Shown here: piece after piece, positions 1 through 64,000 of the stretch | How the letters are laid out: each line of letters starts with the position of its first letter | How positions within the stretch are numbered: the first letter of the stretch is position 1 | Assembly (NCBI GenBank): GCA_022749815.1 | Contig: JAKIWV010000002.1 | Location: 62,001-126,000 of the forward strand | Length of the DNA: 64,000 bases | From: Thermoplasmata archaeon | GTDB lineage: Archaea > Thermoplasmatota > Thermoplasmata > Lutacidiplasmatales > UBA184 | Reading direction: 5' to 3' | Translations under genes and position numbers: made by a program | The notes under the pieces: model-generated | Told to the model about the DNA's origin: nothing | Databases searched by the model: none | The model's input: the letters and a program-made list of their open reading frames with translations, nothing else

Positions 1-2
1 TC

Positions 3-683
3 GGTAACATCGCCATCGTGCCCGGGTCGGGGCTCCAAGCCGCCGCTCACTGCGACCGCTACGGGGTGCTGGTATCGAGCTGCCAGGTCAAGCCGACGGT
101 CCTCCACACGAATGGGCTGACGTATCTCGGCTGGAACTGGAGCCTGAATCGGACGCTGAACACTATGTTCGTCGGTGATTCCTGGAGCGCCTCGTTCAAC
201 GTGTTCGCCACGGGACCCCCGTTCACGACGGTGCCCGTCGACGCCTGCGTGACGACGTACTGCACGCAGGCCGGGAGCGGCGCCGTCTTTGGTCAATTCA
301 CGTCGGCGAGCTACCTCCCGGCCGACAACGTCACGACGGTCACCCAGTCCTTCCCGCTGGCCAGCGTCCAAGTGGAGCTCACTCCGACCCCGGTGCCCCC
401 GGGCGCTGCGCCGCCTCCTCCTCCGCCGCCTCCCCCGGCGATCCCCATCGGGCCGGCCGTCCCAGTGCCCATCCTCACGGCGATCGGGATCGGCAACACC
501 GTCGGGGTCGCGAACGTCTCGCTGCAGGCGACGGCGGCCGGCTTCATCGCCGCGGGCCTGATGCGCGTCGGAATCCGGAACCGTCCCATCGCGTTGCGAA
601 TCGCCGCCAAGTCCGGGGCCATCCAGTCGAAGTTCGACGCGGCCCTCTACTCCCAGGAAGCTCCCCTCGGCCGATGGGAGTGA
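3..683 (+). CDS. Surface-exposed protein, C-terminal part (5' end outside window)
   Basis: The frame is open from the first full codon at base 3, so the gene probably begins upstream. The visible 227 residues are rich in Thr, Ser and Asn with several N-x-S/T sequons. About 70 residues before the end comes a run of ten prolines, followed by hydrophobic stretches and a basic tail that reads like a membrane anchor. The layout (extracytoplasmic domain, Pro-rich stalk, anchor) matches the surface proteins that follow. I do not recognise a family. A GTG at base 18 could be a start, but the open frame before it and the lack of a signal peptide argue for a partial gene. Confidence 0.6.
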   Translation, partial: GNIAIVPGSGLQAAAHCDRYGVLVSSCQVKPTVLHTNGLTYLGWNWSLNRTLNTMFVGDSWSASFNVFATGPPFTTVPVDACVTTYCTQAGSGAVFGQFTSASYLPADNVTTVTQSFPLASVQVELTPTPVPPGAAPPPPPPPPPAIPIGPAVPVPILTAIGIGNTVGVANVSLQATAAGFIAAGLMRVGIRNRPIALRIAAKSGAIQSKFDAALYSQEAPLGRWE

Positions 684-755
684 TCGCCATCCCCCCACGA
701 CCACCGGCACGACCGACCGCGATCGGTGAGAGGCCCATCGGCCGCCCCCGGGGCC

Positions 756-770
756 CTCCGCCCGGCGGAG
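756..770. other. Short GC-rich inverted repeat before the 784 gene
   Basis: CTCCGC and GCGGAG form a 6-bp stem with a 3-base loop. It lies 13 bases before the next start codon. It could end the upstream message or mask the ribosome site of the next gene; in such GC-rich DNA it may also be chance. No T-run follows. Confidence 0.2.
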
Positions 771-783
771 CCGGGGTAGTCGC

Positions 784-2817
784 ATGAGCCGACGACCAGG
801 CCACCGCCGCCCGGGCGCGCTCGCCCTCCTCGGCTCGGCGCTGCTCGTCGCGCTGCTCCTCTGCGAACTCCCGGCCGCGGCGACCGTACCGGTCGCGTCC
901 GCGGCGCCCCTCTCGCCCGTCGGGTCCGCCGACGGCCTCCGCGCGACGTCGGCGAGCGGGTCTCCGTCGAGCGCGTCTCCGGTAGGTCCCCCCACCCCGT
1001 ACTGCTACCCGATCGACCCCACGGCCTGCGTCGCCGCCGCGTCATCGACCGAGCCGAACATCGTGCCGCCGGCCGGGACGACCTCCGCGACCGTCGAACC
1101 GACCTCGAACACGAGCCTTCCCTTGCTCGTGAAGTCTCGTCTCTCGCTGAATTGGACCAACGCGCCCACGCCGCATTTCGGCCCCAAATCGCCGATCACG
1201 CTCAACGCGACCGCGGTGCTCTGGAATGGGGACCCGTACTACTCGGTCTGGGACAACACCGTGTGGCACAGCGCCAGCAACAACACGCTGTGGACGTGGT
1301 ACGGGTACGAACCGCAGAACAAATCGTATCCGTTCTGGTACGAGGTGAACTTCTCGGCCCGCTCCCCGACGGGGCCGAACTTCTTCCCGGGCATGTCGGT
1401 GACGTGGTGGCTCGAGCTCACCTACAACCGGAGCGGAGTCTTCTCGCACAACGAGAGCCTGCGATTCAGTTACCGCTACGCCGGCGCGTGGGCGTATTCC
1501 CCCTGGCCCGGAGCGAAACAGTACGCCGGTAATGCCGCGGTGTCGCTCGACCTCAACCTCAGCTTCACTCCGGCGCGGCCGAACTGGAACGATTCGGTGG
1601 CCATCGCGATCGCGACCACCCCGGCGGACGTCTTCAGCCAAGCGAAGATCCGGTCGGCGTACGTCGACCTGAGCGAGGTCAGCGCCAACGGAACGCCGCT
1701 CGCGAACGGGACGCTGGTCTACGCCGTTCCCTCGAACGCCTCGGGAGGGGTGCCGGCCGCCACCGTCATCGTTCCGGCCACGTGGGCCCAGGCCGCCGGG
1801 GCCACCGTGACCTACCGGGTCACGGCGTTCGACGGCGCCGCCGACCAGCTCACGACGACGGTCCTCCATTACGTCGTGGGGGGGAATGGCTCGTTCGATT
1901 CCGGCCTGTTCGTCGACGACCTCGCCCTCACGATATCGCCCAACTCCATCGTGGCCGCGAGCAATGGGCCGGCGACGATACCGGCCGGCCAAATCGTGGC
2001 CCTCGGCCTCACGAGCCGGGACCCGACCTCGGCGATCCAGTTCGCCCGCATCCAATACTCGTTCTCCGCCCCGCTGGTCGGAGACCTCGTCCAGGGAACG
2101 TTGTCGTTGGGCCGTGGGACCTCCACCAACTGGACCGGGGCGCTGCCCGGGCTCCCGATCGACACGAACGTGAACTTCACGGTCCAGGCCTGGGATTTCC
2201 AGAACCGCCTCGAGTCGTCGCCGCGGTTCGCGTACCACGTCGAGGGTCTGGCGGGGTACGCCCCCGCGATCCCGGCCAACGCGACGTTCTTCTACGTGTT
2301 CGTCTACGACAGCGGGAGCGGCACCTGGGTCAACGGGGCCGTCGTCCAGATCCGCAGCCCGAGCGGCTACCTCAACTCGATCAGTCGGACGACGTTTGGA
2401 GTCGCCTATCCGAACGGGTCGTTCGACCCGTTCGCTCCGCTCCTGCTGCCGGCCAACGTGACCTACCGGATCTCCGTCGACGACCCGGCCTTCGTTCCCT
2501 CGAGCGGCCCCGTACAGCAACCGCTCGTGCTCGACTTCCCGGCACCGCACTCCCTCACCATCCCCGGTGGGGGAGAGCACGGGACGCTCATCCAGGCGCC
2601 GACCTACACCGTCCTCGTGGAGGGGGATGCCCTCCTCTTCTGGCTCAATGGAACCCCTCCCGGACCGGCGCCTTCGGCGTCGCTCGCTGCCGCACAGATC
2701 TCCCTTCCCCAGGTGGTGGGGCTCGTCGCGGCGGTCGCACTGACGGTGCCGTTGCTCGGCTGGTGGGGGCAACTCCGGAAGCGGCGCAAGGCGGAGGAAC
2801 GGAGGATCACGCTCTGA
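784..2817 (+). CDS. Large surface protein with signal peptide and C-terminal anchor, KAE-RRITL tail
   Basis: 677 residues. The N-terminus has a basic start and a hydrophobic core (about residues 11-30), typical of a Sec signal peptide. The long middle is rich in beta-forming residues and N-x-S/T sequons, as expected for a glycosylated extracytoplasmic protein, with Ig-like segments but no domain I can name. A single hydrophobic helix (about 641-661) is followed by a basic cytoplasmic tail ending KAEERRITL. The next protein ends KAEQRRITL, so the tail looks conserved. The stop overlaps the next start (ATGA at 2817-2820), pointing to coupled translation. Function unknown; adhesion or cell-envelope structure is only a guess. 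Confidence 0.8.
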   Translation: MSRRPGHRRPGALALLGSALLVALLLCELPAAATVPVASAAPLSPVGSADGLRATSASGSPSSASPVGPPTPYCYPIDPTACVAAASSTEPNIVPPAGTTSATVEPTSNTSLPLLVKSRLSLNWTNAPTPHFGPKSPITLNATAVLWNGDPYYSVWDNTVWHSASNNTLWTWYGYEPQNKSYPFWYEVNFSARSPTGPNFFPGMSVTWWLELTYNRSGVFSHNESLRFSYRYAGAWAYSPWPGAKQYAGNAAVSLDLNLSFTPARPNWNDSVAIAIATTPADVFSQAKIRSAYVDLSEVSANGTPLANGTLVYAVPSNASGGVPAATVIVPATWAQAAGATVTYRVTAFDGAADQLTTTVLHYVVGGNGSFDSGLFVDDLALTISPNSIVAASNGPATIPAGQIVALGLTSRDPTSAIQFARIQYSFSAPLVGDLVQGTLSLGRGTSTNWTGALPGLPIDTNVNFTVQAWDFQNRLESSPRFAYHVEGLAGYAPAIPANATFFYVFVYDSGSGTWVNGAVVQIRSPSGYLNSISRTTFGVAYPNGSFDPFAPLLLPANVTYRISVDDPAFVPSSGPVQQPLVLDFPAPHSLTIPGGGEHGTLIQAPTYTVLVEGDALLFWLNGTPPGPAPSASLAAAQISLPQVVGLVAAVALTVPLLGWWGQLRKRRKAEERRITL

Positions 2818-4763
2818 TGATGGCCCGATGGCACTGGCCGGCCCTCGTCGTCACGGTTACGCTTCTGACGATCCTCAATGCGTCGCCGGCCGGCCTCGCC
2901 CTCCGGCCGGGGAGCCCCGCGGGCACGGGAGCCGCGCCTACCCCGCCCCCCATCCCACTCCCCCTCGGGGAGGCCCTGGGGGATGGTCCTTCGCCGGTGC
3001 CGGTTGGTCCGCACGTCGTTCCTCCGTCGGCCCCCCCGCCGATCCGGGCCTTGACGCCGGCCCCGGCGCCCAACTGCCCGACGCCCCAGAACCTCCCCGC
3101 ATGGTCGGGACCATCGTTCTTCCACGATGTCGAGGTGCATCCCGCGGTGCCCTCGCATCCCGAGCTGTCCGGTGCGAGCTTCCAGGTCGTCCCCTGCACA
3201 ACGGTCCTGCCGACGTACTCGAACGGGTTCTGGTTCAACCTCAGCACGAACGTCCGGCTCTCCCAAGTCGCGGTACAGGTCTGGGCCACCGGGTGGCCCA
3301 CTCCCGCGAACCCCCAGCCGTGGCTGCCGGGGTTCCGCCCGGACCATCCGGCGCTGTTCCCGATGGTGATCACCGGCAGCCAAGGCACCTCGGCCTCGTT
3401 CTTCTTCAATGTCTACCACTACTTCCCGCCGGGAACGAACGTCTCCTTCAATCTCACCGCGATCTCGAACGACCCGAGCGCCTCGCCGAGCAGCATCTAC
3501 TCCGCCCAGGGGATCTACTCAGAACCCGAAACGTACGCCGGCGGGATCGTCCTCAATGCGACATGGATGTTCACCGTGGCTACGCCGTGGCGCTCGACCA
3601 ATTTCAGCGAGGACATCGCCGTGTCGACCAGCCCGCCGGTGCTGCAATCCCCGGCCTTCGAGCCGAACCGGTACCAGGCACTCCAGGTGTCGATCCAATC
3701 GTTCAACCTGACCGGCGGCCCGACGACCCCCATTCCGGCCGCCATCCTCAACGCCACGCTGATGGGGGCGAGCGGCGGGTTCGCCCAGTACACCTTCGGC
3801 CCGCAGAACCACTCGATGATGAACCTCACCGTGCCGATCGGGCCGTACCCGTCGACCGACGTGTCCTTCTATATCACCGCCTACCTCCCCTGGCTGGGGG
3901 GCTCGGTCGACCCGATCACCAGTCCGACGTTCTCGTTCAGCTGGTCGGCCAACGGCGGCTGGTGGTACCCCTCGAGGGGGGTCGAGGCGAACCTCCAGGT
4001 CGGGGTATCCCCCACCTTCGCTCCGCCGGGCACCGCGACGCGCCTGCCGACGGGGGAGCCCGTGACCGTGACGCTCCACTCCCCCACGCCGAACGTGACG
4101 ATCGGCTCGGCCCAGCTGGCCTTCCTGTACACCGACTCCGTCGGGTCGCTGAAGGGTTCCGTGCCGATGTCGGCCCTCTCGGCGAACACGTCCCTGATCC
4201 GGATCCCCGGGCTGCCCGCCGGCGCCACCCTCACGTTCTACCTAGTCGCGAAGGACATCTACCAGGACCCGATCACCTCGGGCAACATGTCGTACTCGGA
4301 ATCCGGACCCCCGAAGCTGGCGCCCCCGGCCGGGGAAGGCCTGTTCGTCTTCGAGGCGCTCGACCTCTCGACGGGCCACCTCGTGCCGTTCCTCAACTTC
4401 ACCCTCGCGAACGACACCTGGTCGACGACCGGCGTCGGCTACGCGTTCGGCTTCGCCGAGCCGCTCATCGGTCCCCGGACCGACGCCCTCCCCGTGGCGT
4501 TCGGGAGTTACTCGGTCACCTCGACCGCCTTCGGCGCGACCGGGCACGCCGCGGTCACGCTCCACAGCGTCGGCCCCGTCGTCGTCGTCTTCTACGTCGC
4601 TTCCGGCGCCGTGCCGGTCCGCACGGGGGCCGGGAGCCCGACCGCCGAGCTCGCGGCGATCATCGGACTCGCCGCCGGCGCCGTCGCGGCGTGGCCGATC
4701 CTCCGATGGTTCTCCGAGCGCCGCGCCGCGTCGAAGGCGGAGCAACGACGCATCACACTATGA
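2817..4763 (+). CDS. Second surface protein with the same C-terminal tail
   Basis: 648 residues starting at the ATG in the ATGA overlap with the previous gene; a second ATG follows at 2820. Residues about 6-24 form a signal peptide, then a Pro-rich linker, then a long sequon-rich beta domain that partly resembles its neighbour. A C-terminal helix (about 612-631) ends in ILRW, followed by a basic tail ending KAEQRRITL. The same ILRW...KAE arrangement occurs just inside the second helix of the ATPase encoded next, which is unusual and may mean shared ancestry of the anchor regions. Probably transcribed with the genes on either side. Exact role unknown. Confidence 0.8.
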   Translation: MMARWHWPALVVTVTLLTILNASPAGLALRPGSPAGTGAAPTPPPIPLPLGEALGDGPSPVPVGPHVVPPSAPPPIRALTPAPAPNCPTPQNLPAWSGPSFFHDVEVHPAVPSHPELSGASFQVVPCTTVLPTYSNGFWFNLSTNVRLSQVAVQVWATGWPTPANPQPWLPGFRPDHPALFPMVITGSQGTSASFFFNVYHYFPPGTNVSFNLTAISNDPSASPSSIYSAQGIYSEPETYAGGIVLNATWMFTVATPWRSTNFSEDIAVSTSPPVLQSPAFEPNRYQALQVSIQSFNLTGGPTTPIPAAILNATLMGASGGFAQYTFGPQNHSMMNLTVPIGPYPSTDVSFYITAYLPWLGGSVDPITSPTFSFSWSANGGWWYPSRGVEANLQVGVSPTFAPPGTATRLPTGEPVTVTLHSPTPNVTIGSAQLAFLYTDSVGSLKGSVPMSALSANTSLIRIPGLPAGATLTFYLVAKDIYQDPITSGNMSYSESGPPKLAPPAGEGLFVFEALDLSTGHLVPFLNFTLANDTWSTTGVGYAFGFAEPLIGPRTDALPVAFGSYSVTSTAFGATGHAAVTLHSVGPVVVVFYVASGAVPVRTGAGSPTAELAAIIGLAAGAVAAWPILRWFSERRAASKAEQRRITL

Positions 4764-4770
4764 CGTTCCA

Positions 4771-4776
4771 GGTGGT
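4771..4776 (+). promoter_or_regulatory. Shine-Dalgarno-like site for the membrane AAA+ gene
   Basis: GGTGGT lies three bases before the ATG at 4780, close to the archaeal GGTGAT consensus. It supports that start and translation from an internal operon position. Confidence 0.4.
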
Positions 4777-4779
4777 ATC

Positions 4780-7700
4780 ATGAACAGTCCCACATCCCCG
4801 GCGCCGCGCTCGCCGACCATGCCCGCCCGGCCGATGGCCCCTCCGCCACCGCCGCCCTCGGCGCCGGCGTCGCCGCCCCTCGTCGCCGGCCCGGCGGCCC
4901 GGCCACCGTCCCGACGACGGAGGATAGGGAAAGTCCTGCTCGTCGTGGGCCTCGTCCTGGCCGTCGTCGGCGCGGTGCTCCTCTTCGTGCCGGTCGTCGC
5001 GCAGCCCAGCCAGACGGTCCAGACCACCAGCAGCACCCCGTACGTGGCCTTCACGGTCAGCGGATTCTCGCTGACCGGGAGCATTCCCGTCTCCGTTTCC
5101 TGGACCTCGACGGCGAGCGTGACGGTGCTGGCCGCCGCGTGCTCCGCCCAGTGCAGCGGGAATCCGAGCTCGATCTCCGGGCTGACGACGCAGACCGGGA
5201 CGAGCGGAAAGTTCACCTTGAACCAGCCGGACGGCGGCGCCGTCGTCCTAGGAGCGCTGAACGTCGGCGGAGCGGCCGCTGCCGTGACCTTCAAGGTGAC
5301 GACGGCGCTCACCTCGATCGGGTCGATCCTCCTCATCGTTGGCATCCTCCTCCTGGTCGTCGGCATCCTGCGATGGTCCCGCAAGGCCGAGATGCCGGCG
5401 GCCGCGATGGCCGCCGCTCCAACGGGAGCTCCCGGGGCTCCCCAGCCGCTGGCATCGGCCCCGGCCGGTGCCCGACCCGGGGCCCGGCCCCTGGGATTCC
5501 GGGGGAGGAATCGGGTCTTCTGGGCCTTCCTCGTCGCGGGACTCATCTTGCTCGGCGTCGGCGCGGGGCTCGAAGGGACCTTCTATCCGTACGTGGCGAA
5601 CGCCCAGAGCGCCTCCGCGTTCCTCGCCTCGGCCCACGCCGTCCAAACCTCGGACCCGTCGGTGCAGATCGTGACGATCTCCGGAAGTTCGGTGGCCGCC
5701 GGCACGACGATCGTGCTTCAGGATACGGTGAGCTCCGTGAGCTACAACGCGGCGACCGGCACTACCTCGCTCGGCTTCCAATCGATCGCCAACTTGCCGG
5801 CGGGGGTCCGGAGCCAGCAATCGGCGCTCGCCGCAGAGCTGTTCGGAACGGTGCAGGGCGCGATGGGCTGGGTCACGACGGGGTCGCCGATCGTGATGAC
5901 GTTCACCGTGGTCCGGGCCCAGTTCCCCGGGGGTCCGTACAACGGACAGAGTTACCTCACGCTGGACGCCCAGGCCGACGCCACGTACGCTGCCCTCCAG
6001 CACGGGGTCACCGGCCCGGCCGCCGTCGCCGTCGGGCAACAGTACTTCCAACCGTATCCGGCTCCCCTGTACGACGACCTGTTCATCTTCCTCGCCGCTC
6101 TCGGCGGGCTGCTGGTCGCGGTCGGCTACTTCTTCTCGGACAAGATCGCCCGCTGGCTGCTCAAGGAGACGAAGGAGCCGAAGCACGTCGGGGCGATCGT
6201 GATGGGCATCACGGCGCTGCTCGGCGGAACGTTCGTTCCGTTCTACCCGTGGCCGGCGGTGCTATTCATCGCGGTGGCGGTCTTCGGAGTCGCGTGGCGA
6301 TTCCCCCAGCTCTCCCTCCTTATCCTGGTCCTCCTCGTCGCGCCGGAGGTCGGGTACCAGTCCGGCGCGATGGGATTCGTGTTCCTGTTCGCGGCGATCC
6401 CCGTGCTCTTCGCCGGTCTGTTGGACTGGCGATTCGGACTCGGGGCGTTTCTCACCCTGTTCCTCGCCCCGCTGGGCCTATCGTTCGCGGTGCCGATCTT
6501 CCTCGCGCTCATCTTCTCGCTCTCGTTGGGCATCGCCGTCGCCGTCGCCGGAGGGGTGCTCATCAGCCTGTTCGTGACCCTCGGCAATCTGCCCGTGCTC
6601 GGCTACCTGGTCGGCCCCGGTTCTTCCAGCACCGGCACGCTGATCGCCGGCCACGCCGCGGCGCTCAACCCCGTGCTCCCGCTCCCGTACTTTTCCTTCA
6701 ACGCCATCGGCGCCGCCTACGGCAACATCGTGAGCCCGAACCTGGCCACCCTCGGCCAGGGGGGCGTCGGCCTCGGGGCGATCGCCATCCCGCTCGCCGA
6801 GGTGGTGGTCTGGTGCGTCGTCGCGTGGCTCCTCGTCCGCGAGCTGAAGGACCGGGAGCACCAGGAGACGGATCGCCTGGCCCGCTACTCCTCGATCTCG
6901 GGCGGACTGCTCGCGGTCACGACGTTCGCCGCGGTCGCGACGTTCGGCTACATGGGGTGGTGGAACCTGGCCCTCCTGCTGTTCATCCCGGCGATGCTGA
7001 CCGTCGCGGCAGGCTCGCTGGTCACGCGCGACGCCTTCGAGGCCTATTTCACCTCGCGGCTCGGCGGCTCTTCCGTGGGCACCCGGGTGGCCGAGATGAA
7101 GGGGCTCACGAAGGTCACGTTCGAGATGGTCGGAGGCCTGCACGACGTGAAGGCCGACATCAAGGAGTCGCTCGTGATCCCGCTCATGCGTCGCGACGTG
7201 ACGGCGCGCTTCAAGCTCGAGCCGCCGAAGGGGATCCTCCTCTTCGGGCCGCCGGGGTGCGGCAAGACGATGTTGATGAAGGCCCTCGCGTCGGAACTCG
7301 GCGTCGAGATGATCTCGATCAAGTCGTCGGACCTGATGAGCAAGTGGTACGGCGAGAGCGAGAACCGGATCGCCGAGCTGTTGCGAACGGCCCGGGAACG
7401 CGCCCCCTCGATCCTGTTCATGGACGAGATCGACGCGATCGCGAAGCGACGCGACATGTACACCGCCGACGACGTCACGCCCCGGCTGCTCTCGATCCTG
7501 CTCGCCGAGCTGGACGGGATCGACAAGTCCGTGGGGGTCATCGTGGTCGGCTCGACCAACAAGCCCGACCTGATCGACCCGGCGCTCATGCGACCCGGCC
7601 GGCTCGACAAGATCGTCTACGTGCCGCCGCCGGACTTCAACGAACGGATCGAGATCCTCCACGTGCACCTCGTCGGCCGCCCGGTGAAGCGCGACGTCGA

Positions 7701-8856
7701 CCTCGCCGAGATCGCGAAGAAGACGGAACGGTACTCGGGCGCGGACCTGGCGAACCTGGTCCGCGAGGCGGCGACGATCGCCGTGCGCCGGCAAATGACG
7801 AGCGGCGTGGTGACGCCGATCACCATGGACGACTTCCGCCACGTCCTCCCCAAGATCAAGCCCTCGATCTCGCTCCGGGTCATCGCCGAATACGAGACGA
7901 TGAAGCTCGACTACGAACGGAAGATGCACCAGGCCCAACGGATGGAGCGGAAGATCGTCGTCCATTGGGACGACGTCGGGGGCCTCGCCGACATCAAGCA
8001 GGCGATCCGGGAGTACGTCGAGCTCCCCCTCACCCGCCCCGAGCTCATGGAGAGCTACCGGATCAAGACCGGCCGGGGGATCCTGCTCTTCGGACCGCCG
8101 GGCTGTGGGAAGACCCACGTGATGCGGGCCGCCGCGAACGAGCTCAACATCGCGATGCAGATCGTCGCCGGGCCGGAGCTCGTTACCGCGCTCGCCGGCC
8201 AGTCCGAGGCGGCGGTACGGGACGTACTCTACCGGGCGCGCGAGAACGCCCCGTCGCTCGTGTTCTTCGACGAGATCGACGCGCTCGCGAGCAAGGAATC
8301 GATGCGCACGCCCGAGGTCTCCCGGGCGGTGAGCCAGTTCCTGACGGAGATGGACGGCCTCCGGCCGAAGGACAAGGTGATCGTCATCGCGACGACGAAC
8401 CGCCCCCACACGCTCGACCCGGCGTTGCTGCGGCCCGGCCGGTTCGACAAGATCTTCTACGTCCCGCCGCCGGACGACGCGGCCCGGCTCGACATCTTCC
8501 GCATCCACCTCAAGGGAGTGCCGATCGAGGGAACGCTCCAGTACGAGGAGCTCGCCCAACGGTCGGCCGGGTTCTCCGGGGCCGACATCGCCGCCGTCGT
8601 CGACGACTCGAAGCTCATCGCGCTCCGCGAGGAGATGGCGCGAGAGAGGTCGCGGGCCGCGGTTCCGGCCGGCGCCGCGGCGCTGTTCGCCGTCGGGACG
8701 ACCCCGGGCCCGGCGGCTCCCGCCGCGCAGACCGCCGTAGTGGGCGTTCGCATGTCGAACCTCCTCGAGGCGCTGGCCAAGACGCGCTCCAGCATCACTC
8801 CCGAGACACTCCGATGGGCGCAGGACTTCATCCGGGACTACGGGACGCGGAGCTAG
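4780..8856 (+). CDS. Multi-pass membrane protein fused to two CDC48-like AAA+ ATPase domains
   Basis: 1358 residues. A Pro-rich N-terminus leads to helix 1 (about 50-73), an extracytoplasmic domain of about 100 residues containing CSAQC, helix 2 (about 178-198), an Ala/Pro linker, helix 3 (about 246-268), a second extracytoplasmic domain of about 165 residues, helix 4 (about 434-454), then roughly eight more helices up to residue 750. AAA domain 1 has a Walker A at 823-830 (GPPGCGKT) and Walker B with D882-E883. AAA domain 2 has a Walker A at 1105-1112 and D1164-E1165. Both keep the NxPxxxDPAL..PGR sensor/arginine-finger region, so both look active. CDC48-type proteins are normally soluble with an N-terminal double-psi barrel; here a large membrane module takes its place. 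A role in unfolding or extracting membrane or surface proteins is inference. Confidence 0.85.
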   Translation: MNSPTSPAPRSPTMPARPMAPPPPPPSAPASPPLVAGPAARPPSRRRRIGKVLLVVGLVLAVVGAVLLFVPVVAQPSQTVQTTSSTPYVAFTVSGFSLTGSIPVSVSWTSTASVTVLAAACSAQCSGNPSSISGLTTQTGTSGKFTLNQPDGGAVVLGALNVGGAAAAVTFKVTTALTSIGSILLIVGILLLVVGILRWSRKAEMPAAAMAAAPTGAPGAPQPLASAPAGARPGARPLGFRGRNRVFWAFLVAGLILLGVGAGLEGTFYPYVANAQSASAFLASAHAVQTSDPSVQIVTISGSSVAAGTTIVLQDTVSSVSYNAATGTTSLGFQSIANLPAGVRSQQSALAAELFGTVQGAMGWVTTGSPIVMTFTVVRAQFPGGPYNGQSYLTLDAQADATYAALQHGVTGPAAVAVGQQYFQPYPAPLYDDLFIFLAALGGLLVAVGYFFSDKIARWLLKETKEPKHVGAIVMGITALLGGTFVPFYPWPAVLFIAVAVFGVAWRFPQLSLLILVLLVAPEVGYQSGAMGFVFLFAAIPVLFAGLLDWRFGLGAFLTLFLAPLGLSFAVPIFLALIFSLSLGIAVAVAGGVLISLFVTLGNLPVLGYLVGPGSSSTGTLIAGHAAALNPVLPLPYFSFNAIGAAYGNIVSPNLATLGQGGVGLGAIAIPLAEVVVWCVVAWLLVRELKDREHQETDRLARYSSISGGLLAVTTFAAVATFGYMGWWNLALLLFIPAMLTVAAGSLVTRDAFEAYFTSRLGGSSVGTRVAEMKGLTKVTFEMVGGLHDVKADIKESLVIPLMRRDVTARFKLEPPKGILLFGPPGCGKTMLMKALASELGVEMISIKSSDLMSKWYGESENRIAELLRTARERAPSILFMDEIDAIAKRRDMYTADDVTPRLLSILLAELDGIDKSVGVIVVGSTNKPDLIDPALMRPGRLDKIVYVPPPDFNERIEILHVHLVGRPVKRDVDLAEIAKKTERYSGADLANLVREAATIAVRRQMTSGVVTPITMDDFRHVLPKIKPSISLRVIAEYETMKLDYERKMHQAQRMERKIVVHWDDVGGLADIKQAIREYVELPLTRPELMESYRIKTGRGILLFGPPGCGKTHVMRAAANELNIAMQIVAGPELVTALAGQSEAAVRDVLYRARENAPSLVFFDEIDALASKESMRTPEVSRAVSQFLTEMDGLRPKDKVIVIATTNRPHTLDPALLRPGRFDKIFYVPPPDDAARLDIFRIHLKGVPIEGTLQYEELAQRSAGFSGADIAAVVDDSKLIALREEMARERSRAAVPAGAAALFAVGTTPGPAAPAAQTAVVGVRMSNLLEALAKTRSSITPETLRWAQDFIRDYGTRS

Positions 8857-8937
8857 ACCTCCCCCGGCCGGGAGCCCTGGCCGCGTCCGGAACGCGGGCC
8901 CGCCCCGGGACCCCGGAGCGATGGAGCGGGGGCTGAT

Positions 8938-9303
8938 ATGGAGCCCGGGGCTGCGCCGACGCGGGCGACCACGCCGTCGGACCCGGACCTCTGGTTCGCC
9001 ATCGGGATCGTGGGGGTCGTCCTGTTCCTGGTCGGCGTCTACCAACCCGCCCTTGCGCATGTCCCGTACCCGGGCGCGGTGCAGACGGTGGTGGCGGCCG
9101 CCGGCGCCGCCACGGCGGTGCTCGGGTTCACGTTCTCGTATCGCGCCCGGGCCGCCCGGCCTCGTCCGGCGCCGACGCGCGCCGCCGACCAGGTCCTCCG
9201 GCTCGGCCCGAGCGTCGAGGTCTACGACCCTCGAAGGGCGGTCGACCGCTCCCTCCCGCCGGAGGACACCTCCGGAGAGCCGATGGAGTCGGGCCCGCCA
9301 TGA
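8938..9303 (+). CDS. Small two-helix membrane protein
   Basis: 121 residues. Two hydrophobic segments (about 20-38 and 47-67) form a hairpin, with a polar Pro/Arg-rich cytoplasmic tail. No family recognised. The stop overlaps the next start (ATGA, 9300-9303), so it is likely translated together with the giant protein that follows. Its position between the membrane ATPase and the repeat protein suggests an accessory subunit, which is inference. Confidence 0.65.
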   Translation: MEPGAAPTRATTPSDPDLWFAIGIVGVVLFLVGVYQPALAHVPYPGAVQTVVAAAGAATAVLGFTFSYRARAARPRPAPTRAADQVLRLGPSVEVYDPRRAVDRSLPPEDTSGEPMESGPP

Positions 9304-12300
9304 GCGACGGGGGCGGCTCGGCCCGCCGGGGGCCGGCGGCACGGCTCGCCGCGGTGGTCGGATTGGTCGCTCTGCTGGTCGTGCCGGGCTTGGTGGGCCT
9401 CGCGACGGCGCCCGGGTCGGTTCCGACCCCGGGGGCCTCCTCCTCTGCCCCGACGCTCTCCCCTCGAGTATCTTCCTCCCTCTCCGGAACCGCCGCGCCC
9501 GTACCCCCGCTCTCGGTGAGTTGTCCTCTGGGGTTCCCCACGTACCACCCCGTCGGGGACGGGTGGCCGCTCTCCCCCTCGCAGGTGTACCAGACGCCGT
9601 GTCCCCCGGTGGGGCACGACCAGGTCCACGCATCGTTCTTCTCCGCGGTGTCCGGCTCGGGGGAACGGTTCACCGAGTCGGTGTATCTCCCGACGGCGGG
9701 GGGCGGGCCGTTCGCCCAGGGGGACAGTTTCTCGGCGCTGTATGTAGGGATGGTCGTCCACGGCGACCCCCGGTCGGAATGGAACCAGTCGTACGCCCAG
9801 GTCGTCTTCGCGCCCATCTCCGGCGGCGCGAAGTACTCGGAGAACCTCACGATCTGGTCGCTCGTGAACCTCTCGAAGCTCACCGTCCCCTGCCCGGGGC
9901 TCAACCTCAGCTGGAACAACAGCTACTTTTGCGAGGTCGATGACGTGGCCCATGGCGCGGGCACGACGCTCACCTCCGCCCTCACCGGCGGTAGCTGGGT
10001 TACAGTGACGTTCGACGGGAACGTCTCCGCCACCGACGGCGTCCGGGTGTGGGTGAACGACTCCGCGACGCCGTTCGTCAACGAGACACTCCGGCTCAAC
10101 GTCTCCACGACGGGGAACTACACGTTCGAGCCCTACTTCCGGAGCGCCTGCCCCAACGCCTGCGTGCTCAACTGGTCGGTCCAGTTCGGGACCGGGATCG
10201 GCTTCGACCTGTGTCCGACCGTTCTGACCGCCGGGGGTCCCTGCAATTCGTACAACGAGACGACGCTCCGACACCTGCCGGCCGCATCCTTCGGCCCGCC
10301 GGAGTACTTCGCCAACGGGTCGTACCGCAGCGACTACCGGTACTTCGCGCCCGAGTCAACCAGCGGGGCGTGCACCACGCAGGCGCCTCCCGGGACCGTG
10401 GCGTCGTGCGTCGACTTCAGCCCCCCGCTCGGCGGCTCGTCGTACTACCCGTTCTTCACCTTCAACGGGAGCTCGGTGAGCTTCGGCACGAACGCGAGCT
10501 GGACCACGCACGATTGGGGTCAGGCGCTCGGCCAGTTCGCGACGACGGCGGTGCAGACCGACCTCGGGCCGTTGTTCCTCGACTCGGTCACCAACTCGAG
10601 CCGGGCCGGGTTCGTCGGCCCGGGACTCCCGATCAACGTCTCGGCCGGCCTCGAGCTGTGGGGCGCGGGCCTCACCGCGACGCTCCACTTCCGGGTGAAC
10701 ACGATGCCGTGGTCGACGCTGCCGATGACCCTCGTCGGCGGGCCCGGTCCGAGTGGCCGCTACAACGCGACGATCCCCGGCGCCGGGGGCGACGGGACCG
10801 TCGCCGAGTGGGTCTCGGCGACCGACGGCACGGGCGCGACGGTCCGGTCGGCCAACGCGACGGTCGTTCGCGGCGTCCTTCCCCAGTTCCAGCTCCACCT
10901 GCTCACCGTGCCCGCCGGGTGCGGCGGGATCCGCTTCAACGGAACGACCGATGGGTCGGGGAGCGTCGTCTCGGTCGGCCCCGGCACGTATCCGGTCTCG
11001 GCGAGCCCGTGCTATCCCTACGCGTTCAGCGTGTGGAACGCGACCCCGGGCCTCCGGCTCTCTCCGGGCCCCGGAACATCTCGCGGAACCCTCTCGGTAT
11101 CCGCCAACGGGACGCTCACCGGCGTCTGGCGCTATGTACGCCCCCTGGACACCGTCACGCTCCTCACGTCGCCCGCTTCCTGCGGGACGATCACCCTCAA
11201 CGGGACGCAGTACACGAACGGCGCGATGGTCGGGCTGCTCGACCAGCTGAACTTCTCGCTCTCCGCGACGGCGTGCGGAGGGGCGCTGTTCGCCGGCTGG
11301 CACGTGGTGGGCCCCTTGGACATCCTGGGCGCCAACATCGAGCCCCGGGGCAACGGAACCCTGACGGCCACCTTCGTCGCGGCGACCTCGGCGTTCTCGC
11401 TCACGTTCCACACCACGCCGGCCACCTGCGGTGGCGTGGGGTTCAACGGGGCGGGCTACACCGACGGGGAATCGTTGGGCGTACTCGGCGGAACGTACCC
11501 GATCGCCCCCGAGCCGTGCGCCCACTACGGTCTCCTCGACTGGGCCCCCACGGGCGGGATGACCGTGAGCGGCCGCAACCTGACCGTGACCTCCGCGGGG
11601 TCGCTCACCGAGGACAACCTCCGCCTCACCGAAGTGACGATCGCGACGTTCCCCGCCACCTGCGGAACGGTGACGTTCGATTCCGTCGCCTACGTGAACG
11701 GCGCCGTCGTGGTCGTCTCCAACCACACCCTGCACCTCGCCGCAGGGAACCCCTGCGCCGGACGGTACCTGTTCGCCCTGACGGCGAACGGGAGCGTGAC
11801 CGTCCAGGGGAACGTCGTGTCCGTGGATGGACCCGGCACCTTGCTCGCCACCTTCCTGAGCGGGACCCCGCAAGCGTTCGTCGGATTCCTGACGGACCCC
11901 CGGTACTGCGGCGCGATCGACTTCGGGGGGACGACCTACACCGATAGCAACTTCACCCGGGTGGCGCCCGGGACGGTCTGGAGCGTCGCGCCGGCGAGCT
12001 GCGCGAACTACGGGTTCGTGCGGTGGACCGTGACCGGGTCGATCTCGCTCGTCGGAGCGTTGGCCTACGTCAATGGCTCCGGCTCGATCACGGCCGTTTA
12101 CCGGCCGCTGGTACCGGTCTTTCTCGCCACGGCGCCGGCCACCTGCGGAACGGTCCGGCTCGACGGAGTGGCCTACCCGGACGGAACGACGGTGAGCGTG
12201 CCCATCGACCGTTCGTACCTTCTCTCGGCCGTTCCGTGCGCCTTCCATGCCTTGGCCGGATGGGTCAACTCCTCGGCGGCCTGGCTGGGACCGGCAACGG

Positions 12301-13004
12301 TGACCTTCTTCGGGAGCGCGATTCTGACCGCCGACTTCAGCCCGATCCCGTACGCGGTCGCGGTACAGCTAGGTCCGGGGTCGTGCGGTTCCGTGGCCGT
12401 CGGCGCGGCCGTCGCGGCGTCCGATACGGTGCTCGACCTGGTCGCGCAGAGCTACCGGTTCCAGGCCCTCCCCTGCACCGGCTGGACCGAGGTCGGCGCG
12501 ACGACCGCCGGGAACCTGAGCCTGCTCGCGGGGCTGCTCAACGTGACCGGGGCCGGGACGCTCACCGTGACGTTCGGTCCGGTCCCGCCCAGCCTCCGCT
12601 TGAGCGTTCCGGCGTCGGCCTTCGTGGGGATCATCGTGCCGTTCACGGCCGCCGTGGCCTACCCCTTGGCCCTCCCGGGGTACGCGTACACGTGGAGCTT
12701 CGGGGACGGAAGCGCCGCGGTACACACGCCGGTGAACTTCACGTCCCACACCTACGCCACCGCCGGAACGTTCCGCGCAACCGTCACCGTGCTCGACCCG
12801 TACAACCGGACCGCGACCGACACCCTGACCGTGACGGTCATCGTGCCGCCGGGGGGCGGGGCGTTCGGCGGCCTCTCCCGCGGAATCGAGGTCGTCCTCG
12901 GGATCGTCGCCGCGACCGGGGCCGCCGTGGGAGTCGGTACGCTCTTCCTCCGCCGCTCACATCGTGGGGGGGCCGTCGCGCCGACGAGCCCCCCGGAGAC
13001 ATGA
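9300..13004 (+). CDS. Giant surface protein with seven Cys-paired repeats, PKD domain and C-terminal anchor
   Basis: 1234 residues. A signal peptide (hydrophobic core about 16-36) precedes a sequon-rich N-terminal half of about 500 residues. From about residue 525 to 1097 there are seven tandem repeats of about 80 residues, each beginning near a CG-x-(I/V)-x-(F/L) motif followed by a (Y)xDG-like turn, with a second Cys about 30 residues later and ending in a T(L/I)TA(T/V)F-like strand. They resemble divergent InlB-type B-repeats, with a likely disulfide in each. A PKD domain follows (WSFGDGS ... HTYATAGTF), then a helix (about 1195-1217) and a short tail. Start and stop both sit in ATGA overlaps. 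Probably an adhesin or stalk protein. Confidence 0.8.
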   Translation: MSDGGGSARRGPAARLAAVVGLVALLVVPGLVGLATAPGSVPTPGASSSAPTLSPRVSSSLSGTAAPVPPLSVSCPLGFPTYHPVGDGWPLSPSQVYQTPCPPVGHDQVHASFFSAVSGSGERFTESVYLPTAGGGPFAQGDSFSALYVGMVVHGDPRSEWNQSYAQVVFAPISGGAKYSENLTIWSLVNLSKLTVPCPGLNLSWNNSYFCEVDDVAHGAGTTLTSALTGGSWVTVTFDGNVSATDGVRVWVNDSATPFVNETLRLNVSTTGNYTFEPYFRSACPNACVLNWSVQFGTGIGFDLCPTVLTAGGPCNSYNETTLRHLPAASFGPPEYFANGSYRSDYRYFAPESTSGACTTQAPPGTVASCVDFSPPLGGSSYYPFFTFNGSSVSFGTNASWTTHDWGQALGQFATTAVQTDLGPLFLDSVTNSSRAGFVGPGLPINVSAGLELWGAGLTATLHFRVNTMPWSTLPMTLVGGPGPSGRYNATIPGAGGDGTVAEWVSATDGTGATVRSANATVVRGVLPQFQLHLLTVPAGCGGIRFNGTTDGSGSVVSVGPGTYPVSASPCYPYAFSVWNATPGLRLSPGPGTSRGTLSVSANGTLTGVWRYVRPLDTVTLLTSPASCGTITLNGTQYTNGAMVGLLDQLNFSLSATACGGALFAGWHVVGPLDILGANIEPRGNGTLTATFVAATSAFSLTFHTTPATCGGVGFNGAGYTDGESLGVLGGTYPIAPEPCAHYGLLDWAPTGGMTVSGRNLTVTSAGSLTEDNLRLTEVTIATFPATCGTVTFDSVAYVNGAVVVVSNHTLHLAAGNPCAGRYLFALTANGSVTVQGNVVSVDGPGTLLATFLSGTPQAFVGFLTDPRYCGAIDFGGTTYTDSNFTRVAPGTVWSVAPASCANYGFVRWTVTGSISLVGALAYVNGSGSITAVYRPLVPVFLATAPATCGTVRLDGVAYPDGTTVSVPIDRSYLLSAVPCAFHALAGWVNSSAAWLGPATVTFFGSAILTADFSPIPYAVAVQLGPGSCGSVAVGAAVAASDTVLDLVAQSYRFQALPCTGWTEVGATTAGNLSLLAGLLNVTGAGTLTVTFGPVPPSLRLSVPASAFVGIIVPFTAAVAYPLALPGYAYTWSFGDGSAAVHTPVNFTSHTYATAGTFRATVTVLDPYNRTATDTLTVTVIVPPGGGAFGGLSRGIEVVLGIVAATGAAVGVGTLFLRRSHRGGAVAPTSPPET

Positions 13005-16000
13005 CCGTGCACGGAAAGGCGCGGGCCGGCTCCTCTCCCGCCCGGTGGCGGCGAGCGCGCGGTCCGTTCCGATGGTCGCTCCGGGACACGAGCGTCCCAT
13101 TCTCCGTTGTCATCCTTCTCGCGCTGTTGCTCTCGGCGCTGCCGCCGCTCGGAGCCCCGGGGCGCTCCGCCGCCTCGCCCGGGGGCGCCGCGCCGGCCGC
13201 GGCACCAACGCCCGGGTCGGCGGTGTCGCCGCTCGACCGGCCCATCGCCGAGGCCGCGGCGAGCGCCTTCGCCACCGCGACGCACCGTGCTCTCGGCTCG
13301 CTGAGCGTCGGCGCTCCGACGCTCCCTCCACGCCTCGCGCTCTCGACGCGCGCCCCGACCGGCTCCGAGACCCGCGCCGCGGTGCCCTCCACCGCCAACG
13401 CGCTCGTCACCGGCTCGAACTGTACGTTCGAGAAGACCGTCGCCACCGTCGCCAACGCATCGAATACGATCGAGGTCGGTGCGACCAACGTGTGGCCGCT
13501 GTTCAACGGCACATTCGGCACTCCCTGCACCGCCGCCTCGCCGAGCGGGTTCTTCTGGAGCCACGGCATCTCTGGCGCCTTCCGGTCGACGAACGGGGGC
13601 GACCAGTGGACGAGCGCGTTCCTGGCCCTCAACCGGACCCACTGGCTCAACCCCTCCGACCCTGCGTACGGCTCGCTCAACTGGGGAGAGCCCGATGTCG
13701 TGAGTGGCGGGGCGGGACTCCTCCTCTATTCCGACCTCTTCGTCCAGCTCTGCGACCTCTTCCTCACCCCGTGCAATTCGAGCGCCGGGTTCACCGCCCC
13801 GTGGGGAGTGGCGGTGGCGCGGTCGTCCGACGGGGGGGCGAGCTGGTCAGCGCCGGAGCAGGTCGCCGCCTACCCGTTGGAACAGAACATCACCTCTCCG
13901 CCGAACTGCCAGGGGACCGTCCCGAACGGGACCTACCTCTGGGACGAGGCAGACAAGCCATGGCTCACGGCGAACCCCGCGAACGGCGTCGCCGTCCTTG
14001 GTTGGGACGTTTTCCACTTCCGGTTGAACGCGACCACCTGCCTGTTCGACGTGACCGCCGACGTATGGGTGTCGGTCTCGCACGACGCCGGAACGACGTG
14101 GGGCGCCGCGATCCGCCTGGGGGGACCGGCGGCGCTCGACGTCCAGCTGGCCGTCGGCCCCGCGCCCACGTACCCCCTCGAGGCCGTCTTCGCGGACTTC
14201 GCGAACCGGACGGCCTCCGGATCCTCCTGGGGATTCACCTCCTCGAAAGACAACGGAACGACCTGGGCGCCGGCCACCGATGTCGGCTCGGGGATCGTGC
14301 ATCCCATCCCCCCGACCGCCGCGCCCGACGTGTTCCGCGCGCTGACCTTCCCTAGCATGGATGTCGACGCGAGCTCCACCTCCTCCCGCGGCAACACCGT
14401 CTATATCGTCTGGAACGACAACCGGACCGGGCCGCAGGCCGGATATCCGGGGATCGATTTCATGGCCGGCCCGAACGGGGGCAGCTCGTTCATCGCACCG
14501 CGGCTCATCTCGCCGGTCGGCACGTCGGTCACCGATTACCAGCCGACGGTCCGGGTCGACCCGAACGGGAGCGTGTGGGTCGACTACTACGGACTCAACC
14601 GGTCGACTGGCTTCTACGACGTCTACGGTCTACTGTCGAACGACGGCGGCGCCACGTGGTCGGCTCCGTTCCGGATCTCCTCAGCGGTCAGCGCGCCGGG
14701 GAACGCCATCGTGACCGACATCGGGGTCTACTTGGGACTGGTGGCGAGCGCCCAGGGAGTGTACGCGGCCTGGACCGATTGCCGGTCGCAGGACTGCATG
14801 AACCTCAATTTCACCACCGCGGAGACCGCGCGGCTCGGAGAGGTCGCGGTGCGGACGAACGCGACCAGTCCGGTGTCGCTCACGGTGGGGACGCTGGGAC
14901 GCTCCTCCTCCGTTCCACTCCCGGGCGTCCTCGGGCTCGATTTCGGGGCCTCCGTCTCGTTCGCCGTTCCTGCCTACTTGCCGTACAACGCGACCTTCGT
15001 GGACGGGTTCACGAACATGACCGGCGTCGTGAGCGTCACCACGCCCTCGACGACGTTCGTCTATTCCGGGGGGGCGTCCCTGTTCATCACCTACGTCCCG
15101 TCGCGCGCCGCGTTCATCGCGGGCACGATTGCTCCGGCGGTGGCCGGCGTCGCCGTTTGGGTGGGGGGGGTTCCGACCCCGCTCCTGCCCGTCAACCCGA
15201 CAACGGACTCGTTCAACGTGACGGTGGCCGGAGGCCTGTCGTACGCAGTGACCGCGACGGCACCGAAGTACATTCCCTTCTCTCACGCCGCGGGGGCCGT
15301 CTCCGGTGCGACCACTACGGTGGACATCCGGCTCAACCGGACCCACGGGTGGATCGCCGGGAGCGTGGCGCCGACCAACGCGACCGTGACGGTCAACCGT
15401 TCGGGCCCGCTCCCGGTGAGCCCGGGAGGGATCTTCAACACGACGCTGGGGTGGGGCTGGTACTGGGTCAACGCCTCCGCGTTCGGAACGACGACCTCCG
15501 ACCAGTACGTCCAGGTCGTGCCCAATCGGACCCGGGCGCTCTCCTTCGCCCTCGAGGGCGGTTGGATCCAGGGAACGGTGGCCCCGATCCAATCGGCCGC
15601 CACTCTTAGAGTGGACGGCCATCCGGTGCCCCTCACGCTCGGGTCGTTCAACGTCTCGGAGCTCGGAGGGTTGCACGCGGTCGTCGCGACCGCGCCCGGG
15701 TGGAACGTATCGTCCCTCCAGGTCCGGGTGACCCCGGCCTTCACGACGATCGTCTCGCTCACCCTCACCGACAAGGGGACCGTACAGGGGGTGGTGGGCC
15801 CCGCCGCCGCGCTCCCATCGGTCGTGCTCCGGATCGTCAATGGAAGTCACGGAGGGCTCGAGCAGATCAATCTCACGTCGGGAGCGTTCCGGGCTCAGCT
15901 CGCCGGCGGGTTCGTGTACACAGTCAACGTGACCGCGACGAACTACGGGTCGTACCAGACGACGGTGCGCATCGATCCGGGCGTCACTTCCACCGTTCCT

Positions 16001-16318
16001 GCGGTCACGCTGGTCTACACCGGCTGCGCCGCCCCGTGTTCCTCCACGCCCCCTCCGAAGGGGAACGTCTCTCCTTCCTCCGGGAACACGCTCCTCTACG
16101 TGGGAGCGGCCGCCGGTACCGCGGTGTTGGTCGTGGCCGCCGCGGTGGTCCTCTCCCGGCGGCGCCGTTCCCTTCCGGCCCAGACCGCCGCGGGCGAGAC
16201 CCCCGCCCCGGCGCCGCCGCCCGAAGAGCTTTACGGAGAGGGCGAGCCGGCGACCCTGCCCCACCTCCGGTCGGACGGGACGTTCGAAGACTCCTCGCGG
16301 GGTCCCCCGCCTCCCTGA
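13001..16318 (+). CDS. Sialidase-like (Asp-box) surface protein with regulatory-like repeats and C-terminal anchor
   Basis: 1105 residues from the ATG overlapping the previous stop. A basic segment is followed by a hydrophobic core at about residues 27-45. Residues about 190-560 carry five Asp-box motifs of S-x-D/N-x-G-x-x-W type (for example SSDGGASW, SHDAGTTW, SKDNGTTW, SNDGGATW), the signature of sialidase/BNR beta-propellers. Residues about 700-1003 hold four repeats of 75-85 residues opening with (I/V)xGxVAP, like PEGA or carboxypeptidase-regulatory folds. A helix at about 1029-1051 and a 54-residue Pro-rich tail end the protein. A glycan-binding or glycan-cleaving surface role is plausible, but catalytic residues cannot be assigned. 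Confidence 0.78.
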   Translation: MTVHGKARAGSSPARWRRARGPFRWSLRDTSVPFSVVILLALLLSALPPLGAPGRSAASPGGAAPAAAPTPGSAVSPLDRPIAEAAASAFATATHRALGSLSVGAPTLPPRLALSTRAPTGSETRAAVPSTANALVTGSNCTFEKTVATVANASNTIEVGATNVWPLFNGTFGTPCTAASPSGFFWSHGISGAFRSTNGGDQWTSAFLALNRTHWLNPSDPAYGSLNWGEPDVVSGGAGLLLYSDLFVQLCDLFLTPCNSSAGFTAPWGVAVARSSDGGASWSAPEQVAAYPLEQNITSPPNCQGTVPNGTYLWDEADKPWLTANPANGVAVLGWDVFHFRLNATTCLFDVTADVWVSVSHDAGTTWGAAIRLGGPAALDVQLAVGPAPTYPLEAVFADFANRTASGSSWGFTSSKDNGTTWAPATDVGSGIVHPIPPTAAPDVFRALTFPSMDVDASSTSSRGNTVYIVWNDNRTGPQAGYPGIDFMAGPNGGSSFIAPRLISPVGTSVTDYQPTVRVDPNGSVWVDYYGLNRSTGFYDVYGLLSNDGGATWSAPFRISSAVSAPGNAIVTDIGVYLGLVASAQGVYAAWTDCRSQDCMNLNFTTAETARLGEVAVRTNATSPVSLTVGTLGRSSSVPLPGVLGLDFGASVSFAVPAYLPYNATFVDGFTNMTGVVSVTTPSTTFVYSGGASLFITYVPSRAAFIAGTIAPAVAGVAVWVGGVPTPLLPVNPTTDSFNVTVAGGLSYAVTATAPKYIPFSHAAGAVSGATTTVDIRLNRTHGWIAGSVAPTNATVTVNRSGPLPVSPGGIFNTTLGWGWYWVNASAFGTTTSDQYVQVVPNRTRALSFALEGGWIQGTVAPIQSAATLRVDGHPVPLTLGSFNVSELGGLHAVVATAPGWNVSSLQVRVTPAFTTIVSLTLTDKGTVQGVVGPAAALPSVVLRIVNGSHGGLEQINLTSGAFRAQLAGGFVYTVNVTATNYGSYQTTVRIDPGVTSTVPAVTLVYTGCAAPCSSTPPPKGNVSPSSGNTLLYVGAAAGTAVLVVAAAVVLSRRRRSLPAQTAAGETPAPAPPPEELYGEGEPATLPHLRSDGTFEDSSRGPPPP

Positions 16319-16359
16319 CCGGCCCGGCGGAAGCGACGGGCGGACGACCCCCCCCGAGG

Positions 16360-16366
16360 TTTAAAT
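16360..16366 (+). promoter_or_regulatory. TATA box for the 16400 gene
   Basis: TTTAAAT stands out in GC-rich DNA, about 37 bases before the GTG start. Transcription would begin around 16389-16392, leaving a leader of about ten bases. Confidence 0.6.
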
Positions 16367-16399
16367 CCCCCGGGCCCGTGGCCCGGCGAAGGCCATTCT

Positions 16400-16834
16400 G
16401 TGGACGTACCGCTGTATGCCCTCGCCCTGGCGATCTTCGCGATCCTCTACCTCGCGATCGGCGTCTTCCTGGGCTTCACCCTGATCATCGCCCTCGTGCT
16501 CCTCTTCGCCTATCTGGCGCTCCGGTACGGGAACCTGGCCGAAAACTATCCGCACTCGGCCCCCGACTCGATGATCACGGTGATCTTCATCGGCATCACC
16601 TGGGCGATCTTCACCTATCTGGGGTCGAAGAACCCGGTCCCGTTCGTCGGGAATGGGCTCACCTACACGCCGGGGACGGCCTTGCCGTTGCCGGCGCTGA
16701 TCGCGATCAGCCTGGTCGTCGCCGTGGCGTTCCTGGCCATTGGGTCGTTCCTCGGCCGCGACGTCCTGGCCGGCGGCCCGGTCGGCGGGACCCGCGGAGA
16801 GACCGGTGGCACGCCGCCCACCGGCGTCCGGTAG
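16400..16834 (+). CDS. Small integral membrane protein
   Basis: 144 residues from a GTG start placed just downstream of a clear TATA box. Four hydrophobic stretches are visible: two near-continuous ones at about 5-43, one at about 57-76 and one at about 96-118. The C-terminus is Gly/Thr/Pro-rich and polar. I do not recognise a family. Having its own promoter, it is probably a separate unit from the surface operon upstream. The 120 bases after it show nothing clear. Confidence 0.65.
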   Translation: MDVPLYALALAIFAILYLAIGVFLGFTLIIALVLLFAYLALRYGNLAENYPHSAPDSMITVIFIGITWAIFTYLGSKNPVPFVGNGLTYTPGTALPLPALIAISLVVAVAFLAIGSFLGRDVLAGGPVGGTRGETGGTPPTGVR

Positions 16835-16955
16835 GGCGCGCGGGGCCGCCGGTTCCCAGACGGTTCGCGTAGGCGCCGTCGCCGGTCACGCCTCCCGTGG
16901 CCGATCGATGCCTCCCGGGCTTCGCCGGAGCCGTTCGGCCCCGGCTTCGGTGGCC

Positions 16956-17603
16956 CTAGGACTTGGAGCCCTTCGCCCGAGCCTTCTTTCTCGCGGCCGA
17001 GGGCTTGTGGGGATCTTCCACCGGCTCGGGAGGCCGAGAACTCGGCGAACTGGGCGGAGACCGTACCTCGGGCGACTCCGCCGTGGCCGGTGGAGGAGTC
17101 GGAACTGGAGCCGGTAGTGCCTCCATGAAGGGCTCCGGGGTCGGAGCGGCCGGCGGGGGGTCGGCGAGTGGCGAAGGAGGCGGAGGAGGCGAGGAAGGTG
17201 GAGGAGGCGGAGGCGGTGGAGCGGTCATCGGAGCCGGCTTCGGGGGTGCTGGCGGGGCAGGAGCGGGCGCCGCCGGGGGCATCGGAGGGGGACTCGCCAG
17301 AGGAGGGGCCGGAGGCGGCGACGCGGGGGGAGAGGCCGCCGGCTGCCCCGCTTGCGGGTGGTGGTGATGACCGGTGGACTGGATAACAGTGAACTCGCCG
17401 GGCCGCCAGGAAGAGGGATTGCGGACCACAGAGAGGTCGTGCAGGAAGAGCTCGGCATGGCCGCATTGTCGACAGATACGTGCACCGAGCGGAAGCTCTC
17501 CGCGGCCCCGGAGGGAGACGCTCCCCGAGCCGATGGTTCCCGTCTTGACCTCCGGCGCCCAGATCAGGTCGGACGAGCCACAGTTGGTGCATCGCGGCGC
17601 CAC
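16956..17603 (-). CDS. Zinc-ribbon protein with long Pro-rich linker and basic C-terminus
   Basis: About 215 residues from the GTG at 17603. The N-terminus holds a C-x2-C (CTNCG) and a second C-x2-C (CRQCG) about 37 residues later, a zinc ribbon. Residues about 90-180 are a Pro/Ala/Ser-rich low-complexity linker, and the tail ends in a Lys/Arg-rich stretch (AARKKARAKGSKS). The frame continues upstream to an ATG at 17681, but a TATA-like CTTAAT at 17644-17649 lies inside that extension and would start transcription near 17620, favouring the GTG. Zn ribbon plus basic tail hints at nucleic-acid binding; the role is unknown. Confidence 0.6.
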   Translation of the reverse strand: MAPRCTNCGSSDLIWAPEVKTGTIGSGSVSLRGRGELPLGARICRQCGHAELFLHDLSVVRNPSSWRPGEFTVIQSTGHHHHPQAGQPAASPPASPPPAPPLASPPPMPPAAPAPAPPAPPKPAPMTAPPPPPPPPSSPPPPPSPLADPPPAAPTPEPFMEALPAPVPTPPPATAESPEVRSPPSSPSSRPPEPVEDPHKPSAARKKARAKGSKS

Positions 17604-17643
17604 GTTCGTACTCTCTGGGACAGTTGATAGGGTCGGTTGGGGG

Positions 17644-17649
17644 ATTAAG
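17644..17649. promoter_or_regulatory. TATA-like element between the zinc-ribbon gene and uspA
   Basis: ATTAAG on the + strand reads CTTAAT on the - strand. It is the only AT-rich element in this divergent gap. It lies about 43 bases from the GTG on the - strand and about 65 bases before uspA. It may serve one or both genes. Confidence 0.35.
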
Positions 17650-17711
17650 GGTTTGCCACGGCGCAGAGACGCAACGGCCATCTACTCGAACCCGTTTCTG
17701 GGGCCGGCGCC

Positions 17712-18206
17712 ATGCCCTCCGTTGCGATTCATCGGATCACGGTCGCCTTGGATGGCTCGCCGTATGCCGACCACGCCCTGACGTTCGCCATCGACCTCTC
17801 GAAACGGTACACCGCCGCCCTCAGCATCCTCGCCGTGGCGCCGATGGTGCCGCTGTACCTCTCTTCCACGGAACCGTGGGCCCCGACGGAAATGCCCGAA
17901 GGCGAGCTCCGGTTCTACCGCGGCCTGGTGGACGGCGCCGTGGCCCGAGCCCGGGCCGAGGGACTCTCGGACGTCTCGGGGGTTTGCCTCGAGGGCCACG
18001 TCGTCGACGAGATCGTGGCGTTCCTCGAGGCGCATCCGGCCGACCTGCTCGTCCTGGGCTCGCGCGGATTGTCCGCCGCCAAGAGACTCCTGCTCGGAAG
18101 CATTTCAGACGCCGTGTCGCATCACGTCGGATGTCCCGTCCTCATCGTCCGGGGACTCCCCCCCGGGGTCCCACCGCCCGGGGCTACGACGGCGTCCGTC
18201 GGATGA
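17712..18206 (+). CDS. uspA: Universal stress protein, UspA family
   Basis: 164 residues, the usual size for a single-domain Usp. The N-terminal strand ITVALDGSPYADHAL carries the Asp/Ser nucleotide-binding start. The C-terminal G-x2-G-x9-G-(S/T) loop is present in GSRGLSAAKRLLLGSIS, so this should be the ATP-binding subtype. The family protects cells under stress; the ligand and target here are unknown. The gene converges on the L10e gene and the two coding regions overlap by 23 bases at their 3' ends. Confidence 0.9.
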   Translation: MPSVAIHRITVALDGSPYADHALTFAIDLSKRYTAALSILAVAPMVPLYLSSTEPWAPTEMPEGELRFYRGLVDGAVARARAEGLSDVSGVCLEGHVVDEIVAFLEAHPADLLVLGSRGLSAAKRLLLGSISDAVSHHVGCPVLIVRGLPPGVPPPGATTASVG

Positions 18207-18693
18207 TCGACACCCGGGAGGGCGACGGCAACTTGTGGGAGGCTTTCCGGAGCGCTTCCTTGGCGTCCTCGACGTGCTCGTCCGACGTGTAGACCGTCAT
18301 CAGCTCGGCACCGATCTGGGCCCGGACGGCGTGACCGACCGGCTTGCCGAACGCGCCGCGCATCCCGTCGGAGATACGGTCGGCCCCCGCGCCGGTGGCC
18401 ATCTTGTGCTCGCGAAGGATCTGGTGAGGGAACCGCCGGACCTTGAGATGATAGCCGTTCGGCGCCTGTTTTTCCATGACTCGGACGGCGCTGATCCGGG
18501 CCGCCTCAAGCGCGATGTCGCGAACCTGAGCGGCCTCGTCGATCTGCAAGGTCACGGCGACCGGGAACTCCTCGTGCAGGTTGCCGGTATCGAACTGCGT
18601 CACTCGGACGTTCGGAATCCCGCCCATGTATTCCTGCCGGGTGTAGACCTGCCCCTCGATCTTCCGGTACATCCGCGCTGGCTTTCGCGTCAT
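18184..18693 (-). CDS. rpl10e: 50S ribosomal protein L10e (uL16)
   Basis: 169 residues, matching archaeal L10e. The start MTRKPARMYRKIEGQ and the segments TRQEYMGGIP and FGKPVGHAVRA are typical. The protein sits near the A-site/P-site tRNA elbow on the large subunit. The ATG at 18693 was chosen because a TATA-like element at 18720-18727 predicts transcription near 18699. The frame stays open far upstream, but that part overlaps the pantoate kinase gene and is not coding in this frame. Confidence 0.95.
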   Translation of the reverse strand: MTRKPARMYRKIEGQVYTRQEYMGGIPNVRVTQFDTGNLHEEFPVAVTLQIDEAAQVRDIALEAARISAVRVMEKQAPNGYHLKVRRFPHQILREHKMATGAGADRISDGMRGAFGKPVGHAVRAQIGAELMTVYTSDEHVEDAKEALRKASHKLPSPSRVSIIRRTPS

Positions 18694-18719
18694 GGGAAGC
18701 GCGCCGAGCCGGCTGGGTT

Positions 18720-18727
18720 CTAAAACC
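18720..18727 (-). promoter_or_regulatory. TATA box for rpl10e
   Basis: On the - strand this reads GGTTTTAG, centred about 31 bases before the L10e start. It overlaps the stop codon of the pantoate kinase gene, so L10e can be transcribed on its own. Confidence 0.55.
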
Positions 18728-19646
18728 TTTGTGCCATCGACGGCACGAAAGCGCCCCGAGCCGATATGCCAACCTCGACGGCGGAGAGGCGGGTCGACTC
18801 GAGCCTCCGCACCAGCTCGGACCGGGCCTGGGATGTCCTCGAGATGGCGAACAGGCTCCGGCCCAACATCGATTGAGCGACGGAGACATTCTTCGAGCGC
18901 AAGGCTCGTATTCGCCGGAGAACCTCCGCCGGCCCGACCCGGAGGGCATCCGTGAACCGTTCCGCTTCCTCGAGGAAACGCCGGAGCGACGGCCGAGACC
19001 CGAGGCGGGTCATCCCCGGGTCTGCGGCTGCTTGGACTCGCCGCAGGAACTGGGGGTTCCTGAGGAGCCGGGGACTTGGGAGGGGACTGCCCGCGACGAT
19101 CAGGAACACGCTGCCCGGGCAGGGGAAATGTCGGACCTTTCCCCAGGGGGGGACTCCCGGCGATTCGCGAACCTCGAGCCCGCCGCCGAGAATCGCCGAC
19201 ACGCCCCCGAGTCCGCCCCCTCCGAAGAGGTCCGCGAGATGCGCCGTCTCGATGGCCTGCTGGCGGGGGAGGCCGAGTGCCGAAGCCATGGCGAGTCCGG
19301 TCGCCAGCGCTCCCGCAGCGCTCATGCCAAAGCCTTGACCGATGGGCAAGTCGTGCTTCAAAGTCAGTTGGAGCGCACTGGGCCGTGATGGCGCCAGGCG
19401 ACGAACGACCTCGCGGGAGATGGGGAGAGGATCCGCCACGTCCGCCCGGAGCCGGACCGAGGTGCGCTCGGCCGGGCGCCAATCGACGACCGCGTGCACG
19501 CCCACTTGCAATACCAATCCCGCGCCCGTCGAACCGCGTCCTCGCGGGTCTCGAGCGTCGAAAGAGGGCGCGAAGATCCCGGTGAGGTGGGCGGGTGCGA
19601 ACGCCCGTGCCGTACGATGTATAGCCAAGAGGGCCCCGGCTCCCAA
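18720..19646 (-). CDS. Pantoate kinase (archaeal CoA biosynthesis, GHMP kinase family)
   Basis: 308 residues from a TTG at 19646; a second TTG at 19628 would give the more usual short N-terminus before the AFAPAHLTGIF motif and fits a TATA-like TTTAT near 19660-19666. The GHMP ATP-binding loop is seen as GQGFGMSAAGALA, and a later Gly-rich loop DLFGGGGLGG is also present. Archaeal pantoate kinase phosphorylates pantoate, replacing the bacterial order of steps, and works with phosphopantothenate synthetase, which is not in this window. Assignment rests on the characteristic N-terminal motif and overall length; another GHMP kinase is possible but less likely. Confidence 0.82.
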   Translation of the reverse strand: MGAGALLAIHRTARAFAPAHLTGIFAPSFDARDPRGRGSTGAGLVLQVGVHAVVDWRPAERTSVRLRADVADPLPISREVVRRLAPSRPSALQLTLKHDLPIGQGFGMSAAGALATGLAMASALGLPRQQAIETAHLADLFGGGGLGGVSAILGGGLEVRESPGVPPWGKVRHFPCPGSVFLIVAGSPLPSPRLLRNPQFLRRVQAAADPGMTRLGSRPSLRRFLEEAERFTDALRVGPAEVLRRIRALRSKNVSVAQSMLGRSLFAISRTSQARSELVRRLESTRLSAVEVGISARGAFVPSMAQRF

Positions 19647-19752
19647 CCCTCGGCGGGGGCCATAAAGCCGGCGAGGCGATGCCCCTCGGAGCGCGCTGTG
19701 AACGAAACCGGACGGACGCTCGCGGTGTGCCGTTCGGCCCGACGCAAAGAGG

Positions 19753-19758
19753 TATAAT
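19753..19758 (+). promoter_or_regulatory. TATA box for the PAN gene
   Basis: TATAAT lies about 52 bases before the ATG at 19808. The predicted transcript start is near 19781, giving a leader of about 27 bases that includes a GGAG at 19792-19795. Confidence 0.55.
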
Positions 19759-19807
19759 CCTCGGCGGGCTAGAAGTGAATGGTCTCTTCGCGGAGACGTG
19801 CTGTTGA

Positions 19808-21010
19808 ATGACGGATACCGAGCCTGCGAGTCAGAACGCCGATTTCGACCGCGTGAACTTCCTCGAGTTGAGGAACAGCCAACTCGCCGAGGCCATCAAG
19901 CGCGTGGAGAGCGAGCGGCACTACATGGAGGCGGAGATCCTCCGCCTGCAGCGCGAGGTCAAGCGGCTCAAGACCGAGCTCGACCGTCTCCGGTATCCCC
20001 CGCTCATCGTCGGGAGCGTCCGAGACATCCTCACCGATGGTCGCGTCGTCGTCAAGTCCTCCACCGGTCCGGACTTCGTTGTCAACTCCGCGGAGAACGT
20101 GGAGCACGACAAGCTCACCGTGGGCTGCCGGGTGGCGCTCAACAAGCAGACCCTCGCGGTCATGGGCGTCCTGCCGGCGTCCGTCGACCCGCTCGTCACC
20201 GCGAGCGAGATCGTGGAGAAGCCCAACGTGACCTACGCCGACATCGGGGGCCTGGGCGACCAGATCCGCGACATCCGTGAGGCCGTGGAGTATCCGCTCC
20301 TGCGAACCGAGCTCTACAAGAAAGTGGGCGTCGAGCCGCCGAAGGGTGTGCTGCTCATCGGTCCGCCCGGGACCGGCAAGACCATGATCGCGAAGGCGGT
20401 CGCGCATCACACCCACGCGACGTTCATCCGTCTCGTGGGGAGCGAGCTGGTCCAGAAGTACATCGGCGAGGGCGCGCGCCTGGTCCGGGAGCTCTTTCAG
20501 CTCGCGCGCGAGAAGTCCCCTACGGTCATCTTCATCGACGAGATCGACTCGATTGGCGCGAAACGACTCGAGGTCGCGACGAGTGGGGACCGGGAAGTCC
20601 AGCGGACGCTCATGCAGCTGCTCGCCGAGATGGACGGCTTCGAGCCGCTGGCCAACACCAAGATCGTGGCCGCGACCAACCGTCCGGACATTCTGGACGA
20701 AGCCCTGCTCCGGCCCGGCCGATTCGACCGGATCATCGAGATCCCGATCCCATCGTATCAGGGCCGAGCCGAGATCTTCAAGATCCACTCTCGCCCGATG
20801 GCGATCAGGGACACGATCGATTTCGACGCGTACGCGTTGCGGACCGACGGGGCGACCGGTGCCGATATCAAATCCATCTGCACCGAGGCGGGAATGTTCG
20901 CGATCCGTGAGGAGCGCGACTACGTGACGGCCGCCGACTTCGACCGCGCGATCGAGAAGGTCGTCGGCGACGAAGAACTCCACAAGGAGTCCGTCACGAT
21001 GTTCGCCTAG
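19808..21010 (+). CDS. pan: Proteasome-activating nucleotidase (PAN)
   Basis: 400 residues. An N-terminal coiled coil (about 15-62) precedes an OB-type domain (about 65-125) and one AAA+ domain with Walker A at 185-192 (GPPGTGKT), Walker B VIFIDEID and the ATNRPDILD...RPGRFDR sensor/arginine region. PAN forms the hexameric cap that unfolds substrates and opens the 20S proteasome gate. The last three residues are MFA: the usual Hb-Tyr-X docking motif has Phe instead of Tyr. The proteasome beta subunit and a CDC48/VAT unfoldase are elsewhere in this window. Confidence 0.95.
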   Translation: MTDTEPASQNADFDRVNFLELRNSQLAEAIKRVESERHYMEAEILRLQREVKRLKTELDRLRYPPLIVGSVRDILTDGRVVVKSSTGPDFVVNSAENVEHDKLTVGCRVALNKQTLAVMGVLPASVDPLVTASEIVEKPNVTYADIGGLGDQIRDIREAVEYPLLRTELYKKVGVEPPKGVLLIGPPGTGKTMIAKAVAHHTHATFIRLVGSELVQKYIGEGARLVRELFQLAREKSPTVIFIDEIDSIGAKRLEVATSGDREVQRTLMQLLAEMDGFEPLANTKIVAATNRPDILDEALLRPGRFDRIIEIPIPSYQGRAEIFKIHSRPMAIRDTIDFDAYALRTDGATGADIKSICTEAGMFAIREERDYVTAADFDRAIEKVVGDEELHKESVTMFA

Positions 21011-21034
21011 GGCCGCCGGCGGGCCGCCGGAGCC

Positions 21035-21250
21035 TCAGGTCCCGCTGAACAACTCGACCCGGCCGCAGTGCGGACACCATTGCATCTCGAGCAAGATGAC
21101 GTTCTCGCTCTGTCCCGGCATTCCGCCGGTTCGGAACGGGTGACGTCCCTGGAAGACCAAGGGCGTTCGGCAGCTCGAACAGACGCGGCCCGAGGACGGG
21201 ACCGGTCGCGGCGACTCGGTCATCAGCCGGGGGGCCGGAGGGAGGGTCAC
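21035..21250 (-). CDS. Small zinc-ribbon protein
   Basis: 71 residues starting at a GTG that overlaps the stop of the upstream gene (GTGA). Two C-x2-C knuckles, CSSC and CPHCG, lie 35 residues apart and should bind zinc. The C-terminal CPHCGRVELFSG resembles the second knuckle of the zinc-ribbon protein at 16956-17603 (CRQCGHAELFL), suggesting they are related. An internal ATG at 21223 is a possible alternative start. Coupled to the SelB-like gene, so it may act with it; no function known. Confidence 0.65.
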   Translation of the reverse strand: MTLPPAPRLMTESPRPVPSSGRVCSSCRTPLVFQGRHPFRTGGMPGQSENVILLEMQWCPHCGRVELFSGT

Positions 21251-22212
21251 GCCGAAGAGGACGCGGCGGTGGGCGTATCAAGTTTCACTTCCTCCAGCAT
21301 CGTCCGACCCACCAATCGAGGGCCGGGGGCCGCCGAAAGGTCGGACACCCAGACCGGATCCCCCCGGTCGGCCACGAGGGCTCGGTCGGTCGTGAGCTCG
21401 AGTCGGTCGGCCGCCACCGACTCCACCCGGGCCGGGACTAGCTGGAGACCCACGAGGAGTTGCAGTTGCGCCCCCAGATCGACCCGACCCCGATAGTACC
21501 GGGAATCCCGGCGGTCCCTAAGGACGAACCGGTTCCCTACGGAATGGCTTCCGGCGGGCGCGAGCAGCTGACCGCGGGACAGCTCATCCGCATCCGCGCC
21601 CTTCAGGGCGACTCCCACTCGGGTGCCCGGACCCGCCTCGCGCACTTCGACGTCCTGCGACTGGATCGACCGGATCTCGACCTCGCGACCCGCGGGCCAC
21701 AGGCGCAGTCGGTCGTGGGCATGGAGCGTGCCGCGCCGGACGAAGCCGAGGGCGACGGTACCGACGCCTTTGACGGGAAAAGCATGGTCGAGCCGCACGG
21801 AGACCGGCCCTTCCGTTGTCCGATCCGGACTCCACGCGAGCAGCTCCTCGCGCAATCGGGGCACATCGAGGTCGGCGAGAGGCGCCGATTCGAAGCGGCT
21901 TCCCTTGAGTACGCGTCGGACCTCTGCCTCCCCCGCACCGCGGCCGAGGTAGAGGGTGGTGGGGGTGTCGAACAAGTCGAGCGTCGCCACGCTCTCGGCG
22001 AAGGCACGGTCGAGCCCGGCCACGACGAGGACGACGCGATCCGCAAGGGCGATCGAGTAGAGCAGTGACGGGAATCTCTCGGGGAACTGCGTTGGCTCCA
22101 CGGTGGTCAGCACCTGTCCGTCCCGGACCAGGTTGTACAGGGTGACATCGCTCGAGGTGCCCTTTCGACCCAGTTCCCGGCCCAGTTCCGGTGCGCCCAC
22201 CAGGGCGACCAC
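21247..22212 (-). CDS. SelB/EF-Tu-like protein with degenerate GTPase domain
   Basis: 321 residues from a GTG, 21 bases after clpB. The N-terminal third looks like a GTPase fold, but the P-loop position reads GAPELGRELGRKG, lacking GK(S/T), so GTP binding is doubtful. The rest has EF-Tu domain 2 and 3 features (FPVKGVGTVALGFVRRGTLHAHDRL, then VGVALKGADADELSRGQLL), as in SelB. Archaea carry SelB-like paralogs of unclear function. No selenocysteine gene or tRNA-Sec is seen here, so true SelB activity is not supported. Likely co-transcribed with clpB and the zinc-ribbon gene. Confidence 0.75.
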   Translation of the reverse strand: MVALVGAPELGRELGRKGTSSDVTLYNLVRDGQVLTTVEPTQFPERFPSLLYSIALADRVVLVVAGLDRAFAESVATLDLFDTPTTLYLGRGAGEAEVRRVLKGSRFESAPLADLDVPRLREELLAWSPDRTTEGPVSVRLDHAFPVKGVGTVALGFVRRGTLHAHDRLRLWPAGREVEIRSIQSQDVEVREAGPGTRVGVALKGADADELSRGQLLAPAGSHSVGNRFVLRDRRDSRYYRGRVDLGAQLQLLVGLQLVPARVESVAADRLELTTDRALVADRGDPVWVSDLSAAPGPRLVGRTMLEEVKLDTPTAASSSA

Positions 22213-22233
22213 GGCGGTGATATTCGGTCCCCC

Positions 22234-24843
22234 TTACCCCGTCTTCGCGGCGCCCTTCGGCCCGGCCACCGTCAGCTGGATCTCGTTGTTTTTCGCGGTG
22301 ATTGAGACCGTGGACCCGTCCCGGACCTCCCCCGAAAGAAGTCGGGTCGTCAGAGGGTCCACGACCAGCCGTTGGACGGTCCGCCGCAGCGGACGAGCCC
22401 CGAACTGCGGGTCGTAGCCGGACTCCGCCAGAAGTTTTCGGGCCTCGTCGGTCGCCTTGAGCAGGATCCGTCGGTCCTTGAGCCGTTCCCCCACGAGCGC
22501 GAGTTGCAGCTCGACGATGTGGAGGATGTCGGACTCGGACAGGTTCCGGAATATCACCACGTCGTCGAGTCGGTTCAGGAATTCAGGCCGGAAGTGCCCC
22601 CGGAGCGACCGGTCGACCGCCTGGCGGCGCTGTTCGTCGGTCTTCGCGTCCGCGAGGAGTTCCGTGCCCAGATTGCTCGTCATGATCACGAGGGTGTTGC
22701 GGAAGTCGACGGTCCGGCCCTGTCCGTCGGTCAATCGTCCGTCATCGAGCAGCTGGAGCAGTACGTTGACGACGTCGGGGTGGGCCTTCTCGATCTCATC
22801 GAACAGGATGACTGTGTACGGCCGGGTGCGGACCGCCTCGGTGAGCTGCCCCCCTTCCTCGTAGCCCACATATCCCGGAGGGGCACCGATGAGACGGGCT
22901 ACGGAGTGCTTCTCCATGTACTCGCTCATGTCGATACGGACCAGGGCCCGGTCGGAGTGGAAGAGGAATACTGCCAGCGCCTTCGCGAGCTCGGTCTTCC
23001 CCACCCCGGTAGGGCCGATGAAGAGGAACGATCCCATCGGGCGGTTCGGGTCGGCGAGGCCCGAGCGGGATCGGCGCACGGCGCGTGCGACCAGGTCGAC
23101 GGCCTCGTCTTGGCCGATCACTCGCCGCTTGAGCTCCTCTTCGAGCTGGAGCAGTCGTTGGGTTTCCCCCTCGAGCAGGCGCGAGACGGGCACTCCACTC
23201 CATTTGGCGACGACCTGCGCCACGTCCTCCTCGTCGACCTCTTCTCGGAGGAGAGTCTCCCCCTGGGCCGGTTTCAGCGCCCGGTTCTTCGCCTCCAAAT
23301 TCCGTTGGATCTCGGGGATCTCGCCATACCGCAAGCGCGCCGCCTTCTCCAGGTCCCCGCTGCGCTCGGCCTCCTCGGCGTCGACCCGGGCGTGGTCGAG
23401 GCGTTCGCGGAGCGTGCGGAGCTCCTGGACCTGGCCACGCTCCCGGTTCCACCGGGCCGTCAGCGACGACTCGCGTTCTCGCAGGTCGGCGAGCTCCTTC
23501 TCGAGGGACTTCAGTCGTTCCTTCGAGGCGGTGTCCGTCTCTCGCCTGAGCGCGGCGCGCTCGATCTCCAGCTGGAGGATCCGACGGGTGATCTGGTCGA
23601 GCTCCGGTGGTCGGGAGTCTAGGCCCAGTCGGACGGCCGACGCCGCCTCGTCGATGGCATCGATCGCCTTGTCCGGAAGCCGCCGGTCGGATAGATATCG
23701 GGCCGTCAGCGTCGCCGCCGCGACGAGAGCGGCGTCGCGGATCCGAACACCATGGTGCAGTTCGTAGCGTTCCTTGAGCCCTCGAAGGATCGAGATCGTG
23801 TCTTCCACAGTGGGCTCGCGAACGAGGATCGGTTGGAACCGACGTTCGAGCGCCGCGTCCTTCTCGATGTACTTACGGTATTCTTGGGTCGTCGTCGCTC
23901 CGATGGCGTGGAGCACGCCGCGAGCCAGCGCCGGTTTGAGCAGATTGGAGGCGTCCATCGCTCCACCTTCTGTAGCGCCGGCATGGACCAGGGTGTGCAA
24001 CTCGTCGATGAACAATATGACCTTCCCCTCGGATCGTTCGATCTCCTGCAGGACGGCTTTGATCCGCTCCTCGAACTCCCCGCGGAACTTGGCGCCCGCG
24101 AGCAACGCACCGAGGTCGAGCGAGATGACGCGCTTCTCTTTGAGCGACTCCGGCACGTCGCCCGACGCCACTCGCAGCGCGAGGCCTTCCACGATGGCCG
24201 TCTTTCCCACGCCGGGATCCCCGATCAGCACTGGGTTGTTCTTCGTCCGGCGCGAGAGGATCTGGATCACGCGTCGGATCTCCTCATCCCGGCCGATCAC
24301 CGGGTCGAGCTTGTGCTGGCGGGCCAACTGAGTCAGGTCGCGGCCGTATTTTTCGAGCGACTTGTATTGCGCCTCCTCTTGGCGGCCTGTGACGGTCCGT
24401 CCCGCCCCACGGAGCGTCTCGATGGCGGCACGCACCGCGGCGGGGCGCACCCCGCTCTGTTCGAGCAGGTCTCGAGCAGCGGACGGCGCCTCGGCCAATC
24501 CGAGGAGGAGGGTCTCCACGCTCGTGTATCGGTCGTGCTGGGCCTCGGCGGCCTTTTCGGCCTTCTCGAGGACAGCGGCGAGCGGACGGCCGATGTACTG
24601 GTCGGAGGGAGCGATCCGGTCCGCGGTGGGCAGTTTTGCGAGCCGTTGTTCGAGTTCGCGGGTGAGATCTTCGGGCCTCGCGCCCAGTTGGAGGAGCAGC
24701 TCCCGAGCAGTTCCTCCCTCTTCGTTTACCAAGGAGAGCAGCAAGTGCTCGGGCTCGACGGCGGGGTGTCGAAGTTCAGCGGCCCGCGAAAACGCGCGCT
24801 CGAGCGCGGACCGGGCGGCGTCCGTAAGTCGTTCGAGGCGCAT
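22234..24843 (-). CDS. clpB: ClpB-type AAA+ disaggregase
   Basis: 869 residues, the full length of bacterial ClpB/Hsp104. Two N-terminal Clp repeats (about 1-145) are followed by AAA domain 1 (Walker A GDPGVGKT, Walker [10 protein letters not shown]), a long coiled-coil middle domain (about 400-530) and AAA domain 2 ([22 protein letters not shown]). No ClpP-binding IGF loop is apparent. ClpB rescues aggregated proteins together with the DnaK system, which is not visible here. It is scattered in archaea and generally thought to be acquired from bacteria. The promoter is shared with pyrD. Confidence 0.95.
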
Positions 24844-24865
24844 CGAACGGCGCTGACGGCATATG

Positions 24866-24874
24866 GATATAAAC
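24866..24874. promoter_or_regulatory. Bidirectional TATA element for clpB and pyrD
   Basis: GATATAAAC on the + strand reads GTTTATATC on the - strand. Its centre is 27 bases from the clpB ATG (24843) and 27 bases from the pyrD GTG (24897). Only 53 bases separate the two starts and no other TATA-like element is present, so both messages would be leaderless from one element. Confidence 0.6.
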
Positions 24875-24896
24875 GGACCCCGGGTCGTTGGTGCCC

Positions 24897-25823
24897 GTGG
24901 CCGACCTGCGCACGACGGTGGCGGGACTTCCGTTTCGAAACCCGCTGTGGCTGGCGTCGGGGATCTGGGGGGAAAGCGGAAACTCCCTCAAGGGCGCCTG
25001 GGACGCGGGCGCCGGAGGCGTTGTCACGAAATCGATCGGGAGCCAACCCCGGATGGGCTACCCCAATCCCACGATCGAGACCTACGAGAAGTGGGGGATG
25101 CTCAACGCGATGGGGCTCCCGAACCCCGGCATCGACGAGTATCCGCAGGAGATCGCGGTCGCTCGGGCCGCGGGCGCTGCGGTCATCGGCTCAGTATTCG
25201 GCGCTGACGCGGACGAGTTCGCCACGTTGGCGGCGCGCATGGCTGCCACCGGCGTCGTGGCGCTCGAGCTCAACCTGAGTTGTCCTCACGCCAAGGGACT
25301 GGGCTCCGAGATCGGGCAGGATCCGGATCAGGTCCGGGACGTCGTGCGGGCGGTGAAACGGGCCGTTCGAATCCCGGTGATCGCGAAGATCACTCCGAAT
25401 CATTTCGACCCGGCCTCGCTCGCGGCCGCGGCGGAGTCCGCCGGCGCGGATGCGATCAGCGCGATCAACACCATCCGGGCGCTCTCGATCGACGTCCAGC
25501 TGAGGCGTCCCGTCCTGGCGAACGGGCTCGGCGGCCTGAGCGGACCGGCGATCAAACCCGTGGGACTCGCGTGCGTGTGGCAGATCTTTGACCGAGTGAA
25601 GATCCCTATCGTCGGTGTCGGCGGGATCCAGCAGCCCGACGATGTGCTCGAGTACGTGCTCGCCGGCGCCCGGGCCGTCGAACTGGGCACCGCCGTCGCG
25701 TTCGAGGGGATCGGGGTGTTCTCCCGGCTCGCCCGGGAATTGAGCCAGCGGCTCGACACGCTCCAGGTGTCCCGGATCGAAGAATTGGTCGGGGCCGCTC
25801 ACACCGTTTCTGCACGAAGCTGA
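24897..25823 (+). CDS. pyrD: Dihydroorotate dehydrogenase, class 1B catalytic subunit
   Basis: 308 residues from the GTG at 24897; TTG 24888 and GTG 24891 are also in frame, but the TATA spacing and the family-like N-terminus (VAGLPFRNPLWLASG) favour 24897. FMN-binding and catalytic regions are present: ELNLSCPH carries the class 1B catalytic Cys, followed by VIAKITPN, INTI and the VGVGGI phosphate loop. It oxidises dihydroorotate to orotate in pyrimidine synthesis. pyrK follows 42 bases later and supplies the FAD/iron-sulfur electron path to NAD. CTP synthase comes next, making a pyrimidine cluster. Confidence 0.95.
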   Translation: MADLRTTVAGLPFRNPLWLASGIWGESGNSLKGAWDAGAGGVVTKSIGSQPRMGYPNPTIETYEKWGMLNAMGLPNPGIDEYPQEIAVARAAGAAVIGSVFGADADEFATLAARMAATGVVALELNLSCPHAKGLGSEIGQDPDQVRDVVRAVKRAVRIPVIAKITPNHFDPASLAAAAESAGADAISAINTIRALSIDVQLRRPVLANGLGGLSGPAIKPVGLACVWQIFDRVKIPIVGVGGIQQPDDVLEYVLAGARAVELGTAVAFEGIGVFSRLARELSQRLDTLQVSRIEELVGAAHTVSARS

Positions 25824-25846
25824 AGCCGATGAGGCCACCGGCTAGG

Positions 25847-25854
25847 GTTTTAAG
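25847..25854 (+). promoter_or_regulatory. TATA box for pyrK
   Basis: GTTTTAAG is centred about 25 bases before the GTG at 25875. This would make pyrK leaderless from 25875 and allow expression independent of pyrD. Confidence 0.4.
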
Positions 25855-25865
25855 CCGGGGACGGT

Positions 25866-26648
25866 GTGAATCTCGTGCGCACTATTACCGAGGTCTCGGA
25901 GCGTATTGTCGAGACCCCTAGCACGGTGACTCTACGATTCCGATTTCCCCCTCCGGCCGCCCCGGGGCAGTTCGTCATGATATGGATCCCGGGCGATGAC
26001 GAGCTTCCGATGTCCCTCTCATACACGGGGGATCCCAAGGGAGTTACCATCAAAGCGATGGGGAGCAGCTCGCGCGGCGCCCTGTCGATCGCGGACGGCA
26101 CGCTCGTGGGGATCCGCGGGCCCTACGGGAACCGATTCGACCTGAGCCCGTCCCGCGTCCTCCTGGTCGGGGGCGGCTCGGGCACCGCGGTGTTGGCGCC
26201 CGCCGCCGAGGCGGCGGCGAGGAAGGGGAGCCGAATCGTGGCCGCATTGGGCGCCACCACCGGCGCCGAACTCCTGTTCGAGGACCGATTGCGGGCGATC
26301 GCCGAATCCGTCGAGGTCGCGACCGATGATGGATCGGTGGGTCACCACGGCTACGTCACCGACGTGAGCCGCCGGTTGCTCTCTGAGCAATCGTTCGACG
26401 CGGTCTGGACCTGCGGTCCCGAAGTGATGATGCAGAAAGTGATCGCCGCCGCCCTCCCGCGTCAGATCCCCGTTTTCTGTTCGATGGAGCGCCAGATGAA
26501 GTGCGCGATGGGGATGTGCGATGCCTGCGCGCTGGGTCCGTACCACGTGTGCACGGACGGGCCGGTCTTTCCCTCGCACCAGCTCACAGCCCTGCCAGAA
26601 TTTGGACGGACCAAACGGGACAGTTCGGGCCGGAGAGTGCCCCTATGA
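25866..26648 (+). CDS. pyrK: Dihydroorotate dehydrogenase electron-transfer subunit
   Basis: 260 residues from the GTG at 25866; a GTG at 25875 fits the TATA spacing better and costs only three residues. The ferredoxin-reductase layout is clear: FAD region with PMSLSYTGD, NAD-binding VLLVGGGSGTAVLAP, and a C-terminal [2Fe-2S] cluster set with Cys in MKCAMGMCDACALGPYHVC. PyrK passes electrons from PyrD to NAD. It follows pyrD directly, as expected for a class 1B enzyme. Confidence 0.93.
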   Translation: MNLVRTITEVSERIVETPSTVTLRFRFPPPAAPGQFVMIWIPGDDELPMSLSYTGDPKGVTIKAMGSSSRGALSIADGTLVGIRGPYGNRFDLSPSRVLLVGGGSGTAVLAPAAEAAARKGSRIVAALGATTGAELLFEDRLRAIAESVEVATDDGSVGHHGYVTDVSRRLLSEQSFDAVWTCGPEVMMQKVIAAALPRQIPVFCSMERQMKCAMGMCDACALGPYHVCTDGPVFPSHQLTALPEFGRTKRDSSGRRVPL

Positions 26649-26747
26649 GCCGTTCGCGCACGAGTCCGCCGTCGCAGCGGTTTCCGGTCGCCCCGGGAAC
26701 CGTTCCGCGCCGCTTCGGGGGCGTGTTTCACCATCTCTCGCGAGGAG

Positions 26748-26756
26748 ACTTTAAGG
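26748..26756 (+). promoter_or_regulatory. TATA box for pyrG
   Basis: ACTTTAAGG lies about 36 bases before the pyrG GTG. A GGGAGG at 26777-26782, five bases before the start codon, looks like a Shine-Dalgarno site. Confidence 0.5.
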
Positions 26757-26787
26757 TGCAGCCCAGTTACCCGCGCGGGAGGCGGCT

Positions 26788-28422
26788 GTGAAAGTTCTCG
26801 TGGTGAGCGGCGGAGTTATCTCCGGCCTCGGAAAGGGCATCACGACAGCCTCGCTCGCCCGACTGCTGAAGGCCCGGGGGATCTCGGTCACCGTCCTCAA
26901 GATCGACCCGTACCTGAACGTCGATGCCGGCACGATGAACCCATACCAGCATGGGGAGGTCTTCGTGCTCGACGACGGCACCGAGGTCGACCTCGACCTC
27001 GGAAACTACGAACGTTTCCTCGGTCAGAGCCTGACCGGAAGTCACAATATCACGACGGGCAAGATCTACCGCGCGGTCATCGAGAAGGAGCGCCGGGGGG
27101 ACTACCTCGGCAACACCGTTCAGATCATCCCGCACATCACGGGCGAGATCAAGCGCCAGATCCGCGAGGTCGCGCAGACGACCGGCGCCGACGTCGTCCT
27201 CGTCGAGGTCGGCGGAACGGTCGGCGACATCGAATCGATGCCGTTTCTCGAGGCGCTCCGGGAGCTTTCCTACGAGCTCGGAGAAGGTCACATGGCGTTC
27301 GTCCACACGACGTTGGTCCCCGTCGCCGGCCCCGTGGGCGAGCCGAAGACCAAGCCGACCCAACACTCGGTGCGCGAGCTTCGGGCCATCGGGATCCGAC
27401 CCTCGATGATCGTGGCCCGTGCCTCGGTGCCATTGACTCCGGAGATCAAGGCGAAGATCTCGCTCTTTTGCGACGTGCCGCCGGAGGCTGTGATCTCCGT
27501 CCCGGACCAGCAGGTCATCTACGAAGTGCCGCTCGTCCTGGAGGCCCAGGGGGTGGGCCAACTGCTCGCTCGCCAGCTGAGGCTTCCGGACCGGCCACCC
27601 GATTACGCTCGCTGGAAGGAGTTCCTGTCCACCTATCGGGCCAACAAGGGAGTCGTCGACGTGGCGTTCGTGGGAAAGTACACCGAGCTCAAGGACGCGT
27701 ACCTTTCCCACATCGAGGCGTTCCACCACGTTCAGGGAAACCTCGGATACGCCATCCAACTCACCTGGTACGATTCCGAAGACCTGCCACGCGACTCCGC
27801 CGCCGCGGCGCGCCTCCGTCGAGCCGACGCGATCCTCGTGGCTCCGGGGTTCGGAGCCCGAGGGGTCGAGGGAAAGATCCGAGCGATCGAGACCGCTCGA
27901 ACCATGGGCATTCCGTTCCTCGGCGTGTGCTATGGTTTCCAGCTCGCGGTCGTCGAGTTCGCCCAGAACGCCCTCGGTCTCTCGCAGGCGAACACGTCCG
28001 AGGTAGACCCCCATACCCCCGACCCCGTGGTCTGCTTGCTCGAGGAGCAGAAGGTAGTCGCCGACCTGGGAGGCACGATGCGCCTGGGCGCTCAGCGGGT
28101 CGAGCTCGTGGCCGGCAGTCGCATCGCCGAAATCTATGGTCGAACGGAGATCTGGGAGCGGCACCGGCACCGCTACGAGATCAACCCGGCCTATCTCGAC
28201 CGGATGCACGGGGAAGGCCTCGAAGTGACGGGGCGGTCCGTCGACGGTCGGGTCGAGTCGTTCGAGCTGCCAGCCCATCCCTTCTTCCTCGGCGTTCAGT
28301 ACCACCCCGAGCTGCTCTCCCGGCCGGAGACGCCGCACCCGCTCTACATGGCTCTCGTGCGGGCGGCGCTCGCGCGCAAGGAGGTGGCCGCTTCTGTCGC
28401 CCCCGCGGCGGCTCGCGCGTGA
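26788..28422 (+). CDS. pyrG: CTP synthase
   Basis: 544 residues, the family length. The amidoligase half begins [17 protein letters not shown], the typical ATP-binding start, and keeps GGTVGDIE. The glutaminase half carries the nucleophile C381 in GVCYGFQ and the His-Glu pair in QYHPE. The enzyme aminates UTP to CTP with glutamine nitrogen. GTG start supported by GGGAGG five bases upstream. It completes the pyrD-pyrK-pyrG group; aspS follows 25 bases later. Confidence 0.97.
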
Positions 28423-28447
28423 GCTGCTCGCCCTCGCGGGATCTCCC

Positions 28448-29704
28448 GTGCGGATCGCGGGGCACCTCCAGGATTATCGGGCCCTCGGCGGCGTCGCGTT
28501 TGCCCTAGTCCGGGACGGCTCCGGCATCGCCCAGGTCACCTTGAAGAAGGAGACGACCGACCCCGCGCTCTTCGCGTTCTTTGCCTCCACGCCCCGGGAA
28601 TCGGTGATCCAAGTCGACGGGTTGGTTCAGACTTCGCCCAAAGCCCAACGCGGCATGGAATTGATCCCGACCCAGGCGGAGCTTCTCTCGCTCGCCCAGG
28701 TCCCGCTGCCCCTAGGGGTGGTGGACAAGGTCGGCGCCGAGCTCGATACCCGACTCAATCACCGCGTCATGGACTTGCGGAAGCCCGCGGTCCGCGCGAT
28801 CTTCGAGCTCCGGACCGCCCTGCTCGAAGGGCTCCGGCAGGCGTTCCTCTCCCGAGGGTTTCTCGAGGTCGAAACGCCGAAGATCCTCCGGCAGGGGGCC
28901 GAAGGCGGAGCGACGATGTTCGCGGTGGACTACTTCGACTCGCCGGCGTTCCTCGCCCAAAGCCCGCAACTCTACAAGCAGATGCTCATGAGCGCCGGCT
29001 TCGAACGCGTCTTCGAGATCGCCCCGGCCTTCCGAGCCGAGCCGTCCGATACCGTCCGCCATCTGACAGAATTCACGAGTGTCGACGGCGAAGTGGCCTA
29101 CATCCGCGATGGAGACGACGTCCGGCAGGTCCTCGAGGCCGCCCTCGCCGATACCCTCGCCACGGCCCGGACCCGGCTCGAATCGATGGGGAATCCGTTC
29201 GCGGAGAAGTTACCGGTCGCGCGCCCGCCGTTCCCCCGGATCCCGTTCGCCGAGTGCGAACAATTGCTGGAACGCCCCGGGGCCGAACAGGACCTCGCCA
29301 CCGAGGACGAGAAGCGCCTGGGAGAGATCCTCGTGGAGAAGTACGGCAACCCGTTCTATTTCCTCACCGACTTCCCGGCGGCCACCAAGACCCACACATT
29401 CTACGCCCATCGGTACGACGACCGGCCCAACCTCGTCGATTACTTCGACCTCGACTACCGCGGGATGGAGCTGGCCAGCGGGGGCCGGCGCGAGCATCGG
29501 CTGGACCGGCTGACGGCCAACATCCGGGTGGCCGGGTTAGACCCGGCGACGCTCGAGGGCTATCTCGAGGCATTCCGGTTCGGGATGCCGCCCCACGGGG
29601 GATGGGGGTTCGGCCTCGACCGCTTCGTCACGGTGCTGGCGGAGCTTCCGAACATCCGAGAGGCACGATTATTTCCTAGAGACCGCTACCGCCTGACCCC
29701 CTGA
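28448..29704 (+). CDS. aspS: Aspartyl-tRNA synthetase (archaeal type, probably Asp/Asn non-discriminating)
   Basis: 418 residues. An OB-fold anticodon domain leads into a class II catalytic core with motif 2 FRAEPSDTVRHLTEF and motif 3 GMPPHGGWGFGLDRF. The flexible loop and THTFYAHRYDD region match the archaeal AspRS family. The GTG start is 15-20 residues short of the usual N-terminus; the frame upstream codes for a plausible extension ([12 protein letters not shown]) back into pyrG but contains no ATG, GTG or TTG there, so a CTG start is possible. No GatCAB genes are in this window to settle whether Asn-tRNA is also charged. Confidence 0.92.
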   Translation: MRIAGHLQDYRALGGVAFALVRDGSGIAQVTLKKETTDPALFAFFASTPRESVIQVDGLVQTSPKAQRGMELIPTQAELLSLAQVPLPLGVVDKVGAELDTRLNHRVMDLRKPAVRAIFELRTALLEGLRQAFLSRGFLEVETPKILRQGAEGGATMFAVDYFDSPAFLAQSPQLYKQMLMSAGFERVFEIAPAFRAEPSDTVRHLTEFTSVDGEVAYIRDGDDVRQVLEAALADTLATARTRLESMGNPFAEKLPVARPPFPRIPFAECEQLLERPGAEQDLATEDEKRLGEILVEKYGNPFYFLTDFPAATKTHTFYAHRYDDRPNLVDYFDLDYRGMELASGGRREHRLDRLTANIRVAGLDPATLEGYLEAFRFGMPPHGGWGFGLDRFVTVLAELPNIREARLFPRDRYRLTP

Positions 29705-29724
29705 ACTTCGGGAGCAGGTCAACG

Positions 29725-31842
29725 ATGGTCACATCACCTCGCGTGCTCACCTCATCGGGCGAGCTCGCCGGCCGCTGGGCCGCCGTCTTCGAGGAGGCAG
29801 GGGTCCGGCCCCGGGTCCTGGAGCTCTCGAACCGCTTCCCCGAGGAGCGGTCATTGGAAATCCCGTTCTCCGCCCTCGAGAGCGCAGACACGGCGCTCGC
29901 CGACGAGATCCTGGTGCGGCCCGAGGAGGTCCTCGATTCCGGGGCGCGGGCGATGCGGGAGCTGCTGCCCGTCAGGGGTCCGGAGGCCCAAGGCCTCCGG
30001 CTCCGAGTGACGGGCCTACCGGCCACCGCCCATCGGGTCATCCGAGAGATCCGCGAGGGCGACCTGAACCGCTTCCTCGCGATCGAGGGCATCGTTCGCA
30101 AGGCGACGGAGGTCCGGCCCCAGATTCGTGACGCGGTGTTTTCGTGCGCCGCCTGCCGAGCTGAAGTGCATGAGCTCCAGGACGAGACGAGTCCGATCTT
30201 CCGAGAGCCGATCGAATGTTACACGGCCCAGGGCGGATGCGGTAAGCCCGCCAGCCGGACCCGGTTCCGGCTCCTGCCCGAGAAATCAGTTTACGTTGAT
30301 TCCCAACGGATCGAGATCCAGGAAAACCCGGAGAGCCTTCGGGGCGGGGCGCATCCCCAGGGCCTCTCAATCCTTCTCACAGAGGACCTGACGGGCCGGG
30401 TCATCCCGGGAAATCGCGTGGTCGCCGTCGGGATCCTGAAATCTCTCCAACGCGCGACCGCCTCACGGACTGGCGTGGTGCGCTCTACCACCTTCGATCT
30501 CATCCTCCTCGGGAATTCCCTCGAGTCCGAGCAACGCGAGTATGCGGAGATTGAGGTCTCCGAGGAGGAACTCCGGGAGATCCTCCTATGGCAGGGCGAC
30601 CCCACGGTCATCGACAAGATCGTGCTTTCTCTCGCACCGACAATCAAGGGGATGGAGGAAGAGAAGGAGGCAATCGCCCTCCAACTTTTCGGGGGCGTCG
30701 AGAAACGACAGCCCGACGGCATCCGGATTCGGGGCGACATCCATATTTTGTTGGTCGGAGACCCTGGAACTGCAAAGACCCAACTCCTACGCTACATCGC
30801 AGACGTTGCTCCCCGAGGAATCTACACGAGCGGCAAAGGCGCAACCGCGGCGGGCCTCACCGCCGCGGCGGTGAAAGACGACTTTGCCGGCGGCCGTTGG
30901 GTCCTCGAAGCCGGCTTGATGGTGCTGGCGGACGGCGGGGTCGCAGTGATCGACGAGCTCGACAAAATGACCCCCGAGGACTCCTCGGCGATGCACGAAG
31001 TCCTCGAAAGCGGAACCTGTTCGATTTCCAAGGCCGGCATCACGGCCACCTTGAACGCGCGCTGCACCGTGCTCGCTGCGGCCAACCCGCGGTTCGGCCG
31101 ATTCACTCCGGACCGCAGTTTCGCTGAGCAGGTGAACCTCCCCCCAACCCTCCTCTCTCGGTTTGACGTCATCTATTCGATCTTCGACCGTCCGGACCGC
31201 CAGAAGGACCGGTTGCTCGCGAACCGCATCCTCGAATCCCACCGAGCGGGCGAGGTCCGGGAGGTGGGCGCGGAAACGAGCGAGTCTCCCTCCGGCGGCG
31301 GTCCGTTCCCGCCCGAGTTCCTTCGGAAGTACATCGCTTATGCGCGACGGACCTTTCGACCGGTGCTCTCGCCCGAGGCACTCGCCTCGTTGGAGGATTA
31401 CTATGTCCAAGTCCGAAAACAAGGGGAAGACCCCAACGCGCCGGTCCCGATCACGGCCCGCCAACTCGAGGCGCTGGTTCGTCTCAGCGAGGCGTCGGCG
31501 AAGGCCCGGCTCTCCTCCGTGGTCACGATGGAAGATGCCCAACGGGCCATTAAGATCGTCACGAGCTTCCTCGCCCGAGTCGCTACCACTGAGGGTCGAC
31601 TTGACATCGATACCCTCGCGACGGGCGTCACGCACAGCCAACGGGAGCGCCTCGACCTGCTCCTCGACCTGATGCGGCGGCTCCAGACGGACAAGGGGAC
31701 CTTCTCGCTCGAGGAGCTGAAGGCCGAGGCGGAGAAGATCGGGATTCCCCCCGCTCGGGCGGACGCGTTGTTCTATTCGCTGCGGAACCAGGGCGAGGTC
31801 GTCGAGTCCCGGCCGAACCACTGGCAGTTGGTCCGGTTCTAG
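29725..31842 (+). CDS. mcm: Replicative helicase MCM
   Basis: 705 residues. The N-terminal domain has a zinc-binding group (CAAC, then Cys in IECYTAQGGC). The AAA+ core has the MCM-type Walker A starting at G345 (GDPGTAKT), Walker B VAVIDELDKM and the arginine-finger region LLSRFDVIY. A C-terminal winged-helix of about 75 residues follows. No intein is inserted at the Walker A or other common site. Archaeal MCM forms the hexamer that unwinds DNA at forks. It starts 20 bases after aspS. Confidence 0.97.
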   Translation: MVTSPRVLTSSGELAGRWAAVFEEAGVRPRVLELSNRFPEERSLEIPFSALESADTALADEILVRPEEVLDSGARAMRELLPVRGPEAQGLRLRVTGLPATAHRVIREIREGDLNRFLAIEGIVRKATEVRPQIRDAVFSCAACRAEVHELQDETSPIFREPIECYTAQGGCGKPASRTRFRLLPEKSVYVDSQRIEIQENPESLRGGAHPQGLSILLTEDLTGRVIPGNRVVAVGILKSLQRATASRTGVVRSTTFDLILLGNSLESEQREYAEIEVSEEELREILLWQGDPTVIDKIVLSLAPTIKGMEEEKEAIALQLFGGVEKRQPDGIRIRGDIHILLVGDPGTAKTQLLRYIADVAPRGIYTSGKGATAAGLTAAAVKDDFAGGRWVLEAGLMVLADGGVAVIDELDKMTPEDSSAMHEVLESGTCSISKAGITATLNARCTVLAAANPRFGRFTPDRSFAEQVNLPPTLLSRFDVIYSIFDRPDRQKDRLLANRILESHRAGEVREVGAETSESPSGGGPFPPEFLRKYIAYARRTFRPVLSPEALASLEDYYVQVRKQGEDPNAPVPITARQLEALVRLSEASAKARLSSVVTMEDAQRAIKIVTSFLARVATTEGRLDIDTLATGVTHSQRERLDLLLDLMRRLQTDKGTFSLEELKAEAEKIGIPPARADALFYSLRNQGEVVESRPNHWQLVRF

Positions 31843-31904
31843 AGGCGCCCCACCGCCACGCAGTCGTCATAAGCTCGGCCGCCGGTTCCGTACGGGTTCC
31901 GACC

Positions 31905-32228
31905 ATGGCCGACGGGCATGTGGAGGTGGTGATGCGCGTCCACCGGGTCCGCCGGGAGGTCGTTGTAGCCGCCTGCGACGCGGAACTGCTGGGCCGGGAG
32001 CTCCCCCTCGGCCGAGGAACGACGATGGTGAAGGTCTCTCCCCAATTCTACGGCGAACGACGGGTCCCGCGCGAGGAACTGGTTTGGGCGATCCAGCACG
32101 GCACGATCGTCAACCTGCTCGGGTCCCGGGTCTGCAAGATCGCCCAGGAGGAGGGGCTGCTCGCCGCCGACCATACGGGCACCCTGGGGGGTGTTCCCCA
32201 TGCCGAGATCGTCAGTTTCAACCCCTGA
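31905..32228 (+). CDS. DUF424 family protein
   Basis: 107 residues. The order EVVVAACDAELLG, then FYGERR, then NLLGSRVCKIAQEEGLL and the C-terminal GVPHAEIV match the conserved archaeal DUF424 family, whose function is not established. The ending overlaps the Nmd3-like gene by 29 bases, so the two are probably translated together, hinting at a link with ribosome assembly or translation. A TATA-like CATAAG lies about 35 bases upstream. Confidence 0.85.
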   Translation: MADGHVEVVMRVHRVRREVVVAACDAELLGRELPLGRGTTMVKVSPQFYGERRVPREELVWAIQHGTIVNLLGSRVCKIAQEEGLLAADHTGTLGGVPHAEIVSFNP

Positions 32229-33315
32229 GCCGCCGGCCGCCGACGAGTTCTGCGTCGTCTGCGGACGGACGGGAGTCCCTCTCGTCGACGGGGTCTGCAC
32301 CGACTGCGAAGCGGCCCGCCGGGCCCTCGTCTCGGTCCGGCCGCACGCGACCGTCATCCTGTGCCCCCAGTGCGGGGCACGCGAGGTGGGGAAGCACTGG
32401 GAGCGCGCCGGCACGTCGTCGATGCTCGGTTCGGAAGACCTTCTGCCGTTCCTCGTTCCCGACGAGGAGGCCGCCATTCGGCGCGTCGAGTGGCAGGAGA
32501 CCGGCGCCAACCCGTTGCTCAAAACGCTCCACGGGGACGTCCACGTCCGGTTCCGCGGCCTCGAGCGCTCGCTCCCTGTCGATTTCACCGTCCGGATCGT
32601 TCATCGCACGTGTCCCGACTGCAGCCGCCGGTCCGGCCACTACTACACCGCGCTGATCCAGCTGCGGGGACCGGAGGAAGGGTCGCGCCGCTCGGCCCAC
32701 GAACTACGGGAGCGCCTTCGGGAGATATGGGATGCCACGATGCCCAGCGCGCGCGCGGATTGGCGAGCCCATCACTCCTGGACCGAACAACGGCCGGAGG
32801 GCTGGGACCACTTCTTCACCGAGACGCTCGCGGCCAAGAACGTCGCCCGGCTCTTCAAGGACCGATTCGGCGCCGAGGTGAAGGACTCCGCGTCGCTCTA
32901 CGGGCGCAAAGACGGCCGGGACCTCTACCGGGTGACGTTCGCCGTCCGACTGCCCGTCCATCTCCCGGGCGATTACTACGTCGAGAAGGGTCGACTGTAT
33001 CGACTCGACCGTCCCTCGACCCGTGGAGGGTTCGAGGTGACTTCCACCGCCACGGGCACGACCGAGCTCTGGCCGGCGGCCACGGTGGAGAAAGCCCGCT
33101 GGGTGGGGGGACCCGACAAGAGAGTGCCGGTGCCGGTCCGCCGGGCGCCCGACGGAGTCGCCGAGGGGCAGCTCCCGGACTCCCTCGTCTGGGTCCCGGT
33201 GCGCGGGGAGCTCCCCGAGCCGGTCGACGGGCCCGTGGAGCTCGTCGTGGACGGCGAACACCTCTGGTACGTCGCGCCCCGGCTCCGCCGGCGACAAATC
33301 GAACGGCATCCTTAA
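32200..33315 (+). CDS. Nmd3-like zinc protein (60S maturation/export family)
   Basis: 371 residues from the ATG at 32200 inside the end of the DUF424 gene; a GTG at 32191 is also in frame. Three zinc-knuckle pairs appear: CVVC and CTDC, then CPQC, then CPDC, matching the N-terminal zinc domain of Nmd3. In eukaryotes Nmd3 escorts the large ribosomal subunit; in archaea it is thought to act in large-subunit maturation or initiation control. The eukaryotic export signals are absent, as in archaeal homologs. Confidence 0.88.
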   Translation: MPRSSVSTPEPPAADEFCVVCGRTGVPLVDGVCTDCEAARRALVSVRPHATVILCPQCGAREVGKHWERAGTSSMLGSEDLLPFLVPDEEAAIRRVEWQETGANPLLKTLHGDVHVRFRGLERSLPVDFTVRIVHRTCPDCSRRSGHYYTALIQLRGPEEGSRRSAHELRERLREIWDATMPSARADWRAHHSWTEQRPEGWDHFFTETLAAKNVARLFKDRFGAEVKDSASLYGRKDGRDLYRVTFAVRLPVHLPGDYYVEKGRLYRLDRPSTRGGFEVTSTATGTTELWPAATVEKARWVGGPDKRVPVPVRRAPDGVAEGQLPDSLVWVPVRGELPEPVDGPVELVVDGEHLWYVAPRLRRRQIERHP

Positions 33316-33318
33316 GAA
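33310..33318 (+). promoter_or_regulatory. TATA box for sepF
   Basis: CCTTAAGAA overlaps the nmd3 stop region and lies about 50 bases before the sepF ATG at 33365. It gives sepF its own promoter with a leader of about 25 bases. Confidence 0.45.
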
Positions 33319-33364
33319 CGGTCCCTCGCCTTTCGCGCCCTGTCGACACGGGGTGGAACCGGTC

Positions 33365-33745
33365 ATGATGAAGCGAAGTGGACTACTGCGACGGCATCAC
33401 GGAGACGAGACGCTAGAAGAGGGAAGCTTCCTGGACTTGGGCTCGATGGAGTTCGAGGACGAGGCGGAGGGCCTCGCGGGGGCGCGCGGCACGGTGCGTA
33501 TGGCGGAGATCATCCGGTTCGATGACCTCCACAACGCGACCAAGCTCGCGTATCAGGGCGACGTCGTCCTGATCGATTATACGTCGGTCTCGAACGACCA
33601 AATGACCCTCAAGCGGATGAGCGCCGACCTCAAGAACGTCGCCAAGGACATCGGCGGCGACGTGGCCGGTATCGCTAAGAACCTCATCTGTCTCACACCC
33701 GCGGGGATTCGGATCGATCGTCAAAAGGTCCGGGCCGGGTTCTGA
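33365..33745 (+). CDS. sepF: SepF-like cell division protein
   Basis: About 126 residues. The N-terminus (MMKRSGLLRRHHGDE) is followed by an acidic linker and the SepF core, with conserved blocks EIIRFDDLHNATKLAYQGDVV, DYTSV and a C-terminal KNLICLTPAGIRI. In archaea SepF links FtsZ to the membrane through an N-terminal amphipathic helix; an FtsZ-type division system can therefore be inferred although ftsZ is not in the window. ATG 33365 fits the family start; a GTG at 33353 would add four residues. Confidence 0.88.
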   Translation: MMKRSGLLRRHHGDETLEEGSFLDLGSMEFEDEAEGLAGARGTVRMAEIIRFDDLHNATKLAYQGDVVLIDYTSVSNDQMTLKRMSADLKNVAKDIGGDVAGIAKNLICLTPAGIRIDRQKVRAGF

Positions 33746-33778
33746 GCCGGCCCCTGAATCCCCGGAACGGGGATAGGG

Positions 33779-35302
33779 ATGCGATTCGCGCTGGACCGCC
33801 GGGAGGCCACGCAGGGAACCGTCGATGCGATCGCCGTAGGATTGGCGGAACGCGCCGAGAAAGAGGACGCCTTCCCTCGGGCGCTCGCCCGCGAGGACCA
33901 GGCCTACGGCAAATTCCTCTCCGGCGCCTGGGAACGCCGGGAGATCCGGGGCAAGCGGAAAGAAGTCACCGTCTTCCACCGCGCTGATGGGAAGGGACGC
34001 TTGCTGGTCGTCGGTCTCGGCCCCCGCACCCTGGTCGACACTGAAACGCTCCGCAACGCCGCCGCCGAGGTGGTGCGGGCGCTGAAGGGCCGGGGCGCCC
34101 GGACGCTCGGTTTCAAGCTCGCGTCGTTCGCGAACGAGCGCATCCCGGCGGAGACGGCCGTGCGCGCCCTCGTCGACGGAGCGGCGCTCGGCGGCTACGA
34201 ATTCCTCCGGTACAAGAGCTCGCACGAGGGCAAGATCGAGGAGACGACGGTCTTCCTCGGCGAGGAGGCCGCGCGCGAGGAGGCGCCGCTCCGCAAGGCC
34301 CTCGAGCAGGAGGAGGCCCTCGTCGAGACGGTCCTCTGGACGCGCGACATCGCCAACGTACCGGCGGACACCGCCACGCCCGAGTGGCTCGCCGAACAGG
34401 CCCGTGGCCTGGCCAAGGAGTTCGGCGTCAAGGTCACCGTCTTCGATGAAAAGAAGCTCGCCGAGATGAACTGCGGCGGAATTCTCGGGGTGGGGGGTGG
34501 CAGCGTCCATCCGCCGCGGCTGATCGTGCTCGAGTACGGCGGCGGCGCCCGAAGCGGGAAGACGGTCGCGGTCGTCGGCAAGGGGATCACCTTCGACTCC
34601 GGCGGGATCTCGCTCAAGCCCGCGCCGGGCATGTCGACGATGAAGTTCGACAAATCCGGCGCCTGCGCCGTTCTCGGGGTCGTTCGCGCCGCGGCGGTGC
34701 TCAAGGTCCCCCCGCGGGTGATCGGCGTCATGGCGTGCGCCGAGAATCTACCGGGACCGAGCGCCTATCGGCCGGGGGATGTCCTACGGACCCACGGCGG
34801 CAAGACGATCGAAGTGCTCAACACCGACGCCGAGGGGCGGGTCGTCCTGTCCGACGCGCTCGGCTACGTGGTCGAGAAGTACCACCCGGACCAGGTCGTC
34901 GACATGGCCACGCTGACGGGGGCGTGCGTCGTCGCGCTCGGCCCGGATATCGCCGGGCTCGTCTCCAACGACGAGGTCCTCGCGCAATCCCTTCTCGACG
35001 CCTCCCGGCAGACGGGCGAGACGGTCTGGCGGATGCCGCTGACGGACACCCATCGGGAAATGGTGAAGAGCGACGTGGGAGACGTGCGGAACTCCACCGA
35101 GCTCAAGGAGGGCGGCATGTTGACGGCGGCGGCCTTCCTCGAGAATTTCGTGGGGAAGACGGCCTGGGCGCACCTCGACATCGCGGGGCCGGCGATCTGC
35201 GACGGCCCGACGGCACGCTACGTGCCGTCGTACTTCAACCACGGGGCCACGGCGTTCGGCGTCCGGCTCGTCGCACGCTACCTGATGACCACGCCGAGGT
35301 AG
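33779..35302 (+). CDS. pepA: Leucyl aminopeptidase (M17, PepA family)
   Basis: 507 residues, family length. The N-terminal domain is divergent; the C-terminal metallopeptidase domain has the two metal/catalytic blocks: GKGITFDSGGISLKP with the catalytic Lys, and the NTDAEGR signature, plus NLPGPSAYRPGDV. It removes N-terminal residues from peptides, probably finishing peptides released by the proteasome. It starts 33 bases after sepF and converges with herA. Confidence 0.95.
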   Translation: MRFALDRREATQGTVDAIAVGLAERAEKEDAFPRALAREDQAYGKFLSGAWERREIRGKRKEVTVFHRADGKGRLLVVGLGPRTLVDTETLRNAAAEVVRALKGRGARTLGFKLASFANERIPAETAVRALVDGAALGGYEFLRYKSSHEGKIEETTVFLGEEAAREEAPLRKALEQEEALVETVLWTRDIANVPADTATPEWLAEQARGLAKEFGVKVTVFDEKKLAEMNCGGILGVGGGSVHPPRLIVLEYGGGARSGKTVAVVGKGITFDSGGISLKPAPGMSTMKFDKSGACAVLGVVRAAAVLKVPPRVIGVMACAENLPGPSAYRPGDVLRTHGGKTIEVLNTDAEGRVVLSDALGYVVEKYHPDQVVDMATLTGACVVALGPDIAGLVSNDEVLAQSLLDASRQTGETVWRMPLTDTHREMVKSDVGDVRNSTELKEGGMLTAAAFLENFVGKTAWAHLDIAGPAICDGPTARYVPSYFNHGATAFGVRLVARYLMTTPR

Positions 35303-35319
35303 GGCCTCCGGCCCCCGCC

Positions 35320-36768
35320 TCAGTTGGGAACGACCCGGACGCTCTCGCCGCCGTGGCGGGTCGACCGGGGTCGTACCTCGCAGAAGAGCGGGGTGTGGTA
35401 CCCTCCGCCGGTCACGAGGGCCGTGCCGACGGGAAGTCCCTGGATCATCTCGGTCATGCCGGGGGTCAGGCCCTCGATCGATTGGGCGATCGCCTTCAGG
35501 TCGAGGGGGTTCGTGACCTGCAAGATCAGCTGGGTGTTGCACTGGGAGAGGACGCTCTTGTCGATCCGGGCCGCGCGCTGGGTCACGACGCACAGCCCGA
35601 GGCCGAACTTCCGCCCCTCGCTCGCGATGGTCTTGAGCACCCGCGAGCAGCTCGCCGTTCCCTGCTGGGGGGCGAAGTTGTGCGCTTCTTCGATGACGAG
35701 GAAGAGGGGCGGGATCTTGCCCTTCTTCCGGCTCTCGAAGAGCGTGCTCGCGATGCGCGCTACGACAAGCTCCTGGATGTCGGGCGCGACTCCGCGGAGG
35801 TTGACGATGCTCGCCTTGCCCTCCTGCACCAACTCGGCGAGACTGGTGCCCTGGGGAGCGAGGAGTCGCGTCTGGTCCACGTACTCGAGCCGCTCATGGA
35901 GCGTATCGAGGATCCCGCCCTCGCCCCGCTCCGCGGCCCGTATCAGGTCCTTCACGGTATAGTCCGGACTGCCGGCTTGGACCTCCTCGAGGAGCTTGCG
36001 GAGGGGGCCCAGGAAATTCTTGATGTTCGTGAGACCCATGAAGACGAGCAGGTCCCGCGGGTCCAGGTGGCGCAGCGAGAACGTGAGTGGCTTCGCGCTG
36101 GCGTTCAGCGTCGGGTCCGGGGAGAACTCGAGGACCCGACTCGCGAAGCCTTGCGCGTCGACGTGGAATCGCTCGCTGTGGCCGTTCTTGTCGCTCGCGA
36201 AGCGGAGCGAACCATACTCGCCGTGGGGGTCGATGATCACGCAGGTGACGTGATGTCGGAGCAGCTCCTCGACGATCACGCCGAGCAGGTAGCTCTTCCC
36301 CCCTCCGGTTTTTGACAGGACGGACATGTGACGTTGGAAGAGCGTATTGATGTCGAGCTCGACGCGCAGCGAGTGGCCCCGAAGAAGCCCCACGTACGCC
36401 CCGGAATTGGCGTGCTTCTTCAGGCCCAGCACCTCGGCGATGAGGCCCTCCTCGGCCTGGTACACCTTCGCTCCCGGCCGGAACGGGATCGTGGGCACCT
36501 TGACGAGGCCGCCACTCTCCCGATAGCCGATGATCTGGACGATGCCAATCAAGTTCTCGTGGATCGGAGTGTCCGCGCCGTGCACGAGCGCCTCGGCCCG
36601 TTCCAGGTCGAGGTCGCTCTTTCGGCGCAGATCGTCGAGCTGGCAAAGGACCGGCCCGTGGAGCTCATCCTCGACGGCGAGGTAATCGCCCCGCTCGACG
36701 GGGCGGTTGAGGCTGAGCTGGAATCGCCCTAGCCCGACATCGCCGTAGATGCGGCCGACCTCGTCCAC
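35320..36768 (-). CDS. herA: HerA-type DNA translocase ATPase
   Basis: 482 residues from a GTG. A small N-terminal HAS-barrel leads into a RecA/FtsK-like motor with Walker A SKTGGGKS near residue 150 and Walker B FLVIEEAHNFAP. HerA works with the NurA nuclease and Mre11-Rad50 in DNA end resection; nurA is not in this window. The GTG at 36768 lies 28 bases from a TATA-like element, so the message is probably leaderless. It diverges from the COG1340 gene. Confidence 0.92.
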   Translation of the reverse strand: MDEVGRIYGDVGLGRFQLSLNRPVERGDYLAVEDELHGPVLCQLDDLRRKSDLDLERAEALVHGADTPIHENLIGIVQIIGYRESGGLVKVPTIPFRPGAKVYQAEEGLIAEVLGLKKHANSGAYVGLLRGHSLRVELDINTLFQRHMSVLSKTGGGKSYLLGVIVEELLRHHVTCVIIDPHGEYGSLRFASDKNGHSERFHVDAQGFASRVLEFSPDPTLNASAKPLTFSLRHLDPRDLLVFMGLTNIKNFLGPLRKLLEEVQAGSPDYTVKDLIRAAERGEGGILDTLHERLEYVDQTRLLAPQGTSLAELVQEGKASIVNLRGVAPDIQELVVARIASTLFESRKKGKIPPLFLVIEEAHNFAPQQGTASCSRVLKTIASEGRKFGLGLCVVTQRAARIDKSVLSQCNTQLILQVTNPLDLKAIAQSIEGLTPGMTEMIQGLPVGTALVTGGGYHTPLFCEVRPRSTRHGGESVRVVPN

Positions 36769-36791
36769 GACCTGTTGGAGCGAGCGGACCG

Positions 36792-36800
36792 TTCATTAGC
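36792..36800 (-). promoter_or_regulatory. TATA-like element for herA
   Basis: On the - strand this reads GCTAATGAA, centred 28 bases before the herA GTG. It is the only AT-rich run near that start. Confidence 0.45.
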
Positions 36801-36883
36801 TTGCCGTGGGACAGGAATCGACTCGCCTCACCGGGGACCGCTCCGGTCGCTTCGCTCGGCGGGGTTCGCCCCGAGGGGCAAGA

Positions 36884-36891
36884 CCTTAAAT
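36884..36891 (+). promoter_or_regulatory. TATA box for the COG1340 gene
   Basis: CCTTAAAT lies about 60 bases before the TTG start at 36949. The predicted leader of about 35 bases contains GGTGA at 36941-36945, complementary to the archaeal 16S tail. Confidence 0.55.
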
Positions 36892-36948
36892 CGGCCCCTC
36901 CTGTCGAACACCGTCCCGGTGGTAGTTCTCGATCCCGGGCGGTGACCC

Positions 36949-37815
36949 TTGGCCGACGCCATCGAAGAACTGGAACGGAAGCGCACCGAATCGAACGCCC
37001 GCGCCGATGAGCATCGGGCGACCCGGGACCGGTACAACGCGGAGGCCCGGAACTGGGCAGAGAAGCGCGCGCAGGTCATCGACGAGCTGCGGGACAAAAG
37101 CAGCGAGGCGCAGGCGCATCGACGACAGCGGGATGAGTTCAACGAGCAGGTCAAGGAAGCGAAACGGCTCCGCGACGAGTGGAACCGGAAGCTGCAGGAA
37201 TTGTCCGACCGGGCCCAGGAACTCAAACGGTCCCGGACGCCCCGGCCCGGCGCGGTTCCTTCTTGGAAACTTCGGAAGGATCTCAAGGAACTCGAGTTCC
37301 GTCACATGACGAGCGCGCTGACGGGGGACCAGGAGAAGCGTCTCATCGCGGAGATGCAGCGGATCGAGCTGCAGATCCGGGAACAGGACGACCAGCTGCG
37401 GTCGGACCCCGAGATCAACGTCGTTCTCGGGGACTTCACCGAGGCCAAGAAGCAGGCCGAGGAAAACCACGCGCTCGTAGGCCAGCTCGCGGAGTCCGCG
37501 CAGCGGGAACACGAGGCGATGGTCCTCCTCTACGAACAGGTGGATGACCTGCGTCGCCAGGCCGACGAGGTCCAGGCGAAGCTCCTCGAGGTGAAGGGTC
37601 AGGCCGACGAGGAGCACCGCGGTCACATCGCCGCGATCGAGGAGGTCCGCGACTTCGAGAAGCTGCTGCACGCCGCCCGCGGTGGACGGGGCCCCGGCGC
37701 TCCCACCGAGCCGCAGGAACCGGCCAAGGAAGAGGACTTCCTCGCCCGGCTCAAGAAGGGCGAGAAGGTCTCGACCGAGGACCTGCTCCATCTCCAGAAG
37801 TCCGGGCACCGATAA
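36949..37815 (+). CDS. COG1340-type archaeal coiled-coil protein
   Basis: 288 residues, almost entirely charged alpha-helix with heptad-like spacing, typical of the archaeal COG1340 coiled-coil family. A TTG start is supported by a GGTGA ribosome site three bases upstream, an unusual but convincing case. A short conserved patch SWKLRKDLKELEFRHMTSAL in the middle may mark a hinge or partner-binding site. The Pro/Glu-rich C-terminus ends in a small helical segment. Function is not known; filament or scaffold roles have been proposed only by analogy. Confidence 0.82.
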   Translation: MADAIEELERKRTESNARADEHRATRDRYNAEARNWAEKRAQVIDELRDKSSEAQAHRRQRDEFNEQVKEAKRLRDEWNRKLQELSDRAQELKRSRTPRPGAVPSWKLRKDLKELEFRHMTSALTGDQEKRLIAEMQRIELQIREQDDQLRSDPEINVVLGDFTEAKKQAEENHALVGQLAESAQREHEAMVLLYEQVDDLRRQADEVQAKLLEVKGQADEEHRGHIAAIEEVRDFEKLLHAARGGRGPGAPTEPQEPAKEEDFLARLKKGEKVSTEDLLHLQKSGHR

Positions 37816-37840
37816 GACCCGGCGCGCCGTACCCCGGACC

Positions 37841-38659
37841 GTGCCGCTCCGGGCGGTCCTCTGGGACTTCGACGACACGCTAGTCCCCGTGCACACGCTC
37901 GAACGCTGGCAGTGGGCATGGAAACCCCAAGGACCCCGGCTCAACGAACGGCACGTCCGCGCGTCGATCCGAGAAGGACTGCGACATTGGGACCGGCGGC
38001 GATGGCAGGGGCTCTTGGGAAACGCCTCCGCCGCCGACGCCACGGCGTACCACGACGCCTTGCGGGACATGCTCTTCGCGATCGCGGACCGAACGCTGCC
38101 GGAGGTGGAGACCGAAGCGGTCCTCGCGAGGTTCCCGAAGTACCCGGGCCCCGTCGAACCGTATGCCGATGTCCGTCCGTGCCTCGAGAGCCTCCGGGCC
38201 CGGGGTCTCAGTATGGCCGTCCTGGTCGGACCCACCGGTTCCCGTGCCCAAGCGCTGCTCGGACAACTGCGCCTCGCCGAGCTGCTGCCCCACGTGTTCG
38301 GAGAAACCGGCGAGAACCCCGCGGCGCCGGCGGCCGGCGCCTTCCTGTCGGCGTGCTCTAAACTCGAGGTCGCGCCGGACGAAGTGACGTACGTCGGAGA
38401 TCTGTTCTGGAGCGATGTCCGCGCGGCGGGGCGTGCCGGTCTCCGCGCGGTGCTCCTGGACCGGAACGATTGGTGGGCCAGGGTCGAGTCGGCCCGGATC
38501 CGTTCGCTCGCCGAGCTGCCGGGTCGGCTGGTCTCCCCTTCGGGCGTCGCGCTCGACGGCTCGCCCGGGCCTCCCCCGGAGCCTTCCGACCTCGGGAGTC
38601 GCCCGGCGCGACCGGTCGAGGGGGGAACGCCGGGAACGGGCGCCAAAAGGCCTTTATAG
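37841..38659 (+). CDS. HAD-superfamily hydrolase
   Basis: 272 residues from the GTG at 37841, 25 bases after the coiled-coil gene. The first HAD motif is WDFDDTLVP with the nucleophile Asp and acid/base Asp; the last motif is TYVGDLFWSDVRAA with the metal-binding Asp. The region between forms an all-helical cap. Many HAD enzymes are small-molecule phosphatases; the substrate cannot be read. The last 55 residues are Pro/Arg-rich and lie beyond the domain, which is unusual for the family. Confidence 0.82.
   Translation: MPLRAVLWDFDDTLVPVHTLERWQWAWKPQGPRLNERHVRASIREGLRHWDRRRWQGLLGNASAADATAYHDALRDMLFAIADRTLPEVETEAVLARFPKYPGPVEPYADVRPCLESLRARGLSMAVLVGPTGSRAQALLGQLRLAELLPHVFGETGENPAAPAAGAFLSACSKLEVAPDEVTYVGDLFWSDVRAAGRAGLRAVLLDRNDWWARVESARIRSLAELPGRLVSPSGVALDGSPGPPPEPSDLGSRPARPVEGGTPGTGAKRPL
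38653..38659 (+). promoter_or_regulatory. TATA box for the V4R gene
   Basis: TTTATAG overlaps the HAD gene stop and is centred about 31 bases before the ATG at 38687. This spacing favours 38687 over the earlier ATG at 38666. Confidence 0.6.
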
Positions 38660-38686
38660 CCTCCGATGGGGTGCGGCGGCGTCGCG

Positions 38687-39091
38687 ATGCGCTTCGTGAA
38701 ACTTAACCAGGTGGAGCTGCACAAGGTCAATGACCTCTACGAGGGGGTCATGTCCCACGCCTGTCACGGACTGTTCTTCAAGGAGGGGTCGGTCGTCGGG
38801 TCGGACATGGCCGAAGAGGCCCTCAAAGATCGGGCCCACTTCCACGACCGAGCGGCCGATATATTGAAAGAGAGGGGGTGGATTGAGAGTATCATCTTTC
38901 GCGACCAGGAGGTCGCGGTCAAAGGCTCGATCGAGGTCGTTCCCGGGAGTGATATACCAACCTGTCACCGGCTGCGGGGAATCCTTCGAGAGTTGTACGA
39001 ACGTTTTAAGGGCACCCGTGTTAAGTGTACGGAAGAGGCGTGTGCGAGTCAGAATCAACCCGAGTGCCGTTTTCGAATCGAGGAGATGTAG
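38687..39091 (+). CDS. V4R-type (4-vinyl reductase/hydrocarbon-binding) domain protein
   Basis: 134 residues. The C-terminal Cys pattern VKCTEEACASQNQPECRF is the hallmark of V4R domains, which bind small ligands in other proteins and often also metal. An ATG at 38666 would add seven residues but falls before the predicted transcript start. The neighbouring genes encode a Roadblock/LC7 protein and a small zinc protein in the same direction, so a ligand-sensing module is plausible. Ligand unknown. Confidence 0.78.
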   Translation: MRFVKLNQVELHKVNDLYEGVMSHACHGLFFKEGSVVGSDMAEEALKDRAHFHDRAADILKERGWIESIIFRDQEVAVKGSIEVVPGSDIPTCHRLRGILRELYERFKGTRVKCTEEACASQNQPECRFRIEEM

Positions 39092-39106
39092 GGGAATCCG
39101 GGGAGC

Positions 39107-39466
39107 ATGATGGCGACAGGTAACGTAGGGGCGGTCATCCGAGACCTGAAGACACGCATCGGGGCGCTCGCCACGGCGCTCGTCTCCCGGGATGGTTTGG
39201 TGCTCTATGCGGACGTGCCCGCGGGCGTCTATACTGAGACGTTCGCGATCATGTGCGCCACGATCCTCGGGGCCGCCGCGACCGCCAACACGGAACTCAA
39301 CCGTTCTCCACCCGAAAAGATCGTGATTGAGGGGAACGATTCGAAGACGATCATCGTCGGCAGCGGCAAGAAGGCGCTCCTCGTGGCCGTTGTGGACCAC
39401 AGCGTCGACACCACGAAGGTGCTCGCCGAGGTTACGAAGGTCGCCGAGCTGGTCAAGACCGGCTGA
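39107..39466 (+). CDS. Roadblock/LC7 domain protein
   Basis: 119 residues. The pattern IRDLKTRIGALATALVSRDG, LVLYADVP and GSGKKALLVAVVDHSVD matches the Roadblock/LC7 fold, a dimer that in many archaea and bacteria partners with small GTPases. No GTPase gene is adjacent. It starts 15 bases after the V4R gene, so the two are co-transcribed. Start is one of two consecutive ATGs; GGGGAG just upstream may help initiation. Confidence 0.85.
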   Translation: MMATGNVGAVIRDLKTRIGALATALVSRDGLVLYADVPAGVYTETFAIMCATILGAAATANTELNRSPPEKIVIEGNDSKTIIVGSGKKALLVAVVDHSVDTTKVLAEVTKVAELVKTG

Positions 39467-39497
39467 CCCTCCCGAACGGGCCGTTCTCCGGGGTTCC

Positions 39498-39809
39498 GTG
39501 GGCGACTCCACCGCCCCGCCGTCCGAGCGCCCTCCCGCGGGCAAGCGGCTGCTTAGGAATCTGGCCGAAGGGAAACGGTTCGAGACGTATGTCGAACAAC
39601 AGACCCAGGAGATGCGGGTCTGCTTCTTCTGCGACAAGATATCCTATCGGCGGAAGCCGGTGCGGCGCGTAGGGACTCGCTGGGTCTGCATCGACTGCCT
39701 GCGGGCGCTCAAGGAATCCCTCGAGACGCTGGACCGCTGGGAGCAGCTCTCCACCCTACGGGACGAGATCGAGAAGGACGTCCATGGGGCCTGGAAACCG
39801 GAACGCTAG
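39498..39809 (+). CDS. Small zinc-knuckle protein next to the Roadblock gene
   Basis: 103 residues from the GTG at 39498. Two knuckles, CFFC and CIDC, 22 residues apart, should bind one zinc, followed by a C-terminal helix. No named family. It is the third gene of the V4R-Roadblock set. Its stop shares the CTAG palindrome at 39806-39809 with the convergent glycosyltransferase gene. Confidence 0.65.
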   Translation: MGDSTAPPSERPPAGKRLLRNLAEGKRFETYVEQQTQEMRVCFFCDKISYRRKPVRRVGTRWVCIDCLRALKESLETLDRWEQLSTLRDEIEKDVHGAWKPER

Positions 39810-40696
39810 GACATCTGCCCCGCAGCGCTCTCCGACGGGCCGGCCCCCGCGGCGGACGGGGCGTTGAACGGCGGCGGAGGGCCATCCAACCGGCGCCCCC
39901 CGCCGGTCATTACGCGGGTGAAATAGCCGGCCAGCGCGGCGACGAGCCGGGCCCACGAAAGCACACTGCGCTGTCCGTGGAGCAGGCGGCGGAACCGGTA
40001 ATTCCCCCACAAAGTCCCGTGTTTCTCCGTGAGTTGCTTGCGACCGTAGCCGTTCCAGAACGCCTGGTAGAGGAACCGGAACCACGTGGGGCGGGTCCGG
40101 TGGTAGACCACCGCCCCCGGGACGTACTGGATCCGTGCACCGACCTGGACCGCCCTCAGGTTCAGGTCGATGTCCTCGGCCGTAATGAAGCGCGGGTCGA
40201 ATCCTCCCAGTTGTAGGAACAGGGACCGCCGGTAGCCGAGATTGCAGGAGGGGAAGGTGACGTCGTTCCCGCCCTGGTAGAGCTCCACCCGCTCGAGGTT
40301 CGCGTACGCGGGGGGGCCCACAACGATCGTGCGACCGGCCGCTACCGGCGAGTCGGCGAGGCCGCTCCGGAGCTGCGCGAGCCAGTCGGAGTGGGCACTG
40401 CAATCCCCATCGATGAACGCCAGCCAGGGGGCGCGTGCCCGGCGAGCTCCCTCATTGCGCCCGATACCGCGCGAGCCCGAACGTTCGAACACGCGCACCC
40501 GGTCGGGGTGGCGCCGGGCGTATTCCTTGGCGAGGGCTGGGGTCCCGTCGTGGGAGCGAGCGTCGACGAGGACGATCTCGAACGGAGGAGCCTGCCGGAG
40601 CAGGCTATCGAGGAGCTCCGGGAGGTGGGGCGCTTCGTTCCGGACGGTGATAACGATCGAGACGAAGGGGGGTGCGTTCGGGGGGCTACTTCCCAA
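39806..40696 (-). CDS. Glycosyltransferase family 2
   Basis: 296 residues. The GT-A fold starts SIVITVRNEAPHLPELLDSL, with the nucleotide-sugar Asp in VLVDARSHDGT and the metal-binding Asp set in FIDGDCSAHSDWL. The acceptor-side ED motif is in ITAEDIDLNLRA. Downstream helices and a hydrophobic segment near residues 245-262 suggest membrane association. It probably adds sugars to lipid-linked or surface glycans, matching the sequon-rich surface proteins in the window. Its ATG overlaps the end of the PRC-barrel gene by 11 bases. Confidence 0.88.
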   Translation of the reverse strand: MGSSPPNAPPFVSIVITVRNEAPHLPELLDSLLRQAPPFEIVLVDARSHDGTPALAKEYARRHPDRVRVFERSGSRGIGRNEGARRARAPWLAFIDGDCSAHSDWLAQLRSGLADSPVAAGRTIVVGPPAYANLERVELYQGGNDVTFPSCNLGYRRSLFLQLGGFDPRFITAEDIDLNLRAVQVGARIQYVPGAVVYHRTRPTWFRFLYQAFWNGYGRKQLTEKHGTLWGNYRFRRLLHGQRSVLSWARLVAALAGYFTRVMTGGGRRLDGPPPPFNAPSAAGAGPSESAAGQMS

Positions 40697-40928
40697 GGTC
40701 CATCACGACGACGTCCTTGACCGCTCGCATGCTCTTGAAGGGGAGCACGAGGCGGCCCGACGCGTCGGTCTGGAAGAGGCGCGATTCGACATCTTCGCTC
40801 GCCGTGACGAGCACGTGAGCGATCCCACCGGTCTGCGTGTCGATGACGAAATTCTCGATAGCGCCCAGGATCTGTCCGTCGTTCGTCATCACGGTCTTGC
40901 CACGCAGCTCGGTAAGGAACTTCCTCAT
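40686..40928 (-). CDS. PRC-barrel domain protein
   Basis: 80 residues, one PRC-barrel: LRGKTVMTNDGQILGAIENF, then GGIAHVLV and LPFKSMRAVKDVVVMD. Such small archaeal PRC-barrel proteins are widespread and have been linked to RNA metabolism and, as CdpB proteins, to cell division with SepF. A sepF gene lies 7 kb away in this window, so a division role is possible but not shown. It overlaps the glycosyltransferase start. Confidence 0.85.
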   Translation of the reverse strand: MRKFLTELRGKTVMTNDGQILGAIENFVIDTQTGGIAHVLVTASEDVESRLFQTDASGRLVLPFKSMRAVKDVVVMDLGK

Positions 40929-40963
40929 GAAGGGGCCCTCTGCGGCGAGATGGCGGGGGTCGC

Positions 40964-40970
40964 TATTTAA
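40964..40970 (-). promoter_or_regulatory. TATA box for the PRC-barrel gene
   Basis: On the - strand this reads TTAAATA, centred 38 bases before the PRC-barrel ATG, with a leader of about 12 bases. Confidence 0.5.
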
Positions 40971-41085
40971 CCGTTATTCGGCACGCGCAGCGCGAAATCA
41001 CGCCGAGCCCCGGAGCGGAACATCCGCTCGGCGCGCGTCGAAATCTCCGCCGATCCGCCCGAGACAGGCCACCCTTTCGGCAACG

Positions 41086-41093
41086 CTTATATC
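41086..41093 (+). promoter_or_regulatory. TATA box for the L18e-L13-S9-RpoN operon
   Basis: CTTATATC is centred about 33 bases before the L18e ATG at 41122, giving a leader of only a few bases. Confidence 0.6.
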
Positions 41094-41121
41094 GGGGACC
41101 CGGGTCGAGCGGCCTCCCCGC

Positions 41122-41487
41122 ATGTCCGTCACTATTCGCAAGGAAAACCCGGAACTCGTCCGGGTCATTATCGAGCTCGAGAAGGCCGCGAAGGCCCACC
41201 GGGCCCCCGTATGGCAAGCCGCGGCCGAGCGGCTGGCGCGCCCGCGGCATCACGTGTTCCCGCTGAACGTCGGCCATCTCGAGCGACTCGCCCAGGCTCA
41301 GGAGACGATCCTCGTTCCCGGGAAGCTTCTCGCCGAAGGGAATCTGACCAAGCCCCTCACGATCGGCGCGATCTCCTATTCCTCGGAGGCGCGCTCCAAA
41401 GTGCACGCCGCCGGCGGCAAGGCCCTCACGATCACCGAACTCGTCAAGAGTCACCCCGATGGGAAGGGGGTCCGCCTGCTTGCCTGA
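41122..41487 (+). CDS. rpl18e: 50S ribosomal protein L18e
   Basis: 121 residues, family length. The N-terminus IRKENPELVRVIIELEKAAK and the core VGHLERLAQAQETILVPGKLL are typical. It heads the conserved archaeal order L18e-L13-S9-RpoN. The ATG at 41122 fits the TATA box; the open frame before it is not coding. Its end overlaps the start of L13. Confidence 0.96.
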   Translation: MSVTIRKENPELVRVIIELEKAAKAHRAPVWQAAAERLARPRHHVFPLNVGHLERLAQAQETILVPGKLLAEGNLTKPLTIGAISYSSEARSKVHAAGGKALTITELVKSHPDGKGVRLLA

Positions 41488-41932
41488 CGCCGCGCCCCCG
41501 CCGGCCCCGACGTCCCCGGCGGTCATCGACGTCTCGGGACTCATCATGGGTCGGGCGGCGAGCCTGATCGCCCAGCGCCTGCTGGCCGGCGAGGACATCA
41601 TCGTCATCCGGGCGGAGAAGGCCGTCGTGACCGGCTCGCGCGCGAGCGTGCTCGAGACCTACCGAGCGAATCGCGCCCGGGGCTCCGTCCGAAGCGGCCC
41701 GCACTATCCCCGAAACCCGGACCGGATATTCCGCCGGGCCGTTCGGGGAATGCTCCCGCACCTGAAGAGCCGGGGCAAAGCGGCCTTCGACCGTCTCACC
41801 GTCTACATCGGTTGCCCTGAACCGTACGCCAAGCTGTCGGCGAGCACGATCCCGGATGCCCAGGCCCGTCCGACGCTGCGCACCCCCCTGACCCTTGAAG
41901 AGGTCGCGCGGCTGCTGGGGGCCCGGCTGTGA
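41480..41932 (+). CDS. rpl13: 50S ribosomal protein L13
   Basis: 150 residues from the TTG at 41480, eight bases before the end of L18e; an ATG at 41459 would add seven residues and is a fair alternative. The motif VIDVSGLIMGRAASLIAQRLL and the RGMLP block are typical of uL13. The Ala/Pro-rich start before VIDVSG is longer than in most relatives. Its stop overlaps the S9 start (GTGA). Confidence 0.94.
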   Translation: MPDAAPPPAPTSPAVIDVSGLIMGRAASLIAQRLLAGEDIIVIRAEKAVVTGSRASVLETYRANRARGSVRSGPHYPRNPDRIFRRAVRGMLPHLKSRGKAAFDRLTVYIGCPEPYAKLSASTIPDAQARPTLRTPLTLEEVARLLGARL

Positions 41933-42336
41933 AGACCCCGCCAGCGCTCATTACGACCGGAAAGCGAAAGGCGGCGATGGCCCGAGCGACCTTCACAAAG
42001 GGTATTGGCCGCGTCCATGTCAACCGCCTCCCGCTCGAGATCTACGAACCGGTTTTTGCCCGGCAGAAGATCGCCGAGCCCTTGCTCATGATCGGGGAAC
42101 GCTGGAAGGGCGTCGACATCGACGTTCACCTCTCGGGAGGTGGCATCGCCGGGCAGGCGGCCGCCGCGCGGACCGCGATCGCGCGGGGCCTGATCACCTG
42201 GCTCAAGGACGAGCAGCTCCGGGAGACCTTCAAGCACTACGACCGCAGCCTCGTCGTGAACGACCCTCGCCGGAAGCTTCCGAAGCGCCCGGGCGGCCGC
42301 GGAGCGCGGGCCCGCCGCCAGAAGTCGTACCGCTGA
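41929..42336 (+). CDS. rps9: 30S ribosomal protein S9
   Basis: 135 residues from a GTG overlapping the L13 stop. TTGKRKAAMARAT at the start and the C-terminal RRQKSYR, whose end reaches the P-site tRNA, are diagnostic of uS9. Coupled to L13 by the GTGA overlap, keeping the two ribosomal proteins in step. Confidence 0.97.
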   Translation: MKTPPALITTGKRKAAMARATFTKGIGRVHVNRLPLEIYEPVFARQKIAEPLLMIGERWKGVDIDVHLSGGGIAGQAAAARTAIARGLITWLKDEQLRETFKHYDRSLVVNDPRRKLPKRPGGRGARARRQKSYR

Positions 42337-42364
42337 GACCGGGGGTCAAGAGTCGATGACGCTG

Positions 42365-42553
42365 ATGGTCCCCGTCCGCTGTTTCACCTGCGGAAACGTG
42401 ATCGGTCATACGTGGGACCAGTTCCAGGAACGGACGGCCCGGGGCGAACCGCCGGGAGCGGTCCTCGACGCGTTGGGCCTCCGCCGGTACTGCTGTCGCC
42501 GGATGATCCTGACGCACGTGGACCTGCTCGACGACGTAGGCCCCTACGGGTAG
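42365..42553 (+). CDS. rpoN: DNA-directed RNA polymerase subunit N
   Basis: 62 residues from the ATG at 42365, which gives the family start MVPVRCFTCG; an ATG at 42356 would add three residues. The zinc site is formed by CFTCG and the RYCCRRM block. RpoN (eukaryotic Rpb10) helps assemble the Rpo3-Rpo11 platform. Last gene of the ribosomal operon. It converges with the surface-protein gene that ends at 42606. Confidence 0.95.
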   Translation: MVPVRCFTCGNVIGHTWDQFQERTARGEPPGAVLDALGLRRYCCRRMILTHVDLLDDVGPYG

Positions 42554-42605
42554 TGTAGTACTTCGAGCGGGACATCGGTCCTGAATCCTGCAACCGAGCC
42601 GCGGT

Positions 42606-45600
42606 TCAGGTCTCGTCGTCCTCGTCCTCTTCGTCGGCCTTCGAACCGGAGCCGCGCTCGAGGCGTCCGCCGCCTTTCGCCGGCGCCGCGGAGGCCTTTC
42701 GGCGGTACCGGTAAAGGAGCACCAGCGCCACGACCACGGCGATCGCCCCGCCACCGATCGCGGCGTATTCCAAGAGCAGCTGTTGCTGGTTCTGGGCGAT
42801 CGACACCGCGACGTGCGCGAGGTTCTGGCCCGACACGTACGTGTTGGCCGCCGTGGCGTTCACCCAGAGCCACTTGTTGCCGGTCACCGACGGGGTCCAT
42901 GAGATCTGCGCACGAACGGACTGGTTGTAGACGAGCTCGATCGGCGGGGTCAGCACGGTGGTTCCGGGGACTCCCTTGGTCACGTTGTAGAATTTTACCG
43001 AGGCCGGGGTGCCCGCCGTGGCGCCGTCGGGGCCAGTGGCGGTCTGGCTGGTGAGCGAGAAGACGACCTGAACGTTCTCGGCCGTCGAGAGCCTACCGCC
43101 CGTGTTCGTGACGTTGACCCACCACGTGTAGGCGGTGCCGGCGGTCATCGAGCTCGGCCCGGTCTCGTTGGTGACGCTGAGGATCGGCCTCGTCGTAGTG
43201 TTGAAGGCCACCGTGAGCCGGTAGCTCGTGTTGGCGACGTTCATCGCGCGGTCGGTCACCGTCAGGTTCACCGTGTAGGGCTTCGTCTGTGGCGTTAGGT
43301 ACCGGACCCACGAAACGTTCGAGTTGGACACGTTGACCGAGGAATTGCCCGGGTTCTTGAGCGACCACACGTACGAGATGATCGACCCATTGTGCGGGTC
43401 GGAGGAGGCGTTCGCCTTCAATCGCACATAGGCGGTGCCGGACGCACCCTCGACGACCCCGGAGCTGGGGATCACGTTGCCGGCGGCGTTGTACGCCAGC
43501 ACGACGGCGATCGGTTTCTGAGTGTCACGTACCAGGATCACGAGCGACTGCTTCGCGGAGTTCCCTTGGCCGTCCCACAACGTAAGGGTGAGATTGTACT
43601 GCCAGCCGAGGAAGGCGACCGAGTGACCGCTCACAGTGCCGGCACTCAGGTAATTACCGGCCCCCTGGAAGCTGTAGCTGACGGGCGTGCTGGCGTTGGC
43701 GCCGGCACCGGCCGAGAAGTTCCCGAGGATCTTCGTAAAGTTGTGGCTGGTAAGGGTCCAGTTGGCGACCGACAGAACCCCGTTCACCGGAGCGCCGGCG
43801 TAGAGCATCGAGGAGCTGTCGCTCAGATTGAACTGTAGCGAGGTCGACCAGTTCACGATGATGTATTGGGCGCCGCTCACCGACAGGTTCTGCGCCGCGG
43901 TCCAGTTCCCGTCGATCACCGCCGTCGGGGGCAGGTTCCCGACGTAGACGGTGAAACTGATGTTATTGTACAGCCCGCCGGAGGAGGTGACATTCAGCGA
44001 GCCGACGAACTTTCCGGTCGAATTGTAGATGTGGTGGGTCGTCGGCTGGGCGGTGTTGCTGGGGCTTCCTTCCCCGAACGTCCAGGCAAAGGCCGACCCA
44101 TTGGTGCCGGCGGGGTAGGTCGAGTTCACGGCCGAGAACATGACGTTCTCTCCCTGGCCAACGACGACTTGGTAATTCGACCGAGTGCTGTTGATCACAT
44201 TCTTTGTCGAGAAGGTGAAGGTCGAGACCGACGCGTCCACGCGCGCGGAGACGTTCCCATACTTGACTACGGAGAAGGTCGCCGTGTCATACGCCTTCAC
44301 CGAAGGCTTGGAGTCGAGGTAGAACTTGGTCCACGTGCCGCCGGCGCCGGCGGGCACGAGCTTCGAGTTCGGTGGCGCGGTGGTGCCGGCCTGGAGGACA
44401 TATCCCTTGGGCAGGATGATCGTGTAGTTGATCGACTGGCCGTTCGTCGGGTGCCGGTAATTGAAGGCGATGGCGTACTTGCCGCCGGTTCCCCCCTTGG
44501 GCAGGGTGCCGTTGGCGTCGTAGGACTGTTTCCAGCTCATCGAAAGGCCCTGGGCGTTGGCGAGGCCGTAACTGGCGGCGTATCCGCCGGTAATGCCCGG
44601 GTTGGGCGTCTGGTTCGTATAGTTCGTGGACTGGATGAACCCGGTGCTGTTGATGAATGCCTGGTCCTGTGCGGCCGGGAAGAAGGGACCCTGCGCCGCG
44701 ACCCAGGGGAGCACCTGGGCCTTGAAGGTCGCGTTCGTCAAGGAAAGCGAGTGGGCGAAGTCGAGGGCGAGTTGGCCCCAGAGCTGGCCCACGCTGGCGT
44801 TGGGTAGATCTGGGAAAACGGAGTAGTTCTTGAGCGCCGCCACGGTGCTGACGTTGAGATATCGGAAGGCGTTCCCGCCGACTCCGGAGGTGTAGTTGAG
44901 CGTCGTGTTGTAGACGGCGGGAGGAGCCATCGGGGCGACGACCACGTTGCGGGGGTTTCCGCCCAGGCCTCCGGAACTGGTCGGTACGGAGAGAGTGAGA
45001 AACGCCGGCGCATAACCGACCGGTGAGAGTATCAGCTGGAACGTCTCGGGCGGTGTTCCGCTGAATCCGGCGGCGGGATATACGCCCACCGCGTAGGCGT
45101 GTCCGACCGGGTTGAATTGGGAGAACGCGCTGTACAGGTAAGAGCCGGCCGTAGTGTCGATTAGCGTCTGGTTGAAGCCCGCCAGTTCGAGCCCGCCCGC
45201 CTGGCTAAAGATCGAACCGTAGGCGAGATACTTGTTGACCTGGATCGTCACAGAGAACTTGCCGGAACTCGGGATCGTCACTGAGGTGTAGTTGAAATTA
45301 GGAGGGCTCCCGGGGGCCTGGGTATAGAGGAGCCAGCTGCCGGTCGGGGCAGGGAACGTCGTCACGCCGGTGCTGTTCGTTGTGCCCGCGGACAGCGGGA
45401 CGCCGGGGAACCGGGGCGATATGACCGACACATTAGCGCCCGAGACGGGGGCGCCAGTACTGGCCAGCTGGACCGTGGCGTTGAGGGTGGTCGTATACGG
45501 AGCAATCGTCACATTCGAAATCGTACGCAAGCCGGGAGTCGTCAGATTCACTGCGCTTTCGTAGTAGTACTGTGGGGCCGAGCTGGCCGGAAGCGCGGCG

Positions 45601-45965
45601 CACTTGCCGAAGATACCGGAACAAGCGGCGGACCGGACTCCACCTTGCGGCTGGACCGACAGTCCCCACCAGCCGGGAGTCAGGGCCCCGTTGGTGTTGG
45701 AAGAGGTGAATTGGAAGCCGCCCCCCGAGCCGGTGGTGGTGGCGTATATTGCATGCGTCGCAGACGAGGTCAACTGGACGGTCACGCCGTCGGGGACGGG
45801 GTACCCTAGGGGTTGCGTTACCAATCCGTTGATCACGTAGTTGGGCGACGACGCCAGCGCCCCCGGAAGCGAGCTGAAGGAGGAGAGCGCCACTAAGGCG
45901 ACGACGAGGGCCCACAGAGCGTGCCGCAGACGACGCGGTAGCCTGCCAACCATACCGTTCTTCAC
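42606..45965 (-). CDS. Giant surface protein with PKD-like domains, C-terminal anchor and acidic tail
   Basis: 1119 residues from a GTG; an ATG at 45953 is also in frame. Signal peptide core at about 15-40. An N-terminal region with carboxypeptidase-regulatory-like segments is followed by an unassigned middle, then a PKD domain (AWTFGEGSPSN ... HIYNSTGKF), a second PKD/Ig-like region near residues 840-935 and a CARDB-like domain near 950-1040. A helix at about 1065-1085 is followed by a basic stretch and the acidic end DEEDEDDET. More than thirty N-x-S/T sites suggest heavy N-glycosylation. It stands alone, away from the 5' surface cluster, and its tail differs. Adhesin or envelope scaffold is inferred. 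Confidence 0.8.
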   Translation of the reverse strand: MKNGMVGRLPRRLRHALWALVVALVALSSFSSLPGALASSPNYVINGLVTQPLGYPVPDGVTVQLTSSATHAIYATTTGSGGGFQFTSSNTNGALTPGWWGLSVQPQGGVRSAACSGIFGKCAALPASSAPQYYYESAVNLTTPGLRTISNVTIAPYTTTLNATVQLASTGAPVSGANVSVISPRFPGVPLSAGTTNSTGVTTFPAPTGSWLLYTQAPGSPPNFNYTSVTIPSSGKFSVTIQVNKYLAYGSIFSQAGGLELAGFNQTLIDTTAGSYLYSAFSQFNPVGHAYAVGVYPAAGFSGTPPETFQLILSPVGYAPAFLTLSVPTSSGGLGGNPRNVVVAPMAPPAVYNTTLNYTSGVGGNAFRYLNVSTVAALKNYSVFPDLPNASVGQLWGQLALDFAHSLSLTNATFKAQVLPWVAAQGPFFPAAQDQAFINSTGFIQSTNYTNQTPNPGITGGYAASYGLANAQGLSMSWKQSYDANGTLPKGGTGGKYAIAFNYRHPTNGQSINYTIILPKGYVLQAGTTAPPNSKLVPAGAGGTWTKFYLDSKPSVKAYDTATFSVVKYGNVSARVDASVSTFTFSTKNVINSTRSNYQVVVGQGENVMFSAVNSTYPAGTNGSAFAWTFGEGSPSNTAQPTTHHIYNSTGKFVGSLNVTSSGGLYNNISFTVYVGNLPPTAVIDGNWTAAQNLSVSGAQYIIVNWSTSLQFNLSDSSSMLYAGAPVNGVLSVANWTLTSHNFTKILGNFSAGAGANASTPVSYSFQGAGNYLSAGTVSGHSVAFLGWQYNLTLTLWDGQGNSAKQSLVILVRDTQKPIAVVLAYNAAGNVIPSSGVVEGASGTAYVRLKANASSDPHNGSIISYVWSLKNPGNSSVNVSNSNVSWVRYLTPQTKPYTVNLTVTDRAMNVANTSYRLTVAFNTTTRPILSVTNETGPSSMTAGTAYTWWVNVTNTGGRLSTAENVQVVFSLTSQTATGPDGATAGTPASVKFYNVTKGVPGTTVLTPPIELVYNQSVRAQISWTPSVTGNKWLWVNATAANTYVSGQNLAHVAVSIAQNQQQLLLEYAAIGGGAIAVVVALVLLYRYRRKASAAPAKGGGRLERGSGSKADEEDEDDET

Positions 45966-46019
45966 TCTGCCGGCCCGGGGGTTTTCCGCCGAGACTCGGG
46001 CGCGAACCCGGCCCCTCTA

Positions 46020-46027
46020 CTTATAGC
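46020..46027 (-). promoter_or_regulatory. TATA box for the 42606-45965 surface gene
   Basis: On the - strand this reads GCTATAAG, about 58 bases before the GTG start; the leader would be about 30 bases long. Confidence 0.55.
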
Positions 46028-46101
46028 TTGCTCGCCGAAAACTCACGGTTTCCGGCGTGCGACGCTTCGACGGGCTCCGGCCTCATCCGGAGCGCTCCGG
46101 A

Positions 46102-48324
46102 CTAGCGGTAAATCGCCTGGACCGCTTCTTCGCGCTTCCGGGCCACGCGCTCCCGCAGAAGCTGCTTCGTGAACTCCTCGTAGAAGCGGAGAGCCTCGGC
46201 GTCGACGGACGGACGCACGAGCTTGAGGGCCTCGTCGAAGTGGTGCATGGTGACCTTGCGGGCCTGGAGATTCTCCCGGATCGCGACGAGCCCGGCCTCT
46301 CGGCACAAGGCCGCGAGGTCGCTGCCGACGAACCCGTCGCTCCGTTGCGCGAGCTCGGCGAGGTCGATGTCCTGGAGCGGCATCTTGCGGCTGTGCACCT
46401 TGAGCACCTCGAGCCGGCCGGTAACGTTCGGTGGCTCGACGTACAGTAGCCGGTCGAAGCGCCCGGTCCGCAGCAATGCCTCGTCGATGATATCGGGCCG
46501 GTTCGTGGCGGCCAGCACGAGCACGCGCTCGAGCGATTCGAGGCCATCGATCGAGGTGAGCAGCTGGTTGACGATCCGCTCGGTCACGCCGCTCGACGTC
46601 TGAAGGCCTCGCCGAGGCGCGATCGCATCGATCTCGTCGATGAAGACGATCGACGGCGACGCTTGGCGGGCTTTCTTGAAGATGACCCGGATCGCTTTCT
46701 CGCTCTCGCCGACCCACTTCGACATGATCTCGGGGCCCTTGACGGAGATGAAGTTCGCCTGACTCTCGGTCGCGGCGGCCTTCGCTAGGAGGGTCTTGCC
46801 CACCCCCGGGGGTCCGTAGAGAAGGATTCCGCGGACCGGCTCGATGCCCATGTGAGTGTAGACCTCGGGGTTCCGGAACGGCAATTCCACGGACTCGCGG
46901 AGCTCCTGCTTGACCCGGTCCAGTCCCCCGATCTCTTCCCAGCGAGTGCTGGGGATCTCGACGGTGACGTCGCGGAGGCTGGACGGCTCGATCTGCTTGA
47001 GGGCCTCCTTGAAGTCCTTCTCGGTGACCTTCATCCGCTCCAACAGCGGGAGCGGGATCGGCTTGTCGAAGTCGATCTCGGGGAGGTAGCGGCGCAGGGC
47101 GCGCATCGCAGCCTCTCGGCCGAGGGCCGCCAGGTCGGCGCCGACGAATCCGTGCGTGATGGTCGCCAGCTCGTTGAGGATGCGTTCGCGCTCCTTCTCC
47201 GAGCCCTCCATCGGCATTCCGCGAGTGTGGATCTGGAGGATCTCGAGCCGGCCGGCCTGCGTCGGGACTCCGATCTCGATCTCGCGGTCGAACCGGCCGG
47301 GTCGCCGAAGGGCGGGATCGATGGCTTCCTCCCGGTTCGTTGCCGCGATGACAATGACGTTCCCGCGGCCGGAGAGCCCGTCCATGAGAGTGAGCAACTG
47401 GGCAACCACACGCCGTTCGACTTCGCCGACCACCTCGTCCCGGCGGGGCGCGATCGAGTCGAGCTCGTCGATGAAGATCACCGAGGGCGCGTTCTTCTCC
47501 GCCTCCTCGAATTTCTCTCGCAGCTCCTTTTCGCTTTCCCCGTAGTACTTCGAGATGATTTCGGGGCCCTGGATGCCGATGAAGTGCGCCCCGGCCTCGT
47601 TGGCGACGGCCTTCGCGATGAGCGTCTTCCCGGTCCCGGGGGGACCGTACAGCAGGACCCCCTTGGGGGGAGAGATTGCGAGGCGGTCGAACAGTTCCGG
47701 GTGTTTGAGCGGGAGTTCGATCATTTCCCGGACGCGCCCGAGCTTCTCCTTGAGGCCACCGATATCCTCGTAGGCCACGCGGGGCGCCGCGACCTCCGTC
47801 TCGGTGACGCTCTCGCTCTTGATGGTGATGAGGCTCTGGGAGCCGACCTGGACGATGCCCTTCGGCTGGGTCGAGACGACCATGAACGGCAGCGAGCCGC
47901 CCATCAGGAACACGCCAGGGATCACGAACACGTCCCCGCGCACGAACGGACGGTGGGCGAGGGCCTTCGAGACGAAGGCCTCGAGTCCCGGGCCCAGTTC
48001 CATCTTGGCGGACCCCGAATAGATCGGGGCGATCGTGATCGCTTCGGCCACGGGACAGTCGACGCGCTGAACCATCACCCGATCACCGATGCTCACGCCC
48101 GCGTTCCGCCGGACAACGGCTTCGATGCGGACGATTCCCTTTCCTTCGTCATCCTGTTGGGCGCGGTTGACCACCGCGGCGGTCACCTTTCGACCGCGGA
48201 TCTCGATCACGTCGCCCACGCCGACTTTGAGTCGTTGCCGGGTGCTCACATCGAGCCGGGCCGTTCCGAGTCCGATGTCCTGCTGGAAAGCCTCGGCGAC
48301 GCGCAGTGTGATCGCTTCCGTCAT
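46102..48324 (-). CDS. CDC48/VAT-type AAA+ unfoldase
   Basis: 740 residues, the size of archaeal VAT. An N-terminal double-psi barrel plus four-strand barrel (1-185) is followed by D1 (Walker A GPPGTGKT, Walker B VIFIDELD) and D2 ([19 protein letters not shown]), both intact with RPGRFDR-type regions. The chain ends in IYR, a canonical hydrophobic-Tyr-X motif of the type that docks ATPases on the 20S proteasome, as shown for the Thermoplasma CDC48 homolog. With PAN also present, this cell would have two proteasome-coupled unfoldases. Confidence 0.96.
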
Positions 48325-48348
48325 CGGTGTTCCATCGGTTCGGGCAAC

Positions 48349-48356
48349 AATTTTAG
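48349..48356 (-). promoter_or_regulatory. TATA-like element for the VAT gene
   Basis: On the - strand this reads CTAAAATT, centred about 29 bases before the ATG. A second candidate, CTTTTAAC, lies about 20 bases further upstream (48369-48377) and would give a 24-base leader. Confidence 0.4.
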
Positions 48357-48464
48357 GGGAGGTTCAGTTAAAAGGGTTCGCTTGGTGCGGTGCGCCTAGG
48401 CGGCACCGGGCTCGGACTCGTCGCCGACCTGCGAGTTCCCGGGGCCCGGTGCAGTGCCGGGTCG

Positions 48465-49439
48465 TCAGCTCCCGGCCGGGCGCACACCCGACGCGGATGC
48501 GAGGTACTCGGCCACCAGCGGTGGAACTCCCTCCCGATACGAGGGAAACTCTAACGTGACACCGAGTTCCGACTTCATCCGCCGGTTATGGGCGCGTACG
48601 TCGGCAGCGGCGGTCTCCGCCGCCGCCCGGCCCACAACGAGCCCAGCGAGCCAGAGCGGAACCTTCCGACGGGGTGCCGAAACTCCCAGTCGATCGGCCA
48701 CGAATCGGACGAACTCCGCTTGACGGACCGGTTCATCATCGACGACGACGAATCGTTCGCCCGCGGGTCGCCGCTCGACCGCCGCAACGATCGCCCGCGC
48801 GACATCATGAACCGAAACGAGGGACACGAAGTTTTGCCCGTCGCCGACCATCGCGAATCGCCTTCGTTGGATTCGCCGCAGATAGTCGGGGAACCATCCC
48901 TCGGGGCCGTAGATCAGCCCCATGTGGAGGCTGACAAGGGGGAGACCCCAGGTCTGATGCGCCGCCTCAACCACGGGTCGAATTTGGGAACCGATGCGGG
49001 CGAATCCGTGGGGTCGGAGAGCGAGCGGGCTCCCCTCATCGACCCACCGTTCCGCCGTCGGGACGAGCTCGTCCAGCCCGGTCAGCCACACGTAGGAACC
49101 GAGCGAGGCGTGCCCGTTCCGGATGGCCGTGAGCAGATTCTGGGTGAATCGAACGCGGTCTCGTCCGGCGGCTGTGGCGCGCCGAGCGGTCAAGCGGCCT
49201 CGGGGGCGTGCCTGGGACGCGTCGATCACGCTAGTACAGTCGCCGAGATGGTCCTGCCACGGCCCGGGGGTGGATAGGTCACCGAGAATCGGTTCCGCAC
49301 CCATCGTAAGCACCATCGTCGCGCTCGGGTCGTTGCGGACCAGCGCCCGGACGTGGTGCCCTCGGTCGACCAGGCGCCGGAGGAGGGGTTTTCCCACAAG
49401 GCCCGTTGCCCCGGCCACGAACACGGTTTCCGGCGACAC
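48465..49439 (-). CDS. NAD(P)-binding epimerase/dehydratase-like protein (atypical SDR)
   Basis: 324 residues from a GTG. The N-terminal Rossmann motif is VFVAGATGLVGKPLL. Fold and size match the NmrA/NDUFA9-like atypical SDR group, in which the catalytic Tyr-x3-Lys is often lost; no clear Y-x3-K is visible here. Members bind NAD(P) and serve as assembly factors, regulators or sugar-nucleotide enzymes. The intergenic region to the VAT gene carries that gene's promoter. Substrate not assignable. Confidence 0.8.
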   Translation of the reverse strand: MSPETVFVAGATGLVGKPLLRRLVDRGHHVRALVRNDPSATMVLTMGAEPILGDLSTPGPWQDHLGDCTSVIDASQARPRGRLTARRATAAGRDRVRFTQNLLTAIRNGHASLGSYVWLTGLDELVPTAERWVDEGSPLALRPHGFARIGSQIRPVVEAAHQTWGLPLVSLHMGLIYGPEGWFPDYLRRIQRRRFAMVGDGQNFVSLVSVHDVARAIVAAVERRPAGERFVVVDDEPVRQAEFVRFVADRLGVSAPRRKVPLWLAGLVVGRAAAETAAADVRAHNRRMKSELGVTLEFPSYREGVPPLVAEYLASASGVRPAGS

Positions 49440-49492
49440 GAACTTGCCTCAACCTCGGCCGAGCACGATGCTAGTCGGCGTAGCTCTCCGAG

Positions 49493-49511
49493 AAACCTCC
49501 CTGAGGAGTTT
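49493..49511. other. Imperfect inverted repeat in the longest intergenic gap
   Basis: AAACCTCC and GGAGTTT flank CTGA with one bulged C. The gap 49440-49673 between two divergent genes contains this and a TATA-like CTATAC at 49635-49640, but no other structure I can support. It could be a regulator site for one of the flanking genes. Confidence 0.25.
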
Positions 49512-49673
49512 CGCGGGTGCCCCTCCCGCCATTACGTGCCGAAGGGTGGGCGCGCCTTACCCCTTTCGAGAGTGGATGAAGTTGGTCCGTACGATCACCG
49601 GCATCCGGCGTAGGCGCTGACCCTTCAAGTCCGCCTATACGCTCATATCACCTATCCCCAGTAAATCGGCAGG

Positions 49674-50582
49674 ATGTCCGCCGCCGACCGGGCCAGCCCC
49701 CTCCTACGCCGGGTCCTCATGGCCGCCGGCTACCACCTGGAAGACCGTCCCCTCGGTCTCCGCGCGATCCGGCGCGCCGACCGCCGGGCGATTGTGGTGG
49801 TCGCTTCGGCCAATTCGATCGAGGAGATTGCCTCGGAATTCCCGGACGAATGCGTGCGACGGACGATCGTGTGCGCCGAGGACCCAGGCGAACCCGCCCG
49901 AGCGTATGCCGCCGAACATGGGCTCGAAGTGCTCGTTCCCGAAACCCTGGGCCCGGCGATGGGAGAGATGCTGCTTCTCGGCCCTCCCGTGGAGTCCGCG
50001 GAGGTGGCCGTGCCAGGGCCAGTCACGACACCCCCCCTCGCCTTTCCCAACCAGGAGCGGACCATCCGACCCCGGCTGACCCGCGAGGACGCGGAACGAG
50101 TGGCTGGGGTGGATGGCTTCCGATACACCCTTCGATTGGTACCGTACTATGTGTTCTCGTACCGTGTCCGTACCGCGGCGCCGCATGGAGGGGCCGGACC
50201 CGTGACCGACCACCTGGCCGCGGTGAGCGCGATTTCCGGCAAGGTGGAGTACTGGGAGAACCGTGAGCCGGAATTCGTCGCCGATATCGAGGAGCCCCAT
50301 CAGCGACTCGAGCCCTCCATTCCCGAACCCACGGCCCAGCGGACCGCCGAGGACGCGACCCGAAGACGCCACACCGTCAGCGTCGACCATAGTGAACAGC
50401 ACGGCGGTGCATTGATCATCGAGCGGCGGCGAGTTCCGCCGGGTCCCGAGGACCTTCATTTCAGTCCCCCGGTGTTGATTCACTGCCCGTACTGGTACGT
50501 CGAAAGCGCCGACGGACGTGTGATCCTCGACGCCGTTTCGGGGACCAAGGCCCCCGAGAGCGAGCTCGACCCTGCCGCGTAG
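49674..50582 (+). CDS. Uncharacterised protein
   Basis: 302 residues from an ATG preceded by GGCAGG. The first ~100 residues alternate helices and strands around RRAIVVVASANSIEEIA and could form a small alpha/beta domain. The C-terminal half has two aromatic-rich blocks, LRLVPYYVFSYRVR and HCPYWYVES, followed by a GR-(V)-I-L-D-A-x-x-G turn. The centre is charged and Pro-rich. No family recognised. Next to a metallohydrolase and Cgi121 on the same strand, but with its own gap. Confidence 0.7.
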   Translation: MSAADRASPLLRRVLMAAGYHLEDRPLGLRAIRRADRRAIVVVASANSIEEIASEFPDECVRRTIVCAEDPGEPARAYAAEHGLEVLVPETLGPAMGEMLLLGPPVESAEVAVPGPVTTPPLAFPNQERTIRPRLTREDAERVAGVDGFRYTLRLVPYYVFSYRVRTAAPHGGAGPVTDHLAAVSAISGKVEYWENREPEFVADIEEPHQRLEPSIPEPTAQRTAEDATRRRHTVSVDHSEQHGGALIIERRRVPPGPEDLHFSPPVLIHCPYWYVESADGRVILDAVSGTKAPESELDPAA

Positions 50583-50612
50583 CCGGTTCGCGCCTTCCGC
50601 GCGGCCCACCGT

Positions 50613-50620
50613 CAAATAAT
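50613..50620 (+). promoter_or_regulatory. TATA box for the metallohydrolase gene
   Basis: CAAATAAT is centred about 24 bases before the GTG start at 50640, so the message is probably leaderless. Confidence 0.5.
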
Positions 50621-50639
50621 CTGCCCGCCTCCGAGCCGC

Positions 50640-51251
50640 GTGTTCCTCCGACAGTTCCAAATCGGCCCGTACCAGAATTTCACCTACCTCGTCGACGACG
50701 GAGAGGGCGGACCCGCGGCCGTCGTCGACCCTTCGTACGGCGTGGAGCCGGTGCTCGAAGCGATCGACGAGCGCCGGGTCAAGGTCCAGTACATCCTGAA
50801 CACGCACAGTCACCAAGACCACTGGGCCGGGAACGCAGACGTGAAGGCCCGGACGGGAGCCAAGGTAGTGGCCCATCGACTGGCTCCACTGAGCCAAGAA
50901 ATCTCCGTCGACGACGGCGACAAATTCCAGGCCGGAACTCTTCGGTTCCAGGTCCTGCACACGCCGGGGCACACGCCCGACAGTGTGCTCTACATTTTCG
51001 ACGGTCACGCCGCCACCGGCGACACGCTCTTCGTCGGCGAGTGTGGACGCACCGACCTGCCGGGAGGAGATCCCGGAGCCCTGTACGATAGTCTGTTCTC
51101 GAAGGTCATCTACCTCGACGATGCGACGGTCGTCCTTCCGGGACACGACTACGGGGCGACGCCCACCTCAACGATCGGCCGGGAGAAGGCCGAGAGCTAC
51201 ATCCTGAAGCCACGAACAAAGGCCGAATTCATCCGTTTCCTCGTCGAGTGA
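50640..51251 (+). CDS. Metallo-beta-lactamase-fold hydrolase, persulfide dioxygenase/glyoxalase II type
   Basis: 203 residues. The HxHxDH metal motif is in THSHQDHWAGN; further metal ligands lie in HTPGHTPDS, GDTLFVGECGRTDLPGG and PGHDYG. The ECGRTDLPGGDP segment is typical of ETHE1-like persulfide dioxygenases and close glyoxalase II relatives. The family detoxifies sulfane sulfur or hydrolyses glutathione thioesters; archaea usually lack glutathione, so a low-molecular-weight persulfide is more likely. The stop overlaps the Cgi121 start. Confidence 0.88.
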   Translation: MFLRQFQIGPYQNFTYLVDDGEGGPAAVVDPSYGVEPVLEAIDERRVKVQYILNTHSHQDHWAGNADVKARTGAKVVAHRLAPLSQEISVDDGDKFQAGTLRFQVLHTPGHTPDSVLYIFDGHAATGDTLFVGECGRTDLPGGDPGALYDSLFSKVIYLDDATVVLPGHDYGATPTSTIGREKAESYILKPRTKAEFIRFLVE

Positions 51252-51835
51252 TGAACCAGGTCAACGTGCCGCCGATACCTCGGACCGAGACCCGCACCTT
51301 GCAGGCCATCGGGGCTCGACGGCCAGCGGGTAAATCACCGAGCCGCTTGGAACTCGTCCAGACTCTCCGCCGCCTTGCGGCGGAGGGCGGTGGGATCGTC
51401 GCGCTCTTCGACGCGCGAGCCATCGCCGGGGAACGCCACCTCCTTTCGGCATGGGCCCACATGGGCCGGACTCGGGCCCGTGGGGAGACCCGGCTCCGGG
51501 ACCGAGGCGCGGAGCTCGCGTTGTACGTGGCCGGGGATGATCAGCTTCCCCGGGCGCTCTCGAAGGTGGGCGTCGCCGAGGACAGCGTGGAGTTCGTGCT
51601 CTTGGCCGAGCGGCCACGGGAGCCCGAAACCCTGCTCGAGACCTTTGGGCTCGTGCGAGATGACTCGGTCTACCCTCGGCCCCCGAGCGAGGCTACGTTG
51701 GAACGCCTGGGCGTGAACGAGGCCGAGCGGAACGCTGTTCCCCGATCGGCGTGGGAGGGGCTGGTACTCGAGCGCGTGGCAATGCTCGAACTCTCCTCCG
51801 CCCACGCGTCGGCGGACCCGAGGGAAAAACCTTAG
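51251..51835 (+). CDS. KEOPS complex subunit Cgi121
   Basis: 194 residues from the ATG sharing one base with the previous stop; GTG 51248 is an alternative. The core DARAIAGERHLLSAWAHMGR, ELALYVAGDDQLPRALSKVG matches the Cgi121/TPRKB family. Cgi121 binds tRNA and the Bud32 kinase in KEOPS, which makes the t6A modification at position 37 of ANN-decoding tRNAs. Two tRNA genes follow directly, a suggestive neighbourhood, although neither is expected to be a t6A substrate. Confidence 0.78.
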   Translation: MNQVNVPPIPRTETRTLQAIGARRPAGKSPSRLELVQTLRRLAAEGGGIVALFDARAIAGERHLLSAWAHMGRTRARGETRLRDRGAELALYVAGDDQLPRALSKVGVAEDSVEFVLLAERPREPETLLETFGLVRDDSVYPRPPSEATLERLGVNEAERNAVPRSAWEGLVLERVAMLELSSAHASADPREKP

Positions 51836-51876
51836 GGGGGGGACCCGCTCGCTCGCGCCGGTCCGGCGGCCCGCGT

Positions 51877-51976
51877 GCAGGTGTAATCTAATGGCAGGAT
51901 ATCAGCCTTCCAAGCTGATGACCCGGGTTCGATTCGACCGGGCGACCGGCCCGTCGCGAGACTCCCGGCACCTGCA
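51877..51976 (+). tRNA. tRNA-Gly(UCC) interrupted by an intron in the T-loop
   Basis: The acceptor stem pairs GCAGGTG (51877-51883) with CACCTGC (51969-51975); the discriminator is A51976. The anticodon arm TCAGC/GCTGA encloses CTTCCAA, giving anticodon TCC at 51909-51911. The T-stem 5' strand CCGGG is at 51923-51927, but its partner CCCGG only appears at 51964-51968, so 29 bases must be removed. After removal the T-loop reads TTCGATT, as in normal tRNA-Gly. No CCA is encoded. Confidence 0.92.
51934..51962 (+). other. 29-base tRNA intron with bulge-helix-bulge motif at position 59/60
   Basis: T-stem CCGGG/CCCGG forms the outer helix; TTCG (51928-51931) pairs with CGAG (51957-51960) as the central 4-bp helix; the 3-base bulges are ATT (51932-51934) and ACT (51961-51963); the inner intron hairpin pairs CGGGC with GCCCG and CGA with TCG. 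Cleavage after the second base of each bulge gives a 29-base intron between tRNA positions 59 and 60, a non-canonical site. The archaeal splicing endonuclease would be needed and is not in this window. Confidence 0.85.
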
Positions 51977-52071
51977 TGCCTTGGGGGGCCTCCCCGCCGG
52001 ACCTCGCCGGGATTCGTCCCGGTGGTCAGCATTATCAGAATAGACCCAGCTACCGGCCCCCGGCGGTGGAT

Positions 52072-52155
52072 GCTGAGGTAGCCTAGCCCGGAAAGGCGCC
52101 AGTCTTGAAAACTGGTGGCGGTTCCGCCTCGGGAGTTCAAATCTCCCCCTCAGCG
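52072..52155 (+). tRNA. tRNA-Ser(UGA)
   Basis: Acceptor GCTGAGG (52072-52078) pairs with CCTCAGC (52148-52154), discriminator G. The anticodon loop CTTGAAA in the stem CCAGT/ACTGG gives anticodon TGA at 52106-52108. A long variable arm (GGCGG...CCGCC) is the type II hallmark of serine. T-arm GGGAG-TTCAAAT-CTCCC. No CCA encoded. A TATA-like ATTATCAGAATAG lies about 35 bases upstream. Confidence 0.95.
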
Positions 52156-52198
52156 CTCCCCCTCTTCGCGCAGTGCTGCGTCGGTTCGCCGGGCAAAC

Positions 52199-52207
52199 GG
52201 CTTTAGA
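52199..52207 (+). promoter_or_regulatory. TATA box for mutS
   Basis: GGCTTTAGA is centred about 31 bases before the mutS ATG at 52234, so the mutS-mutL message is close to leaderless. Confidence 0.55.
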
Positions 52208-52233
52208 CCCCCAACCCGCTCGGCCGTTTCCTA

Positions 52234-54855
52234 ATGGTCGAGAGCTCCCCGGTCACCCCTATGATGGAGCAGTACGAGGCGGTCCGGGCACGATATCCCG
52301 GTCACCTCGTGTTGTTCCGAGTGGGGGATTTCTTCGAAACGTACGGGGAGGACGCCAAGCTCCTCTCCCGGGAGCTCGAGCTGGTCCTCACCGCTCGATC
52401 GGCCGATAGCAAGGGCGATCGGATCCCCATGGCCGGGGTTCCTCAGCACGCGATTGAAACCTACCTGGGTCGTCTGGTCCGTCGCGGCTACAAGGTCGCC
52501 CTCTGCGACCAGGTCGAAGACGCTCGTTTCGCCAAGGGACTGGTGCGCCGCGAGGTCACGCGAATCGTCACACCGGGCACTGTGCTCGACGAGAGGATCT
52601 TGCCGGGCCCGGACCACAACTTCCTGGCGGCGGTTTTCCGGCCCCGGCGAGGACCCGGCGGCTTCGCCGCTGTAGACATCACCACCGGGGAGCTGTTCAG
52701 CGGCCCCACGCCCGTGGCCGGCCTGGAGGGATTCGCGGAAGCGCTCACCGCCTTCGACCCGCGGGAGATCCTCGTCGGGGCGGACGAGGGACCCGAAGAG
52801 CTCGAGCGGTGGCTCCACCGCGAGTACCCCCGCGCCCGCATCGAAACACCCCGTCCGTCGACGCCGCCCGACGATCTACCCGAGGCGTTCCGTGGGGAGG
52901 GGGGTTCACCGGGCGAAGTCGCCGCCCGTCTCGCACTCGCGGTCTACCTCCACTCGACCCAGCCGAAGGTCCTCCGGTTCGTCGAGCGCGTGAGCCTCGG
53001 AGGGCCCGCGACCCGCCTCCGCCTCGACGCGAAGAGCCTCCGACATCTCGAGATCTCTCAACCGATGGACCCCGATTCGGTCGGGACCCCGACGTTGCTC
53101 GAGGTCCTCGACGAGACGGTCACCTCCTCGGGACGACGGACCCTCGCGTTCTGGTTGCGGAACCCGCTCGCCGACGTCGCGGCGATCCACCAGCGTCAGG
53201 AGACCGTCGAGAGTCTCCGGGCCCGGGGTCCGTGGCTCCCCGTCCTCCGTGAGGAGCTCCGTCGAGTGCCCGATCTGGCCCGCATCGGGGCGCGCATCGC
53301 CGGACGGCGGGTCCGTCCCTCCGACCTGCTCGGGCTCGCCCAGGGCCTCCGGGCGGCGCGCCGGGTCGCGGACGGACTGAAGGGAGGGAGCCCGCCGACG
53401 CCGATCGACGCCGGGATCGAGGAGCTGAGAGTACTGGAACCTGTCGCAGAACGGCTCGAGCGCGCGATCCAGGATCCCCCTCCGTCCAGCGTGGAGGCAG
53501 GCCGGTTGTTCCGTGCCGGAGCCGACGCCGAGGTGGACCGTCTCTCCGAGACGGAAACGAGCGGCCTCGGCGAGCTCGAGTCGCTCGAACGACGGGAGCG
53601 GGAATCGTCGGGTCTCCGTTCGGTGAAGGTCGGGTACAACCAGGTCTTCGGCTACTACCTCGAGGTCCCGAGGAACCAGAGCGCCCTCGTTCCCCCCCAC
53701 TTCGAACGTCGACAAACCCTCGCCGGTTCCGAGCGCTACACATCGAACGAGCTGCGCGCGCTCGAGGAGCGGATCCTCACTGCCCGCGAAGCCCTCCGAA
53801 GCCGAGAGCTCGAGGTCTGGGAACTGCTCCTGAAGGACCTCGAATCCGTCGTGCCGGCCCTCTACCGGCTCGGGCGTCGGCTCGGGGAGGTCGACGTGTT
53901 GACGACGTTCGCGGCCCAGGCCCAGGAGCGCGGGTACGTACGTCCGCTCGTCGACGACAGCCGGCTTCTCCAGATCCGCGACGGTCGCCACCCGATCCTG
54001 GAGCGGCAGCTTCGGAAGGAGTTCGTCCCCAACGACACCGATCTAGACCCCGACACCGGGCGGCTCGTCTTGCTAACGGGCCCCAACATGTCCGGCAAGT
54101 CGACGTACATGCGGCAGGTGGGGCTGTTGGTCGTGATGGCCCAAGTAGGGGCCTTCGTCCCCGCCCGCTTCGCACGGATCGGCCGGGTGACCGCCCTGTT
54201 CACACGGATGGGGTTCACCGACGCTATCGGTCGAGGGAAGTCGAGCTTCCTTGTCGAGATGAGCGAGGTCGCCGAGATCCTTCGGGACGCAGACGACCGT
54301 AGCTTGGTCCTCCTCGACGAAGTGGGCCGGGGCACGAGCACCTTCGACGGCCTGGCGCTCGCGTGGGCAACTCTCCAGTATCTCCACGACCGGATCCGCT
54401 GCCGGACGATTGTCGCGACGCACTTCCACCAACTCACGAGCTTGGTGGACGGACTGTCGTCGGCCCGGAACGCCCACCTCGCCGTGCTCGAGCATGAAAA
54501 CGAGATCGTCTTCCTGCGCACCCTGGTCCCCGGAAGTACAGACCGAAGCCTCGGGCTGCACGTCGCTCGCGTGGCCGGTGTGCCGCCGGAGGTGTTGGCC
54601 GAGTCCGAACGCCTGCTCAAGCACCTTGAATCCGAAGGAATCGCGCTCCCCGGACCCCGGAACGCCTCCAAGAACCGACCCTCTCGGTACACCCAGGCGA
54701 TTCTCCTGCCGTCCCCGGCCTCGCCCCACTCGGAGTTCGAGCGGGCCCTGGCGGCGCTCGACCTCGATTCGCTGAGCCCGCTCGACGCCCACCGTTGGCT
54801 CGCGGAGTGGCGACGTCGCCTGGAGAGCCGGCCGGTGGGCGAGGCTCCTCCGTGA
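52234..54855 (+). CDS. mutS: DNA mismatch repair protein MutS
   Basis: 873 residues, bacterial MutS1 length. The mismatch-recognition motif F-x-E is present in GDFFET. The ATPase has Walker A GPNMSGKST, the ED..GRGTSTFDGLA signature and the ATHFHQL switch. It recognises mismatches and recruits MutL. The MutS-MutL pair is patchy in archaea and is generally regarded as acquired from bacteria; the codon use and GC here look like the neighbours. The stop overlaps mutL (GTGA). Confidence 0.97.
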   Translation: MVESSPVTPMMEQYEAVRARYPGHLVLFRVGDFFETYGEDAKLLSRELELVLTARSADSKGDRIPMAGVPQHAIETYLGRLVRRGYKVALCDQVEDARFAKGLVRREVTRIVTPGTVLDERILPGPDHNFLAAVFRPRRGPGGFAAVDITTGELFSGPTPVAGLEGFAEALTAFDPREILVGADEGPEELERWLHREYPRARIETPRPSTPPDDLPEAFRGEGGSPGEVAARLALAVYLHSTQPKVLRFVERVSLGGPATRLRLDAKSLRHLEISQPMDPDSVGTPTLLEVLDETVTSSGRRTLAFWLRNPLADVAAIHQRQETVESLRARGPWLPVLREELRRVPDLARIGARIAGRRVRPSDLLGLAQGLRAARRVADGLKGGSPPTPIDAGIEELRVLEPVAERLERAIQDPPPSSVEAGRLFRAGADAEVDRLSETETSGLGELESLERRERESSGLRSVKVGYNQVFGYYLEVPRNQSALVPPHFERRQTLAGSERYTSNELRALEERILTAREALRSRELEVWELLLKDLESVVPALYRLGRRLGEVDVLTTFAAQAQERGYVRPLVDDSRLLQIRDGRHPILERQLRKEFVPNDTDLDPDTGRLVLLTGPNMSGKSTYMRQVGLLVVMAQVGAFVPARFARIGRVTALFTRMGFTDAIGRGKSSFLVEMSEVAEILRDADDRSLVLLDEVGRGTSTFDGLALAWATLQYLHDRIRCRTIVATHFHQLTSLVDGLSSARNAHLAVLEHENEIVFLRTLVPGSTDRSLGLHVARVAGVPPEVLAESERLLKHLESEGIALPGPRNASKNRPSRYTQAILLPSPASPHSEFERALAALDLDSLSPLDAHRWLAEWRRRLESRPVGEAPP

Positions 54856-56618
54856 CGCCGTCCCTTGCGCGGCATCCAGCGATCCGGCGGTTGCCGCCGG
54901 AGGCGATCGAGAAGATCGCGGCCGGGGAGGTCGTCGAAGGGCCGGCCTCCATCGTGAAGGAACTCGTGGAGAACGCGATCGACGCGGGCGCTACCGAGGT
55001 CGAGATTCGCCTCGAAGGGGGAGGGCTCGAGCGGGTCGTGGTGTCCGACGACGGGTGGGGCATCCCCGCCGGCGAGCTGCCTCTCGCCATCGAACGGCAC
55101 GCCACGAGCAAGATCTCGGGGGCCGGGGACCTCGCTCGGGTGTCGAGCCTCGGATTCCGGGGGGAGGCCCTGGCCGCCGTGGCGCAGGTCTCCCGTCTCC
55201 GTATTCTCTCTCGAACGCCGGACGCCGCGAGCGCCCACGGCCTCACCGCAGAGGGAGGGCAGCTGGGGGCACCGTTCGAGGCGGGTCGATCGGTAGGCAC
55301 CACCGTCGACGTTCGAGACCTCTTCTTCAACACTCCCGCGCGACGCAAATTCTCTCGGAGCCCCGCCGCCGAGCAGGTCGAGGTGGTCGCGACCGTCGAA
55401 CGACTGTATCTGGCTCATCCGACCGTGGCGTTCGCCATCGCGGGCGGCCAACAGGAGATCGCTCGGTATCCCCGGGCCGCGAGCCTCGAGGAGGCCGGAG
55501 CCTGGGTCTTCGGGTCCGGCTTCGTCGGAGCCCACTTCTCGGTCCGCTCCGCTCCCCACGACGCCATCCAATTCTCCGGGGTGTTCGCTCGTCCCACGCT
55601 CACCCGGGGAACCTCGGCAGCGGTCTGCATCGTTGTGAACGGCCGCGCCATCATCTCTCGTCCGCTGGCCCAGGCCGTTCGGGCGGCGTACCAGGACTAC
55701 CTGCCGCGCACGCGGTTCCCGGTCGGAGCGGTTCAGTTGAGCCTCGACCCGGCCCGGGTGGACGTTAACGTTCACCCGACGAAGCGCGAGGTGCGCATCC
55801 AAGGGGAACGCGAGGTGGCCGACGCCCTTCGGCGCGGGATCCGTACCGCTCTGGTCGGGGGCCCCCAGGTCGCCGAGATCGGGACTCCGAGGGCGGGGCC
55901 GAAGGGATCGCGGGGGGAGACCGGGTGGGGTGCACCGACGACCCGTCGGCCTCTCACCCCCCCGATGGCGGCCTTGCCGGCGACGCAGACGCGCCTGGAT
56001 GTTGCCGAAGGCACACGTCGGATCGTTGGAACGGCTCGGCACCCGGCGCTCGCGTTGCTCGGCTCGCTCTTCCAACTCTACTGGGTCGCCGAGTCCGACG
56101 GGGACCTGGTCCTCATCGACCAGCACGCGGCGAGCGAGCGGGTGCTCTACGACGAGCTCCGGGCCGCCGGTCGATTGGGTCGGCAGGAGCTCATGGAGCC
56201 TGTCCGGGTTCCGTTGACCGCGCGCCAGCGTTCCGCGCTCTCGGCCCATGCGGAGACGCTCCAGGCTTCCGGATTCACCGTGGAGTCCTTTGGAGGGGAC
56301 CAGTTCCGGGTCCAGAGCGTTCCGTCGTATCGTGGCCATCGGGCCGAGACGGGGAGTCTCCCCGCGCTATTGGACGAGCTCGCGGACGGGGGTCGACCCA
56401 CGGTTCCGGAGGGACTCGCGGAACGGGTCGCCGCCTCGGTGGCTTGCCATGCGGCCGTGCGCGCGGGCGATGAGGTCGGTGCGGAAGAGATCGGCCGGAT
56501 CCTCGAAGCGCTCTATCGGACCGAGACGCCGGCCTACGCGTGTCCCCACGGCCGTCCGGTGCTGATCCGGCTCTCCCGGAGCCGGCTCGACGGTTGGTTC
56601 CTTCGCCGGGCGCCCTAG
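54852..56618 (+). CDS. mutL: DNA mismatch repair protein MutL
   Basis: 588 residues from the GTG overlapping the mutS stop. The GHKL ATPase has VKELVENAIDAG, the DDGWGI box, and KISGAGDL/LGFRGEAL. The C-terminal endonuclease region has DQHAASERVLYDE, with Asp at one position where the consensus has Glu, and the metal-binding CPHGRP motif, so nicking activity is likely. Without MutH in archaea this fits the MutL-nickase pathway. Converges with the glycosyltransferase gene and shares a CTAG (56615-56618). Confidence 0.95.
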   Translation: MTPSLARHPAIRRLPPEAIEKIAAGEVVEGPASIVKELVENAIDAGATEVEIRLEGGGLERVVVSDDGWGIPAGELPLAIERHATSKISGAGDLARVSSLGFRGEALAAVAQVSRLRILSRTPDAASAHGLTAEGGQLGAPFEAGRSVGTTVDVRDLFFNTPARRKFSRSPAAEQVEVVATVERLYLAHPTVAFAIAGGQQEIARYPRAASLEEAGAWVFGSGFVGAHFSVRSAPHDAIQFSGVFARPTLTRGTSAAVCIVVNGRAIISRPLAQAVRAAYQDYLPRTRFPVGAVQLSLDPARVDVNVHPTKREVRIQGEREVADALRRGIRTALVGGPQVAEIGTPRAGPKGSRGETGWGAPTTRRPLTPPMAALPATQTRLDVAEGTRRIVGTARHPALALLGSLFQLYWVAESDGDLVLIDQHAASERVLYDELRAAGRLGRQELMEPVRVPLTARQRSALSAHAETLQASGFTVESFGGDQFRVQSVPSYRGHRAETGSLPALLDELADGGRPTVPEGLAERVAASVACHAAVRAGDEVGAEEIGRILEALYRTETPAYACPHGRPVLIRLSRSRLDGWFLRRAP

Positions 56619-57763
56619 CCCGGGACGTGGCCCGCGAGGGCCTGCTCGAATGCTTCCGCGTTCTTCGCCCCGCTGAACCGGTCGGCGTACTGTCGGCCGG
56701 CATCGCCGATCTTTCGGCGAAGGACCGGGTCCGCGAACAGCTCCGCGAACTCGGCAGCGTAGTCGCCCGGATCGTCGGTGGCGACGGAGCGGAACTCCCG
56801 TTTCGCGTCGGCCCCTTCGATGACCACGCGCTCGGACACCAGCGCCGGGAGGCCGTAGCGCATCGCTTCGGCGACGGTGCACGTCGGCCCGGCCTCCAGG
56901 CTGGGAAAGAGGAACAGGTCGGCCGCCCGGAAGGCGCGGGCCTTCGTGGCGTCGTCGCAGACGCCGAGCGGGATCACGCCCGGATCTTGTTTGGGCGAGC
57001 TGCCGACGACCACAAAGCGGGCGCCGGGGAAGAAGACCCGGGACCGATGGAACGCCTCCAGCGCGATCGCCAATCCCTGACGCTCCGGCCGGCGACCGAC
57101 GAACACTGCCGCCGGCACGTCCATCGGGATCCGCAACGCCATCCGAGCCTGCGCTCTTGTCTCGACGAGGTCGGGTTCAGGAACCGTGGGAGGAAGCACC
57201 GTCACTTTCGCGGAAGGAATCTTGTGATGCTGCGTCAGACGATCTCTCGTCGCGGAGGAGCCGGTCAACACCACGGAGGCCCGTCCGAGGGCGTCGAGTT
57301 CAAGACGCCGAAGGGTCCGTTGGTCGATCCAGCTGCCCAGCCGGTCCACGAGTCCCCGGCTCGCTCCATCGGATCCGGTGGTCGGGACCCGGTCCGAGGG
57401 AACCGAATGAAGGTACATGGCGAGGGAAGGGCTCCGGCCGCGAGGCGACCGCTTGATCGCCCCGGCCCGCTCGTCGGTTCCGAGGAGCAGCTGGGTGTCC
57501 GGCGCGACGCAATCGCCTGCGGCTCGGCCGACCTCGACGGCCTGCTGAACCTGACGACGACGGGACGTTACGATGGGAATCGGAACGCCTTCGACGCCCC
57601 GGTAGGGGGGAGGCACCGTCGGGGTGGCTGTGGCGTACAGTATCCGCACCCGATGGCCTCGGCCGACCAACCCCGCGCCGAGCTCCCAGAGGGATCGGTC
57701 GAGGCCCGAGGTCGTCGGTTCGGGGGGAGGGTTCCCGAGGACGTCGATCCTCCAGGGTGGCAC
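56615..57763 (-). CDS. Glycosyltransferase family 4
   Basis: 382 residues from a GTG. The N-terminal half carries the GT-B acceptor region; the C-terminal half has the nucleotide-sugar site with VFVGRRPERQG, then the E-x7-E motif in SLEAGPTCTVAEAMRYGLP. This retaining family builds polysaccharides, lipid-linked oligosaccharides or teichoic-like polymers. The next gene on the same strand encodes a phosphodiesterase-like enzyme, so the pair may serve the cell envelope. Donor sugar unknown. Confidence 0.88.
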   Translation of the reverse strand: MPPWRIDVLGNPPPEPTTSGLDRSLWELGAGLVGRGHRVRILYATATPTVPPPYRGVEGVPIPIVTSRRRQVQQAVEVGRAAGDCVAPDTQLLLGTDERAGAIKRSPRGRSPSLAMYLHSVPSDRVPTTGSDGASRGLVDRLGSWIDQRTLRRLELDALGRASVVLTGSSATRDRLTQHHKIPSAKVTVLPPTVPEPDLVETRAQARMALRIPMDVPAAVFVGRRPERQGLAIALEAFHRSRVFFPGARFVVVGSSPKQDPGVIPLGVCDDATKARAFRAADLFLFPSLEAGPTCTVAEAMRYGLPALVSERVVIEGADAKREFRSVATDDPGDYAAEFAELFADPVLRRKIGDAGRQYADRFSGAKNAEAFEQALAGHVPG

Positions 57764-57775
57764 CCGTCGCTCCCC

Positions 57776-59260
57776 CTAGGACGTCGAAGTTCCGAGCCAA
57801 GTGCCGAAGGACCGTCCCGACATCGTGGCGGGCGGGGCGATGCCCATCCCTTCCAAGACGGTCGGGGCCACGTCGAGCAAGGAGAACGGCCCGATCCGCG
57901 ACCCGTGCGCCGATCCATTACCGGCGGCGATCAAGATTCCATCCATGCGGTGCACCCCCGACCCGTAGAAGTAGCCCGGTCGATGCGAGAGGAGCGGATC
58001 CGGGTAACTGAAGTCCATCCGGAGGTCCGTCTCCATGTCGTTGACCCGGAGCAGGAGTCCCGGCGCGGCCGGCGAGCGAACCTCTTGATAGATCTCGCGC
58101 GGTTCCAGCACTTCGATGCGGGCGTCCGGGTACGCCTCGAGACGTCGCCGGATCTCCGCGAGAACCGCCAGCTGCTGATCGGGGGTCCGGTCCTTCCGGT
58201 ATCGATTCAGATAGATCCCCTCGGGGACTGGGAAAGAGAACGCCTCGGTCCGGGCCCAGTCGATCTTCGGCGCCATCGCCTCGAAGGTGGCGTCGCCGCC
58301 GATCCAGCGGTCCACGTGCGGCTCCGACTCGTCTCCGCGAAGCCGGTCGGCCAAAGCACTGACGACCCGGCGAGCCAGTCCGAAGTGCTCCGAAGCGAGG
58401 AGGACACGCGACAGCACGCGCCGTCGCCACGGCTCGGCCCCGCGCTTGAGGCGCAGGAAACCCTCCTCGAGGAGCCAGCGATTGGTGAAGAACTCGGCGC
58501 GGGCCGCTCCGTGGCCGTGGTCGGAGATGACCAGGGTCACGGCGGGCTCCCCCTGCGCGCGGAAGGCGTGGTCGATCCGGGCGCACGCCCGGTCGACGGC
58601 CCGCCAGAATTCGAGAAGGTCGGTCGGCATGCGCGACGTAGCCCCCGAGCATTCCACCCAGTGCTGATGCTCGACCCGGTCGGTTTCCCGCAGAAGAACG
58701 AACAGGAAGTCGGGATGGAAAGCGTCCTGCAGAAACTCGGCGGCGGCGGCGCGTTGCAGCACGCTCCGGGTGGCGAGCGACAGCCACTCCGCGCGCTCCG
58801 ATTCCCGGTACGGGGGGAGCTCGGTCACGAGCGGTTCGCCGAGGCCGTGCTCGAGCCGAGTGCGAACGTCGGCGGGGTAGGTCGACGGGTTATCCCCGAA
58901 CATGCCGGGGATCAGATACCCGTTGAGCGGGTAGGCGGAGCGCACCGGGAAGTTGAGCACGCCGACGCGGTGTCCTTGCCGGGAGAGCTGGTCCCAGAGC
59001 GCTTCCGCGGGGCGGTAGCCCTGAACGAGCCGGCTCTTGCCCGGGCCGCCGTCGGGCTCCGTGAAGCCGAAGATGCCCAGGGTTCCGGGGTCGAGCCCGG
59101 TGGCAAAGCAGTACCACGCGGGGATCGTCTTGGAGGGGTAGACCGACATCAAGGGCGCCGACACGCCCCGTTGCATCAACGACCGCAGGAAGGGAAGCTC
59201 GCCCGCCTCCATGAGCGGATTCAGGAGCTCGAAGGTGCCCCCGTCGAGACCGAGCACCAA
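57776..59260 (-). CDS. Alkaline-phosphatase-superfamily phosphodiesterase/pyrophosphatase
   Basis: About 494 residues from the TTG at 59260. LVLGLDGGTFELL opens the fold with its metal-binding Asp; VYPSKTIPAWYCFATGL carries the nucleophile Thr/Ser, and VISDHGHG holds the later Asp-His metal ligands. The superfamily includes nucleotide pyrophosphatases and phosphotransferases acting on cell-surface lipids. The frame extends to an ATG at 59356, but a TATA-like element lies inside that stretch, which is also low-complexity, so the shorter start is preferred. No signal peptide is evident. Confidence 0.82.
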   Translation of the reverse strand: MVLGLDGGTFELLNPLMEAGELPFLRSLMQRGVSAPLMSVYPSKTIPAWYCFATGLDPGTLGIFGFTEPDGGPGKSRLVQGYRPAEALWDQLSRQGHRVGVLNFPVRSAYPLNGYLIPGMFGDNPSTYPADVRTRLEHGLGEPLVTELPPYRESERAEWLSLATRSVLQRAAAAEFLQDAFHPDFLFVLLRETDRVEHQHWVECSGATSRMPTDLLEFWRAVDRACARIDHAFRAQGEPAVTLVISDHGHGAARAEFFTNRWLLEEGFLRLKRGAEPWRRRVLSRVLLASEHFGLARRVVSALADRLRGDESEPHVDRWIGGDATFEAMAPKIDWARTEAFSFPVPEGIYLNRYRKDRTPDQQLAVLAEIRRRLEAYPDARIEVLEPREIYQEVRSPAAPGLLLRVNDMETDLRMDFSYPDPLLSHRPGYFYGSGVHRMDGILIAAGNGSAHGSRIGPFSLLDVAPTVLEGMGIAPPATMSGRSFGTWLGTSTS

Positions 59261-59338
59261 GAACCGGTGAGCAGTAGCCGTTTTCTCTCCCCCCCCAACA
59301 GTGCTGGGCGGTTGGGTAGAAGAAGAGCTTGGACCCCC

Positions 59339-59348
59339 TCTTAAAGCC
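59339..59348 (-). promoter_or_regulatory. TATA box for the phosphodiesterase gene
   Basis: On the - strand this reads CGGCTTTAAG. Transcription would begin near 59318, between the first ATG in frame (59356) and the TTG at 59260, arguing against the longer start. Confidence 0.5.
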
Positions 59349-59392
59349 GTGTGCATCGCCGGGCCCTGCTCCCGAGACGATGGCGGCCGCGT

Positions 59393-61297
59393 CTAGGTCA
59401 GACGCACGGCGTCGAGGTTGAACGGAACGCGGCTCTCGAGGTTGAAGCGCTTGTGGAGACTCGACGCGAGGTCGAGCGTCTTCGATTCTTCCCCGTGGTT
59501 CAGGATGATCCTCTGCGGCCGGGGGTCGAGGCTCGCCACGTAGTTCATCAGCTGAACCCGGTCGGAATGCCCCGAGAAACCCTCGATGGTGGCGACCTCA
59601 AGCCGCACCGGCGTGCTGTACTGTCGTCCGTTATCGAAGAGTTGAGCCTCGTTCATTCCGCGTTGGAGCCGGCGACCGAACGTGCCGTCCGCCTGGTAAC
59701 CGACGATGACGATGCCGTGCTTCTCGTCGGCGGCCCAGGCCCGGAAATACTCCATGACCGGACCCCCGCTCATCATGCCGGACGTGGCGAGGACGATGCA
59801 CGGGTCTTTCTCGTCTAGGATCCCCATCCGCATCTGCGACGAGTCAACGCGGTGGAAGATGTCCGACAGGAAGGGATTGTCTCCCTGCTGGAAGATCTGG
59901 GTCCGCAGCTGGCTGTTGAGAAACTCGGGATAGGCGGTGTGGATCGCGGTGGCTTCGAAGATCATCCCGTCCAAGTACACCGGCACGCGCGGGATCTTGC
60001 CCTCGCGCATCCGCTCCTCCAGCACGAGCATCACTTCCTGGGAGCGGCCCACGGCGAAGACCGGAACGATCAGCTTCCCCTTCCGCTCGAGGACTTTGCT
60101 CACGAAGCCAGCGAACTCGTCCGACGCTTGCTGGCGGCTGGGCTGGATGTCCCGGTAGCCTCCATACGTCGATTCGAGGACCAGCGTCTCCAGTCGGGGG
60201 AACCGATTGACGGCCGGATTGAACAGCCAACTCCGTTCGAACTTGATATCGCCCGAGTAGGCGAGGTTGTGGTCTCCGTCCCCGATGTGGAAGTGGCAGA
60301 TCGAAGAGCCCAGGATGTGGCCGGCGTTGTGGAGCGTGAGTCGGAGATCCGGCGTGATGTCCGTCGTCTCTCCCCAGCGCAGCGGGATCGTGCGCGTGAC
60401 CATGTCGCGAACGTGCGAGGAATCGTAGATCTTCTGGCGGGCTTCCTGGCTCGTGACCTTGATCGCATCGAGCAACATGAGGGTCATCATGTCTCGGGAC
60501 GGCGCCGTCGTGTAGATCGGCCCCTGGTATCCGTACTTCAGAAGGACCGGAACCAGCCCGCAATGGTCGAGGTGAGAATGGGTGATGACGACGGCGTCCA
60601 GCGAGTCGAGCGGTAGCAGTTCCGGCGCGTTGAGGAAGGGCGTCCGGTCGGAGCCGGGGTCGATGCCGCAGTCGATCAATACCTTCGAGTTCTGGGTCGA
60701 GAGCAACGACGCGCTCCGGCCGACCTCCCGATAGCCCCCGAGCGAGCTGTTCCGGGCCCAGATCTTCTCGTCGAGGCGATCTCGTGCGATGCGGGTACCG
60801 ACCTTTTTCAGGAACGTTCGGCGCTGGTCGAAATGGTTCCGGAGGTGGACGCGCACCTCCTCCACCGTCTTCGAGGGGATCGGAGGGGTGCGGACGACGG
60901 TCGGTACCCAGCCGATCCGGCGCTTGAGCTCGGTGAGGACGGAGCCCTGACGGCCGATCGCCGCTCCGGGGTTCGCCGCTTCGATCGTTACTTCGCCGGT
61001 CTCAGGCTCGAAGTAGAGCGCCGTGATCTCCGCCTCGGGCGGGATCAGCTCGCGAATTGCCGTCTCGGCCTCCTTGGGGTCCATGAGCGAGGCCGGGTCG
61101 GAGCGGACGAGGACCCTTCGGCGAAGGCGTTGGGCGACTTGCCGGAGCAGTTCGCCCCCCGAGAGGAACGCGTCGAGCTGCTTCGTGTACAGCACGATGT
61201 GCGGTCCCTCGAGTTCGATATCGGTCACCTCGATATTCTCGGGGAGCACTTCGTGTAGCACTTCTTTCGTTTGCTGTAGTAGACTATCGGTACTCAT
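59393..61297 (-). CDS. KH-domain beta-CASP ribonuclease, aCPSF1/FttA transcription-termination factor
   Basis: 634 residues, the conserved archaeal size. Two KH domains (about 1-140) precede the metallo-beta-lactamase domain with THSHLDHCG near residue 235 and the YSGDIK Asp, then the beta-CASP insertion and the final HxDR-like and NHGEE motifs. In other archaea this protein cuts nascent RNA downstream of genes and ends transcription. The 62-base gap to psmB has no clear TATA box, so it may be co-transcribed with it. Confidence 0.97.
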   Translation of the reverse strand: MSTDSLLQQTKEVLHEVLPENIEVTDIELEGPHIVLYTKQLDAFLSGGELLRQVAQRLRRRVLVRSDPASLMDPKEAETAIRELIPPEAEITALYFEPETGEVTIEAANPGAAIGRQGSVLTELKRRIGWVPTVVRTPPIPSKTVEEVRVHLRNHFDQRRTFLKKVGTRIARDRLDEKIWARNSSLGGYREVGRSASLLSTQNSKVLIDCGIDPGSDRTPFLNAPELLPLDSLDAVVITHSHLDHCGLVPVLLKYGYQGPIYTTAPSRDMMTLMLLDAIKVTSQEARQKIYDSSHVRDMVTRTIPLRWGETTDITPDLRLTLHNAGHILGSSICHFHIGDGDHNLAYSGDIKFERSWLFNPAVNRFPRLETLVLESTYGGYRDIQPSRQQASDEFAGFVSKVLERKGKLIVPVFAVGRSQEVMLVLEERMREGKIPRVPVYLDGMIFEATAIHTAYPEFLNSQLRTQIFQQGDNPFLSDIFHRVDSSQMRMGILDEKDPCIVLATSGMMSGGPVMEYFRAWAADEKHGIVIVGYQADGTFGRRLQRGMNEAQLFDNGRQYSTPVRLEVATIEGFSGHSDRVQLMNYVASLDPRPQRIILNHGEESKTLDLASSLHKRFNLESRVPFNLDAVRLT

Positions 61298-61359
61298 ACG
61301 ATGACGGAAGAGGTTGGCCGAAAGGGGTTCACCGGTCCGGGAATCCCCGGAGGATTCCG

Positions 61360-62031
61360 CTAGGGAAGGACCGGCGGTAGGGGGATCTTGAGTGCCTTCA
61401 GGCGTTTATTGATTTCGTCCTCGGAGAATTCGCGGTATTCCTTGGACGTGATCGTGTGGATCAGGTATCCATCACCGGACGCGGAATCTCGCTTCATGGC
61501 GACCGTGAGGCCGCGCAGCGCGAGATCGACGCCGTCCGAGAGGGTCATGTCGCGGGAGTAGCCCTCTTCCAGCAGGCCGTACGCAAAGGTAGACCCACTG
61601 CCGACGGAGACGTATCGGTCCTCGATCGAGCCGCCGGCGGGGTCGACGGAGAACACGTGGCCCCCCTTCGTATCAACGCCGCCCATCAGGAGCCAAGCGT
61701 AGTAGGGAAACATGCGGTTGCCGCTGAGGATGTTCGAGAGGAGGGTGGCGGCGCCCTCGACGCTCAAGGGCGCGCTTCGACGAAGCCGGTACAGGGAGAC
61801 CTCCGCCCGGAGATACCGGGCGAGGACTTGGGCGTCTCCCACCAAGCCCGCGATCGTGATGCCGATGTTGTTGTCGATCTTGAACACTTTCTGAGTCTGC
61901 TTCGCGGCGATCATGCTGCCGGCCGTCGCCCGGCGCTCGGTGCCGAGCACGACGCCGTCTTTGCAGACGGCGGCGATCGTTGTGGTGCCTTTCAGTAGCC
62001 GCTCTTGATCGGCGATTTCGATGCGTTGCAT
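61360..62031 (-). CDS. psmB: Proteasome beta subunit (20S core)
   Basis: 223 residues from the ATG at 62031. A 15-residue propeptide ends in Gly; mature Thr1 begins TTTIAAV, with Glu17 and Lys33 in the expected places and SGNRMFP-type and GSG motifs intact, so it is catalytically complete. The longer open frame runs past a strong TATA box at 62081-62090 and is not used. It forms the proteolytic rings that PAN and VAT feed. The alpha subunit is not in this window. Confidence 0.96.
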   Translation of the reverse strand: MQRIEIADQERLLKGTTTIAAVCKDGVVLGTERRATAGSMIAAKQTQKVFKIDNNIGITIAGLVGDAQVLARYLRAEVSLYRLRRSAPLSVEGAATLLSNILSGNRMFPYYAWLLMGGVDTKGGHVFSVDPAGGSIEDRYVSVGSGSTFAYGLLEEGYSRDMTLSDGVDLALRGLTVAMKRDSASGDGYLIHTITSKEYREFSEDEINKRLKALKIPLPPVLP

Positions 62032-62080
62032 GGAGCCTTCCAATAGTCGATGGGAAAACCGGTCGAGGGGACCGGGGGTC

Positions 62081-62090
62081 GGTATATAAG
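62081..62090 (-). promoter_or_regulatory. TATA box for psmB
   Basis: On the - strand this reads CTTATATACC, about 55 bases before the ATG; the leader of about 29 bases contains GGAAGG close to the start codon. Confidence 0.6.
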
Positions 62091-62155
62091 CGCTCGCGGA
62101 TGCGAAGTCCATCGCGCGCCGGAAGCACGCATCTAGCGCGCCTCCTTGCGCAGTC

Positions 62156-62164
62156 GTGATAAAC
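62156..62164 (+). promoter_or_regulatory. TATA-like element for sdhA
   Basis: GTGATAAAC is centred about 30 bases before the ATG at 62190, which would make the message leaderless. Confidence 0.5.
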
Positions 62165-62189
62165 CTCGGCCCGGTCGCACGGCCCGAGA

Positions 62190-63863
62190 ATGTTGCATCA
62201 CGACATCGTCGTGGTCGGCGCCGGCCTCGCCGGCCAGCGCGCGGCGCTCGCAGCGGCCCGGGCGGGCCACGATGTCGCCGTCGTATCCAAGCTGCATCCG
62301 CTGCGCTCGCATTCGGGCGCTGCGCAGGGCGGGATCAATGCCGCGATCGGCGCCGAGGATTCTGTGGATACGCACATCTTCGACACGGTCAAGGGCTCGG
62401 ACTACCTCGGGGACCAGGACGCGATCGAGTTCTTCTGCCAGCAAGCGGGACCGACGGTCATCGAGATGGAGCACTTCGGCACCATCTTCAGCCGGGGGGA
62501 CGACGGGTCGCTGGCGCGGCGCGCGTTCGGGGGCGCCGGGTTTCCCCGAACGATCTACGCCGCGGACCGAACGGGGCTTGCGCTCCTCCAGGGGATCTTC
62601 GAGCACCTGAGCACCGAGACGATACGGATCTACGACGAGTGGTTCTTGCTCTCGATCGTGGTTCGGGAGGGTCGGGTCCAGGGCATCACCGCCTTCGACC
62701 GTAAATCGGGGCAGATCGAGGGGATTGTCGCCAAGGCGGTCATCGTGGCGACCGGCCCGGCGGGGCGTATCTACGGCCGGACGACGAACGCCCACAGTTG
62801 CACCGGCGATGGAATCGCCGCTGCGTACCGGGCGGGCGCGAACCTCAAGGACATGGAGTTCGTCCAATTCCATCCGACCGCTTTGCTCGAGTCGAGCATT
62901 CTGATCACGGAAGGCGCTCGCGGAGAGGGCGGGATCATGAAGAACGCCTTGGGGGAGCGCTTCATGACCCGCTACGCTCCCCACGTACTCGACTTGGCCT
63001 CGCGCGATGTGGTTTCGCGCGCGATCGTGACCGAAGTCAAGTCGGGTCGGGGATTTCCGGGCGGGTACGTGACGCTCGAGCTCATGCACCTTGGGAAAGA
63101 GAAGATCGAGAGCCGGCTCCAGGAGATCTGCGACTTTTCACGGGCCTTCGCCGGTGTGGATCCAGTGACGGAGCCGATACCGGTGTTCCCGGCGCAGCAC
63201 TACATGATGGGCGGCATCGGGACGAACATGCAAGGGGAAACGAACGTGCCCGGGCTCTACGCCGCTGGCGAGGCGGCCTGCGTGTCTATCCACGGGGCGA
63301 ACCGCCTCGGCGGTAACTCCCTCCTGGAGACTCTGGTGTTTGGAAAGCAAGCCGGAGTCGCCGCGGCGGCCTACGTGTCGGGGGCACCGGAATCACGGCT
63401 CGCGCCGACGGACCTCGAGCGCGAGACCGGCCATTTCCTGGCCCTGCGGGCCCGGACAGAAGGGGAGTCCCCTCGGGTCCTCCGCACCGAGCTCCAGCAG
63501 ACGATGGACCAGTCCGTCGGGATCTATCGCGATCCGGATGATCTGTACCGGGCGCTCCGCAAGGTGCGAGAACTCCAGGAACGGAACCGGAACGTCCACG
63601 TGGTGGACCCGGCGACGACCTACAACCTGGACCTCACCGACGCCCTCGAGGTCGGGCATCTCCTCGACCTGGCCGAGGTCATCGTCGTCGGCGCGATCGC
63701 GCGAACCGAAAGCCGCGGGGCCCACACTCGCGTCGACTTCCCCGCGCGCGACGACAAGAATTGGATGAAGCACACCATCGCGCGCTGGACTTCGGGGGGG
63801 CCGGAGCTTTCGTATGCTCCCGTCGCCTATACTCGGTGGGACCCGACGGAGAGGGTCTATTGA
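62190..63863 (+). CDS. sdhA: Succinate dehydrogenase/fumarate reductase flavoprotein subunit
   Basis: 557 residues. FAD-binding [16 protein letters not shown] and the covalent-FAD/active-site region [13 protein letters not shown] are clear; the substrate-binding block [10 protein letters not shown] and the catalytic Arg region RTEGESPR follow, with [20 protein letters not shown] near the C-terminal half. It oxidises succinate in the TCA cycle and passes electrons to the quinone or menaquinone pool. The sdhB start overlaps its stop by one base. Confidence 0.95.
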
Positions 63864-64000
63864 TGTTCGCCGCCGAGAAGCTCATCACCGTTCCCTTCGA
63901 CGTCTACCGCTACGATCCGACCCGCGGAGGTGAACCACGGTACCAGCACTACGAGCTCCGGCTCGCTCCCCATACGCCCATTCTGTCCGGGCTCTTGCGG
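63863..64000 (+). CDS. sdhB: Succinate dehydrogenase iron-sulfur subunit, N-terminal part (cut by window end)
   Basis: 46 residues are visible from the ATG that shares one base with the sdhA stop. The start (VPFDVYRYDPTRGGEPRYQHY) has the FxVxRYDP pattern of the SdhB N-terminal ferredoxin fold. The [2Fe-2S] cysteines would lie beyond the window. Translation is evidently coupled to sdhA. Confidence 0.88.
   Translation, partial: MFAAEKLITVPFDVYRYDPTRGGEPRYQHYELRLAPHTPILSGLLR

Follow-up and report, generated by a model that had tools for sequence, protein, structure and literature searches.

CDC48-type unfoldases are usually seen as soluble proteins that are brought to membranes by adaptors. 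The window, a stretch of 64,000 nucleotides from a Thermoplasmata archaeon, contains a gene that joins two AAA+ domains of this class to a polytopic membrane module. This raises the question of what such a protein acts on and with which partners. The original prediction had described a tandem CDC48-like ATPase of a design known from no other protein, in which a membrane module takes the place of the substrate-recruiting N-terminal domain of VAT. The first part holds: The protein is a polytopic membrane protein with tandem CDC48-class AAA+ domains, and no described homologue was found in the family libraries or the freely accessible papers searched. Descent from a VAT with exchanged N-domain was not supported (see below).

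Architecture of the membrane AAA+ protein

The gene and its parts are as follows:

4780..8856, + strand: membrane AAA+ protein, 1358 aa; open, intact reading frame starting 16 nt after the gene for surface protein B
4933..5373, + strand: extra unit of two transmembrane (TM) helices with ectodomain, residues 52-198; absent from the other family members examined, with stand-alone paralogues in the genome
5512..6144, + strand: TM-ectodomain-TM unit, residues 245-455 (AF2 model; Foldseek matches not significant; layout of homologue L090)
6145..7035, + strand: conserved polytopic membrane core, residues 456-752 (alignments A1/A2; phylum-wide profile matches)
7108..7920, + strand: membrane-proximal AAA domain D1 with lid, residues 777-1047, pore loop KWYGESE
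7954..8640, + strand: AAA domain D2 with lid, residues 1059-1287, intact here, pore loop ALAGQSE
8767..8853, + strand: conserved C-terminal tail, residues 1330-1358, ending in FIxxYGTRx

As predicted, about twelve membrane helices and two extracytoplasmic domains precede two complete AAA+ domains. The topology is the same whether derived from hydropathy, from positive-inside counts or from the AF2 model. The N-terminus lies inside and is followed by a TM helix (52-72), an ectodomain (73-177), a second TM helix (178-198) and a cytosolic linker. The second unit comprises TM 245-267, ectodomain 268-432 and TM 433-455. About eight more crossings follow up to residue ~752, their exact number being uncertain because two helices of the core are broken or re-entrant. 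The AAA part is cytosolic and starts right behind the last TM helix, on the charged cytosolic side (AF2 model, charge counts).

The first unit (residues ~37-237) is an addition present only in this genome among the family members examined; it is also encoded by stand-alone genes elsewhere in the genome (60% and 33% identity). The second unit is present in the window's family and absent in the f2 homologue. Weak, non-significant SSB/OB matches in Foldseek hint at an OB-like ectodomain. The core carries the motifs PFYPW, YQS, DWRFG and GLSF, the hallmark of the family. The membrane module was modelled with a pLDDT of 85 and matches no solved fold: Foldseek against the PDB gave a best E-value of 0.34 (best viral match 0.19; TM score ≤0.15 over the query), and a profile of the core matched no PDB sequence up to E=10. 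Profile searches of the two halves, proposed along with the prediction, matched the AAA domains and yielded sub-threshold noise only for residues 1-757 and sub-pieces thereof (Pfam, NCBIfam). This region consists of membrane and ectodomain segments, and neither library detected a double-psi-barrel N-domain.

In the Pfam search, two AAA domains were recognised, with AAA_lid_3 behind each of them. Their predicted intactness was confirmed by the motif positions: Walker A (GPPGCGKT) is located at residues 823-830 and 1105-1112, Walker B reads ILFMDEID at 878 and LVFFDEID at 1160, and the sensor-1 asparagine and RPGR arginine fingers are intact. The D2 pore loop ALAGQS lacks the aromatic residues found in D1 (KWYGES). 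Every homologue covering D1 has kept its Walker A and its pore loop (KW/RWYGES). D2 is degenerate or missing in several distant homologues: Walker A is lost in L096, L047 and L048 and altered in L095, L097 and L099, and L098 has no D2 at all. The C-terminus consists of D2 and a short tail; an M41 zinc peptidase is absent, as the prediction had stated in its comparison with FtsH-type proteases. Complete C-termini in the window's family end in YGTR[G/A/S/T/Q]. They lack the HbYX proteasome motif, and an HbYX route to the proteasome was rejected for this reason.

Surface proteins A and B, protein C and the other genes at the locus

A survey of neighbouring genes in relatives, also proposed earlier, revealed two surface proteins (A and B), protein C and ectodomain fusions, all of which the original prediction had overlooked. 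A and B with their common tail, C and the fusions are the best clues to function. The genes around the AAA gene are:

784..2817, + strand: surface protein A, 677 aa (AF2 pLDDT 82; Ig-like Foldseek matches; TM positions; homologues upstream of the AAA gene in relatives)
2794..2817, + strand: tail tag of A, E-E-R-R-I-T-L-stop, with a pattern match at exactly this place
2817..4763, + strand: surface protein B (648 aa), which has the type-I layout of its paralogue A
4740..4763, + strand: tail tag of B, E-Q-R-R-I-T-L-stop (pattern match)
8938..9303, + strand: protein D, a small protein of 121 aa with about two TM helices and the motif S(F/V)EVYxP
9300..13004, + strand: large secreted protein with repeats, PKD domain and C-terminal TM helix; within the window's clade the next gene is conserved as this protein (37-46% identity)
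13001..16318, + strand: large secreted protein with BNR-like repeats and C-terminal TM helix, conserved next gene in the window's clade
16400..16834, + strand: protein C, 144 aa, 3-4 TM helices, co-inherited with the AAA gene
19808-21010: separate PAN-type gene

A is composed of a signal helix, a disordered linker, a chain of beta-sandwiches (Ig/FnIII-like), one C-terminal TM helix and a cytoplasmic tail of ~16 residues. The start of B overlaps the stop of A, and the two proteins share ~20% identity overall. The tail E-[EQ]-[KR]-R-[IV]-T-L-COOH ends all 62 complete A/B proteins (A 30/30, B 32/32). A scan of 52 genomes for the exact pattern gave 44 matches, distributed over 25 genomes that are all AAA-bearing, compared to 0 for the reversed control. 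Wherever the neighbourhood of a match was visible, the gene was A or B. Located at a free C-terminus in the cytoplasm, the tail is modelled by AF2 as one continuous helix with the TM segment.

The order A-B-AAA is kept in those Lutacidiplasmatales loci that reach far enough upstream, mostly with 5-52 nt between B and the AAA gene. An A/B-type tail is missing in lineages that have a single separate surface gene (L047, L048, L101, L103, L104). In the distant lineages L095, L098 and L099, the AAA protein carries an in-frame fusion to an ectodomain of the A/B type (BLAST); the same fusion was found in L096, L097, L100 and L102 by weaker match or inspection. The assumption that the tail is lost exactly upon fusion proved only partly true, as unfused single surface proteins in distant lineages have no tail either.

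A and B are absent from 16/16 AAA-less relatives and present in two copies in 4/4 AAA-bearing ones. C occurs in 12/13 AAA-bearing vs 0/16 AAA-less genomes, even where it is unlinked by 12-37 kb; in distant lineages its gene comes right after the AAA gene, and in the window it is displaced. The AAA protein, A, B and C form a four-protein set with the AAA protein as motor, characterised by co-inheritance, shared tail and fusions and confined, as far as found, to Thermoplasmatota. In all of the window's clade, the AAA gene is followed by gene D. Among known anti-phage systems, PADLOC assigned the AAA protein to generic IetA/TRIP13 models only and detected no partner genes beside it, and NCBIfam found no system among the neighbours.

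Proposed mechanism and competing explanations

Most likely, with a probability of about one half, the AAA protein is a membrane-embedded extractase or unfoldase that draws clients from the membrane or the surface into the cytosol; A and B would be its tail-docked external receptor subunits. By analogy with the AAA family, it would be a hexamer whose polytopic N-terminal half is located in the membrane and, as in FtsH and Msp1, the entry face of the D1 ring would lie against the membrane. D1 would grip a client by its invariant aromatic pore loop, pull it from or across the membrane to the cytosolic side, and unfold it; D2 might be an auxiliary, dispensable second ring. As there is no peptidase, clients would be released or handed to cytosolic proteolysis. 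The translocation path is not readable from the core, since this matches no known fold. A and B would expose their Ig-like chains outside and dock on the AAA/membrane module by the helical TM-plus-tail segment. They may be dedicated type-I receptor or scaffold subunits, and the ectodomain-AAA fusions argue for a permanent subunit and against a client. In the lineages with a single tail-less surface gene, docking must work otherwise. C is a candidate small structural membrane subunit.

It is rather unlikely that A and B themselves are the clients and the tail is a built-in degron or extraction tag, so that the membrane AAA would control the cell surface by their removal or turnover. The free cytosolic C-terminus, the restriction of the tail to A and B in the genomes scanned and their co-inheritance with the AAA gene fit such a role, but in other lineages A/B-type ectodomains are part of the AAA protein itself, and ~16 residues modelled as one helix with the TM segment are short for pore initiation.

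Similarly doubtful is a motor acting outwards, in which ATP hydrolysis below the membrane would power conformational changes in surface structures, or their assembly or export; A/B and the large secreted proteins encoded downstream would carry these structures. Many genes at the locus encode secreted proteins, two of which are retained after the AAA gene across the window's clade, and in an A/B-AAA fusion movement would be transmitted through the membrane. However, in other lineages unrelated genes replace the downstream secreted genes, and translocation by AAA rings of this class starts at the N-terminal face, which, judged from FtsH, Msp1 and CDC48, would here point to the membrane. The other secreted proteins at the locus would also fit export or surface assembly, which counts against an extractase.

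Taken together, these genes point to an autonomous device that extracts or remodels proteins of the membrane or the surface. Tentatively, it can be seen as a transmembrane machine of a new kind: A CDC48-class double-ring motor and a new membrane fold, linked by a tail code or by fusion to Ig-like surface proteins, might use cytosolic ATP hydrolysis to act on proteins outside or to draw them in. It would then correspond, within a single prokaryotic operon, to the dislocation machinery built around p97 at the endoplasmic reticulum. Motor, polytopic module and dedicated surface subunits are encoded side by side, and some lineages combine them in one chain. If extraction or retrotranslocation is confirmed, archaea would have independently evolved the coupling of a CDC48-class ring to the membrane, and a minimal system for such coupling without ubiquitin or separate adaptors would be available. 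The A/B tail offers a recognition signal that can be tested directly, and the list of components follows from the near-complete co-inheritance.

Relationship to other AAA proteins and distribution

Both AAA domains are nearest to the CDC48 D2 profile (TIGR01243 positions 448-731). The whole protein scored 528.1 bits with TIGR01243, with two D2-type matches (cut-off 802.65), and 431.6 with the FtsH model TIGR01241 (cut-off 600). In the tree, D1 and D2 of the membrane protein group together on one side of a moderately supported branch (92/90), outside the CDC48 D1 and D2 groups, and a clade of its D1 with CDC48 D2 was rejected (p-AU 0.024). Moreover, a separate CDC48 scored above the family cut-off in 39 of 41 genomes searched, including the window's own. 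These results speak against the predicted VAT descent. Msp1, whose branch is very long (3.24), does not group with the membrane protein.

CDC48/p97/VAT proteins share tandem AAA+ domains of the same class with the membrane AAA protein, which differs from them by its polytopic module, the lack of a double-psi-barrel N-domain and its own AAA clade. Like FtsH/YME1, it would be a membrane-integrated AAA unfoldase with the entry face at the membrane, but it has two AAA domains, ~twelve TM helices and no M41 peptidase. Msp1 has one TM helix and extracts tail-anchored proteins. Msp1/ATAD1 resembles the membrane AAA protein in the AAA ring directly under the membrane, the KWYGES pore loop and the missing peptidase; in contrast, Msp1 has a single AAA domain and neither ectodomains nor dedicated surface partners. 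PAN is likewise a CDC48-class AAA protein of archaea, but soluble, with a single AAA domain and an HbYX tail. Prokaryotes generally have one CDC48 type, and a TM region has been mentioned for the plant Spaf-like proteins (Kienle, 2016; PMC5070193). These CDC48-family double AAA proteins of core eudicots also combine AAA domains with a transmembrane region; unlike the archaeal protein, they are eukaryotic, with a C-terminal membrane anchor and without polytopic N-terminal module or surface partners (PMC5070193).

The hosts are certain archaea from soils and sediments, and the design was not found outside their phylum, Thermoplasmatota. Even relatives with as little as ~25-30% identity in the membrane core have membrane and AAA parts joined in this order, which is far beyond chance. 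General membrane-protein quality control, with the AAA protein as archaeal stand-in for membrane extractases and A and B as sensors of stress or misfolding instead of dedicated client receptors, is very unlikely. The layout resembles Msp1 and FtsH, and the additional presence of CDC48 and PAN-type ATPases would make the membrane AAA an extra, membrane-specific unfoldase; its distribution, however, is patchy, with absence from 5/5 other members of the genus and from near-complete relatives, unlike that of a housekeeping function. An ordinary VAT joined by misassembly to unrelated membrane helices can be dismissed, as the same architecture recurs in dozens of separately assembled Thermoplasmatota genomes and this genome has an intact CDC48 gene of its own elsewhere; only residues 37-237 are unique to it.

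Architecture of the membrane AAA protein

The 1358-codon open reading frame at 4780-8856 (+) is intact. It encodes the membrane AAA protein, for which the original prediction proposed two intact AAA+ domains preceded by membrane helices and two extracytoplasmic domains. This layout was borne out. Pfam detects two AAA domains (D1 and D2), each with a lid, and both have complete Walker A, Walker B, sensor-1 and arginine finger motifs. An AF2 model of residues 236-775 (46 sequences; mean pLDDT 85; pTM 0.81), hydropathy and the distribution of charges all indicate a polytopic protein: the N-terminus is inside, two ectodomains lie outside, and the AAA part, which starts directly behind the last TM, is cytosolic. 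For residues 1-757, no family was matched in Pfam or NCBIfam. The second ectodomain (5581-6075) displays a weak, non-significant likeness to the OB-fold (SSB protein) in Foldseek.

Residues 37-237, the first 2-TM/ectodomain unit, are an addition seen in no other examined family member. The same unit is also encoded by separate genes in the genome of the window, G000 (G000:C3:17034-17624 and G000:C1:100700-101290; 60% and 33% identity), and in related genomes, including others of the family. The unit apparently stems from a small family of membrane proteins and was joined to the AAA gene by fusion in the window's species. In the f2 homologue L090, both ectodomains are absent.

Relationship to CDC48 and other AAA families

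The original prediction regarded the protein as a CDC48/VAT design with a replaced N-domain. The separate CDC48 genes and the tree placement do not support this. CDC48 matches, distinct from the membrane AAA gene, were found in 41/41 genomes searched, in 39 of them above the family cut-off. The window itself also holds an ordinary CDC48 gene (46102-48324) and a PAN-type proteasomal ATPase gene (19808-21010). Both D1 and D2 align to the D2 portion of the CDC48 profile. In the trees, they form two well-supported groups, MEM-D1 and MEM-D2 (100/99, 100/100), which are placed together and apart from CDC48, PAN, FtsH and Msp1 (92/90). A clade of MEM-D1 with CDC48-D2 was rejected at p-AU 0.024, a result limited by long branches and sparse sampling of other AAA families. 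Together, the separate CDC48 genes, the D2-type alignment and the tree placement suggest that the membrane AAA protein is a sister AAA lineage rather than a VAT with an exchanged N-domain.

The pore loop of D1, KWYGES, is near-invariant and has the same motif as Msp1; that of D2 is ALAGQS. In several distant lineages, D2 decays by Walker A/B changes (loci L095, L096, L097, L099, L047 and L048) or is missing (L098), while D1 stays intact. This means D1 is probably the indispensable motor.

Surface proteins A and B, protein C and the proposed function

Genes around the membrane AAA gene in the window
784-2817: surface protein A, paralogue of B, directly upstream of B and the membrane AAA gene
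2817-4763: surface protein B, paralogue of A, directly upstream of the membrane AAA gene
8938-9303: D, small 2-TM protein with an S(F/V)EVYxP motif
9300-13004 and 13001-16318: two large secreted proteins with PKD and BNR-like repeats
16400-16834: protein C, small, with 3-4 TM

The order A-B-AAA is kept in the Lutacidiplasmatales loci that extend far enough upstream. Behind the AAA gene, D and the two large secreted proteins are kept in the window's clade and swapped for other genes in other lineages. A and B each begin with a signal helix, followed by a long extracytoplasmic part, a single C-terminal TM and a cytoplasmic tail of ~16 residues. The ectodomain of A was modelled as a string of Ig/FnIII-like beta domains (AF2 pLDDT 82; Foldseek E about 1e-8). 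Despite only ~20% overall identity between A and B, the common tail E-[EQ]-[KR]-R-[IV]-T-L-COOH ends 62/62 complete A/B proteins of these lineages (30 A, 32 B). Across 52 whole genomes, the tail DNA pattern yielded 44 matches in 25 genomes, every one AAA-bearing, and its reversed control 0. On contigs with an examined neighbourhood, the matches are A and B genes. Since the pattern is strict and misses some true tails, e.g. in genomes G034, G036 and G265, rarer variants may occur on other proteins. Upstream of A, positions 3-683 encode the C-terminal portion of a further conserved surface protein (47-59% identity in relatives), whose gene extends beyond the left window edge.

Among 20 genomes, A/B homologues are present as exactly two copies in 4/4 AAA-bearing ones and were found in 0/16 AAA-less ones. 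Protein C occurs in 12/13 AAA-bearing vs 0/16 AAA-less genomes (both raw counts, uncorrected for relatedness). In distant lineages, the gene for C adjoins the AAA gene 3', and the stop of the one often overlaps the start of the other. Within the window's clade, the gene for C is displaced, to 16400-16834 in the window and by 12-37 kb in other members. In several C proteins (L081-L090), the C-terminus is a conserved VGVGA/VGMGA, which may be a second C-terminal signal; the window's C lacks it.

The AAA protein of other lineages carries an A/B-type ectodomain, fused in frame at its N-terminus (L095, L098, L099: BLAST, E 1e-7 to 1e-8, 26% identity; L096, L097, L100, L102: weaker matches or, by inspection, the same pattern of sequence). 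A third lineage group has a single separate surface gene without the tail. The fusions argue that A and B are permanent parts rather than clients. The A/B tail, being short and helical in prediction, fits docking better than pore initiation. Because the AAA rings begin directly behind the last TM, the D1 entry face would, by analogy with FtsH and Msp1, lie against the membrane. As its likeliest function, the set would use ATP to extract membrane or surface proteins, or retrotranslocate them, into the cytosol, with A and B as receptor or scaffold subunits and C as a structural one.

In agreement with the prediction that no described protein is known to have such a design, none of the solved structures, family models and papers searched describes this one. 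The AAA engine is of a known class. No system could be identified to which the partner set, the common A/B tail or the membrane module belongs. The function has a fair chance of proving more novel than the class of the engine implies.

Distribution of the family

In every locus whose DNA spans both parts, the membrane core (residues 456-775) is joined to AAA domains. The core was found in 59/400 genomes of the class and in 29/390 drawn across the phylum, other classes included. The 55 loci of named records are titled Thermoplasmata, Thermoplasmatota, Methanomassiliicoccales or Euryarchaeota. Beyond these, one short contig in a 'bacterium'-labelled MAG (L107, JAKBKR010000241.1) holds the beginning of the membrane AAA gene along with A and B genes of the typical kind; it is probably a mis-binned archaeal contig. 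The distribution is patchy: 0/5 other members of the window's genus have the protein, and it is also absent from a family member rated 100% complete. G000 comprises 2.08 Mb, and its closest named relatives by the membrane AAA protein are acid-soil Thermoplasmata, including Candidatus Lutacidiplasma silvani.

Follow-up and report, generated by a model that had tools for sequence, protein, structure and literature searches.

A T-loop intron in the tRNA-Gly(UCC) gene of a Thermoplasmatota archaeon, and a lineage-wide pattern of such introns alongside a fused EndA without a specificity loop

Can a tRNA gene that is interrupted in its T-loop give rise to a normal tRNA in an archaeon outside the Crenarchaeota, and what kind of splicing endonuclease would be required? 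The question is raised by a tRNA-Gly(UCC) gene, with anticodon TCC, at 51877-51976 on the + strand of the window (the whole stretch of 64,000 nucleotides analysed). As judged by sequence reading and folding, the gene carries a 29-nt T-loop intron at 59/60 in a strict bulge-helix-bulge. Its parts are as follows.

51877..51933, + strand: 5' exon of tRNA-Gly(UCC), tRNA positions 1-59 (sequence; ARAGORN call on the in-silico spliced product)
51934..51962, + strand: 29-nt T-loop intron (59/60), a hairpin within the strict bulge-helix-bulge (fold; 10 orthologues, paired changes)
51963..51976, + strand: 3' exon with T60, the T-stem 3' strand, the acceptor 3' strand and discriminator A (sequence; 10/10 orthologues)
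51877-51883 and 51969-51975, + strand: acceptor stem GCAGGTG/CACCTGC, followed by discriminator A at 51976
51923-51927 and 51964-51968, + strand: T-stem CCGGG/CCCGG, the outer helix
51928..51931 and 51957-51960, + strand: central helix of 4 bp, TTCG (T54 T55 C56 G57)/CGAG (sequence, fold)
51932..51934, + strand: 5' bulge ATT, predicted cut after 51933 (sequence, fold)
51961..51963, + strand: 3' bulge ACT, predicted cut after 51962 (sequence, fold)
51935-51938 and 51953-51956, + strand: inner helix CGAC/GTCG

The EndA cut in a bulge-helix-bulge falls after the second bulge base, which places the intron at 51934-51962; moving the boundaries by one base leaves the spliced product, of 71 nt, identical. 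Folded without constraints, the 100-nt precursor RNA (-44.2 kcal/mol, z -3.58, with 2/200 shuffles equally good) yields the T-stem, a 3-nt bulge, UUCG/CGAG, a second 3-nt bulge and the inner hairpin. All four central pairs are present, and the exon-intron junctions show the strict arrangement of a 3-nt bulge, a 4-bp helix and a 3-nt bulge. ARAGORN misses the unspliced gene, reporting the neighbouring tRNA-Ser alone, and calls tRNA-Gly(tcc) once the intron is removed in silico, which restores a normal tRNA. The Rfam RF00005 match is truncated (30.8 bits, 51884-51941).

The intron is present in 10/10 aligned Gly-UCC orthologues from 10 genomes and five genera (six genomes of the same genus and one from each of four others). 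Among 290 pair cells, 98.6% are standard, and 10 cells, in 4 pairs, are altered on both sides, a number reached by 0/500 shuffles; the count of pair types does not exceed that of shuffled alignments (262/500). From genus to genus most of the inner hairpin sequence differs, with its pairing kept. Because the orthologues keep the structure with paired changes, the T-loop intron of tRNA-Gly(UCC) is confirmed as real, far beyond chance. The sequence-only reading of this locus had proposed a 29-base intron at 59/60, a complete bulge-helix-bulge and a normal tRNA after splicing; the coordinates and anatomy are borne out by the sequence and the unconstrained fold, the motif also by the paired changes, and the product by its recognition as Gly(tcc).

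That reading also held that a heterotetrameric or otherwise expanded endonuclease would usually be needed away from the canonical site, a view at odds with what the source genome (2.08 Mb in 5 contigs, rated 93.2% complete) contains. A search to E values of up to 1 returned one EndA ORF, of 355 aa, and neither a separate beta subunit nor a third EndA unit in this 93.2%-complete genome. The protein is fused, a single chain holding N-terminal and catalytic domains, two of each, as in alpha'2-type enzymes, in which one chain holds two EndA units and the C-terminal unit carries Tyr-His-Lys. In an alignment of 33 EndAs, Tyr291, His299 and Lys330 do not vary; from alignment to A. fulgidus EndA and the published Tyr-His-Lys triad, which we take to be catalytic, it follows that these are the predicted catalytic residues. 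The start of the catalytic unit shows no gap relative to A. fulgidus or M. jannaschii EndA that would accommodate a specificity-loop insertion, and the Crenarchaea- or ARMAN-specific loop is absent from this EndA and from the 43 relatives aligned, of 80 fetched. By sequence and by fold, the latter in a single-chain structure model (mean pLDDT 93.6), its closest solved counterparts are 5x89, a fusion construct of M. kandleri (30% identity, TM 0.88/0.92), and A. fulgidus EndA. The sole EndA found is thus a fused two-unit enzyme without a specificity loop. A gene for the RtcB ligase is present (E 1.8e-171).

We favour, with a probability of about 0.92, a working gene: in the precursor, the T-loop would form a strict bulge-helix-bulge, the fused two-unit EndA would cut after 51933 and 51962, and RtcB would ligate the exons into the normal 71-nt tRNA. 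This reading rests on gene anatomy, paired changes, the lineage-wide set described below, the loopless EndA architecture and the presence of RtcB; EndA cleavage, RtcB ligation and intron spread are what we infer from it. The T-loop would be a ready-made landing site. The T-stem would serve as the outer helix and T54-T55-C56 as the exon side of the central helix, both, like T60, near-universal in these tRNAs, so that an intron would need to bring little more than a hairpin and, after it, roughly N-G-A-R-N-N. With the exon half of the motif supplied by the T-stem and TTC in any tRNA, a strict-motif EndA could suffice away from 37/38. The homodimeric EndA of Ferroplasma, described as cutting minimal bulge-helix-bulges (PMC8707768, in part), fits the view that a strict T-loop motif needs no special enzyme help; against it, homodimeric EndAs are described in parts of two papers as restricted to canonical motifs (PMC4033280, PMC12397907).

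How strict the motif is across the lineage can be read from 114 T-loop introns, kept from 149 candidate parses by requiring a full acceptor and T-stem, at least 2/4 central pairs, at least 1/4 inner pairs and a length of 20-50; the 35 dropped were, on reading, mostly chance parses in flanks. The introns are related sequences rather than independent draws. Inner-helix pairs 1-4 are formed in 110, 106, 103 and 101 of 114 (shuffle maxima 80, 70, 70 and 67), counts raised by the filtering on partial pairing. The last base of the 3' bulge is T in 114/114. Position 57 and its partner form G-C in 40 introns and A-U in 9, show A opposite G in 61 and other combinations in 4; they pair in 49/114 (shuffle mean 23.8, maximum 34) and so vary together. 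In introns with A57, the opposite base is G in 61/73, rather than U, and the fourth central pair is then usually a non-Watson-Crick A-G. Since A opposite G leaves that pair non-Watson-Crick, more than half of the 114 are not perfectly strict, and the enzyme may tolerate or prefer such a pair. ARAGORN recognizes 44 of the 114 before and 113 after in-silico splicing; by missing 70 unspliced, it overlooks many genes in such genomes.

The excess of A opposite G also bears on an alternative that differs from the favoured reading in enzyme tolerance alone: a relaxed-specificity endonuclease, either an EndA like that of M. kandleri, which is described as constrained broad without loops (PMC6379350, in part), or one aided by an unrecognised partner. 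The nearest solved sequence and fold, 5x89, are consistent with this. Most of the motif is nevertheless a strict bulge-helix-bulge, the Gly intron has all four central pairs, and no second EndA gene was found in the source genome; we consider relaxed specificity unlikely, while giving it some weight.

It is far less probable that the insertion destroyed this copy, leaving a pseudogene, and that GGA codons are served by another gene. ARAGORN's failure to call the gene would fit, and another copy could lie in the missing part of a 93.2% complete genome. No second Gly(UCC) gene was found in the source genome at that completeness, however, where the other Gly genes are Gly-CCC and Gly-GCC alone; an intact second copy had been named as the observation that would speak for a dead gene. 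An intact 3' half of the gene, sought across the window, gave 0 matches. The same intron occurs in the 10 genomes of five genera, with the acceptor stem, T-stem and anticodon stem 100% paired across the orthologues. This conservation largely refutes the pseudogene and agrees with the earlier view of a functional gene. That there is no splicing at 59/60, CCCGG pairing instead with a nearer CCGGG (51938-51942) and the remainder forming a trailer, is hardly credible: the Rfam alignment does stop at 51941, but this pairing leaves the acceptor 3' strand unexplained, is unused in the minimum-energy fold and lacks its CCGGG in the orthologues of G001, G004, G005, G011, G014, G019 and G041.

The Gly gene is one of many. 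An RF00005 search of the source genome gave 41 matches, and together with those of a purpose-built model, read individually, they amount to about 46 tRNA genes, about 21 of which carry introns: 25 are intronless, 4 have canonical 37/38 introns, 3 a D-loop intron only and 14 a T-loop intron. The genes concerned are:

Canonical 37/38 introns: Met, Tyr, Glu-UUC, Leu-UAA
D-loop intron alone: iMet, Arg-GCG, Pro-UGG
T-loop introns: Gly-UCC, Arg-UCU, Arg-UCG, Asn, Asp, Glu-CUC, Gln-CUG, Ala-GGC, His, Lys-UUU, Ser-GCU, Ser-GGA, Ser-CGA, Leu-UAG

Thirteen of the T-loop introns were parsed by script and that of Leu-UAG was read by eye. Lys-UUU and Leu-UAG have a D-loop intron in addition, and D-loop introns thus occur at five loci (L037, L039, L050, L054 and L055: iMet, Arg(GCG), Lys(UUU), Leu(UAG) and Pro(UGG)). 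Neither model found a tRNA-Trp in the source genome; the gene may contain a larger intron or lie in the part of the genome that is missing. The genome has a single PF00589 integrase (C1:633669), about 4 kb from an intronless tRNA-Cys, which is too few for a comparison bearing on the idea that T-loop introns protect tRNA attachment sites by disrupting them.

To follow the introns through relatives, we used a covariance model, R1, of seven T-loop-intron tRNAs, N-padded to equal length and with Arg(UCG) left out; 97.0% of 203 pair cells in its alignment are standard, a figure that leans upward because the structure was drawn on those same sequences. R1 matches 6/6 genomes of the genus at E 1e-4, 106/106 genomes of the order at E 1e-11 and 103/103 sampled genomes of the source family, with 1 to 10 matches each, mostly 4 to 9. 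The introns of Gly, Arg-UCU, Ala, Gln, Asp and Lys are common to all five genera sampled. The related named records are metagenome-assembled genomes, which is what an assembly or binning artefact would have in its favour, but the 106/106 order genomes and the Gly intron in 10 orthologues make that explanation negligible. The EndA relatives are Thermoplasmata MAGs, among them UBA184 and those of the AcS and SubAcS series. A stretch of 1,500 bases in G029, a genome of the source family, is identical to the UBA184 contig. UBA184 and the AcS genomes are placed in one family, Ca. Lutacidiplasmatales (PMC9287336, in part); the source family is that of UBA184, Ca. Lutacidiplasmatales, within the Thermoplasmatota. 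The host is accordingly an archaeon outside the Crenarchaeota, as had been supposed from the window.

With 10 candidates scored per genome, 190/400 genomes of the class sample match R1: 95 belong to the source family (1 to 9 matches each), and 95/305 lie outside it (1 or 2 each). Among the single matches outside the family, some are to intronless tRNAs (9/40 matches in 20 genomes are <=75 nt), and 24/30 loci from those 20 genomes parse as T-loop introns. In the phylum sample, 110/292 genomes match, with up to 7 matches in families f37, f51 and f60 of other classes; of the longer matches among those listed, 40 loci were fetched and 40/40 parse as T-loop introns. Because R1 selects for T-loop introns, the outside-family counts show presence, not share. 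Isoacceptors with a T-loop intron outside the family include Arg-UCU (f5, f8, f33), Lys-UUU (f2, f3, f22, f29, f30), Ala, Met and Asp. With 14 such genes in the source genome and a phylum-wide pattern, the intron is no isolated oddity, contrary to what the first reading had implied, and the interest lies less in the single Gly gene than in the occurrence of such introns across the lineage together with a plain EndA.

A ready-made landing site would enable T-loop introns to spread between tRNAs. In G424, a genome of another class of the phylum, strings of 19 and 13 nt recur among the T-loop introns of Ala(UGC), Asp(GUC) and Glu(CUC); 2000 shuffles of the first pair gave strings of at most 12. 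The introns sharing these long identical strings are at loci L311, L312 and L327. This suggests that introns were copied between tRNAs, as proposed for Thermoproteales. Copying within the source genome was considered and found unsupported: the longest shared string there is 11 nt, between Arg(UCG) and Asp, and is mostly motif. Since copying is not visible there, these introns may be old. A broader reading could as well prove wrong as right: the Thermoplasmatota T-loop would be a landing site for portable mini-introns, one hairpin unit fitting any tRNA. Copied across isoacceptors by reverse splicing or gene conversion and handled by an ordinary loopless EndA, they would have come to occupy ~30% of the tRNA genes of the Lutacidiplasmatales family with no change of enzyme type. 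If true, this would go against the view that intron diversity follows EndA architecture.

Position 59/60 is among the noncanonical archaeal tRNA intron positions noted in PMC4090602 (in part). The 59/60 introns of Crenarchaeota and Nanoarchaeota share the position, the bulge-helix-bulge and the occurrence in several tRNAs per genome; in reviews they are tied to an (alpha-beta)2 EndA with a specificity loop, whereas here a loopless, fused EndA of a Thermoplasmatota archaeon goes with 14 T-loop sites vs 4 canonical ones. As in Thermoproteales, similar introns occur in different tRNAs of one genome in G424 (Ala, Asp, Glu), but that genome is from a different phylum and its introns are all in the T-loop, and those of the source genome share little beyond the motif. 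Permuted tRNA genes of Thermofilum pendens and Cyanidioschyzon merolae have the same T-loop junction, 59/60 (PMC3218864, in part), whereas here the gene order is normal and the intron is removed. The Asgard Atabeyarchaeia and Freyarchaeia likewise come from soil and carry numerous noncanonical tRNA introns, often multiple ones, affecting 92-95% of their tRNA genes (PMC11291895, in part) compared with about 21/46 here.

In the accessible parts of the literature, euryarchaeal homodimeric EndAs go with single 37/38 introns, and noncanonical introns are said to have followed the evolution of broad-specificity EndAs (PMC4090602, PMC4033280). The same parts, with those of PMC6379350 and PMC12397907, link noncanonical introns to loop-bearing EndAs and single canonical introns to Euryarchaeota, and Korarchaeum is called the sole archaeon combining an alpha2 EndA with noncanonical introns (PMC4033280). 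The Thermoplasmatota pattern breaks this rule of homodimeric EndA and canonical introns on a large scale; a simple reason suggests itself, in that the T-loop supplies half of the strict motif. A single enzyme and its natural substrates make it possible to test the hypothesis of intron and EndA co-evolution directly. No paper on Thermoplasmatota T-loop introns was apparent by title or opening abstract; subscription papers and supplements fall outside that scope, and an earlier mention is possible. In the available part of PMC9287336, on the Lutacidiplasmatales, the word 'intron' occurs 0 times.

Around the Gly gene, a search for repeats found none. Two flanking features were noted:

51825..51834, + strand: weak promoter-like A/T-rich element aaaaacctta, 43-52 bases upstream of the Gly gene
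52072..52156, + strand: tRNA-Ser(UGA), the intronless neighbour (ARAGORN, Rfam)

The element overlaps the end of the ORF at 51248-51835, and an A/T-rich upstream stretch precedes tRNA genes of this genome both with and without T-loop introns. Neither that ORF nor the one at 49674-50582, both beside the tRNA gene, matches Pfam at 1e-5. Allowing introns, ARAGORN also reports a tRNA-Leu(cag) with a 32-nt intron at window 2318-2443, which is absent from the Rfam matches and probably false. Directly after the tRNA pair, at window 52234-56618, lie adjacent MutS and MutL genes.
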